From positions 1 to 40,365 of IMG/VR virus record IMGVR_UViG_3300013132_000096: a stretch of DNA of 40,365 bases. One strand, given 5' to 3'. Within the stretch, counting starts at the first letter, position 1; each line of letters begins with the position of its first letter. A program made the translations under genes and the position numbers. The notes under the pieces were generated by a model. That model saw only the letters and a list, made by a program, of their open reading frames with translations, ran no database searches and was not told where the DNA came from. Shown in pieces: positions 1 to 40,365 of the stretch. This DNA is from a virus.

Positions 1-6
1 GACGGT

Positions 7-387
7 ATGAAATGCCGGTACAAAAGTCGAGAACCCTTTTATAGCTGTGGCAGCGAAGAGCTTATTGAGCTACATCACCTCTATTGTGTGAGTGAGCTTT
101 GGAACGCCTGGACGCTAAAGAATCGCATTAAAGTTACCTCTGATGAAGAAGTTCGCGCCTATCGTGTGCAATTCGAAACAGAACACGAAGACAAACTAAA
201 TAACGATAATTTGTACTCTCTATGCAAGGCTCACCATAGTAGGCTACACCAGATATTTGGAAAAAGCTACTCTAACTACGTTGCGCTAAAGGTTAGTGAG
301 TGGTTAGAACGACAAAAAGCACAGTATGGAGAAAAGTTAGATGGCGAGGGGACCGATAGGTTGGCTAGCGGACAGACTAAAACTTAA
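7..387 (+). CDS. HNH endonuclease-like protein (5' end may lie outside window)
   Basis: A small protein of about 126 residues with an HNH-type nuclease pattern: a His-His pair in ELHHLY near residue 23, then an Asn-Leu segment (DNLYSLC) and a closing CKAHHSRLH near residues 73-82, as in HNH enzymes that bind a divalent metal and nick or cut DNA. The frame is still open at the first base of the window, so the true start may be upstream and ATG at 7 is only the first visible one. It ends inside the portal gene, overlapping it by 47 bases. HNH proteins beside head genes can take part in DNA packaging with terminase, or can be free-standing homing nucleases; the sequence does not decide between these. 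Confidence 0.7.
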   Translation: MKCRYKSREPFYSCGSEELIELHHLYCVSELWNAWTLKNRIKVTSDEEVRAYRVQFETEHEDKLNNDNLYSLCKAHHSRLHQIFGKSYSNYVALKVSEWLERQKAQYGEKLDGEGTDRLASGQTKT

Positions 388-1594
388 CCCTGTCCAATCA
401 TACATTCACAGCCGCGAACCTTTTGTTCAACCTGACTCTAACGTAGATTTTAGAGCCGCATATGACCAAATTGAGGTTATTCATCGTGCGGTAGAGATGA
501 TTGTCAGTGCTTGCGTTGAGATTCCTTTTTCAATTTCAGGCGAAGGTCCCGCAAAAAAGCTTAACAAGCTTTTAAATGACAGACCAAATCCCTTTGAAGA
601 TAGAGTACGACTGTTACGCCGTGCCTACTTTGACCTACTGTTAGACGGCAACGCCTTTTTCTACTATGACGGCACTCATCTCTATGTTCTTCCGGCAAAC
701 GACGTAGAGATTGTGACAGATCCGAAAACGTTTGTAAAAGGATACATCTTTTTAATTCACGGTGGTGGGTCTTCTAGTTATAGTGCTGTACGTCAAACTA
801 AGAAACAGGTTATTGAGTTTCGGGCCGACGAGATTATACATATTAAAGAGGATAACGATGAGAGTATTTTCCGTGGAAAGTCTCGTATTAAGAGCCTCTC
901 AAATATTATTAACATCTATAATGCACTACTAAAGTTTCAGCGTCAGTTCTTTAAAAATAATGCAGTACCCGGAGTAGTCCTTACTACCGAATCTGTACTG
1001 AATACTAAGATTAAAGAACGTCTATTGCAGAGCTGGCGTAATTCTTATGCCACTATCTTTGAAGGCGCTCGTAGTCCTGCTATTTTAGATGGCGGTTTAA
1101 AGATAGATAAGTTTAGCGATATTAACTTTCAGAATTTAGACTTTGAATCTAGTGTAGATAGGCTTGAACAAGATATGGCTAAGGCAATGGGTGTGCCTTA
1201 TGTCTTGATGAAGAGCGGTAATAACGCAAATATTGCAGCAAATCAGGTACTATTTTATGAACATACTGTTTTACCAATAGTTTTAATGTTTGCTAGCGCC
1301 TTTGCTCACTATTTTAACTCTGTACGTATTATTCCAGATAGAACAGTGATTACCGCTCTGCAACCAGATTTAAGAACTCAAAGTCAATACTATGTTAGTT
1401 TAGTTAACTCAGGAATCATTACTCCTGACGAAGCTCGAGCGAAACTAGGATTTAAAACACTAGATACTCCAGAAACTAATATAATTAGACTTCCCCAAAA
1501 CATAACAGGAAGTGCTGTGAATCCAGATGTAGGTGGTCGACCTTCTAACGAAAGTGTAGATGAATTACCTGCTGACAGCGTCCTACGAGAATGA
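341..1594 (+). CDS. Portal protein (HK97 gp3-like)
   Basis: A 417-residue protein of the HK97/SPP1-type portal family, the dodecameric ring at one capsid vertex through which DNA enters and leaves. Family-like features are the N-terminal segment with VIHRAVEMIVSA (about residue 46), the PNPFEDR...LLLDGNAFFYY region near residues 82-109, and a C-terminal part with KAMGVPYVLM followed by VLPI and the final crown region. Length is normal for the family. ATG at 341 is chosen because GGAG stands about 7 bases upstream. The gene lies inside the end of the HNH frame and directly before the capsid gene, the usual portal-protease-capsid order. Confidence 0.88.
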   Translation: MARGPIGWLADRLKLNPVQSYIHSREPFVQPDSNVDFRAAYDQIEVIHRAVEMIVSACVEIPFSISGEGPAKKLNKLLNDRPNPFEDRVRLLRRAYFDLLLDGNAFFYYDGTHLYVLPANDVEIVTDPKTFVKGYIFLIHGGGSSSYSAVRQTKKQVIEFRADEIIHIKEDNDESIFRGKSRIKSLSNIINIYNALLKFQRQFFKNNAVPGVVLTTESVLNTKIKERLLQSWRNSYATIFEGARSPAILDGGLKIDKFSDINFQNLDFESSVDRLEQDMAKAMGVPYVLMKSGNNANIAANQVLFYEHTVLPIVLMFASAFAHYFNSVRIIPDRTVITALQPDLRTQSQYYVSLVNSGIITPDEARAKLGFKTLDTPETNIIRLPQNITGSAVNPDVGGRPSNESVDELPADSVLRE

Positions 1595-1607
1595 GGAGCG
1601 AATAAAG

Positions 1608-4151
1608 ATGGATAAAAAGTTTTTTATCACTACTGACGATATTACAGTAAAAGGCATTACTGACAAGCAATTTAAAATTGCGGGTTATGCCAATACTAGT
1701 GAAAAAGACAGAACTGGTGATATTGTACTACCGGAAGCGTGGACTAAAGGAATTGATAACTTTAGACGTAATCCTATCCTACTATATCAACACGATCATG
1801 GAAAGCCTATTGGTCGAGTAAACGCAGTAACAGTAGATAAAAAAGGTATTTTTGTTGAAGCTAATGTAAGTGAAGCTGCTGAGCGTCAACACGGAATCAA
1901 AACTCTAATCTCTGATGGCGTGTTAAAGAGTTTTAGTGTAGGCTTTAGAGTTAAGGATGCAGACTATGATAAGCGTACTGATACGTTTTTTATTAAAGAT
2001 GTAGAACTGCTAGAAATTTCAGTAGTAAGCGTTCCTGCAAATCAAAACTCTCTATTTTCCGTGCGCAAAAGCTTTGAAAACGATAGCGCTTATGAGGAAT
2101 TTAAAACTAAGTTTGCAGTAGAAGAGCAGGCAGAGGAAACTAAAACTAGTGAGCCTACGGAAGAGCGTGAAACAACTCCTGAAGATCCCATGAAGCAGAT
2201 TCCTTTTGTAAACCTACTAAGTGAAGATACTTCTAAAATTACTACTAAAACTTATGTTGTAATTGAAGGCAAAAGATATATAACTTCTCAAATAGCTACT
2301 GCTGAGAATCCTATCTTTAAATTTGTACAGTGCGATATAAATGGTTCTAACGGAGAAAACACACTGTCAATTCCTGCAACAGAAATTACTGTGTTAAACT
2401 ACTGGGACTTAGGAACAGAATTTGATATTACACTACACGTAAACTCTGACAACACTTTTAGTGAGGAAGAGCAAGTAGTTCTTATTAGCAAGTTTAAAAG
2501 TATTATAAATCTTAAGGAACTAGACCTTATTCAATTAAAAGCTGATCCTGAGATTGTTTCTAACAAAAAACTACAAAGAGCCTTAAATGACTCTATTAAT
2601 CTTGTAAGTTTAAGCTATTCTGAGTGGAATAATTCCCACTTTAGTTTAGCAAATAAAATCTGTATGGTTGTTGAGACTCTAAAGCGTCTTCCGCAGGAGA
2701 GCAGCAGAGATCTTATGTTAAAAGTATATGGCCATAATATACACAAAACTCTAGAGGAGAGAAAAACTATGACTACTGAAAACGTAGGTGAACCAATTAA
2801 GCTTGATACAAAAGCTTCTACTGCTGAGGTAACTACCAAAGCTGCGCCAGCTCATGTATCAGAGCCTCGTGTAGCCCAACTCGTTGAAAAAGCGGGTGAG
2901 GCCGTACTTAAAGCAGAAGCTGCTGAGTACCGTGCACAAGAAACCAACAGCGCTCCCGATACTCGCGTAATGGAAGAGCTAGCAGAACTTCGCGGACAGC
3001 TAAAAGCCTATCGCGAGCAAATTAATTCTGCTCAAACTAGTAAAATGCATTATCAAGAAAGTGCCCGTACTCAAGCACAATTCACTGATATTGACAAGAC
3101 TAATGCAGTATTCCTTGCAAAAGCACTCAACAAGTGGAACGTCTTCGAGACTAAGCTTGGTGACCGCATGAAAGCCGTTCTTACTGATAGCAACCTAAAC
3201 GAAGCTTTCAGCACTAACGTCTATAACGAAATGCAACAACAACTAGTAGTTGCTCCAATGTTTAATCGCATTGAAGTAAGCTCAAAAGATTTCCGTATCC
3301 CCGTTGCAGATGAGGATACTTCAGACTTCGTAGCTCAGTTCCCAAGCGGCTCATTTGCCACCGGCGTAACTGACACTACTACCGTACCAACTTCACGTCA
3401 GGCTCAGATTGGCGCTGTCACTCTCAGCCCAAAGAAGTTCATGGTATCTACTCACATCGCAAAAGACGAAGAAGAAGATACAATTCTTCCACTTCTTGAC
3501 TTCCTACGTCAAGCTGCTACTCGTCGTCTAGCTCGCGGTATTGATAAGGCTCTTCTACGCGGTAACGGAGCTCTCAGCGCCTTCTCAAGTTCAAACACTC
3601 TAACTGCAGCTGGAGCTTATCCTTCTGTTATTAAGGGTGTTGTAGAACTTGCTGCTGGTGTTGGTGGTCTTCTATCAAAAACCGGAACTACTATCGACAA
3701 GGCTGACCCAGGTGATATCGCTGGTGCACGCATTAAACTAGGAAAGTACGGTCTAGCTCTAGGAAGCAACCTAGCTTATGTTACTTCGGTAGAAGGTTAC
3801 AATAACCTTGTAACTAACACTGACTTCCAGACTGTTGATAAGTTCGGAGCACAAGCAACTTACCTAACTGGTAGTGTTGGTGCTGTATACGGTATTCCAA
3901 TCTTTATTTCTGAGTTCATGGATACTGCTTCAGCTGCTGATTCAAACCTAGGTATTCTAGTTTACAAGCCTGGCTTCATCATTGGTGAACGCCGTGCAAT
4001 GGAACTAGAAAGTGAATACTTGCCCCAACAGCAAGTAACTGCTATGTACCTCAGCACTCGTATGGACTTCAAAGCCCTTACAACTGTTGCTGACGCTGCT
4101 TTAAGCACTAAATATTCATATGCGGCGCTTATCACTACTGCTAGCTCATAA
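1608..4151 (+). CDS. Prohead protease-major capsid protein fusion
   Basis: One frame of 847 codons joins two functions that are normally separate genes. Residues 1-155 match the HK97-type (U35/S78) prohead protease: His at QHDHGKP (62-64), the catalytic-type Ser in KSFSVGF (about 110) and the ELLEISVVSVPAN strand (about 134-145). Residues 160-387 are a linker with an acidic stretch and an unrecognised domain. Residues 388-847 are an HK97-fold capsid protein with a helical delta domain and the RRLARGIDKALLRGNG segment. Start 1608 is preferred over an upstream ATG at 1560 because AGGAG (1594-1598) sits 9 bases before it. The protease would cleave the capsid delta domain during maturation. The capsid half is also predicted to be made alone (see 2769). 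Confidence 0.88.
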   Translation: MDKKFFITTDDITVKGITDKQFKIAGYANTSEKDRTGDIVLPEAWTKGIDNFRRNPILLYQHDHGKPIGRVNAVTVDKKGIFVEANVSEAAERQHGIKTLISDGVLKSFSVGFRVKDADYDKRTDTFFIKDVELLEISVVSVPANQNSLFSVRKSFENDSAYEEFKTKFAVEEQAEETKTSEPTEERETTPEDPMKQIPFVNLLSEDTSKITTKTYVVIEGKRYITSQIATAENPIFKFVQCDINGSNGENTLSIPATEITVLNYWDLGTEFDITLHVNSDNTFSEEEQVVLISKFKSIINLKELDLIQLKADPEIVSNKKLQRALNDSINLVSLSYSEWNNSHFSLANKICMVVETLKRLPQESSRDLMLKVYGHNIHKTLEERKTMTTENVGEPIKLDTKASTAEVTTKAAPAHVSEPRVAQLVEKAGEAVLKAEAAEYRAQETNSAPDTRVMEELAELRGQLKAYREQINSAQTSKMHYQESARTQAQFTDIDKTNAVFLAKALNKWNVFETKLGDRMKAVLTDSNLNEAFSTNVYNEMQQQLVVAPMFNRIEVSSKDFRIPVADEDTSDFVAQFPSGSFATGVTDTTTVPTSRQAQIGAVTLSPKKFMVSTHIAKDEEEDTILPLLDFLRQAATRRLARGIDKALLRGNGALSAFSSSNTLTAAGAYPSVIKGVVELAAGVGGLLSKTGTTIDKADPGDIAGARIKLGKYGLALGSNLAYVTSVEGYNNLVTNTDFQTVDKFGAQATYLTGSVGAVYGIPIFISEFMDTASAADSNLGILVYKPGFIIGERRAMELESEYLPQQQVTAMYLSTRMDFKALTTVADAALSTKYSYAALITTASS
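2755..2771 (+). promoter_or_regulatory. Internal ribosome binding site for capsid
   Basis: AGGAG at 2755-2759 lies 9 bases before the in-frame ATG at 2769, inside the protease-capsid frame. It decides the separate capsid start. Confidence 0.7.
2769..4151 (+). CDS. Major capsid protein from an internal start
   Basis: An ATG in frame with the protease-capsid fusion has its own Shine-Dalgarno AGGAG at 2755-2759, 9 bases upstream, the same motif and spacing as the fusion start. It would yield a 460-residue HK97-type capsid protein. Residues about 37-90 are a charged helical stretch resembling the delta (built-in scaffold) domain. Shell features follow: PMFNRIEVSSKDFRIPVADED and the RRLARGIDKALL region with an NG pair. 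Codon choice changes at this boundary: more C-ending Asn, Tyr and Phe codons and more AAG than upstream, as expected of a highly expressed capsid gene. Hundreds of copies are needed per virion against few protease copies, so internal initiation is a sensible supply route. Initiation itself is inferred. Confidence 0.75.
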   Translation: MTTENVGEPIKLDTKASTAEVTTKAAPAHVSEPRVAQLVEKAGEAVLKAEAAEYRAQETNSAPDTRVMEELAELRGQLKAYREQINSAQTSKMHYQESARTQAQFTDIDKTNAVFLAKALNKWNVFETKLGDRMKAVLTDSNLNEAFSTNVYNEMQQQLVVAPMFNRIEVSSKDFRIPVADEDTSDFVAQFPSGSFATGVTDTTTVPTSRQAQIGAVTLSPKKFMVSTHIAKDEEEDTILPLLDFLRQAATRRLARGIDKALLRGNGALSAFSSSNTLTAAGAYPSVIKGVVELAAGVGGLLSKTGTTIDKADPGDIAGARIKLGKYGLALGSNLAYVTSVEGYNNLVTNTDFQTVDKFGAQATYLTGSVGAVYGIPIFISEFMDTASAADSNLGILVYKPGFIIGERRAMELESEYLPQQQVTAMYLSTRMDFKALTTVADAALSTKYSYAALITTASS

Positions 4152-4181
4152 TACTGGTTATTATAACTAGTGGGTTATAGG

Positions 4182-4216
4182 AGGGGGAGGGCACAGCCCT
4201 CCCCCTATTTGCTTTT
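4182..4216 (+). terminator. Hairpin terminator after the capsid gene
   Basis: A perfect 11-bp stem (4182-4192 with 4196-4206, G-rich left arm, C-rich right arm) with an ACA loop. It is followed by a short, imperfect T run (ATTTGCTTTT). It stands 30 bases after the capsid stop. The weak T run suggests partial termination or 3'-end protection of the capsid messenger rather than a full stop, because the late genes continue downstream on the same strand. Confidence 0.75.
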
Positions 4217-4225
4217 AGGGACTTC

Positions 4226-4942
4226 ATGTTAAAACACCATATTTGTCACATACATTGTTTAGACCATCCTAGTGTATTTAAAGTAGTATCTTACGCGTCT
4301 AAATATCGAGCATTATTTAATGGGGTTAAAATTGCTACACTAGTAAAAGTAACTCCAGAAGCAGATATTTATGATCGAGTGTATTCTATTTTAACTAAAC
4401 TAGGATATGAAGTTATTACTGTTCAGAATTATTCACTTAGAGAAGCAGGTCACTTTTTTAATGTTAGCCTACCTCTACTGCTAGAAAAAACTTCAGAAGG
4501 ATTGTTATATTACTCCCACTCTAAAGGTACCTTGTATCACCCAGATTCTGAAGACGGTAAAGCTACTTCTTTGTGGACTGACGTATTATACCACTATACT
4601 CTAGATCAGGTTTCTAAATTTCCTTTTGAGGATAAAAGATATAAAACCTTTGGTTCGTGTATTATTAAAAGCAAAAACTTCTTAAAACCTTTTACACTAG
4701 GAGAAGAGTATAGCTATTTAGGCACCTTTTTCTGGATACGAATAGAGGATTTAAAAAATAAAGAATTTACTCCTGAGGCTTCTGTATTTTATTTAGAAGC
4801 TTTACCGGGACTAGTAAGTAAAGTAACTCAGGCATATAACTTAGGTCCTATTTTTTATAAGCTAGAGAGTCCTTATAAATTAGAGTCATGGCAGAAGAAA
4901 GGCATAGAGTATGGATTTCCAATCAAAAATGATGTTAATTGA
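4226..4942 (+). CDS. Putative glycosyltransferase-like protein
   Basis: A 238-residue protein, not a standard head gene. Two segments recall a loosely defined family of sugar transferases: a YYSHSKGTLYHPD block followed by a Trp-containing helix (about residues 94-118), comparable to the HTKG...W pattern, and GTFFWIRIEDL (about residues 168-178), comparable to the GNFWWA-type acceptor-side motif. No DXD motif is obvious, so activity is uncertain. The start follows a weak AGGG. It sits directly behind the capsid terminator and before the connector genes, so modification of a virion component is possible but only inferred. Confidence 0.4.
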   Translation: MLKHHICHIHCLDHPSVFKVVSYASKYRALFNGVKIATLVKVTPEADIYDRVYSILTKLGYEVITVQNYSLREAGHFFNVSLPLLLEKTSEGLLYYSHSKGTLYHPDSEDGKATSLWTDVLYHYTLDQVSKFPFEDKRYKTFGSCIIKSKNFLKPFTLGEEYSYLGTFFWIRIEDLKNKEFTPEASVFYLEALPGLVSKVTQAYNLGPIFYKLESPYKLESWQKKGIEYGFPIKNDVN

Positions 4943-5195
4943 AATAGCTCGTCGGCAATATATTACTTTTGAGAATGAATTTAGGGAATATTTAGCCACC
5001 GGAAATTCCTTTAACGGAGCGTATAATCATTTTACTTTAGACGATATTGAGGCTCATAAAGAAAAATCTGACCTTTATAATCAATTACTAGCCTGGGAGA
5101 TAAAACATGCAAGTACAAGAGATTCTTCACCTATAAGACTTACTACCCATTCTATTGTAAAAAATTTGGAGAAATTAGATGGCGAACTTAGTTAA
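4911..5195 (+). CDS. Small unknown protein in head module
   Basis: A 94-residue, mostly helical, charged protein that I do not recognise. It overlaps the preceding gene by 32 bases and the connector gene by 17, which supports tightly coupled translation. Two further in-frame ATG codons at 4929 and 4932 could be the real start; the Shine-Dalgarno choice is not decisive. No cysteines, membrane segment or catalytic motif are visible. Its place between capsid and connector would suit a head-completion or decoration role, but that is inference. Confidence 0.55.
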   Translation: MDFQSKMMLIEIARRQYITFENEFREYLATGNSFNGAYNHFTLDDIEAHKEKSDLYNQLLAWEIKHASTRDSSPIRLTTHSIVKNLEKLDGELS

Positions 5196-6453
5196 TCTAG
5201 CCGAAATTAAAGACTTTTTAGTTATTAAAACTATCAATACTGATGAAGACGGACGATTAGCTAATATTGCCACTCAAGTTACTTCATTAGTTGAGTCTTA
5301 TTGTGGTCGTACTTTTGCGTCAAACAACTATATAGAATATTTTGATGGAGGCATCTCCTCAGTATTTGTTTCTTATCCTCCTATTAATAGAGTAGATGAA
5401 GTCTCTCATTTTGATGGCAAGGATTTTCAGATTTTAGGCGGTCCTGGTACAAATGGGGAACCAATTATTGTTGAGGGCCAGTCTCACACTATCTCTAACT
5501 ATGGCAACCCTGTTCTAAAAACCCGTGTTAAGAAGTTTAATCGTTCTAGTGCTCGTTTTAATGGCTCTAGTTATTTACTAACTGACTCTAATGCAGATTG
5601 GGATTTAGGAGTAGACCCTTTTACTATTGAGCTGCAAGCACGTTTTGATAGTGTATTAGCTAATACGCAGACACTACTCAGTAGTGGTAGTGCAAATAAT
5701 TATTGGGAGCTATCTATAGATTTTGATTCAACAGGGTTTAGATTTTTAACAGTTGTTGACGGAGTAGAAACTATAGTAGCACGTCAAGGGGCAAATACCG
5801 GATATAGCACTAACCAGTTTTACCATTTATCCCTAGTTAGAGATGCTACTAATATTAAGCTGTATCGAAACGGAACTAGTGTGGCAACCCTTGCTACTGC
5901 AAACTCTATTCCCAATTTTAACTCCGGATTATATATCGGACGAGGCGTGTTAGGAGACTACTTAACTGGATACTTAGACGACTTAAAAATTAGTCATGTT
6001 GCTGAGTATAGTGCTAATTTTACAGCTCCAACGTATCCTACTCGTCAGAATGAGAATACTAAACTCCTAATGCGTTTTGATGGGGCAGATAACTCTACTA
6101 CTATGACAGATGTTTCCAGGCGGGTTAACGAATATTCTTTCTACTCCACCACTGGAGAGATTAGCTTTAATACCGGAGATGGTGGTGGCACTCCAAAACT
6201 TAGCTTCTTCAGACCTCTAAAGTTTAATAACTATCCTAACGGTATAAAAGTATACTATAACGGGGGATATACTACTATACCTTCTGATTTGAAACTAGCG
6301 GCTCTTGAGATGATAAAAGTAGTATACAAAGGTAGATCAGGTAGCGATAGAGTTACGATGCAGGGTGAAACAACTAGCTCTTACAAATTGGGTATTGATG
6401 ATTTTCCGCCTCAAGTGCGCCGCATACTAAATCTCTATAGGTTAGTTGAATAA
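5179..6453 (+). CDS. Head-tail connector (gp6-like) with inserted LamG-like domain
   Basis: A 424-residue protein in which a connector is split by a lectin-like fold. Residues 1-90 look like HK97 gp6/YqbG-type adaptors (helices, then LVESYCGRTF and the PPINRVDEVSHFDG strand). Residues about 355-424 return to that family with KVYYNGGYTTIPSDLKLA. Between them, residues about 120-300 form a concanavalin/LamG-type beta sandwich: FNGSSYLL, the FTIELQARF strand, QFYHLSLVRDATNIKLYRNG, and LYIGRG...GYLDDLKIS. Typical adaptors are only 100-200 residues. The adaptor ring sits below the portal; the extra domain would project from the neck and might bind sugars. GGAG before the ATG at 5179 fixes the start. 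Confidence 0.8.
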   Translation: MANLVNLAEIKDFLVIKTINTDEDGRLANIATQVTSLVESYCGRTFASNNYIEYFDGGISSVFVSYPPINRVDEVSHFDGKDFQILGGPGTNGEPIIVEGQSHTISNYGNPVLKTRVKKFNRSSARFNGSSYLLTDSNADWDLGVDPFTIELQARFDSVLANTQTLLSSGSANNYWELSIDFDSTGFRFLTVVDGVETIVARQGANTGYSTNQFYHLSLVRDATNIKLYRNGTSVATLATANSIPNFNSGLYIGRGVLGDYLTGYLDDLKISHVAEYSANFTAPTYPTRQNENTKLLMRFDGADNSTTMTDVSRRVNEYSFYSTTGEISFNTGDGGGTPKLSFFRPLKFNNYPNGIKVYYNGGYTTIPSDLKLAALEMIKVVYKGRSGSDRVTMQGETTSSYKLGIDDFPPQVRRILNLYRLVE

Positions 6454-7652
6454 TGTCTAACAGAAATGATATTGTAGCTTGGCGTACTATTATTGAAGAT
6501 AAAACTATAATTCAGCAATATGCGAATTATATTAAAGCTTACTCAGAACCAAAAAAAACAGACATAGAAAGAAAAGCAATATTTGATGCTACAGAATCAT
6601 CATTAGCTTCAATACAAGGAGCTACTTCTGTAGGTAGAAGTAATAAAAAAGGGGTTCCAGATTTTCAATTTTCTGACGAACTTTTAATAGGCGGATTTAA
6701 ATTAACACAGGCAGAAGCTAAGTTAAAAAGAACTAAACCACGGGATTCGGCCGAAGAACCTAGATCAAAAACAAAAACAGAGATAGGAAGTTCTAAGGTT
6801 ACTGGTAGTATTATTCAACAAATAAAAGAGGAGGCAGCCAGCGAATTATCGGATTCTTATAATAGAGAAGAGATTGAAAAATTACTCGGTTCTTATACCG
6901 GGGCTGAAATTAGCTCTTTAGTTAAGTCTAATCCAGAACTATCAAAGATTTTTTATGACAAATCCAAATTTTTACAAATATTTGTACAAAATACTCCTTC
7001 TAGTCCTATAACCGCTTATAATTTTATCTTTAGCGAGGCTGCGTTTAAATCCACACTCTTTAATATTAGATGGAGAAAAGATAAGAAAAAATTTATTACT
7101 TCCTTAAATGATACTTATGAAAACAAACTTCTAAGCCAATTACAACAACTTCCTGCTGCTATTAACGCTAAAACTGTTGAAAATTTTCAAACAGGGATGA
7201 ATAAGTTAAGTAGAGGAGATAAGTCTATTAAAAAAGTTAAAACTTCTTTTGATAACTTACCTCTTACCATATCTTTTTATACGGGAGGTAGTATCCCAAT
7301 GTCTACCTCTTCTATTAAGTATACTTCTAAATCCAAAAGAGTTTTAGATACTACACAACCTTCTATTATTGATGTTACCATTTTAGTTAAATCTAAAGTA
7401 AAACAGCGTATGCGTAGAGGAGCAGGAAAACCTAGACCCCCGAAAATATATGAGCGAACTGGTACTTTTCGTAATAGTATTAGAGCCTATTTTAACTTCA
7501 AACAACGTACTGTAGACTATTTTTACGAACCACTTTATCAAAGATTAGAACGTTCTGGTTACGAGGTAGATAATCTAGTGGAAGACTCTATTAGAGCAGT
7601 TATTCAATCGAAATTTAGAGAACAAGCTCAAACTAGAAGAATAGAACTTTAA
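6453..7652 (+). CDS. Putative neck / head-tail joining protein
   Basis: A 399-residue protein starting on the TAATG overlap with the connector gene. The C-terminal 100 residues contain ERTGTFRNSI followed by aromatic strands and a final helix, which resembles HK97 gp10-type tail-completion (neck) proteins, and the position just before the tail terminator fits. The first 300 residues are charged, Lys/Ser-rich and unrecognised, making the protein more than twice the usual length for that family. Codon use here is notably AT-rich compared with capsid and tail-tube genes. Confidence 0.5.
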   Translation: MSNRNDIVAWRTIIEDKTIIQQYANYIKAYSEPKKTDIERKAIFDATESSLASIQGATSVGRSNKKGVPDFQFSDELLIGGFKLTQAEAKLKRTKPRDSAEEPRSKTKTEIGSSKVTGSIIQQIKEEAASELSDSYNREEIEKLLGSYTGAEISSLVKSNPELSKIFYDKSKFLQIFVQNTPSSPITAYNFIFSEAAFKSTLFNIRWRKDKKKFITSLNDTYENKLLSQLQQLPAAINAKTVENFQTGMNKLSRGDKSIKKVKTSFDNLPLTISFYTGGSIPMSTSSIKYTSKSKRVLDTTQPSIIDVTILVKSKVKQRMRRGAGKPRPPKIYERTGTFRNSIRAYFNFKQRTVDYFYEPLYQRLERSGYEVDNLVEDSIRAVIQSKFREQAQTRRIEL

Positions 7653-7664
7653 AAAAATAAAATT

Positions 7665-7693
7665 TGCCAAACATCTATACCCATGATATACTG
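7665..7693 (+). promoter_or_regulatory. Predicted sigma70-type promoter, extended -10
   Basis: TTGCCA (7665-7670), a 17-base spacer and TATACT (7688-7693), with TG one base upstream of the -10 element. It lies in the 58-base gap before the tail terminator gene and could give the tail genes their own transcript. Confidence 0.6.
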
Positions 7694-7710
7694 TAAGAAG
7701 AAATAAAAAG

Positions 7711-8160
7711 ATGTCTAATAGAACACGTATTAATAATCTAATAATAAACGCATTAAGACAAATAGACGGGCGGTCTTCTCCGTACGCTACGGCGTATAAT
7801 TTTAAATCCGATTTACGGGATAATGTCTACCGAGGTTTAAAATATATAGACGAAATAAATGACTTTCCGTCTATCTATGCTACGTCTGGTCGAGAAATAA
7901 GAAAATTTAATACTAACAATAACACAGAGTCAAGAGTTGAATCCACTTTAAGATGTTATGTATATGGAGAAGACCCAGTTAATCAAATTAACGATTTGGT
8001 TTTGGATGTCGAACACATTATATATAATCTAAAAGCCACTCCTGATTTACAACTTTTTGACGTTAATATACTAACAGTACTTACAGATTCTGGATTGCTT
8101 CATCCGTACGGTATGGCAGAGATTTTTCTTAGTACTCGTTTTGAAATATTTAAAATTTAA
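7711..8160 (+). CDS. Tail terminator protein
   Basis: A 149-residue protein with the features of gpU/HK97 gp11-type tail terminators: an N-terminal helix, a mixed alpha/beta core, and a C-terminal strand pair in which a regulatory-looking segment (SGLLHPYGMAEIFLSTRFEI) closes the fold. The hexamer caps the growing tail tube and joins the head. Position between the neck protein and the major tail protein is exactly that of this family. An AAGAAG ribosome site precedes the ATG, and a predicted promoter lies directly upstream. Confidence 0.65.
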   Translation: MSNRTRINNLIINALRQIDGRSSPYATAYNFKSDLRDNVYRGLKYIDEINDFPSIYATSGREIRKFNTNNNTESRVESTLRCYVYGEDPVNQINDLVLDVEHIIYNLKATPDLQLFDVNILTVLTDSGLLHPYGMAEIFLSTRFEIFKI

Positions 8161-8174
8161 AGGAGAAAGCTAAA

Positions 8175-9452
8175 ATGCCTTCATCACTAAACCTTCAAAG
8201 AAACTCTGAAGTCTATATGTCTACACTAGATGTTACCGCTAGTGGCATAGAGGCCGAGGATTTTACCCCTACTAACACTTGGAGAGTAGAGGTTCTCGCT
8301 GGATACGCAGCTAGTCAATCTTCTGCAACTCAGGATATTACATCACTAGAAAGTGGATTAAGCCCTGACCGCGGTACTCAGCGTTTTAACACAGCTATCA
8401 ACCCCACTGAATGGAACTTCCAAACGTATTTACGCCCTACGGGAGTCAGAAATACTTCAGGGGCTGCAGGCTCTGACCCGTCTGGTAACTCTCAGCCTCT
8501 AGCTGATTGGTTCCTATGGCAAGCTCTAATGTCAAATACTGCCTGGGCTACTGGACTAGGCGCTTCTTCGCAGCTACGAAGTGTTTGGGAGCCTAATGGA
8601 CAATTTTCTCTAGGAGCTCGTACCGTTGCTGGCAACACTGCTGCACACACCTCTAACTTTGCCCGTGCTACTGAGTATCATATGTATATCAAAATGGATA
8701 ACGTTGTATATCAGGTAAAGAATGCAACAGTTAATGAAGCATCGATCGATGCCGCGATTGACTCTATTGCAACTACTAGCTGGAGCGGTTTTGGAACTAA
8801 CTTCATCGAACTTACTGGAACTAATCGCAATGAAATTATTTCGGTTATTGGAGGAGTGCTAAATGACGGTAGCTCTGTAACTGGAAACTCGCATACAGAC
8901 GCTAATACTGCTGCTGCAGGATATCACGCATATGCCAGCTATAATGTAGCAGGGTCTCTTACAACTAGTGCGTTTATTCAAAATCGCCTAAGTGCTATTG
9001 AAGTACAGCATGCTGCTGCAGGAGCTTCTGGAAATACCTATACGTTCCCAGTAACTGGACTTGGATTTACATATTCAAACGCTCTTACCTATTTGACTCC
9101 TGAAGAGCTTGCTGCTCTAAACTCCCCAATTGGACAGTTTACAGGTTCTAGAACTATTACTGGAAACTTTACTGCATATCTCCGCGCAGGGGACCAGGAA
9201 AGTGCCCAATTCCTACGTAATATCGTTAACGATACTAGAACTAGTATTGCTCAAGTAAGTAATGCTAACCTAAAGATTGGAGGTGCTTCTGCTCCTTTTG
9301 TTGCAGCATTTATGCCCGCTGTACAATTTAACTTCCCAACACACACAGTAGAAGATATTATTGGTATCTCAGTAGAATTCCTAGCTCAAGAACCAACTGC
9401 TTCAAGAGGTACTGGTAGTGAGCTAACCATGTTTGTTTCTGCTGCGTCCTAA
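8175..9452 (+). CDS. Major tail tube protein
   Basis: A 425-residue protein rich in Ala, Ser, Thr and Gly, with AAGGAG 8 bases before its ATG and codon choice like the capsid half, as expected for an abundant virion protein. The order of strands, with NPTEWNFQTYLRP near the N-terminus and a C-terminal GSRTITGNFTAYLR ... HTVEDIIGISVEFLAQEP, matches tail tube proteins of siphoviruses. Hexameric rings of it form the tube. At 425 residues it is longer than lambda gpV, so it may carry an extra surface domain in the middle. It is followed by two hairpins, then the tail chaperones. Confidence 0.8.
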   Translation: MPSSLNLQRNSEVYMSTLDVTASGIEAEDFTPTNTWRVEVLAGYAASQSSATQDITSLESGLSPDRGTQRFNTAINPTEWNFQTYLRPTGVRNTSGAAGSDPSGNSQPLADWFLWQALMSNTAWATGLGASSQLRSVWEPNGQFSLGARTVAGNTAAHTSNFARATEYHMYIKMDNVVYQVKNATVNEASIDAAIDSIATTSWSGFGTNFIELTGTNRNEIISVIGGVLNDGSSVTGNSHTDANTAAAGYHAYASYNVAGSLTTSAFIQNRLSAIEVQHAAAGASGNTYTFPVTGLGFTYSNALTYLTPEELAALNSPIGQFTGSRTITGNFTAYLRAGDQESAQFLRNIVNDTRTSIAQVSNANLKIGGASAPFVAAFMPAVQFNFPTHTVEDIIGISVEFLAQEPTASRGTGSELTMFVSAAS

Positions 9453-9457
9453 TAAAA

Positions 9458-9487
9458 ATAAACTGCGCTTGAGGGGGCGCAGTTTAT
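9458..9487 (+). terminator. Hairpin after the tail tube gene
   Basis: A perfect 11-bp stem (9458-9468 with 9477-9487) around an 8-base G-rich loop, 5 bases after the stop of the tail tube gene. The T-tail is short and part of the stem, so it may protect the messenger's 3' end more than it terminates. Confidence 0.6.
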
Positions 9488-9499
9488 AATAATCTAGAT

Positions 9500-9573
9500 G
9501 GGTAGCTACCTCAACAAGCTATTAGATATCCCCTCACTAATAGCACGTTGGATATGGTAGCTACCCTTTTTTT
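9500..9573 (+). terminator. Long multi-helix hairpin with seven T residues
   Basis: The outer stem GGGTAGCTACC (9500-9510) pairs perfectly with 9556-9566 and is followed by TTTTTTT (9567-9573). Inside it, CAAC (9512-9515) can pair with GTTG (9547-9550) and CTATTAG (9519-9525) with CTAATAG (9537-9543), giving three stacked helices with internal loops. This is an intrinsic terminator by form, but is more elaborate than needed. It separates the highly expressed tube gene from the chaperones. Confidence 0.75.
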
Positions 9574-9592
9574 AAAGAAATGAGAGGAAAAA

Positions 9593-10024
9593 ATGAGTCT
9601 AATTAAAAATCTAATGGTAACCGAAAAAATCAGTGAAGTTGATTTCCCTGATATTGATGGTTTTAAAGTTAGAGTATGCTATGTGGGTCGTGACCGCCTA
9701 ATTAAAATTAGAAATAGCGCTCTAGTATATAAGTTCAACAAACGTACTCGTCAGCGAGAAGAAGAAGTAGATAACGATAAATTCTTAGAAGCCTATGCTG
9801 ATGCAGTTATTAAAGGATGGTCTGGGTTAACGGTAAAAGGCTTAGGTCAGCTTATTCCTGTTGATATGTCTAAAATGGACGCAAAGCAAGAGATTCCTTA
9901 TAGCGCAGAAGATGCACTAGACCTACTTAAAAGTTCAACTCTGTTTGACCAGTTTATTACTGACACTCTAAACGATTTTGATAACTTTGAGCAGGACCGT
10001 AAAGAGGACGACGCAAAAAACTAA
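9593..10024 (+). CDS. Tail assembly chaperone, G-like
   Basis: A 143-residue protein in the position of lambda gpG, between the tail tube and tape measure genes. It is acidic at the C-terminus (FEQDRKEDDAKN), as is usual. AGAGGA stands 6 bases before the ATG. The last codons are GCA AAA AAC followed directly by TAA; this makes a -1 slippery heptamer, so a share of ribosomes should continue into the next frame to make a GT fusion. The chaperones coat the tape measure and recruit tube subunits, and do not stay in the virion. Confidence 0.85.
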   Translation: MSLIKNLMVTEKISEVDFPDIDGFKVRVCYVGRDRLIKIRNSALVYKFNKRTRQREEEVDNDKFLEAYADAVIKGWSGLTVKGLGQLIPVDMSKMDAKQEIPYSAEDALDLLKSSTLFDQFITDTLNDFDNFEQDRKEDDAKN

Positions 10025-10060
10025 AAGATTTCCTCCGTAATCAGCTTCATGGCGGAGGAA
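10004..10060 (+). promoter_or_regulatory. Programmed -1 ribosomal frameshift signal
   Basis: Four parts are in order: a Shine-Dalgarno-like GAGGA (10004-10008); the heptamer A_AAA_AAC (10015-10021) in the correct zero-frame phase, directly before the TAA stop; an 8-base spacer; and a perfect 8-bp stem, TTCCTCCG (10030-10037) with CGGAGGAA (10053-10060), around a 15-base loop. Spacing of both stimulators resembles well-studied bacterial -1 sites such as dnaX. Confidence 0.88.
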
Positions 10061-10395
10061 TGACTCAAGAGCAATACTATTTAATGTGCGAAGAAATGGG
10101 TTGGGAGCCAAGAGATGATGAACTTCCTAAAGAACTTGGCTCTCTCCCACATACTAGCCAGTTAGCTGTTATACTATTTAATCTATTACCTGATTCTATA
10201 GAAGGTATGAACGGTACCTGGTTAGGTAAAGACTACTCTTGTTTAGAAACCTTTATGAATATTTATGAAGTTGAAGATAGACGCGAAGTTTTTGACTTAG
10301 TACTTGTTGCACACGGTGTGTTTGAAGAACACTATCGACAGCAAAGTAAAATGCGAGAAGCAGTGTCTAAAAATAAGGCAAAAGTGAGAAGATAG
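10021..10395 (+). CDS. Tail assembly chaperone T-domain, reached by -1 frameshift
   Basis: This frame has no stop from the slippery site at 10015-10021 to 10395, so it is translated as the end of a 267-residue GT protein (143 G residues plus 124). The extension runs LKDFLRNQLHGGG and then the T domain with EEMGWEPRDDELP. An ATG at 10060 exists, but the only Shine-Dalgarno-like GGAGG before it is one base away and buried in the frameshift stem, so independent initiation is unlikely. The stop is one base before the tape measure start, as expected for T acting on the tape measure. Confidence 0.85.
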   Translation, partial: LKDFLRNQLHGGGMTQEQYYLMCEEMGWEPRDDELPKELGSLPHTSQLAVILFNLLPDSIEGMNGTWLGKDYSCLETFMNIYEVEDRREVFDLVLVAHGVFEEHYRQQSKMREAVSKNKAKVRR

Positions 10396-10396
10396 C

Positions 10397-13300
10397 TTGG
10401 CTACTATTAGAAATATTATTACTACTATATTTAACTCTTTAAATGCTGATAGTACTGTACGAGACGCTAATAACGTTAATAGAAGCATCACCCGCCTAGG
10501 ACAATCAAGTGCTAGCGCGGGTCGTGCTTTTTCAGCACAAGCTTCTGGCTTGGGCGGTTTAGTTGCTGCTTATGCGGGCGCTGCTGCTACCACTTTTGCG
10601 TTACAGCAAGCATTCGATGCTCTTGCACGAAGTGCAAGAGCTGCTCAAACACTTGAGGGTCTTGGAAGCTTAGCTGCTGTTTCTGGTCAGAGCGGAAAAG
10701 CTATTTTAAGTTCAATTCAAGAAATTACTAAAGGACAAATCACTCTTACAGAAGCAGCGCAGCAAGCTAACTTATCTTTAAGTGCTGGTTTTAACACTCA
10801 ACAAATTGAAGGGCTAGCAGAAGTAGCTACTAAAGCTTCTCGTGCTCTAGGCAGAGACTTGAATGACGCTTATATTCGTGTTGTTAGAGGTTCTGCTAAG
10901 CTAGAAACTGAACTCTTAGACGAACTTGGTATATATACTAAAATTGAGCCTGCAACTCGTGCCTATGCAGCTGCTATTGGAAAAGCACGCACAGAACTCA
11001 CCGAGTATGAACGTCGTCAAGCTTTTGCTAATGCGGTAATAGAAGAAGGTAGACGCAAGTTCAGCGCGATCAACACCACAATCCCAACTTCGGCAGAACA
11101 GCTAGAGGCTTTTGGTTCTACGGTACTTAATATTGCTACTCAGATTGGATCATTTGTTGCAGATCGGTTAGCTCCTCTAGCAGCCTACCTAACTAACAAT
11201 GTTGCATTAGCCTTTGCGGCTGTAGGTATTGCAGCTAGCTTAGTAGCCGGCAAGGCTGTTACACTATTAACTGCTGCTTTTACCTCTTTTAATGAGAGAG
11301 TTGTAAAAGCAGGAGCTACAACAGAAAAAATAATACGCGCTTTTACACTCACTGCAGCTGCTGCTAATAAGGCTAATGATTCTATAAAAGCATTAACAGC
11401 TTCTCAAATTAAACTTACTGGAACTCAGGCTACTCAGCTAAAAGGACTAATTGATGCCTCTCAAAGTAGAAAACTAAATACTCTTGAGCTAAAAGAATCA
11501 CGCAAATTAATTGGTCAGAATATCACAGCACTTAGAGCAGAACGAGATGCATTTAGAGCTAATGCACAAACAGCTATTGATGCTCAGCGTGCTGCTGTTA
11601 ACGCTCGTCGTGCTGCCTTAGCAGAACAGGCGCGAGCAAGAGCCTTACCACAAGGTGGTGGCTTTGGCACACCTGAGTTTATAGCTAGAACTACTGCTAT
11701 TAATCAAGCTAATGCTGCATTACGTCGTGCAGATAGAGCACTAGCTTCTAATGCCGCTGCGTATGCTGCTGCTAGTGCCCAAGTCCAAGCTAATAGTGTA
11801 GCTATTGGTCGTAATATTACAGCTCTAAATGCTCTAGGCCCAGCTCTAACAGGAGTAGGAGCTAGAATAGCAGCTGTTACTGCAGGATTTGTTGCTCTTA
11901 CAACTAGCGCAATAACCGGTTTTGGTGCCTTATTTAGAGGAATAGTAGGCATAGGTAGCAGCATTTTATTTCTAGGCAGCTTATTCACTCTGTTAGGTGG
12001 AGCTATTGCTAACGCGCTTGGCAAAGGCGAAGAATTTAATGCTTTTATATCAGATCTAGGTGCTACTGTTAAACAATTTTTTTCTAATCAGCAAGAAGCA
12101 AAAGCAAAAAAAGTGTTTAAAGGAGTAACGGTTGGGGCTCTTGCAGAGTTGGAAAAAACTGATGCAGCGCTACGTAATACAGATAAGTTTACCTTTAAAA
12201 AGAAATTTTTATTTTTTGAAGTAGAAGTTGAAAAAACTAAAGAAGATTTAGTTAACGAAGTAAACTCTATTATTTCAGATGTGGCAACAGGTTCTCAGCG
12301 TACTTTTGCAGATTCGTTAGTAGGACGTGGTGGTTTTATTGGCGGGACTATTGCTTCTTTTTTACCTTTTTTAATTGGTTTAGTTCCTGGAATTGGACCT
12401 GCAGCAGCAATTTTAGGTGGTACATTTGCAAGAGGGTTTACTGTTGCAGCGGGTGCTGCTATTGGTGCCTGGATTGATTCTACTCTTTTTGCTGATGAGT
12501 TTGATCAGAACAGCCCAGTAGCTCAAAGAATTAGAGCTCAGTTTTCTAGAGTTTTATCAGGTTATGACGCCGATGTTCAAAATATTCTAGTGCAAGGCTT
12601 AACAAAATTAGATGAGCGTTATGCGGAAGCCGCAAGACTTGATCCTAGAGCTAGAATAGTACTTCGCACACAGCAAGAACTACTACTTGCAAGCGGTAAG
12701 TATTTTAAAAATATTGAAGCAGTATCTCAGCTTATGGAGGCTACCGGACAGACTGCTGATTTAGTAGTTAAGCAGTTTGATTTTGCGCCCGTAGTATCTC
12801 AGATAGACTATATTCAAACAGCTATTGCCAGCTTACAGGGAAAAACGTTAGAATTTACATTCATTGATGTTAATACTTTGACGAATCAGCTACGAGAATC
12901 ACTTGTTGAAGCAGCACTTTCAGCAGAAGCAAAATTATTAGAAACATTAACTAATATTAGACAGGGTTTTGGAGAAGACTTTTATGAACCAGAGCAGTTT
13001 AAAGCATTGCAAAACGCTACTAATCTTGAGATTCTTAAGACTATTGAAGCAGCCCAAGTAGAAAGTGCACGAGACTCTAGCAAAACTATACTACAAGTTC
13101 TTCAAGATAGTGAAGACACGTTATCAAAAGCTTTAGGAAAACTATTTAGCTCAGTAACTATCCCTATTTTAGATATACAAAAGGCACTTGCTGTGTTACC
13201 TACGTTAGAAGAGAGAATACTGCCGGCTATAAACGCAAGTAACACGCTTAATCAAGCCTTAGCTCGTGTTGTATTTACACAAAAAAATCTTAATGAAGGG

Positions 13301-16300
13301 CTTAAGACAGGTAGTCTTACTCTTGAGCAATATGAAATTGGCTTTGCAGCTATTGTATCAGCACAGACTATAGCTCGTCAAGAGTATTTTGCTACAGAAA
13401 AACTGATTAATAGTTTAACAGTAGAAGAAAGAGATCTTTTACTAGATAATGGAATTAACTTACAGGATATACTACAAACCGCAAAGGATACAGTTCTTGC
13501 ACAACAACAAATTACTGAACAACTTAAAAAACAAGAGCAAACTTTAAAAAATCAACTCACAATTTCTGAGTTTTTACGCTCATTCACAAAAGATAAAAAG
13601 AATCCTCTTGCTTTTGAGTTAGAGTTTATTACTGAGCGTGCTGAAAACGACCTGCAGTCTTTTGTAAATCAAGTAGATTATTTAAGTGGTTTTATTACTC
13701 AAATAAGTGCAAACTTAGGTGCCACTTTTGATAAGGAATTAGAAACATACAGAAAGAATGCGGCAGCCCTAAGAGAGATAGGGCTAGAGGCGGAGCTTGT
13801 CACTAGAATTCTGACAGAAGGCACTAATCTGAGTATGATAGAAGGTCCAGCCGGACGTGAGGCAATGGTAGCTAATACAGAACTAGCTAATTTGCAAGCC
13901 GCTGCAGAAAAATTAGGATCAACTATTGCTGTAACAGGTAGCGGCCTAGGCGTTGTTAGAGATAATATTGATAGTGCAGCTACGGCTAGCATAAATTTAC
14001 AAAGCCAGGCAACCATCACTCAACTAGCTTTATATGAGCAAGCTTTAGAAGCTATTCAAGGTTTAACGCAAGAAGCTGTTAACAACCTACCTAAGTTTAT
14101 AGGGGCTGCTGAACAAGAGTATAAAGCTATTATTAAAAAAATTGACGCTGACCTTAAAGAACTAGTTTCTAAAGAGCAAGTTCTTGCAATACAGTTTGAG
14201 ATTGATCAGAGAAACTTGAGACAACAAATTTCTGAGATACAGTCTGACGCTCGTATTGCTCGCTTTGAGTCTGAGATAGAAATTATTGAGGCTAGAGCTG
14301 ACTTAAAGCAACTTTCTCCAGTTAACGCAGCTAACCAAGTAGCTGCTATTGAGAGAAAAATTATTCAAGAACGTCAAGCAGCTTTACAAACTGCGTTTGA
14401 AGCTGAATTAAATAACATTGACGATAGAAAAACTATTCTAAAACTTGAGTCGGAAGCACGTAAACAAGCTATCAGAGATGAAGCTCAGGCACAGATTGAT
14501 AAAATTACGCAAGATGTAGCTTACGTTAGCACTATTGTTCAAGCCTATGATACTTTTATTAAAGATTCTGACAAAGTTAATATGAAATTGATTGATGATT
14601 TTGTCAATGCCGGTAATGCTGTAGCACAAAATTTTGCTACTACTTTTCAAAATGGTGCAACTGTTTTTGCTACGGCAATCAGACAAGCCCTAACCGGAAC
14701 GTTTTCTGGTCAAGCTGGGGCAGTAACTACTGCTCCTGCTTCTATTACAACTACCGCTATCTCTACTACTCTCAGAGATATAACTACTGATTTTATTATT
14801 TTAGCTGGAGAGACTACAAGCAAAATTATAGAAGGTGAAAAAGCTCGTATACAGGCTGAAACTACTGCAACTGAGCGTAGTCTAGAGTTAATACGTCTTG
14901 AACAAGACGTTGCTACTGCTAGATATGTAGCAGAATACGCTGCATTACTTCGTGCAGCCGAGCTAGGCGACCTTGTCGCCCAACAGCGTCTAAATGATAT
15001 TGCAGACGCTGCTAATGAAGAAGCTAAGGAACGTAGAGAAGCATTAGCTCAGTTTTTACAAGATTTTTCTAAAACCCTCTCCCAGGTATTTGACTTCGTC
15101 AATCAGCTTGTTACCGGCATCTTTGAAGGAAAGATTATTCAGGCTCGTCAAAATGAAGAGTTCATCACTAGTGTGCTCGCCAGCACTAGTGAGCGGCTTA
15201 GTGCTGCCCAAAGTGAGCTTAACTCTAGTTTAGAACTCGAAGTCTCACTTCGTGAGAAGCTTATTGACGCAACTAATACCCTATTAGAGAGCCAAAACTC
15301 CTACTTAGTCGCTCTAGGTCGTCAAAACGAAGAAATCGCGGCATCTGGTAAAGAGTATGTAGATAACTTACTAGCACAGAAACGCATTATTCTCGAACTT
15401 GCTGATGCCAATCGCAATAGTCTAGCACTAGGAAAACAGGTTACTTCTTTAGAAGAGATGCAAACCTCTCTACAACAAGCCCTAGCTGATGCTACAGAAT
15501 CTCGCATTAAGCTTGAGAATAAACTTGCTGCTACGCAAGAGATACTCGGCGCTGTTGCACAGGCAGTGACCGGGCAAATAAATATGCTTGCTGATAGTCT
15601 ACGTAACTTAGGTAATGCTGCTGGAGGCGGTGGGCCTGCTGGTGCTAAACCTACTGAAGTAAGTGTTACAAATCTTGGCAGTGTGTTCACTCCTCTAGCA
15701 AATACGCTAAAAACGGCGGTGACAGAGGCTGCCGCAGCAGCTTCTGGTAAGGCTGCAGTGGCGGAAGCTGCCGGTCAGACTGAAGAAGCTACAGAACTGC
15801 TAGCGGCTAGTGCTTTGTTAAACACCGCTTCTACTGTGATTAGTTCTGCTATGAGCGGATATAATCTTGGCAAAGCAATAGGTGTTGCTCTTGGCACAGA
15901 TGGGGTTGCTAGCGGAATTGGAGGCGCTATCGGAGGAATAGTGGGAACGGTCTTTAAGACTCAAATTGCAGGTTTCTTAGCCAGCACCACTATTGGTTCG
16001 GCTATTTCTACTGGAGTTACTACAGCATTAGGGGGTGGTGCTTTTGGTAGTGCAGCTGCCTCTGCTTTAGGTAGTGTGTTTACAGCAGCAATTCCAGTTT
16101 TTGGAGTTGTAATTGGTGCACTACTCGGCAACCTATTCGCCACTAAACCTCGCGGTCAGGCGACAGGCGTGCTAACTGCTGAGGGATTTGAAACTACCTC
16201 AATGTCAGGTAAAAAAATTGACCCAAAAGCACTCGCCTCTATTCCTGAGCAAGCACTAATGGGGGTAGTTACTTCTTTAAAACAGGCAGGAATTAGTTTT

Positions 16301-19300
16301 GCTGATACAGTAAAAACTGGAATTGATTTTTATAAAAAAGGTATTTCTAATGCTACTCTTGAATTTGCAGACGGGCTTAAAGAGACTTTTAGCGGGGGTA
16401 CAGTTCAGGAAGCTGGTCAATTCTTCGTAGACGCCTTTTTTAAAGGAGTACGAGTTGAACGAGATGAAGCAGGTCTTGTAACTTTTAGAAGTCTGGTAGT
16501 AGACGCTCTTACGCCTAATCGCGAGACTATTCAAAATGCTGCAGACCGTTTTGCTGAGCTTAGTGATGTAGCAGAAAAAACCGTAAAGCGTTTTGAAGAG
16601 GCAATTCAGTTTGCTACAGAATTTAATGATACTTTATCTAAATTACAAGGTCCGGCCACAAGCATTACACAAGCATTTAACTTAATAAATGCTGCCGCGC
16701 AACAAAATTCAATTGTGCTCGCTCAGTACTATAGAGAATTCTTAGCAGGTACCGAAAAAACATTTGGGGCTTCTTCTACTGAGTATGAAGCAGCCTTAGC
16801 AGCTGTTCAAGCCAATGCTCTTGCGCAACTAGGACTTGCTCGTGTTACCCGTAATGGAGTGACAGAGATTAAGTCATTAACTGAAGCACAGAGTGAGCTT
16901 AATGCTGGATTCTTACTGGTTACTGATATTATAGCCAAAGCTACTGCTTCTATCGATATGCTTACTGTAGCAGGATTTGATAACATCGGAACTATCATTG
17001 AGACTTCTATTAATACCCAGCTGACTGACGCTATTCAGACAACAGCGGAGTCCCTAGCTCAAACTCTTGAAGTACTTAAAAATCCAGCTAAAGCTGCTGT
17101 ATTTGAACTTGAAGGTATTCTAGATAATAGTGTACAGAGAATTTCTGACTTACGGGGTATTGTAGACGGAATTAATGATGCAATCCAAAAAGGTTTAGAA
17201 ATAGACCCTGCCTTACTCACACAAGCACGAAGCAACATTACTGCTGCAGCGGAACTAGTAGATATTGAACTAGATGCTTACATTCGTAGCCTGTCAGAAG
17301 CTCAACTAGAGGCTGTTATTTCTACTGATCAATTCTCAGATTCTATTAATAATTTAGCGCAAACTCAGCTAGAGTATCTTAGAGTCGTAGGTTCACAAAA
17401 AGCTGTTGCTTCTCTAATTAATACAGGGCGTCGTTTAAGTAAAACAATAGCCGATATTACAGGTCAGTTTAACTTATTTAGAGTAAACGGATTACTAGGT
17501 ATTGGAGTTGATATAGATACTCTAGCTAAAAACTTAGGTCAGACGGAAATAACCTCTTTTACTATTGAACTAAATGACGCACTAAATGAGATTGCTACAG
17601 GTGAGAATATCGCTAGTAATTTAAGCAGTTCGGTAGCTCTTCTAAATAGTGAATTTGATGCTGGTACTCTAACTGCTGAACAGTACGCATATGGTATAGA
17701 ACAAGTAATTACGACTACAGAGCAATATTTAGAAACTCTTACCGAACTGTCTAAAGAGTACCAATCTACTATCTCTCAAATCTCTGGAGCCTTTAATCAG
17801 TCAAAAGATACAGTTATAAGTACGATTCAGGAACTCGGCAGCCAGATTATTTCTCTCACAAATAATATCTCTAGTAAAACATCAGAGATACTAGGCATCT
17901 ATGATGATACTCTAGCTTCAGTAGCAGAATCTGGTAATGAGCTTTTTGATCTACGTGATACTGCTAAAGACGCTTTTGAAACTGCATCACGTGCTATAAA
18001 AGAATTTGAACGCAGCAATAAACTTAGTGGTAAATCTGTAGAAACTCTACGGAGAGAGCTTTCTTCTGTAGAAGCAGAAATTGCTTCTTTAATTTCTGCG
18101 GATAACTTAGATTTTAGTGGATTTTTACAACTCTCAGAACTTACTTCTAAACAAGGAGCGTTAAAAAGAGAGATTAGTTCAGTAGTGGCTATAGAGAGTG
18201 AGTATGAAGACTTATTAGGTACTCGAACTAAAGCGCTGGAGGACCTCTCTTTTGTAGAAGCAACGCTCGCAACTTTAGATGATAGTTTAGTAGATACTCG
18301 CCGTAAAGAGAGTGAAATTATTAAGAAGACACAAGACGCTACTACTAGTTTTATCTCTGCCCAAAATGATTTGCGAGATATTACTGCGCTATTAGCAGAG
18401 TCTAACTTTAATTTAAATCAAATTCGTTTTGATGAAGAATCAGCAGTAACCCGCGTAAAAGATGCCCTAGCTAGCTATAATAAAGATTTAGATAATTTAA
18501 CTTCTACTTTAGAAGCTATTGGTGGAGAATCTGGTGCCGCGCTGCAGAGTGCATTTATTAAGGCTGCTGCCGGGAACGCTGAAATTATTTTTGCTAACTT
18601 AGAAGAAGCTGCTCGTAACGCTAAAATTGGAGAAGCTACTGCTCAAGCCGTAGAAGCCTTTGACCAGCTACAAGCTCTTGCGCTACAAGTATCAGGTTTC
18701 TTTGAGCCTGTAGATGAAGCCTTTACAGGTCTAGAAACTGTGAGTGTTTCACTAACTGATAAGTTCCAACAGTTTAGTACAGACATTGTTAAGTACTTAG
18801 AAACAGAAGGTTTAGCTCAGTTTTATGGGCCCGGTGGAGTATTCTTCCAATTTAAAGAGACACTACTCGATACAATTAAGAATCAAGGCTTTGATGTCTT
18901 AACAGCTCCCGGCGGACCTCTACAGAATTTTAATACTAACCTAATGAATATTTCTCAGGCAATTGAAACACTCTCTAATGCTGGAAACTTCTTAGATATT
19001 ACTATTCAGACTGCGGAAACTACTTTTGGTAGTTTTGTGACTGCAGTCGGTACTGATTTAGAAAAGCTTACTGCTGGATACGTTGGACTCAGTATTGTTG
19101 GAGCTAACCTTAGTGATACAGCTCCCGATACTATAAGCCTCTATGCTGAAGGCATCGGCAACTTAAATGCGGTTTTAGATGAAGGTGGTAGCCTCAGTAT
19201 CCTATTAGACGCCGCAGAAGCAATGGACTCTCTCTATTCTTCTGTAACAATTGTAGATGCCCTCTTAAATGAGATTAATTTTGAGGTGTCAGCTCAAAAT

Positions 19301-22300
19301 GCGAAAGATAATATTGTTACTGCAGTAGAAATTGTAAATAGCACTATTGGCACTATTGATTTAGGCGTGTCTGCTAGTACAATGGTAGATAATATTACTA
19401 CAAATGTTGATTTGATTAATAGCACTATTTCTGCAGTTGACATCTCAGTCTCTGCTACTGCTATGAATGAAGCAATTACTTCTGCGGTCGGCACTATTGA
19501 TAGTACACTTACTGGAGTTGACCTTACTACTTCTACCTCTGCAATGGTTTCTGCTATTGATACTACCGTAACAACTCTTGATACTGCTCTTTCTGGCGTA
19601 GACCTCACTGACTCTACTTCAGCAATGGTTGCAGCTATCGATGCTAGCGTTGAAACACTCAATAGTACTCTTACAGGTGTAGACCTCACTCTGGGTACAG
19701 ATAGTGCGGTGGCAGCTATTACTACGTCAGCAGATACCGTAATTGAGACGTTATCTGGAGTTGACCTTACTCTTGGTACTGAGAGTGCTATTGCAGCTAT
19801 TACTACGTCAGCAGATACAGTAATTGAGACGTTATCTGGAGTTGACCTTACTAGTGGTACAGATAGTGCAGTAGCAGCTATTACCACGTCAGCAGAGACT
19901 GTGATTGCAACTCTATTGGGTGTAAACCTGACTACTGCTACCTCTAGTATGATAGACACTATCACTACTAACGTTACGCTACTAAATAGTACTATTGGTG
20001 AGGTAGATCTTACTACCTCTACCGCCGTTATGGTAGAAGCTATTAATACTACGGTTACGACTTTGAACTCTACGCTAGAAGGCCTCAGTCTAGGCACTGC
20101 GACAGACTCTGCAGTTGGTAAACTATCTGAAACTATTACTGCTATCAACTCTACTCTAAGTAATATTGCATTTTCTGATGCCGAAGATGTTGCGGTAGGT
20201 GCTATTACTAATACAATAGAGGCAATCAATAGCGTACTAGAACGTATTGACCTTACAGATGTCACTAATTCTGCTGTAGGTAAGATTGAAGTATCAATAT
20301 TAGCACTACAATCAGTACTTGACGGAATTGACCTTGTAGAAATTTCTGAGTCAACAGTTAATAAATTTAACGCTGTTGTAGAAGCTATTGTCTCTACTCT
20401 TAACACTATTGACCTCGTAGAAGTGACTAATTCTACCGTTTCTAAGCTCAAGGCCACTATTACCGCTATGGAGTCTACGCTCGCAAATATCGACCTTGTA
20501 GAAGTAACTGAGTCTACTGTAGAAAAGTTTGAGATAGCAGTTGTTGCTATTAAATCAACACTTGAAGATATTAGCTTAGTTTCAGTAACAGATTCGGCTA
20601 TTGGAGAATTTAATGCTCTAGCTATTGCAATTGAATCTACTCTTAGCAGTATTGATTTAACCTCTGTTACTGATTCTACAGTTGGTAAACTTACTACAGT
20701 AGTTTCTACTATTGATTCTACACTAGCAGATATTGATTTTGTAGAAGTAACTAATTCTACTGTTGATAAGATTAATACACTAGCAGAAACTACTAACTCC
20801 ACTCTGTTCGATGTATCTTTTGTAACGGCTACAGAGAGTGTTGTAGGTGAAATTAACTCTGTTAATGACCTTGTAAATTCTAATTTATCTGATGTGAGTT
20901 TTGTCTCTTCGCTTCAAAGTGCCGTTGACGAGATTAATCTTGTCAACAGCTCTGTTAATTCGACTCTAGAAAGAGTAGACTTTGTTACTACTCTCTCAAG
21001 TGCAGTAGATGAAATTTCACTTGTAAATACTAATATTAACTCAACTTTAAGCGAGGTTAGCTACTCTACTTCTCTAGATAGTGCTATTAACGAAATTACA
21101 CTAGTTAATACTAATATTAATTCTGCACTCTCCGAAGTAACTTATAGCACTAACTTAGATAGTGTTATTGGTGAAATTTCTGCTGTTAATGAAGATATTA
21201 ATAGCAGCCTCAGTGATGTTATTTTTGTTTCTTCACTCAGCAGTGCAGTAAGAGAGATTAATGCGGTAACAGGCACTCTTAATTCTACTCTAGACGACGT
21301 TGACTTTGTTGTCTCGACAGATTCGGTAGTAGAAAAAATTAATGCTTATAATACTGCCGTAAACTCTGCTCTGAGTAATGTGGCACTTGTAACAGCCACT
21401 GAAAGTGCAGTAGGCGAGATTAATGCTGTTAATACATCAGTAAATTCTACTCTAGAAAATGTAGATTTTGCGGTAGCACTAAACAGTGTAGTAGACGATA
21501 TAACGGCTATCTCTGTTGATTTAAACTCTGCTCTGGACAACGTAAATTTCGTTATTACGACTAATGCAGTGGTAGAAAAAGTAACTGCTTATAATGTAGC
21601 AGTTAATTCTGCACTTAGTAATATTACACTAGTCGATTCAACCAGTAGTGTAGTAGATAAAATTGAGGCTGTGCAAACGGCTATCAATTCCTCTCTAGAG
21701 GGAGTTACTCTAGTCTCGGCTACAGACTCAGCGGTTGGCACTATTTTAGCTGCTATTGAAGCAATAGACTCTACTCTAACAGACGTAACTCTAGTAGACG
21801 CCTCTGCCTCTACAGTTGAAGCTATTAAAGCTGCTATTTCTGCAATTGATTCTACTCTTAATGATGCAACGCTAGTTACTTCAACCGAAACAGTAACAGG
21901 TGCTATTACAGCTGTTATCTCTGCAATTAATTCTACTTTAAATGACGTAACTCTTGTAGAGGCTACTGCTTCTACTGTAGAAGAGATAAATGCAGCTATT
22001 ATAGCAATACAGTCTGTGCTAAACGGAGTTAACCTAGTTACTGCTACTAACTCGGCTACAGGTGCGATTACTACCTCTATTAATTCGATTAATACAACTC
22101 TAAACGGTATTGATCTAACCTCAGGAACTAACTCTGCTATCAAGGAGATTACAGACTATAATTCAGAAGTAAATACAGCACTTGGCAATGTCAGCCTATC
22201 CGCAGAAACTTCCAATGTAATTTCTGAAATTGCCAGTATTACGGGTATTAACGTAGAACTAGGTAAAATTTCTCTGAGTGTAAACCTCGCTAGTGCCAAA

Positions 22301-24445
22301 TCTAATATTAGCGCGGTTAATACTGATTTAAATGCCGTCTTAAAAGGCATTAGCATCTCTACAGATTTGGAAACTGCTAAATCTGCTATTGCAAAAGTTA
22401 ATACAGATTTAAACGCTAGACTAGCTGCAATCGCGGTTGAAACTAATCTCTCGCAAGCAAGAACTCGTATTGATACGGTTAACACAGATTTAAATGCTAG
22501 ACTTGCCGCTATAAACCTTGCAACTAACTTAAATCAGGCTACAACTAGAATTGATGGAGTGAGCACATCAATCAACACATCGCTAGGTAATGTTAATCTC
22601 TCTAATGCTACAGCAGTATTTGATGCACTAGTAGCAGTATTTACTCAATCAGCTACAGACAAAGTAACTGGGTTCAAGAATGCAATTGGAGCTTTTGCTA
22701 ATATTACGACAGAGATTACTAATACTCAAGAACTAGCTACTGAGATTGCTAACTTAGCAGGTACTACAGGAAGCGTTAAAAACCTTACCGACAGATTTTC
22801 TTCTCTGCAAACTACTATTAATTCTTTAACAGGAACTACAGGAATATCTGCATTACAAACTCAAATAAATAAGATTGCGACAGATCTACAAAATGCTTGG
22901 ACTGGATTAAGCGCCAAAAATATTTCAGTGACTGCTACTGTACCCTCTGGTACTACTATGAACCTCGGTACTAATGATACTACATACCTAAAAGGATTAT
23001 ATGATTATCGTAATCAATTCCCTGCTTTAGCTCCTGGAGGAGTCTCACTTAGATATAACAAAACAGCTTATGCGGAGGGTGGACTAGTAGACGGCCCAGG
23101 TACCTCTACTTCTGACTCTATTCCGGCTAGCCTTTCTAAAGGAGAGTATGTTCTTAAAGCTTCTAGTGTTCGTGCTTTAGGGCACGAGTTCTTAAATATA
23201 TTAAATCAGAGTGGTGATTTAGATTTTGCTATCTCTTCTCTTGGACGCAGAGGGGATGCTAGAGCCGCGCATATTACGCCAGAAGAGATGATGCTATTAA
23301 AAAGACTTGGCGGCAGTGGAACTAGAAACCCACGTACGGGTCTTAGAGAATTTTATAATAAAGATGGTGGAGCTCTTGGTCGATTTTTTGCTGAACAAGA
23401 AGCAGATCTACTATGGAATACTTATGGTCCTAAAATTGCCCAAGATGCTTATGCAGTACGAAGTTATTCAGTTAAAAATAATTTTGGGCATCCCGAAATG
23501 TATGAATTTACTGCTAAGCCATCTAATCCTTTTTCTTTAGTTAAGAAAGAAAGTGTAGATGTAAACCCAGTATCTCTATCACAGAACGCACTCTTTGATG
23601 CCGCAGAGATAAGCGGTCTTCAAAATTCTCAGGCAGCGGTTATGTTAGCCTTAAACGAAATGTTTGTAGCTAGAAAGGCTACTCCTGTTCAAGGTCTCCG
23701 GAGTAAATATGGACAAGATAAACGATATAGCCAATGGGATAGAACCCCAACTCGTTACTCCGATAGAAACTTTATTGATGCAAATTTTGGTAGTGGTTAT
23801 GCAGGAGTAGAGGGAAACTGGGCAGATAACCAAAATAAGATGAATCTTGGATATTGGCCAGATATCGGTTATCATCCAGGTTATAGAGCTTTTGGAGGTG
23901 GGGGTAATAAACACGGAGACATTTCTGCTGAAAATAGTGGATATCCGGCTAGATTTGCTCAGGCTATGACTAACTCTGTAGACAGACTCTTAGGAGACAC
24001 CAGTTCTTACATAAAAGGAACTTTAATGTCTAAAGATATTGTGAAGCAGGCTATTAACAAATTAAACTCGTCTAACGCATATAAAGACTTTGTTGATTTT
24101 TATATGTTAAGTGGTACTCGAGGTACTGCTCCTACTTATACTTCAGGCGGCTTAGTACGTGGTCAACGAGACTCAGAAATCTCTGCTCTTGAGCCTGGTG
24201 AATTTGTACTACGTAAGGCTGCGGTAAATCAGATGGGTCTAGATGCAGCCTATAAACTTAATGCTACTGGAGATACCGGTGGAGAGACTAACGTAGAGGT
24301 TAACATTACTAACAATGGTGCTCCAGTGAACGTCTCTGCTACCCCACAAATTCGTCGTGAAAACGGTAAACTTGTACTTGACATTATTCTTGAAGATATT
24401 AGAAACAACGGTCCTATCCGTCAACAAATTAGGAGTATTCGATAA
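10397..24445 (+). CDS. Giant tail tape measure protein (4682 residues)
   Basis: The tape measure sets tail length and is ejected with the DNA. The start is TTG, one base after the chaperone stop, with GAGAAG upstream; an in-frame TGA at 10385-10387 and the lack of a nearby ATG support it. The N-terminus is tape-measure-like (AQASGLGGLVAAYAGAAATTFALQ is typical in style). Hydrophobic, Gly-rich segments lie near residues 264-295, 517-540, 650-695 and 1839-1914 and may cross the host membrane. Long helical stretches fill residues 900-2950. Residues 2971-4076 are 41 tandem 27-residue repeats. The C-terminus carries two copies of the GGLV...LxxGEfVLr...A motif (about 4227 and 4583) separated by an unrecognised region of about 300 residues. 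At about 1.5 angstrom per residue the tail would be near 700 nm. Confidence 0.95.
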   Translation: MATIRNIITTIFNSLNADSTVRDANNVNRSITRLGQSSASAGRAFSAQASGLGGLVAAYAGAAATTFALQQAFDALARSARAAQTLEGLGSLAAVSGQSGKAILSSIQEITKGQITLTEAAQQANLSLSAGFNTQQIEGLAEVATKASRALGRDLNDAYIRVVRGSAKLETELLDELGIYTKIEPATRAYAAAIGKARTELTEYERRQAFANAVIEEGRRKFSAINTTIPTSAEQLEAFGSTVLNIATQIGSFVADRLAPLAAYLTNNVALAFAAVGIAASLVAGKAVTLLTAAFTSFNERVVKAGATTEKIIRAFTLTAAAANKANDSIKALTASQIKLTGTQATQLKGLIDASQSRKLNTLELKESRKLIGQNITALRAERDAFRANAQTAIDAQRAAVNARRAALAEQARARALPQGGGFGTPEFIARTTAINQANAALRRADRALASNAAAYAAASAQVQANSVAIGRNITALNALGPALTGVGARIAAVTAGFVALTTSAITGFGALFRGIVGIGSSILFLGSLFTLLGGAIANALGKGEEFNAFISDLGATVKQFFSNQQEAKAKKVFKGVTVGALAELEKTDAALRNTDKFTFKKKFLFFEVEVEKTKEDLVNEVNSIISDVATGSQRTFADSLVGRGGFIGGTIASFLPFLIGLVPGIGPAAAILGGTFARGFTVAAGAAIGAWIDSTLFADEFDQNSPVAQRIRAQFSRVLSGYDADVQNILVQGLTKLDERYAEAARLDPRARIVLRTQQELLLASGKYFKNIEAVSQLMEATGQTADLVVKQFDFAPVVSQIDYIQTAIASLQGKTLEFTFIDVNTLTNQLRESLVEAALSAEAKLLETLTNIRQGFGEDFYEPEQFKALQNATNLEILKTIEAAQVESARDSSKTILQVLQDSEDTLSKALGKLFSSVTIPILDIQKALAVLPTLEERILPAINASNTLNQALARVVFTQKNLNEGLKTGSLTLEQYEIGFAAIVSAQTIARQEYFATEKLINSLTVEERDLLLDNGINLQDILQTAKDTVLAQQQITEQLKKQEQTLKNQLTISEFLRSFTKDKKNPLAFELEFITERAENDLQSFVNQVDYLSGFITQISANLGATFDKELETYRKNAAALREIGLEAELVTRILTEGTNLSMIEGPAGREAMVANTELANLQAAAEKLGSTIAVTGSGLGVVRDNIDSAATASINLQSQATITQLALYEQALEAIQGLTQEAVNNLPKFIGAAEQEYKAIIKKIDADLKELVSKEQVLAIQFEIDQRNLRQQISEIQSDARIARFESEIEIIEARADLKQLSPVNAANQVAAIERKIIQERQAALQTAFEAELNNIDDRKTILKLESEARKQAIRDEAQAQIDKITQDVAYVSTIVQAYDTFIKDSDKVNMKLIDDFVNAGNAVAQNFATTFQNGATVFATAIRQALTGTFSGQAGAVTTAPASITTTAISTTLRDITTDFIILAGETTSKIIEGEKARIQAETTATERSLELIRLEQDVATARYVAEYAALLRAAELGDLVAQQRLNDIADAANEEAKERREALAQFLQDFSKTLSQVFDFVNQLVTGIFEGKIIQARQNEEFITSVLASTSERLSAAQSELNSSLELEVSLREKLIDATNTLLESQNSYLVALGRQNEEIAASGKEYVDNLLAQKRIILELADANRNSLALGKQVTSLEEMQTSLQQALADATESRIKLENKLAATQEILGAVAQAVTGQINMLADSLRNLGNAAGGGGPAGAKPTEVSVTNLGSVFTPLANTLKTAVTEAAAAASGKAAVAEAAGQTEEATELLAASALLNTASTVISSAMSGYNLGKAIGVALGTDGVASGIGGAIGGIVGTVFKTQIAGFLASTTIGSAISTGVTTALGGGAFGSAAASALGSVFTAAIPVFGVVIGALLGNLFATKPRGQATGVLTAEGFETTSMSGKKIDPKALASIPEQALMGVVTSLKQAGISFADTVKTGIDFYKKGISNATLEFADGLKETFSGGTVQEAGQFFVDAFFKGVRVERDEAGLVTFRSLVVDALTPNRETIQNAADRFAELSDVAEKTVKRFEEAIQFATEFNDTLSKLQGPATSITQAFNLINAAAQQNSIVLAQYYREFLAGTEKTFGASSTEYEAALAAVQANALAQLGLARVTRNGVTEIKSLTEAQSELNAGFLLVTDIIAKATASIDMLTVAGFDNIGTIIETSINTQLTDAIQTTAESLAQTLEVLKNPAKAAVFELEGILDNSVQRISDLRGIVDGINDAIQKGLEIDPALLTQARSNITAAAELVDIELDAYIRSLSEAQLEAVISTDQFSDSINNLAQTQLEYLRVVGSQKAVASLINTGRRLSKTIADITGQFNLFRVNGLLGIGVDIDTLAKNLGQTEITSFTIELNDALNEIATGENIASNLSSSVALLNSEFDAGTLTAEQYAYGIEQVITTTEQYLETLTELSKEYQSTISQISGAFNQSKDTVISTIQELGSQIISLTNNISSKTSEILGIYDDTLASVAESGNELFDLRDTAKDAFETASRAIKEFERSNKLSGKSVETLRRELSSVEAEIASLISADNLDFSGFLQLSELTSKQGALKREISSVVAIESEYEDLLGTRTKALEDLSFVEATLATLDDSLVDTRRKESEIIKKTQDATTSFISAQNDLRDITALLAESNFNLNQIRFDEESAVTRVKDALASYNKDLDNLTSTLEAIGGESGAALQSAFIKAAAGNAEIIFANLEEAARNAKIGEATAQAVEAFDQLQALALQVSGFFEPVDEAFTGLETVSVSLTDKFQQFSTDIVKYLETEGLAQFYGPGGVFFQFKETLLDTIKNQGFDVLTAPGGPLQNFNTNLMNISQAIETLSNAGNFLDITIQTAETTFGSFVTAVGTDLEKLTAGYVGLSIVGANLSDTAPDTISLYAEGIGNLNAVLDEGGSLSILLDAAEAMDSLYSSVTIVDALLNEINFEVSAQNAKDNIVTAVEIVNSTIGTIDLGVSASTMVDNITTNVDLINSTISAVDISVSATAMNEAITSAVGTIDSTLTGVDLTTSTSAMVSAIDTTVTTLDTALSGVDLTDSTSAMVAAIDASVETLNSTLTGVDLTLGTDSAVAAITTSADTVIETLSGVDLTLGTESAIAAITTSADTVIETLSGVDLTSGTDSAVAAITTSAETVIATLLGVNLTTATSSMIDTITTNVTLLNSTIGEVDLTTSTAVMVEAINTTVTTLNSTLEGLSLGTATDSAVGKLSETITAINSTLSNIAFSDAEDVAVGAITNTIEAINSVLERIDLTDVTNSAVGKIEVSILALQSVLDGIDLVEISESTVNKFNAVVEAIVSTLNTIDLVEVTNSTVSKLKATITAMESTLANIDLVEVTESTVEKFEIAVVAIKSTLEDISLVSVTDSAIGEFNALAIAIESTLSSIDLTSVTDSTVGKLTTVVSTIDSTLADIDFVEVTNSTVDKINTLAETTNSTLFDVSFVTATESVVGEINSVNDLVNSNLSDVSFVSSLQSAVDEINLVNSSVNSTLERVDFVTTLSSAVDEISLVNTNINSTLSEVSYSTSLDSAINEITLVNTNINSALSEVTYSTNLDSVIGEISAVNEDINSSLSDVIFVSSLSSAVREINAVTGTLNSTLDDVDFVVSTDSVVEKINAYNTAVNSALSNVALVTATESAVGEINAVNTSVNSTLENVDFAVALNSVVDDITAISVDLNSALDNVNFVITTNAVVEKVTAYNVAVNSALSNITLVDSTSSVVDKIEAVQTAINSSLEGVTLVSATDSAVGTILAAIEAIDSTLTDVTLVDASASTVEAIKAAISAIDSTLNDATLVTSTETVTGAITAVISAINSTLNDVTLVEATASTVEEINAAIIAIQSVLNGVNLVTATNSATGAITTSINSINTTLNGIDLTSGTNSAIKEITDYNSEVNTALGNVSLSAETSNVISEIASITGINVELGKISLSVNLASAKSNISAVNTDLNAVLKGISISTDLETAKSAIAKVNTDLNARLAAIAVETNLSQARTRIDTVNTDLNARLAAINLATNLNQATTRIDGVSTSINTSLGNVNLSNATAVFDALVAVFTQSATDKVTGFKNAIGAFANITTEITNTQELATEIANLAGTTGSVKNLTDRFSSLQTTINSLTGTTGISALQTQINKIATDLQNAWTGLSAKNISVTATVPSGTTMNLGTNDTTYLKGLYDYRNQFPALAPGGVSLRYNKTAYAEGGLVDGPGTSTSDSIPASLSKGEYVLKASSVRALGHEFLNILNQSGDLDFAISSLGRRGDARAAHITPEEMMLLKRLGGSGTRNPRTGLREFYNKDGGALGRFFAEQEADLLWNTYGPKIAQDAYAVRSYSVKNNFGHPEMYEFTAKPSNPFSLVKKESVDVNPVSLSQNALFDAAEISGLQNSQAAVMLALNEMFVARKATPVQGLRSKYGQDKRYSQWDRTPTRYSDRNFIDANFGSGYAGVEGNWADNQNKMNLGYWPDIGYHPGYRAFGGGGNKHGDISAENSGYPARFAQAMTNSVDRLLGDTSSYIKGTLMSKDIVKQAINKLNSSNAYKDFVDFYMLSGTRGTAPTYTSGGLVRGQRDSEISALEPGEFVLRKAAVNQMGLDAAYKLNATGDTGGETNVEVNITNNGAPVNVSATPQIRRENGKLVLDIILEDIRNNGPIRQQIRSIR
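19307..22624 (+). repeat. 41 tandem 81-bp (27-residue) repeats in the tape measure gene
   Basis: Each unit follows the pattern (small/acidic)-x-I-x-x-x-x-x-x-[IL]-N-S-T-L-x-x-[VI]-D-[LF]-x-x-x-T-x-S-A-V. All are 27 residues except one of 26 near the end (around 22220), so the array spans 1106 codons. A degenerate further copy precedes it. Units at 19712 and 19793 are almost identical in their first 60 bases, showing recent duplication; most others have diverged strongly. Confidence 0.93.
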
Positions 24446-24855
24446 TGCCTGCCTTTCCTTCTGATGCTACATTTACACTCAATGCTACTACGTATTCTAT
24501 GAGTAATCGTCGGCCTGACAGAAACTACTCGTATAGTTCTAGTTTTGATAATGCTTCTTTCACTTCACAAATAGGTTATGAACGCCGTCGTCAAATCTCT
24601 CGCCGTCGTAAACGTTCGTTTACCTTTGCATACACAAATATTACTGGCGTCTATAAAGCGGCAATTGAAAATTTCTACAATAGTCGGGGAGGACAGTTCG
24701 AAGCATTTGAATTTGACTTGTCATATGCTGGTCAGAGTGGTAGTATAATTGTACGTTTTGATGGACCTCTTACTATTACTCAGATTGTAGCAACTGATAA
24801 TATTTTAACTGACATCTATAACGTCAACTTTTCTTTACAGGAAACCTTCTCCTAA
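24445..24855 (+). CDS. Minor tail protein, lambda gpM-like
   Basis: A 136-residue protein whose ATG overlaps the tape measure stop by one base, with AGGAG about 10 bases upstream. It is a beta-rich protein with FEFDLSYAGQSGSIIVRFDGP in its second half, a pattern common in gpM/DUF-type distal tail proteins that begin the tail tip. It lies first in the M-L-K-I-J order, between the tape measure and the gpL homologue. Confidence 0.65.
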   Translation: MPAFPSDATFTLNATTYSMSNRRPDRNYSYSSSFDNASFTSQIGYERRRQISRRRKRSFTFAYTNITGVYKAAIENFYNSRGGQFEAFEFDLSYAGQSGSIIVRFDGPLTITQIVATDNILTDIYNVNFSLQETFS

Positions 24856-26585
24856 TGTCTACTCGCGCTTATGACTATATTTTACAGCTGGCAGATGCCT
24901 CTTCGTTTACTAGAGGCAATGTTGTTATTGGTATCACCTCGGGAGCAGTCTCAGAGATTGTCGCTATTGAGGCTTCAAACCTTAAAGTGCGTATGTCTAA
25001 TATATACGTTGAGTATCAAACGGGTGAACGACTTATTAGTAATGCAGCAGTAATGAGTACTGTAAATGTGTTTATAGACCACTCTTCTAATGTCACAGGT
25101 AGTGCTAACGTATTTGCATTACCTGCTCCGTTAGGTTTAGCGGATAGTATTATTGTTTATGCTAATGGACTGGTTTCTCCTCGAGACAGCTATCGCATTA
25201 ACGCTAATAACACTATTCAATTCTTACCTATTTTAGCACTTCAAAATACTAATAGTGAAGCAGTTACCAGTATTACCTATCCCACTGCCAATGTAACTTC
25301 GTTACTAGTTCAAACCGTTAGAGGTAACACTGACGCAGCTAGTTTTGTCGCCTCTAATTTAGTCAATTATGTTGAAACAGCTAACTCGACTATCTCAGCG
25401 ATAAGCGACTCTCCTTATATCGCGGAAAAGAATTCTTCTCAACAAACACCACTAGTAAAACTCTATTCTATCTACTATCCCGGTGAGTGGTACCCCAAGA
25501 ACTCAGCAGGTAATCCGACTAAGAGCGGAGACGGGTATCCGTGGCCATATGGTTTTCCGATTCGGTTTGCAGAAGTTATCGGTGAGAACTATAGTGATTT
25601 TAACTATAATGTTATTTTTGGTGGTGTAGAGTATCGAGTAACCGCTCTACAGAGTGACGATATTAGTGCGGATAGTTCTGGTCGTATTAATGAGACAACT
25701 CTTAAGGTTTCTAACTTTGACGGGTCAATGGCTACACTAGTAGAAAATGCTCGTATTGCAGGCTATAATTCTTCTAACGCTACTATTGCTTTTGTAAACG
25801 GCGAAGTGGTACAGAATATTGACCCTCGCACTGCTGCGTCAAATGTCCACTATGACGCAGCAGTCTCTCTGGTTCGAGGAGAAAATGCTGCCTGGGACTA
25901 TGAGTCTACAGTTGCACACGGAGATACCTGGACGTCTTTTAAGAGCGACTCCCGTGACCTACTCGAAGCTGTTGTGGAAATTAAACTTACCTATGCAAAA
26001 TTCTTAGATTACTGGCCTGAATATTCACTTGTCAAAAACAGCACTCCAAATTCTGCTACAGTCTATTCGAGTGCACCTTATCGAGTAGGAGATAGCGTTA
26101 CAGCTAATACGAACGCATTAACTGCTAATATTGTTTCCATTTATGGAAATACTCTCTATTTTGATTCTACTGATTTAGGCGATTTGCTCTCTAATTCTAA
26201 AGTCTGGATTCTCAATCCGGATGCCGACCGTAGTTCTTACGTAGAACATATTTTTACTATCACTAATTTACAAGAGCTAGATGAGCTCTCTGCCACTTTT
26301 TCTATGTCTAACTGGTTACAGTACTTTAGAAACTCTGTGCCAAAACGTAAGTTTTTTGCATATACTTGCCCTTTTCAGTACAAAGGTGCAGAATGTAAAT
26401 ATCCAGCAACTGGAACTGGTACTATAGTAGGCTCTAATCCGCCACTACAGGCTAACGGGTACTTCACTCTAAACAATGCGAGTACTGGTAGTATTAACCA
26501 AGACCTCTGTGCTAAGACCTTAGTCTCTTGCGCTCTACGTCGTAATACAGTTAATTTTGGAGGTTTTCCTGGTGCCGCTAACTAA
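24855..26585 (+). CDS. Minor tail protein, lambda gpL-like, with four-Cys cluster
   Basis: A 576-residue tail-tip protein. Its C-terminus has four cysteines at about residues 505, 514, 552 and 559 in the order TCPFQYKGAEC ... DLCAKTLVSC ... RRNTVNFGGFPGA. Lambda gpL has the same four-cysteine arrangement and is known to bind an iron-sulfur cluster; binding here is inferred. Residues 1-190 resemble repeated beta domains rather than the usual gpL N-terminus, making this protein more than twice the length of lambda gpL. The start overlaps the preceding stop by one base. Confidence 0.8.
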   Translation: MSTRAYDYILQLADASSFTRGNVVIGITSGAVSEIVAIEASNLKVRMSNIYVEYQTGERLISNAAVMSTVNVFIDHSSNVTGSANVFALPAPLGLADSIIVYANGLVSPRDSYRINANNTIQFLPILALQNTNSEAVTSITYPTANVTSLLVQTVRGNTDAASFVASNLVNYVETANSTISAISDSPYIAEKNSSQQTPLVKLYSIYYPGEWYPKNSAGNPTKSGDGYPWPYGFPIRFAEVIGENYSDFNYNVIFGGVEYRVTALQSDDISADSSGRINETTLKVSNFDGSMATLVENARIAGYNSSNATIAFVNGEVVQNIDPRTAASNVHYDAAVSLVRGENAAWDYESTVAHGDTWTSFKSDSRDLLEAVVEIKLTYAKFLDYWPEYSLVKNSTPNSATVYSSAPYRVGDSVTANTNALTANIVSIYGNTLYFDSTDLGDLLSNSKVWILNPDADRSSYVEHIFTITNLQELDELSATFSMSNWLQYFRNSVPKRKFFAYTCPFQYKGAECKYPATGTGTIVGSNPPLQANGYFTLNNASTGSINQDLCAKTLVSCALRRNTVNFGGFPGAAN

Positions 26586-26946
26586 GTTTGAAGAGTTATC
26601 ACAAGCACTACACAACCACTCTATGAGTGAGTATCCTCGAGAAGCTTGTGGTATCATTACTCAAGATTTTGAGTACATACCGTGTAAAAATATTAGTGCT
26701 ACCCCTAAAACTAGTTTTGTTATAGACCCGCTTTCAATTTTACAGCATGAAAACGACATTTGGGGGTTTTTTCACTCTCATCCTGGAAGTGCTGACCCAA
26801 TTCCGAGTAAACGAGATTTAGAGAGTACGGTTTTTTCTGAATATCGGTTTTTAGTAGGCTTTGCCGGGTCTGTCTATATTTATTGGCTTAATGAATCTAA
26901 CTCGTTAAGTTTTGAGAAGTTTAATGAAAGTCACTGTAGCCTTTAG
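26572..26946 (+). CDS. Tail-tip JAMM/MPN-type protein, gpK N-domain-like
   Basis: A 124-residue metalloprotease-fold protein with the JAMM signature: Glu in EACGII (about 24), HSHPGS at 68-73 and SKRD at 79-82 supplying the zinc-binding His and Asp. Lambda gpK joins this domain to an NlpC/P60 domain; here only the JAMM part is present. GTG at 26572 is taken as the start because GGAGG (26559-26563) is 8 bases upstream; an in-frame TTG at 26557 lies partly inside that site and is rejected. It overlaps the gpL-like gene by 14 bases and the next gene by 23. Confidence 0.85.
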   Translation: MPLTKFEELSQALHNHSMSEYPREACGIITQDFEYIPCKNISATPKTSFVIDPLSILQHENDIWGFFHSHPGSADPIPSKRDLESTVFSEYRFLVGFAGSVYIYWLNESNSLSFEKFNESHCSL

Positions 26947-27544
26947 TCGCATCTTACAAAAACTTATACAAGTTGAATGTATTGAGATAGATGTAACCTC
27001 TTACCGAGATGTTATTTCTGCTTGCGTCAACCTATTACCTCGTTTTAGAGGCATTTTTCTCAGTAAACGTCTCTACTCTCAACTAACACTAGTTGATGGT
27101 GATAGATATGTTAGAGATTTTGAGCTAGATTTTAGCCCGCGTAGTAACTATATACACATGATTCCTACTATCTCAGGAGGAATTTCTACTGCCTTTGATA
27201 GTCTAGGCAATCTTAGTGTATTCTATGGAGCCTCGCTACCGGTAAGTAATCAAGAGATGCCCCTCAAAGGCATTGACCGTCGTATAAGAGATTCAGTTCT
27301 CTACGGCAAAGCTTCTATTGCGTTTGATGTGGCACAGCGTCGTACTAATAGAGAAAATGGGACGTTAGATAACTCAGAAGACCCCACTCGAGGATTTGGA
27401 AGTCTAGGTTCTATGAATGCTATAGGTACTAATATTCCTCTTCATTTTGGTATGGTACGTACTTCGGGGGCCGTTATTAATCAGTATATTAAACACATTC
27501 AACGTGGCGGTATTGATAATATTCGGGTGGCAGACTATATATGA
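26924..27544 (+). CDS. Tail assembly protein, lambda gpI-like
   Basis: A 206-residue protein in the place of lambda gpI. It has the ubiquitin-like N-terminal region (ISACVNLLPRFRGIF near residue 30) and the YIHMIPTISGG segment (about 86) that marks the family. A Gly/Ser-containing C-terminal part follows. ATG at 26924 with GAGAAG just upstream is preferred to an in-frame TTG at 26912. It overlaps the JAMM gene and ends on an ATGA with the tail hub gene, so all tip genes appear translationally coupled. Confidence 0.75.
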   Translation: MKVTVAFSRILQKLIQVECIEIDVTSYRDVISACVNLLPRFRGIFLSKRLYSQLTLVDGDRYVRDFELDFSPRSNYIHMIPTISGGISTAFDSLGNLSVFYGASLPVSNQEMPLKGIDRRIRDSVLYGKASIAFDVAQRRTNRENGTLDNSEDPTRGFGSLGSMNAIGTNIPLHFGMVRTSGAVINQYIKHIQRGGIDNIRVADYI

Positions 27545-30105
27545 TTAAAAAGTATTTTAAGATTGGTAGCAGACTAGTTCCTTATATTGCAGGGGGTGCA
27601 ATAGAGTCACTCGGGTCTACTATTACAGCTACTTTTGATGGGTCGTTTAGTACTAACCCTAACACTTCTAAGAGCTCGGATATTCTCTTTATGCAACTAG
27701 CCTTAGGAGAAGGACCTATTTATCGTATTAATCCTAATGGTCCACAAGATATTGAGATAGACAATAAGTATATTGACGATTTAATTGATTTTACTAAGAA
27801 TAACGTACGCCCTGAAGTATTTGCCGTACGTTATGCAACAGGTACTGAAACGCAAACTCCTATGCCATCTTTTTCAGGAGAAATTGTTACTTCTGTTCGC
27901 TTTGCTAGTCCAGTAGTGCTAAAGAGTGGTATCTCTTCTTCTCTTAATTTAAATGCTCCGCCAGCTACTAGTATTACTTTTTTCCCTACTAACACTTCTG
28001 AAGGACTAACTCCTCTTGATTCTATTAGAATTAAGTTTAAGGTGTTAGAACTGCGTTCAGATTTTGATGGACGTTCTGAGCCTGCGCAGCTATCTCTTGT
28101 AGGACTTATTCACGCTAGAAATGAAACCTCAGATTTAAATAACTATATTGCGGGAGCCGGTCTTTTAATTAACAGTATTGTTACTGACGAAATGGCGCTA
28201 GAGTTGGAACTAAAAATTCCAGAAGATAAGCGTTCTAGTGCTGGGTATAATGTTTCTATTTTAAAAGTGTCGGAGGATGTTGCAGACGAAGGCTTTGTTG
28301 CAGAGGTTGAAACTATTGGTTTCGACGAGATACGAAAAGATATTTATTCCTACCCTAAAACCGCGCTTGTTGGCTACGCTATTAAAACCACTGACTTTCG
28401 TACCGATATTATTCCTAACTTCTCTTCGCTTATTAAAGGGTTAATAGTAGATGTGCCATCGAACTATAATCAACCTATTTTAGCTTCTGGAGAGGTTGAC
28501 TGGCGTCAAATAGAGGTTCCTGCCTCAGGTGGGGACAGTGCGGCTATTAACGGCTATCGCACACAAAAACGTGGACCTGTTCTTATTAATGACCCAGATA
28601 TTAATATTTATGATGGAATTTGGGACGGTACTTACAAAAAAGACTGGACTGAGAACAGAGTCTGGATTATTAGACATCTTCTTGTAGACGTACTAGGAGT
28701 TCCTGAATCTGCTATTGACAAGTATAACTTCTATAATGTAGCTCAGTATGTAGATGCTATAGACCCTCTTTCAGGTAATTTTACGGGGGTAGATGGTTTT
28801 GCAGACGGGTCTTTTCGCTATAAGCCAAATGGCTATGCTTCAGATATAGAAGATGCCTTAATTGGATTACCAGAAGGTACTCCTGTAAAAGAACGACGTT
28901 TTGTATGTGGCATTAGTATTACTGATACTACAACTGTTTTAGACTTAATTACAGCATTAGCAGGCAGTATGAGAGCTGTATTTAGTAACACAGGTAATAA
29001 GATTCGTCTTATTGTTGATAAGGCAGATAATTTACCTGTTGCAATCTTTAACGAGACTAATATTCAAGCTGGTTCTTTTAAGCTATCAGGTGTTCGGTCA
29101 GAAGATATACCGACCGGAGTAGAAGTTTCATACATCGACTTTTTAAACCACTTTCAAAAAGAGTCAATAGTGTTAGATAGTTCAGAAATTTCTGAGCTAG
29201 AAAAAACTAATAGAGTATCTATTGATGCGGTGGGCTGCACTAGACGTAGTGAGGCACTTAGACTAGCTCAGTATCACTTAGATACTTCAAGACAGCTTAA
29301 GCGAAAAATACAGTTTAACGCTTTTTCAGATGCTTCAGACTTAGAAGTTGGAGATATTGTTGCAGTCTCTCATCAAATTTCTGGAGTCTCTTATGGCTAT
29401 GGAGGCCAAGTTTTTAGTAATTCTACTGCTGGTACGTCCAACGTTTTTTTAGAACACTATACTAGTCCTAGTATTAGTGCAGACGTATTTACATCTAATA
29501 CTAATCCTCTAGTGTTAAAGATATTCAGACAAGAGGATAATAAAATAGATTATTATTTAGTATCTAATACAGCCTATAATTTGCTGTCTACAGGAAATAG
29601 CAGTTCTGGAGTTGACGTGTTAGACTTATCTATTGTTAATAGGCTAAACCCTGCCACTAAACTTTTTGCGGCTAATACCGCATTTTCAGCAATTACAGCT
29701 CCTTCTAGAGGAGATTTGTGGGCGCTAGGAGAGATTAATCCTACTAATCTCTACTCAGATTCTAGCACTAAACTATTTAGAGTAGAATCCCTTAATTTTA
29801 ATGAGTCTGGAATCTGTGCAATTACGGCCACAGAGTATAATTCGGCTCTTTTAGCTAATGTAGATAGTGCTGCTAAAACAGTTAGAACACCTAGAAAGAG
29901 CACTCTAAACTATACTACACCGCCTGTCCCTATTCTGGCTCTTCGCTCTATACCTTCAAAAACTAACGAAGGACTAATTAACTATAATCTTTTAATCTCT
30001 GTAACTTCCGACTCTACAAACTATGATATTCCCGTAACTACCGGTATTGTTTACGGCTCTATTGAAGTCTTTTCAGAAATCGGTGGTTCAGAGCAAATAG
30101 GATAA
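27541..30105 (+). CDS. Central tail hub protein, lambda gpJ-like (N-terminal part)
   Basis: An 854-residue homologue of the tail-tip hub gpJ. Typical elements are LALGEGPIYRI near residue 53, the GDSAAINGYRTQKRGP/ DGTYKKDWTENRVWII region (about 330-375), and later hub domains with EVGDIVAVSHQ (about 600-612). It starts on an ATGA overlap. The usual gpJ continues in one chain with fibronectin-type domains; here the chain stops and the rest appears to be the next gene, 4 bases on. The trimer closes the tube and contacts the receptor-binding part. Confidence 0.85.
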   Translation: MIKKYFKIGSRLVPYIAGGAIESLGSTITATFDGSFSTNPNTSKSSDILFMQLALGEGPIYRINPNGPQDIEIDNKYIDDLIDFTKNNVRPEVFAVRYATGTETQTPMPSFSGEIVTSVRFASPVVLKSGISSSLNLNAPPATSITFFPTNTSEGLTPLDSIRIKFKVLELRSDFDGRSEPAQLSLVGLIHARNETSDLNNYIAGAGLLINSIVTDEMALELELKIPEDKRSSAGYNVSILKVSEDVADEGFVAEVETIGFDEIRKDIYSYPKTALVGYAIKTTDFRTDIIPNFSSLIKGLIVDVPSNYNQPILASGEVDWRQIEVPASGGDSAAINGYRTQKRGPVLINDPDINIYDGIWDGTYKKDWTENRVWIIRHLLVDVLGVPESAIDKYNFYNVAQYVDAIDPLSGNFTGVDGFADGSFRYKPNGYASDIEDALIGLPEGTPVKERRFVCGISITDTTTVLDLITALAGSMRAVFSNTGNKIRLIVDKADNLPVAIFNETNIQAGSFKLSGVRSEDIPTGVEVSYIDFLNHFQKESIVLDSSEISELEKTNRVSIDAVGCTRRSEALRLAQYHLDTSRQLKRKIQFNAFSDASDLEVGDIVAVSHQISGVSYGYGGQVFSNSTAGTSNVFLEHYTSPSISADVFTSNTNPLVLKIFRQEDNKIDYYLVSNTAYNLLSTGNSSSGVDVLDLSIVNRLNPATKLFAANTAFSAITAPSRGDLWALGEINPTNLYSDSSTKLFRVESLNFNESGICAITATEYNSALLANVDSAAKTVRTPRKSTLNYTTPPVPILALRSIPSKTNEGLINYNLLISVTSDSTNYDIPVTTGIVYGSIEVFSEIGGSEQIG

Positions 30106-30109
30106 TCTA

Positions 30110-33100
30110 ATGCCTATATTTAGAATTTCAGCTAGTAATACTAGTTTTTTAACAAACGGTGAAGATGCAGTTTATGCTGGTAAAAACGGTTTTACTAGCA
30201 CAATGGGGGCAATCCTTACATTATGTAATTCTTTTACCGCTAACGTTTCTTCTATTGTATTTAGTGTTCCTAATTTGCATCTATTACAAGATGATAATTA
30301 TGCCGTACATATTTTAGATGTGCCTGCTTTAGAAGGATTTACTTCTGACTACTTAAAAACTCCTATTCTCCAGTTTCCAGAGAGCACTGCTTTAGAAGGT
30401 TCTGTAGGTTTTGTAGATAGAGAGACTGCACTAAGTTTAGAAATAGCTTCCTATAATGTTGCGTCTAATACTATTACAGCACTAAATAGACCGTACGGCA
30501 ATACTATTATTAGTAGTATATTTCCAACTGCGCCATTTTACATTACTCTATTCCAAACTATTACTACTAACAATTTTTCTAATCGTACTGCGTATATTAC
30601 GGGTAGTAGTAAAAACGTAAAAAGAACCTATAACGTGACTGGTAATACGGGGAGTTATACTGCAGCTCTTGGATTCGCTACCTCTAATCGTAATGAGGTT
30701 AAAGTATATCTCGACGATATTGCAACAGATTCTTTTACTTGGAGCGGGGATAATGTTACCGTAATTCTACTAGGAGATACTACTGAAGTTAAAACTATTG
30801 TTGATAGATATACTGTTCCGGCGTTTGAAACAGGAGATTTAGCCTCTTTATCTCTTTTTAATAACACCTACTCTATTAGTAGCACAAGTTATATTCCCGG
30901 AGATGCTCTCTATAGCGCAGATTTAACTAATAATAAGTTTTATAAAATTAAGCTTAACAAAGCTATTAGTGCTAATCTTACTAGTGTTTCTATAGTCAAT
31001 ACTAGCCCTGATTTAGAAGGTAAGATTGCTAACATTACTTCCAACTCCTATACTTTTGATGGACGTAGCGATTATAACTTTACATATAAGCTTGCTAATA
31101 CAGGCATTTACTATATTTATGAAAAAAACAAGGTTCGATATACTACTGCTAGAATAGATGAGTTTGGTCGTTTAGAAGGTATTGGTCCGGCCTTTTATCT
31201 TGTAGAGGCTACTAACGTAAACAGATATAATAGAGTAAGTAGTGCTGTAAAAAGTCTAGTAGAAGTTGAACCTCTTCGCGTCTCTAAAGTTTCTGGTATT
31301 ACAATTGATGAACAAATTTTTGTTGATACTACAGGCGGCGCTTCTATCAATATTAACGTTACTTTTCCTACTCTAAAACGAAGAGACATAACCGCTTATG
31401 AACTAAAGTATCGTATTACAACATCTCAAGGCGCAGACCTTCCAGGTAGCACTATCTTAATTCCCCACGATGAAAGCCTAGATAATATTACTTATACGAT
31501 AAATGGTATTAGTCGAGGTCGAACTCCGGGAGGTAATATTCTTAGAATTACCGTAACTCCTGTAATTGGGCTTTTTAGAGGCTATTCTACTAGTATTGCC
31601 CATCCTATTATTGGTAAGCAGTCTGTCCCTTCTGGACCGCGTAATCTTAGTGTTGCACAACAAGAAAACTTTTTACTCTTTTCTTGGCAGTACCAACTTA
31701 CGAACGAAGGATTTGTGTTAGACATAGATACTAAAGAAGTAGAAATACGTCAATATCCTGGTTTATTAGATTTAAATGCAATAGAATCCTTAGATGCTGC
31801 GTGGGGTTTCTCTACTCTAGTCGGTAGAGTTGCTTTCCCTAATACTAGTTTTACTACTCCTATTACAAGTTTTGGCGACTTTACTTTTCTAATTCGTGTT
31901 AGAGATACTAGCGATATTGAAAGTGAAGAACTAGCGGCTGCTTCTATTACTATTATTCGTCCTAGCGCTATTCGGCTATTTAAAACATATAATGACGGTT
32001 CTCCAGGAGTAAGCTTTACCTCTCAAGACGGTAATCCTTTCCCAACCTCTAATGACTATCCAGAACTTGCTTTTTCTAGTTTTAGTGAAACAGTTAACGG
32101 TGGTTTAGTTATGAGTGATAGCTCTATTACTGATAACGCCAATGGGAGTGCTGTGGGGTTTGCAGTATATGGAAATACTACTTATTTAACTACCACTAAT
32201 AATCCAGTTGCTACATATATTACCCCTATTAGGGATGTTGGACAGAATATTATTGGCACAATTAGAATTGCACCAATAGTCTCAGCTAGTAATCCTGGTG
32301 TAACGTTTGATACTTTCTACACCGTAATTGTTTCTGGAGTTACCGATTTTCACGCTTCTACAGGGCTATCTCCCTCTGCTAATGTACTAGTAGATAATGC
32401 GTTTGGAGGGTTAGGTACTATTTTAGGTTTTAATAATGCAAATGCAGCACCAGTTACTTATAACAGCTATCATCAAACTCTAACTAGTGGTGGAGACTTT
32501 GGTAATGTTTACGCTATTAGAAATCCAGGTCAATTCAACGGGGATGAATCTAATGCTAATACTTTTGCGTTGATTGCGGGTGTAATAGACGCGAACTCTA
32601 TTGCGCTAGGAAATATATACTACTCTAACGGCTTTCTATCCAGCACTAATAATTTTGCTAATTTAACTATTAGTGGGAATTCTTATGAACTAATTAACTT
32701 GATACAGTTTGGTGATGAAGGTGCAGCTATTACTTTCTTAGGCCCCGAACGACAAGTAACTCAAAACATCTTTATTAGGACTTCTAATGCTAATGTTTAT
32801 TATGCAGCTGCGGCTAACGGTGTAAGCGGTTTTCCAGGACACGGAAATGTTAATCCTAATACTTTTTTCGGAGCTTTTAGTAACGCCGAATTAGGTTGGA
32901 AAAACTTTGTACCAGGCGCTTCAGAGTTTCGATATTTTCAAATTAAGTTAGAATTAGGTAATCCATCTCCCGTAGAGTCTGAAATAATATTAGAAGATTT
33001 AAAGTACGAGGTTGATATAGTACAAAAAACAGTAAGACAACGTGTACAACTTTCTTCTGTAAACGGCATTACCGTTGATTACTCTTATGCTAATTTTTAC

Positions 33101-33262
33101 GAGATCCCTCAAGTATCTGCAATTGTTGTAGATTCTACGATATCACAATTTGCACAAGCTTTTGATATTACCAGAACTAGTTGTAATATTAAAGCCTATA
33201 TCTCACAAAACGGTAGTCTGAGTGATAATGCTATTATTAGTGTTATTGTGGTAGGCGCCTAA
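30110..33262 (+). CDS. Tail-tip/receptor-binding protein, probable gpJ C-terminal half
   Basis: A 1050-residue beta-rich protein with AGGA 7 bases before its ATG, 4 bases behind the hub stop. Around residue 500 a fibronectin-type III-like domain begins (SVPSGPRNLSVAQQENFLLFSW). The C-terminal 120 residues (FRYFQIKLELGNP ... EDLKYEVDIVQKTVRQR ... DITRTSCNIKAYI) resemble the final domain of gpJ-like tip proteins. The middle is Asn/Ser/Gly-rich and has no recognised fold. It most likely determines host range as a partner of the hub. Confidence 0.65.
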   Translation: MPIFRISASNTSFLTNGEDAVYAGKNGFTSTMGAILTLCNSFTANVSSIVFSVPNLHLLQDDNYAVHILDVPALEGFTSDYLKTPILQFPESTALEGSVGFVDRETALSLEIASYNVASNTITALNRPYGNTIISSIFPTAPFYITLFQTITTNNFSNRTAYITGSSKNVKRTYNVTGNTGSYTAALGFATSNRNEVKVYLDDIATDSFTWSGDNVTVILLGDTTEVKTIVDRYTVPAFETGDLASLSLFNNTYSISSTSYIPGDALYSADLTNNKFYKIKLNKAISANLTSVSIVNTSPDLEGKIANITSNSYTFDGRSDYNFTYKLANTGIYYIYEKNKVRYTTARIDEFGRLEGIGPAFYLVEATNVNRYNRVSSAVKSLVEVEPLRVSKVSGITIDEQIFVDTTGGASININVTFPTLKRRDITAYELKYRITTSQGADLPGSTILIPHDESLDNITYTINGISRGRTPGGNILRITVTPVIGLFRGYSTSIAHPIIGKQSVPSGPRNLSVAQQENFLLFSWQYQLTNEGFVLDIDTKEVEIRQYPGLLDLNAIESLDAAWGFSTLVGRVAFPNTSFTTPITSFGDFTFLIRVRDTSDIESEELAAASITIIRPSAIRLFKTYNDGSPGVSFTSQDGNPFPTSNDYPELAFSSFSETVNGGLVMSDSSITDNANGSAVGFAVYGNTTYLTTTNNPVATYITPIRDVGQNIIGTIRIAPIVSASNPGVTFDTFYTVIVSGVTDFHASTGLSPSANVLVDNAFGGLGTILGFNNANAAPVTYNSYHQTLTSGGDFGNVYAIRNPGQFNGDESNANTFALIAGVIDANSIALGNIYYSNGFLSSTNNFANLTISGNSYELINLIQFGDEGAAITFLGPERQVTQNIFIRTSNANVYYAAAANGVSGFPGHGNVNPNTFFGAFSNAELGWKNFVPGASEFRYFQIKLELGNPSPVESEIILEDLKYEVDIVQKTVRQRVQLSSVNGITVDYSYANFYEIPQVSAIVVDSTISQFAQAFDITRTSCNIKAYISQNGSLSDNAIISVIVVGA

Positions 33263-33282
33263 AATAATTCTAAAATTTTATA

Positions 33283-33310
33283 TTGACTTACACCACATTT
33301 CTGTTATACT
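33283..33310 (+). promoter_or_regulatory. Predicted sigma70-type promoter, extended -10
   Basis: TTGACT (33283-33288), a 16-base spacer and TATACT (33305-33310), with TG one base upstream of the -10 element as in the promoter before the tail terminator gene. It lies in the 69-base gap before the two small genes. Confidence 0.65.
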
Positions 33311-33331
33311 TTAAGAGTAAGGAGCAAACAC

Positions 33332-33529
33332 ATGAAAAAACTTGATAACTCAGTGTTTCTGCCTAATGTTGGAAAAGATAACTATTATCCTCATAACCCG
33401 CAAATGATTGATAATATGCTTTCTGCCCAAGCTAGCGCAGATTACCCAACTGTTGCATCTCTCAACTATACACCTGTTAGAGGTACTAGTGAAGGTATGG
33501 TGCCCATTAAAAATAAGCCAAATAGATAA
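33332..33529 (+). CDS. Small unknown protein A
   Basis: A 65-residue protein with a strong AAGGAG 8 bases before its ATG, directly behind a predicted promoter. It is rich in Asn, Pro and Tyr, has no cysteine, no membrane segment and no motif I recognise. The region TPVRGTSEGMVPIKNKP recalls the Gly/Pro-rich style of the next gene, 15 bases downstream, so the two may form a unit. Being the last late-strand genes, they could encode small virion proteins. Confidence 0.6.
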   Translation: MKKLDNSVFLPNVGKDNYYPHNPQMIDNMLSAQASADYPTVASLNYTPVRGTSEGMVPIKNKPNR

Positions 33530-33544
33530 TAGGAGATTTTAAAC

Positions 33545-33904
33545 ATGGCAAAATTACAAAGTATGGCTAGTGGAGACCACACTATTCCAGGTAGCCCATC
33601 AGAATATTTCACCCCTACTAAGGGAGAGCAAGGAATCTCGTATCCTCCCCTAGATAAGAGTGGACGTGGTACTGGCGGACCGATTATTGCGTCTATGCCC
33701 AATGCAGGCGGTACTCCTGCAATGCGTGGTGCTGCTATTAATTACCCCAATTCTAATAACTCGGGAATTCGTGGGTCTATTGATGACGGTGCCACGGCTA
33801 AAGGCGGTATGAAAGGTAAGAAAGTAGGACCGGGCGCCCCACAGCGTCATCCTCTTTCGGGAACAAACCCAGAAAAACCAATTCAGCGTAAGTCAAAGCG
33901 CTAA
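33545..33904 (+). CDS. Small Gly/Pro-rich basic protein B
   Basis: A 119-residue low-complexity protein rich in Gly, Pro, Ser, Lys and Asn with a strongly basic end (PEKPIQRKSKR). It is probably largely disordered. AGGAG is 8 bases before the ATG. No membrane segment or catalytic motif is visible. It is the last plus-strand gene; its stop is 4 bases before a strong terminator. The function is unknown; a decoration or nucleic-acid-binding role is possible but unsupported. Confidence 0.6.
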   Translation: MAKLQSMASGDHTIPGSPSEYFTPTKGEQGISYPPLDKSGRGTGGPIIASMPNAGGTPAMRGAAINYPNSNNSGIRGSIDDGATAKGGMKGKKVGPGAPQRHPLSGTNPEKPIQRKSKR

Positions 33905-33907
33905 AAG

Positions 33908-33934
33908 AAAAACCCCGGAAATCCGGGGTTTTTT
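33908..33934. terminator. Bidirectional intrinsic terminator between convergent operons
   Basis: The 11-bp stem AAAAACCCCGG (33908-33918) with CCGGGGTTTTT (33923-33933), loop AAAT. T runs follow on both strands. It stands between the plus-strand late genes and the minus-strand metabolic genes. Confidence 0.92.
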
Positions 33935-33935
33935 A

Positions 33936-34289
33936 TTAAATAGTCTCACTATCCGAGAAGAACCAACATTTATAGTAGTTTTCTAGTTCTCCATAGCTAC
34001 CGATATACTGCACTCCTCTAAAAATAGCCGGAGAGCGTCGGCAGTTATACTCTACTACTAGTTTGCGTTGCCAATCTGTATTTAAGAATACTAGCTTATA
34101 GGTTTCTTTACGGCTTTTTAGAAGCTCTACTGCTTTACTGGTCCAAGGACATCCTTGAAGACCAATCACCGTCCATACGGCTATATTATCTGTTTCTCGT
34201 AGCCTATTATCAGGAGTTTTAATACTTGCCTCTTTAGGCGCAGGTGTTGCTGAACTAGCAACAGTGCTTACGTTAGCTTTAGTGTCCAT
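33936..34289 (-). CDS. Glutaredoxin/thioredoxin-fold protein with single-Cys CPWT motif
   Basis: A 117-residue protein with a thioredoxin fold in residues about 38-107: IGLQGCPWTSKAVELL (active-site Cys 47), a SPAIF segment (86-90) in the place of the cis-proline loop, and YIGSYGELENYY as the last helix. The motif has Thr where dithiol glutaredoxins have the second Cys, so it would act, if at all, by a monothiol route. The first 35 residues are disordered-looking. ATG at 34289 with GAGGA 7 bases upstream is chosen over an in-frame GTG at 34301. It overlaps the end of thyX by 11 bases. Confidence 0.65.
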   Translation of the reverse strand: MDTKANVSTVASSATPAPKEASIKTPDNRLRETDNIAVWTVIGLQGCPWTSKAVELLKSRKETYKLVFLNTDWQRKLVVEYNCRRSPAIFRGVQYIGSYGELENYYKCWFFSDSETI

Positions 34290-34962
34290 TCGTTTCCTCA
34301 CTTATAAATTTCATTGATAGCGGAAATATTTCTGCAATAGCTCGAGCCACTTCTCGGGCTATTTCCATATGTTCCCGCTGAGTGCCGTTACCACTCCGTA
34401 GTTGGATATAGTGAATCCAAGAGCGAATAGTTCCTTGCATATAGAGTCGGGAAACGGTGTTTCCTTCTGGTAGTACACAACGAGCCTGTTCTTTAGCAAT
34501 ACCGTGTTCAAGAGCCCACTTATACGCTAGTTTAGCTTCATGGATGATTTGTTGCTGTTTTGCAGCCCACTGCAATTGCAATTCTACATCATCTGTTTTA
34601 ATAGAGTCTTGACGATTAGTAGGATGTTGTAGGCGAGCTTCTCGAATAACAAAACTTTCGTCTAGAACAGTTACATCCTGATAGCGTTGGCTAAATTCCT
34701 GAAACGAGAAGCTTCGATGTCGTAGTATCTGTCTAGCAATATCACGAGTAGTTTCAATCTCTAGAGTAGCACTGGCCATTTCAAAAGGACTCCAGTGCTG
34801 ATGCTTAATCAAATAATTGATTAGTCGCTCACTATTATCAAACTGCGTTTGAAACTGAGGATTTGAAACTTTAGCACAATAGGTAATAACGTCTTGTACA
34901 TCTTCTAACCCGAGAACTCTATTTTTAATCGGTTGTGTACAGGCAAAAAGTTTTACTTTCAT
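34279..34962 (-). CDS. thyX: FAD-dependent thymidylate synthase ThyX
   Basis: A 227-residue enzyme that makes dTMP from dUMP using methylene-tetrahydrofolate, FAD and NADPH. The family signature RHRxxSxxEFSQRY is complete at residues 81-94 (RHRSFSFQEFSQRY). The C-terminal part has the IHYIQLRSGNGTQREHMEIA region (about 184-203) that contributes to the dUMP and FAD sites. Length is normal. The start overlaps the 5' nuclease stop in ATGA, so the two are co-translated. Together with the ribonucleotide reductase it supplies phage DNA precursors. Confidence 0.95.
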   Translation of the reverse strand: MKVKLFACTQPIKNRVLGLEDVQDVITYCAKVSNPQFQTQFDNSERLINYLIKHQHWSPFEMASATLEIETTRDIARQILRHRSFSFQEFSQRYQDVTVLDESFVIREARLQHPTNRQDSIKTDDVELQLQWAAKQQQIIHEAKLAYKWALEHGIAKEQARCVLPEGNTVSRLYMQGTIRSWIHYIQLRSGNGTQREHMEIAREVARAIAEIFPLSMKFISEETNGH

Positions 34963-35813
34963 ACAATAGCCTTTTCTAGCATTTCAAAGATAAGGTCTTG
35001 TTTCTCAACAGAACGGATAATTTCATCTGTATAGTCAAGCAAATTGATAAGCTTCTCATTGCGCTGCAGAATACTAACACTTTGATTAAGGTTTTGAATA
35101 TACTTAGCTTTACCAGAAATAGGTAGGCTAGAGATAAGGTTATCAATAGTTTTGTACTCTTTAATCAGGGCAATACTGCGCTTAGGGCCAATACCTTCTA
35201 CACCTGAGATACCATCACCAGCATCACCCTCAATCATACGTGCATAGGAGTACTCACGAGGTGTGAGCCCAAATTCGCTTTCTAGATAGGAGATATCAAT
35301 CTCTCGGCGAGAGTACATATTAAAGATGCTGACATCTTCTCGTAACAGCTGAAAGAGGTCTCTATCACTAGAGATAATCCAAGTGTGAGAGTACTTAGGG
35401 CTCAGTCGCTTAGTAAAGTATGCAATAAGGTCGTCTGCCTCAATGCCTTTAAACTTAAAATGTTCAAAAGGTAGTGCGTCGATTGTGTCAGAGAGACAGT
35501 TGAAGAAAGCGGTAAAGCGCTCTTGCTCTTCTTCACTCCGTTCTACTTTACGATTGAGTTTGTACTCTGGATAAAGAGTTTTCCGGTAGGCAGAAGCCCC
35601 TGAGTCAAAGCAACAGATAATGCGTTTAGCACCATAACTCTTACCAAGACTAGTAACAGTTCTAATGTAGTCATCTGTAAAGTTATCAAAGTTCTTACGT
35701 TGGAGATATCGAAAAGCAAGATTGACTCCGTCAATTAGCAGTAGGTTATTGACGTCTTCTAGTGTTTGCTTTGCTTGTACAAGTTCGGCAAGGTCATCCC
35801 AGTTAGTTACCAT
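34959..35813 (-). CDS. 5'-3' exonuclease / flap endonuclease, T5 D15-type
   Basis: A 284-residue nuclease of the FEN/PIN family that removes RNA primers and flaps. The acidic metal ligands are visible in order: LLIDGVN (Asp 28), CCFDSG (Asp 70), the RK pair of YRKTLYPEYK, GIEADD (125-128), SSDRD (149-152) and EGDAGDGISG (Asp 197 and 200), followed by the helix-three-turn-helix GVEGIGPKRS (about 204-213). Length matches phage enzymes such as T5 D15. GAGGA lies upstream of the ATG, and a predicted promoter lies 30 bases further up. Confidence 0.93.
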   Translation of the reverse strand: MVTNWDDLAELVQAKQTLEDVNNLLLIDGVNLAFRYLQRKNFDNFTDDYIRTVTSLGKSYGAKRIICCFDSGASAYRKTLYPEYKLNRKVERSEEEQERFTAFFNCLSDTIDALPFEHFKFKGIEADDLIAYFTKRLSPKYSHTWIISSDRDLFQLLREDVSIFNMYSRREIDISYLESEFGLTPREYSYARMIEGDAGDGISGVEGIGPKRSIALIKEYKTIDNLISSLPISGKAKYIQNLNQSVSILQRNEKLINLLDYTDEIIRSVEKQDLIFEMLEKAIV

Positions 35814-35843
35814 AATATTCCTCTAATTCAGTAGTTATAAATA

Positions 35844-35872
35844 AATATACCTTAACTTTTAGCAAGTTGCAA
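35844..35872 (-). promoter_or_regulatory. Predicted promoter for exonuclease-thyX-grx unit
   Basis: On the minus strand, TTGCAA (35867-35872), a 17-base spacer and TATATT (35844-35849), in the 65-base gap before the exonuclease. Confidence 0.55.
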
Positions 35873-35878
35873 GAAGAA

Positions 35879-36328
35879 TTATGCTTTAGAATTCACTACT
35901 AGTTTAGCTGCCGGTAGCCAAGCATCAAGTAGAGCCATTTTAAACTCACAGTCTCCACTCTTAATATGAACATAGTCTGTTACTGCAATACTATCATTCC
36001 AGCACGCATAGAGTTTGCTGCGGTCCCACTTGTATATGAGCAAGGGGGACTTTTTCATAACTTGTGCTTCTCGCAGCGTTTGTCTCCAAAAATCTAGTAA
36101 CAGAGAAGATTTAGCTGTTAAAACATTATTCCACGGTACTTCTTTGTGGTGTTTTGCTTCTATGCACCACGGAAAATCTGGTTTCCAAGGTGCATAGACA
36201 TCACCTTTTAAATAAGCGAGTGCCCCAGATAAGGGCACTCGCTCGAACTGAGTATTAAACGCCTCAGTAAATAAATCTCTCACTATGTATTCGAATGAGC
36301 GACCTTTTGTTTTACTTGTATTTGCCAT
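35879..36328 (-). CDS. PD-(D/E)XK nuclease, Holliday junction resolvase-like
   Basis: A 149-residue protein with the order of residues of Hjc-like resolvases: KGRSFEYIVRDLF (Glu 13), then RVPLSGA (about 30-36), KGDVYAPWKPDF (Asp 43) and the catalytic-type IEAK (Glu 57 and Lys 59). Such nucleases cut branched DNA formed in replication and recombination. The window also holds the tail of an SbcC/gp46-like protein, which fits a recombination module. AAGGAG is 7 bases before the ATG. The role in resolving junctions is inferred from the fold pattern; another phage nuclease function is possible. Confidence 0.7.
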   Translation of the reverse strand: MANTSKTKGRSFEYIVRDLFTEAFNTQFERVPLSGALAYLKGDVYAPWKPDFPWCIEAKHHKEVPWNNVLTAKSSLLLDFWRQTLREAQVMKKSPLLIYKWDRSKLYACWNDSIAVTDYVHIKSGDCEFKMALLDAWLPAAKLVVNSKA

Positions 36329-36346
36329 TAGAGTCTCCTTAATTTT

Positions 36347-36375
36347 AGAGTAGCATCTAGAGCACTAATGGTCAA
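36347..36375 (-). promoter_or_regulatory. Predicted promoter for the resolvase-like gene
   Basis: On the minus strand, TTGACC (36370-36375), a 17-base spacer and TACTCT (36347-36352), with TG one base upstream of the -10 element. It lies in the 56-base gap before the gene. Confidence 0.5.
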
Positions 36376-36384
36376 AATAATATT

Positions 36385-36615
36385 TTAGAGACTTTGCTCT
36401 AAGTAGTTTTTTAGTTCGGTATACCCGCCAATGTGACTATCTTCAAAAAAAATTTGTGGTACTGTTTTTGCTTCTGGAAAGCGTTTTAGTAGCTCAGTCT
36501 TAATTTCAGGATTAACTACATTCTTTACGACATATTGATAGTTGTGTTCGGTGAGTAAGGCTTTTGCCCGCTCACAGAACGGGCAAGAGTCTTTAGAGTA
36601 CATTACTAATGTCAT
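36385..36615 (-). CDS. grx: Glutaredoxin (dithiol CPFC)
   Basis: A 76-residue glutaredoxin with CPFC at residues 11-14, the TVPQIFF cis-proline loop (51-57) and GGYTEL (63-68), complete for the fold and of normal length. It would pass electrons to the ribonucleotide reductase encoded just upstream. ATG at 36615 is chosen because it starts the domain exactly and lies 1 base after the reductase stop, suggesting coupled translation; longer in-frame starts up to 36675 would add an irrelevant leader inside the reductase gene. Confidence 0.9.
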   Translation of the reverse strand: MTLVMYSKDSCPFCERAKALLTEHNYQYVVKNVVNPEIKTELLKRFPEAKTVPQIFFEDSHIGGYTELKNYLEQSL

Positions 36616-36616
36616 A

Positions 36617-37684
36617 TTAAATCGCGCAACCTTCATTAGAGCAAAACTTGTTACTCTCTGCGTTTTCGCCTTCATTAGTTAAGCTACTGAAGTCTAGCGG
36701 ATATAGTGAGTTTGCATAAGCTTGAACTTCTTCTCTGGGAGCTGCAATGTAAGGTGCTTGCACATATCCATGTTCAAAGTATGGTAGCAGCGATACTGAC
36801 TTAAGTTCACTGTCAAATGCGCTTAAACAGGCGGCAATCTGATTAACTTCATTTTTAGTGAAAGTTACTGTGACGGATACCGCGTTGTCACTCCAAACCT
36901 TTTGGAAATCCGAAACATCTTTAAATTGTTGCCAGATAGAAACATCAGACTTTTTCGGTAAGCTCTCATCTACTAAGACTGGAAAATATACTACTAGTGT
37001 TCTAGTCGGGTCTGTTGCCGCTGGTTCAATACGGTAGTTGGCATTTTTTAGAATGTCCATGATTGGCGAATTAGCTGCTAACCTAACAGTACGATAGTAT
37101 GAAGAAGATTCGGTATGGTGAATACCTGGAAGAGCTCCAGCTAGTAGAGAAACAGTTCCCGAAGGCTTTACTGTAGTTTTTCTAATAGAACGAGGAACAC
37201 CAAGCCAATCACTGTACTTTTTATCAATATACGTTAGATAGTCATAGGCTTGGTCCGCCCATGAGAGAAACTCTTTTCTGCCAAACTTAATAAAGGCTTC
37301 TTGAATACCACTCATAGAACAGCCGATTCGTCTATTACGACTAATAGCAGCATTTGTTTCTTGCCAGTTTGTAGCAAGAAGAGTAACTGCCTTTGAGTAC
37401 AGATAAGAGAATTTTAAAGTGCGTTGCAGATCCCAGTAATCTTTGTGATTAGCGGGATAGTTTTCATTTAGGTTGCACGTCTCATAACTAGATAATTGTA
37501 TTTCACCACAATTGGCTACTGGTATTAGTGAGTACTTTGGTTTTCCGGCAGCAGTTTTTCCTTCGTCTCCTATAACGCAGAAATTAAAATATGCAGGAAC
37601 TGTCATACAATATACGTCTTCTATACCGTCGAGTTCAATTGAGACTATTTTATGATTATAAGAAAATGATTCCGCAGCTAACAT
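36617..37684 (-). CDS. nrdJ: Class II ribonucleotide reductase NrdJ, intein C-part plus C-terminal extein
   Basis: This is the same reading frame as the N-part, after one TAA. Counting from the first ATG (37684), 58 residues are the end of the intein: NHKIVSIELDGIEDVYCMTVPAYFNF is block F-like, and the last residue is Asn before Cys. The C-extein begins at 37510 with CGEIQLSSYETCNL, holding the radical Cys, the Glu and the partner Cys, and runs 297 residues to FCSNEGC, the C-terminal redox pair. Joined to the 409-residue N-extein it gives 706 residues, near the usual 739 of the L. leichmannii enzyme. ATG at 37684 has no good ribosome site, and no NTG occurs between it and the stop, so independent translation is doubtful. 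Confidence 0.75.
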   Translation of the reverse strand: MLAAESFSYNHKIVSIELDGIEDVYCMTVPAYFNFCVIGDEGKTAAGKPKYSLIPVANCGEIQLSSYETCNLNENYPANHKDYWDLQRTLKFSYLYSKAVTLLATNWQETNAAISRNRRIGCSMSGIQEAFIKFGRKEFLSWADQAYDYLTYIDKKYSDWLGVPRSIRKTTVKPSGTVSLLAGALPGIHHTESSSYYRTVRLAANSPIMDILKNANYRIEPAATDPTRTLVVYFPVLVDESLPKKSDVSIWQQFKDVSDFQKVWSDNAVSVTVTFTKNEVNQIAACLSAFDSELKSVSLLPYFEHGYVQAPYIAAPREEVQAYANSLYPLDFSSLTNEGENAESNKFCSNEGCAI

Positions 37685-38953
37685 CTTTTGAGCTAGTGTT
37701 TGGTTATACGCACTGTTTTTAAGTTTATAAGCATTGAATAAATCTACTTCAAAACCTACTTCTTCTGCTAAAACTTTTAAAATATCTGATGGTTTAAATA
37801 TCCTAATACTATCACTCTTTATCCGGTAATCAAAACCTAAACCATTAGCAAAATCTTGAATCTCTTTACTATTAGGTATTTTTCGAGCGGTTACTATTTA
37901 CTTTTTTACTTCGTCTATTAATAACCCTATTTTTTGTTTAGCTTTAGCGTGCTTAGTTCTATTAGCAGAAATAGTTTGTAAAGCATATCCATTTTTTGCA
38001 TTACGTGTATTTATGTGCCTATCAGAAAAAGGCACAATAAATTCCTGCCCGTCAATAGCATCAATTTTTCTTACAAAATAAAGCTTTCCACTAGAAGTCC
38101 AGTTTGCTTCATTGCGCTCAATTACACTATTTATCTCATCTTCTGATATTACTATACGTTCACACGCATTATAACGTTCTTTCATAGCCTGAGATAATTT
38201 TAGCTTAACTTCTTGCTTTGCCATAGTGTTCTTTATAGCAACTAGCATTTTTTCTTTGTATTCAGTATTAGACCAACGTTCGGCGCTTTTAGCCCCAATA
38301 AGTTGTTTAGTGTCTTCTGAATGCTTTTTTCCAAACATGCCATTGGCAGTTCCAAATTTAGGTTTATGAAATTTTTCTTTCCACTCATCAGACATTCTAT
38401 GATATGGATTTTTATCTCCCATCATATCTTTACTGTGTAACATATCGTGGTCTGAAGCACTCATGACTACTAAGTTGTCAAAACTATTATTTAGTCCTGC
38501 ATAGTCTTTATGATGAACTACTTCAGTATTGTTAAGTTTTCTACCTTCAAAAAATTCAGCAAATAATCTATGTTCTGCTTTATTTTTATTGTTATTATCA
38601 GAATGAGACACCCACATATAATCTTGACTTTTTGATTTCATCTGAGCAACCCACTTACGTCTAGCCATTAGACTAGTACCAACAGTTAAATCTTTTAAGG
38701 CTTTGCGCTCTCCAGAGGGTAGATAGAACTCATGATTATCTGTAGCTCTAATACTAGTGCCATCATCTAAAGTAACTTTATACAACTGTTTGTTATACCC
38801 TGTAACCCTCGGATGTTGGGCAAGGCTGACAGTAGTTTGTCCTAAATCATTTACACAATATACAGGTACATCTTTACCTTCTTCAGCTAGTTGTTTAATA
38901 GTTACAGCATTTCTGCCGTCTGCTACAGCTATTAAAGTATCCCCAGACACACA
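37511..38953 (-). mobile_element. Intein with HNH homing endonuclease, interrupted by one stop codon
   Basis: 481 codons between the reductase residues NP and CGE. Splicing features: Cys 1 in CVSGDTLI (block A), TDNHEF at 71-76 (block B, Thr and His present), block F with NFCV, and a terminal Asn followed by Cys +1. The penultimate residue is Ala rather than the usual His. Residues about 125-230 carry an HNH endonuclease (VVHHKDYAGLNNSFDNL ... SDHDMLH) and a NUMOD3-like DNA-binding motif (GMFGKKHSEDTK, 205-216). Codon 352 is TAA. The insertion splits the enzyme at its active-site Cys, a favoured intein position in reductases. Confidence 0.88.
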
Positions 38954-40180
38954 AGGATTTAACCCTTTAACACTAGTATCATCGTTTTTAATACCGTCTT
39001 TTAGTCTTCCATAACTTCTAGAGGTATCAAGCCAGAAAAATCCAGGCTCTCCATTTTGTGCAATTGAAGCTACATAAGGCGCATAATCCATTCCAGCTTT
39101 AGCATATAGAGAGTTATTGCTAGCCCATAGCCAACCACCAAATTTCCAGCTCCAAATTTCTGAGGCATACTTTTTAGCTATGAGACTTTTGTCATCCCAA
39201 CTTGTTTCAAAACTATTATATGCATCATAATCTTGCTTATTTGCAGCTTCTAATTCTGGAGGAGCTTGCATACCCATACCAACAGGGCTTTTGTCCCAAT
39301 TTTTTAGAGTCACATAATCTAAGTCATTCGGATTACCAAGCGCGATTAATGCGCTTCTGCGCACATTACCTGCTACGACTATTTTGCCAATAATGCCCAT
39401 AATACTGACAATATCAGTAGATGTTAATAACTGACCGACTCTATTCTCTAGTACTTCTTTAATACCGTTAAAACCTTGTACGAGTGGCTCAGGACCAGAA
39501 GCTACCCCTCCAAATCCTTTAATTTCCGTTCCATAAGGTCTAACCTTACTAACATCATAGGTAATAGGGCTACTACCTTCTTCTAGATAGGAATCAATTA
39601 GGCAAGAAATAAGTTCTACCCACCCCTCTCTAGTATCGTCTACTACTACAAGCTCTGGTTCTCCTGATGGTTTTTGCACAATAACTTTTTCTGCTCCATC
39701 AGTATCATACCCACAACCTACTCCCTGCATCATTGTATCCATTACAAATGCAAAAGGCTTAGATAGTTCAGCGTCAATGTCTTCAGTAGATACGAACGCG
39801 CAATTATAAAGAGCCATAGCTCCTTTTTCCCACAGGTAATCTGTGCCCATCATCCAGAGTCCGCGGCCTGGCGGAGTCCATTTAAATTCAAACAAACGCT
39901 CGGCAGCTTCTTCTGCTAGACGATGTGCTCGTTTTTCATCCCAAGGTAGATGCGAAGTAATAGCATGTGTTTTAAGAATGGAAAACATTCCCTCAATAAC
40001 ACGAATTACGCATTCAGCCCAGGTCTCTAGAGTACCATTCTCTTTGCGTCTTGCATAGGTACGATAGTAAGTAAACTCACTTAATCCACCATATCCCCAG
40101 TGTACAGATTTTGCTCCTAGTAAGTCTTTAAATTCTTTTCTTAATTGAAATTTAATAGGTTTTTTACCTATAGTTAGCAT
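37898..40180 (-). CDS. nrdJ: Class II ribonucleotide reductase NrdJ, N-terminal part plus intein N-part
   Basis: A 760-residue open frame. Residues 1-409 are the N-terminal extein of an adenosylcobalamin-dependent ribonucleoside-triphosphate reductase of the Lactobacillus leichmannii type: the YYRTYARR...ETWAECVIRVIEG block (38-64), LYNC with the redox Cys 127, the VMQGVGCGYD-like stretch, and VAGNVRRSA. It breaks off at GLNP, just before the thiyl-radical Cys. Cys 410 is residue 1 of an intein (CVSGDTLI). ATG at 40180 has AAGGAG 7 bases upstream; an in-frame TTG at 40222 is rejected. The frame ends at a single TAA (37898-37900), after which the same frame stays open to the end of the reductase. 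Confidence 0.85.
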   Translation of the reverse strand: MLTIGKKPIKFQLRKEFKDLLGAKSVHWGYGGLSEFTYYRTYARRKENGTLETWAECVIRVIEGMFSILKTHAITSHLPWDEKRAHRLAEEAAERLFEFKWTPPGRGLWMMGTDYLWEKGAMALYNCAFVSTEDIDAELSKPFAFVMDTMMQGVGCGYDTDGAEKVIVQKPSGEPELVVVDDTREGWVELISCLIDSYLEEGSSPITYDVSKVRPYGTEIKGFGGVASGPEPLVQGFNGIKEVLENRVGQLLTSTDIVSIMGIIGKIVVAGNVRRSALIALGNPNDLDYVTLKNWDKSPVGMGMQAPPELEAANKQDYDAYNSFETSWDDKSLIAKKYASEIWSWKFGGWLWASNNSLYAKAGMDYAPYVASIAQNGEPGFFWLDTSRSYGRLKDGIKNDDTSVKGLNPCVSGDTLIAVADGRNAVTIKQLAEEGKDVPVYCVNDLGQTTVSLAQHPRVTGYNKQLYKVTLDDGTSIRATDNHEFYLPSGERKALKDLTVGTSLMARRKWVAQMKSKSQDYMWVSHSDNNNKNKAEHRLFAEFFEGRKLNNTEVVHHKDYAGLNNSFDNLVVMSASDHDMLHSKDMMGDKNPYHRMSDEWKEKFHKPKFGTANGMFGKKHSEDTKQLIGAKSAERWSNTEYKEKMLVAIKNTMAKQEVKLKLSQAMKERYNACERIVISEDEINSVIERNEANWTSSGKLYFVRKIDAIDGQEFIVPFSDRHINTRNAKNGYALQTISANRTKHAKAKQKIGLLIDEVKK

Positions 40181-40218
40181 ACTTTTTCTCCTTACGCATA
40201 AAGTAACTATTGTTCTTC

Positions 40219-40365
40219 TCAAGAACGAATAGTGCTCACATTATTTCTTTTTTCAATTTCTATTTTAGGTATTAGTGGATGAGAGTAGTCATGAGAGATT
40301 AGAAACACATTAAGTCCGTGTTCTTCTTGTAGTACCTCAAACAGCTTTTCTTTCCCACTCTCATC
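40219..40365 (-). CDS. SbcC/gp46-like recombination ATPase, C-terminal end (partial)
   Basis: The last 48 residues of a protein entering from beyond the window. It begins DESGKEKLFEVLQ, where DE looks like the end of a Walker B motif, and continues with NVFLISHDYSH, the H-loop His of Rad50/SbcC/T4 gp46-type ATPases, then a strand with EIEKRNNVSTI typical of their last residues. The stop is 38 bases before the reductase ATG, so they probably share a transcript. Such proteins work with a gp47/SbcD nuclease in resecting DNA ends. Identification from 48 residues is necessarily cautious. Confidence 0.6.
   Translation of the reverse strand, partial: DESGKEKLFEVLQEEHGLNVFLISHDYSHPLIPKIEIEKRNNVSTIRS

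What the first reader, a model, noticed from the sequence alone, without database searches (positions are those of the whole stretch)
37511..38953. Ribonucleotide reductase intein open from end to end except for one UAA
The frame from the N-extein through HNH endonuclease, block F and C-extein is continuous, with a single TAA at 37898-37900. Splice residues (Cys 1, Thr-His of block B, terminal Asn, Cys +1) are kept and the extein keeps all five catalytic or redox cysteines expected in this family. The 71 codons between the stop and the next ATG look coding, with no further stop and no start codon. Explanations are: a recent nonsense change, stop-codon readthrough, a sequencing substitution, or a newly split, trans-splicing intein. 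An essential reductase that depended on a dead frame would be surprising, so one of the rescue routes may be real.
Basis: partly seen in the sequence, partly recalled or inferred. Interest (0 to 1): 0.9.

Follow-up and report, generated by a model that had tools for sequence, protein, structure and literature searches.

The report
Intein-bearing phage reductase gene broken by stop
A phage copy of a DNA-building enzyme gene, apparently swapped in from a distant phage together with a self-splicing insert, is cut short by one stop codon that no examined relative shares and for which no rescue route was found, so it is most simply a recent break or a sequence error.

Summary
On the minus strand, 36617-40180 reads as a class II (B12-dependent) ribonucleotide reductase with a 481-codon HNH intein (37511-38953) directly before the catalytic thiyl cysteine, and one in-frame TAA at 37898-37900. 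The rescue routes are not supported: none of 80 same-family RNR inteins readable to their end has a stop inside; the only downstream start (ATG 37684) has no ribosome site; TAA ends 19 of 25 window genes; the window has no tRNA gene; the RNA after the stop is unstructured; either single frameshift meets a stop within nine codons. Exteins on both sides of the stop are as conserved as in intact homologues, so the break is recent or a sequence error. New context: 14 close relatives (neighbouring genes up to 94% identical) carry an intein-free nrdJ here, only 60-67% identical to this one, so the gene was apparently replaced by a foreign, intein-bearing allele. One reader claim needs correcting: block F, N..D/E..H in 80 of 80 relatives, is C..P..F here and there is no penultimate His, so splicing competence is unproven even with readthrough. 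Suppression by a tRNA outside the window cannot be excluded.

The parts
38954..40180 (-). N-extein of class II ribonucleotide reductase (NrdJ), 409 codons, ATG at 40180 preceded by AAGGAG
   Evidence: RNR_Alpha, RNR-II_ins_dom; SD -9.2 kcal/mol; TIGR02505 RTPR
37511..38953 (-). HNH intein, 481 codons including the stop
38640..38953 (-). N-terminal splicing region, blocks A and B (Cys1, T71-x-x-H74)
   Evidence: residues 1-104, pLDDT mostly above 90; TIGR01445
38297..38572 (-). HNH_3 (residues 128-170) and NUMOD3 (185-219) of the homing endonuclease
37898..37900 (-). the single in-frame TAA, intein codon 352
37685..37897 (-). 71 coding-like codons with no ATG/GTG/TTG start after the stop
37511..37684 (-). 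C-terminal splicing region, blocks F and G (VYCMTVPAYFNF ... PVAN), beginning at an ATG without a ribosome site
36620..37510 (-). C-extein of NrdJ, 297 codons, starting at the catalytic thiyl Cys (Cys408 of 1l1l)
36600..40215 (-). replaced tract: nrdJ is 48-78% identical in DNA to the nearest phage L112, against mostly 78-91% on both sides

Best explanation
This is an imported nrdJ allele carrying a conventional HNH intein at the active-site cysteine, and it has acquired one recent nonsense codon inside the endonuclease part of the intein. As sequenced, translation ends at intein codon 352. The product is a 760-residue N-extein/half-intein that lacks blocks F and G and the C-extein, so no spliced reductase is made from this molecule. 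Shown: the frame, the stop, the foreign allele, the absence of the stop in relatives, and the lack of decay downstream. Inferred: that the product is inactive; that the phage gets by on the host's reductase or that sister genomes in the population carry an intact allele; that homing with co-conversion brought the allele in.
For: None of 80 readable family inteins (72 distinct sequences) has a stop inside. Exteins depart from otherwise invariant columns no more than intact homologues do (N 1/47, C 2/49); dN to the nearest reductase L207 is no higher after the stop than before (0.19 against 0.22). ATG 37684 has no ribosome site (+1.3 kcal/mol against -9.2 for the gene's own start). TAA ends 19/25 window genes; no tRNA in the window. 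No RNA structure after the stop (z 0.22). Single frameshifts both hit stops. nrdJ is 60-67% identical to 14 close relatives whose neighbouring genes are up to 94% identical, all intein-free. No other gene of the window is visibly broken in about 13,000 codons, which speaks for a low error rate. About 5% of single substitutions in this gene give a stop.
Against: No reads, so a sequencing or assembly error is not excluded. All 14 close relatives keep an intact nrdJ, so loss is unexpected for this group. No copy of this very intein was found elsewhere, so conservation within the species is untested; the tools may withhold near-identical records.
Confidence: 0.58

Rival explanations
1. Sequencing or assembly error: the phage has a sense codon here and the stop is not real.
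For: One isolated substitution-type lesion in an otherwise intact 1,200-codon gene with no sign of decay. A lone TAG in an unrelated family member, L043, shows that lone stops do appear in such contigs.
Against: No other broken gene in about 13,000 codons of the window; substitution errors in a consensus are rare.
Confidence: 0.27
2. Ochre suppression or readthrough: a tRNA from the missing part of the phage genome or from the host reads the UAA, giving some full-length precursor that then splices.
For: Exteins and the rest of the frame are intact. Two relatives carry a tRNA with a CUA anticodon in a tRNA cluster, and a TAA-suppressor tRNA has been reported in a crAss-like phage (PMC7886860).
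Against: CUA reads UAG, not UAA. TAA is the main terminator in the window (19/25) and in relatives. No tRNA in the window; no RNA signal. It is the only such TAA in about 290 kb of related DNA.
Confidence: 0.08
3. Newly split, trans-splicing intein: N-half ends at the stop and the C-half starts at ATG 37684, between the endonuclease and block F, where natural split inteins break.
For: The ATG lies 58 codons before the splice point, leaving blocks F and G whole; natural split inteins break between blocks B and F (PMC4031507).
Against: No ribosome site at that ATG and no other usable start within 71 codons. The 71 codons between are still coding-like, which a split would leave untranslated. No split member among the family loci seen.
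Confidence: 0.04
4. Not exclusive with the above: the intein had already lost splicing through its aberrant block F, and the stop fell into a dead gene.
For: Block F N, D/E and H, kept in 80/80 relatives, are C, P and F here; no penultimate His; zinc-finger cysteines lost.
Against: Exteins are not decayed. VYCMTVP block F occurs in open-frame phage inteins (L002, L104, L105, L106, L110), three of which (L105, L106, L110), and L002, also lack both histidines. Eight other long family members also lack the zinc finger. F:4 is commonly Cys in inteins (PMC4031507).
Confidence: 0.15

Closest known systems
HNH inteins at the N-P|C-G-E site of viral and archaeal/bacterial ribonucleotide reductases (loci L011, L014-L100; block A motif ADGRxxVPIKQLAEEGKDVPV)
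   Same: Same insertion point, same block A and B, HNH_3/NUMOD3 endonuclease, same C-terminal layout without penultimate His
   Different: All others readable to their end have an unbroken intein frame and block F N..D/E..H; the window has a stop and C..P..F, and no zinc finger
Same-site LAGLIDADG intein of L207 (IMGVR_UViG_3300003177_000010)
   Same: Closest reductase (exteins 72% and 78%), same insertion point, same flanks VKGLNP|C.EI
   Different: Different endonuclease, canonical block F and G (...AHN), frame intact
Natural split inteins of phage RNR genes (NrdJ-1 and relatives; Dassa et al. 2009, cited in PMC3653736)
   Same: Class II RNR host gene, break would lie between blocks B and F
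   Different: Those have two expressed genes; here no start or ribosome site for the C-half
Genes-in-pieces RNRs (Aeromonas phage Aeh1 nrdA; Thermus phage phiYS40 nrdJ-a/nrdJ-b; PMC2988022, PMC3653736)
   Same: A phage reductase encoded by two open frames
   Different: Those pieces are separately translated and assemble; here the break is one codon inside an intein
Degenerating intein-interrupted nrdA of Listeria phages A511/P100 and Campylobacter phages (PMC3653736)
   Same: Phage reductase gene apparently disabled at an intein
   Different: Here the frame is otherwise whole, so the break is far younger
Stop-codon reassignment in crAss-like phages, including intein-bearing TerL (PMC7886860)
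   Same: In-frame stop within an intein-bearing phage gene
   Different: There many TAG or TGA codons and suppressor tRNAs; here a single TAA while TAA is the normal terminator

Membership tests
Class II ribonucleotide reductase (RTPR type) | Sequence family | tested here: met
   TIGR02505 matched by both exteins (200 and 131 bits, each below the 340-bit cut-off set for a whole protein), Pfam RNR_Alpha and RNR-II_ins_dom, 1l1l at 5e-41
Class II ribonucleotide reductase (RTPR type) | Catalytic N-P-C-x-E with thiyl Cys, partner Cys pair and C-terminal Cys pair | tested here: met
   C+1 aligns with Cys408 of 1l1l and ETC with GEPC 419; YNC and CSNEGC seen in the translation
Class 1 intein | Cys/Ser at position 1, block B T-x-x-H, terminal Asn, Cys/Ser/Thr +1 | tested here: met
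   C1, T71/H74, N481 (VAN), C+1
Class 1 intein | Assisting residues in block F (F:13 His) or penultimate His | tested here: not met
   F456 where 80/80 relatives have His; penultimate Ala. Less conserved positions, so not disqualifying on their own (PMC4031507)
Class 1 intein | One open frame from N- to C-splice junction | tested here: not met
   TAA at codon 352
Class 3 intein | No Cys/Ser/Thr at position 1 and a Cys at F:4 as branch point | tested here: not met
   Cys1 is present; Cys at F:4 alone does not define the class
Natural split intein | C-half has its own start and ribosome site | tested here: not met
   ATG 37684, aSD pairing +1.3 kcal/mol; 71 codons from the stop
Natural split intein | Break conserved in relatives | tested here: not met
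   0 of 80 readable family members broken; no close copy of this intein available
Natural split intein | Trans-splicing activity | not testable with these tools
   needs expression
Stop-codon reassignment / programmed readthrough | Same stop codon recurs in other genes or is rare as terminator | tested here: not met
   19/25 genes end in TAA; only one in-frame case
Stop-codon reassignment / programmed readthrough | Matching suppressor tRNA | tested here: inconclusive
   none in the window, CUA only in two relatives; rest of the genome missing

The most novel reading that the evidence does not exclude
The UAA is a working feature: low, regulated readthrough (for example by an ochre-suppressor tRNA outside the window), or an incipient split with a weakly initiated C-half, makes the reductase conditional, in an intein that has also switched block F to a Cys-F:4 type.
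Probability: 0.07. Interest if true: 0.75.

Novelty: new member of a known kind. Interest (0 to 1): 0.28.

Why it matters
If ordinary, it is a clear case of the intein life cycle in phages: an nrdJ whose neighbours are 93-94% identical to the nearest phage has been replaced by a foreign allele bearing a homing intein at the catalytic cysteine, and that allele is already broken in one sequenced genome. If the stop were functional it would be, to my knowledge, the first natural stop codon that gates an intein.

Tried and rejected
Recoding of TAA (TAA ends 19/25 genes). Frameshift at the A AAA AAG run before the stop (-1 frame stops after nine codons, +1 after one). RNA signal after the stop (z 0.22; no Rfam match in the window). 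Extein decay (not seen). Stop as a chance feature of non-coding DNA. The empty search for the intein in 34 related records had no positive control, but 13 of the 14 close relatives hold both exteins whole and the other holds the junction, and all join directly. An idea that the stop sits in a three-codon insertion was dropped: the alignment does not show it. Relatives of a virus record could not be drawn by the genome search.

Full report
What was checked. The window is a 40,365-base virus record, probably part of a larger phage genome (a relative contig is 75.9 kb). On the minus strand from ATG 40180 lies a class II ribonucleotide reductase gene, preceded by a strong ribosome site (-9.2 kcal/mol). 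It is interrupted by an intein at 37511-38953 that reads in one frame except for TAA at 37898-37900, codon 352 of 481. Exteins of 409 and 297 codons add up to 706. The stretch after the stop is coding by codon statistics and by absence of stops, and is recognisably the intein's C-terminal part: the Pfam intein-splicing match rises from 35 to 51 bits on reading through, and it aligns with intact relatives.

What the intein is. It belongs to a family that an alignment search found in 80 IMG/VR loci (97 were confirmed; the tool keeps 80) and, by a search of GTDB genomes, in seven bacterial or archaeal contigs, mostly MAGs; nearly all sit in reductase genes between N-P and the catalytic cysteine. 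The C+1 residue aligns with Cys408 of the solved RTPR 1l1l, so splicing must restore the catalytic site exactly. Among 80 other members readable to their end (72 distinct sequences) none has a stop inside the intein. One unrelated member, L043, has a lone TAG five codons into its C-extein, which gives a feel for how often lone stops appear in such contigs.

Departures from the family. In all 80 others block F has N at F:4, then D (74) or E (6), then H (F:13); the window has C, P and F. No family member has a penultimate His, so the block F His probably carries that role (inference; assisting residues are summarised in PMC4031507), and the window lacks both. The loss may not be fatal: VYCMTVP block F occurs in phage inteins with open frames that I read as large-terminase inteins (L002, L104, L105, L106, L110), several of which also lack both histidines. 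The zinc-finger cysteines of the endonuclease region are gone too, as in eight other long members. AlphaFold puts the splicing fold (residues 1-104 and 433-481) at high confidence, and the stop near the end of a modestly predicted helix in the endonuclease part; Foldseek matches DnaB, RecA, DnaE and NrdJ-1 inteins. In that model the stop was read as lysine only to allow the fold search.

Where the gene came from. Fourteen IMG/VR contigs (some near-identical to each other) share the neighbouring genes (exonuclease 67-94%, PDDEXK nuclease 70-93%, ThyX up to 93% identical). All carry nrdJ at the same place without an intein. Their reductases are 80-100% identical to one another but only 60-67% identical to the window's, about equally far from all of them. 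DNA identity to the nearest, L112, is mostly 78-91% outside the gene and 48-78% within it, lowest around the intein and in the C-extein. The nearest reductase is L207 (72% and 78%), which shares the window's flanks (VKGLNP|C.EI, against VRGGNP|CLEQ in close relatives) and has a different intein, with a LAGLIDADG endonuclease, at the same site. The window's nrdJ was therefore most likely brought in by recombination from an L207-like lineage in which this site is an intein target. Homing with co-conversion of flanks, known for phage introns (PMC2988022), is the obvious mechanism but is inferred.

Age and effect of the stop. N- and C-exteins depart from otherwise invariant columns at the rate of intact homologues (1/47 and 2/49), and dN to L207 is no higher after the stop than before it (0.19 against 0.22; dS is saturated, so no date can be given). 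The stop is therefore recent or not real. As sequenced it ends translation before blocks F and G, so no spliced reductase can form without rescue.

Rescue routes. Split intein: the first start is 71 codons on, without a ribosome site, and the codons between are still coding-like. Readthrough or suppression: TAA ends 19 of 25 genes, no tRNA lies in the window, and there is no RNA structure. Two relatives have a tRNA with a CUA anticodon, which reads UAG only, but the rest of this genome is missing, so suppression cannot be closed. Frameshift: both other frames stop at once or within nine codons. In about 290 kb of related phage DNA including the window this is the only pair of long open stretches in one frame divided by TAA with no start soon after.

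Verdict. A real observation with an ordinary best explanation: a recently broken (or mis-sequenced) copy of an imported, intein-bearing nrdJ. The main new content is the allele replacement and the aberrant block F.

Noticed in passing
L002 371-1240; L003 3963-4830: A phage large-terminase-like intein whose own frame runs unbroken from Cys1 to the C-extein while an HNH endonuclease frame is nested inside it in a different reading frame.
   Followed up: partly
L043 7138-7140: A lone in-frame TAG five codons into the C-extein of an unrelated RNR with the same intein family; homology continues in frame after it.
   Followed up: partly
L207 7219-8307: A LAGLIDADG intein at exactly the site used by the window's HNH intein, in the closest known reductase: different inteins share one site.
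   Followed up: partly
L239 19608-19682; L241 18230-18304 (reverse): Related phages carry a tRNA with a CUA (amber) anticodon in a cluster of about ten tRNAs, although TAG still ends several of their genes.
   Followed up: partly
window 10397-24445: A 4,682-codon tape-measure-like gene with long runs of repeated segments of about 20-25 residues near its C-terminal half, a third of the window.
   Followed up: no
window 1560-4151: One 863-codon frame that looks like a prohead protease fused to a major capsid protein (read by eye).
   Followed up: no
window 33936-34301: The thioredoxin-like gene is also more diverged from L112 (67% amino acids, DNA identity down to 63%) than its neighbours (93%), a possible second exchange.
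   Followed up: no
L010 2054-7531; L227 5111-11155; L052 2326-6675: NrdJ genes interrupted at two or more places, probably several inteins per gene.
   Followed up: no
window 37900-37907: The run A AAA AAG lies in slippery phase directly before the stop; as shown, a -1 shift leads to a stop after nine codons.
   Followed up: yes
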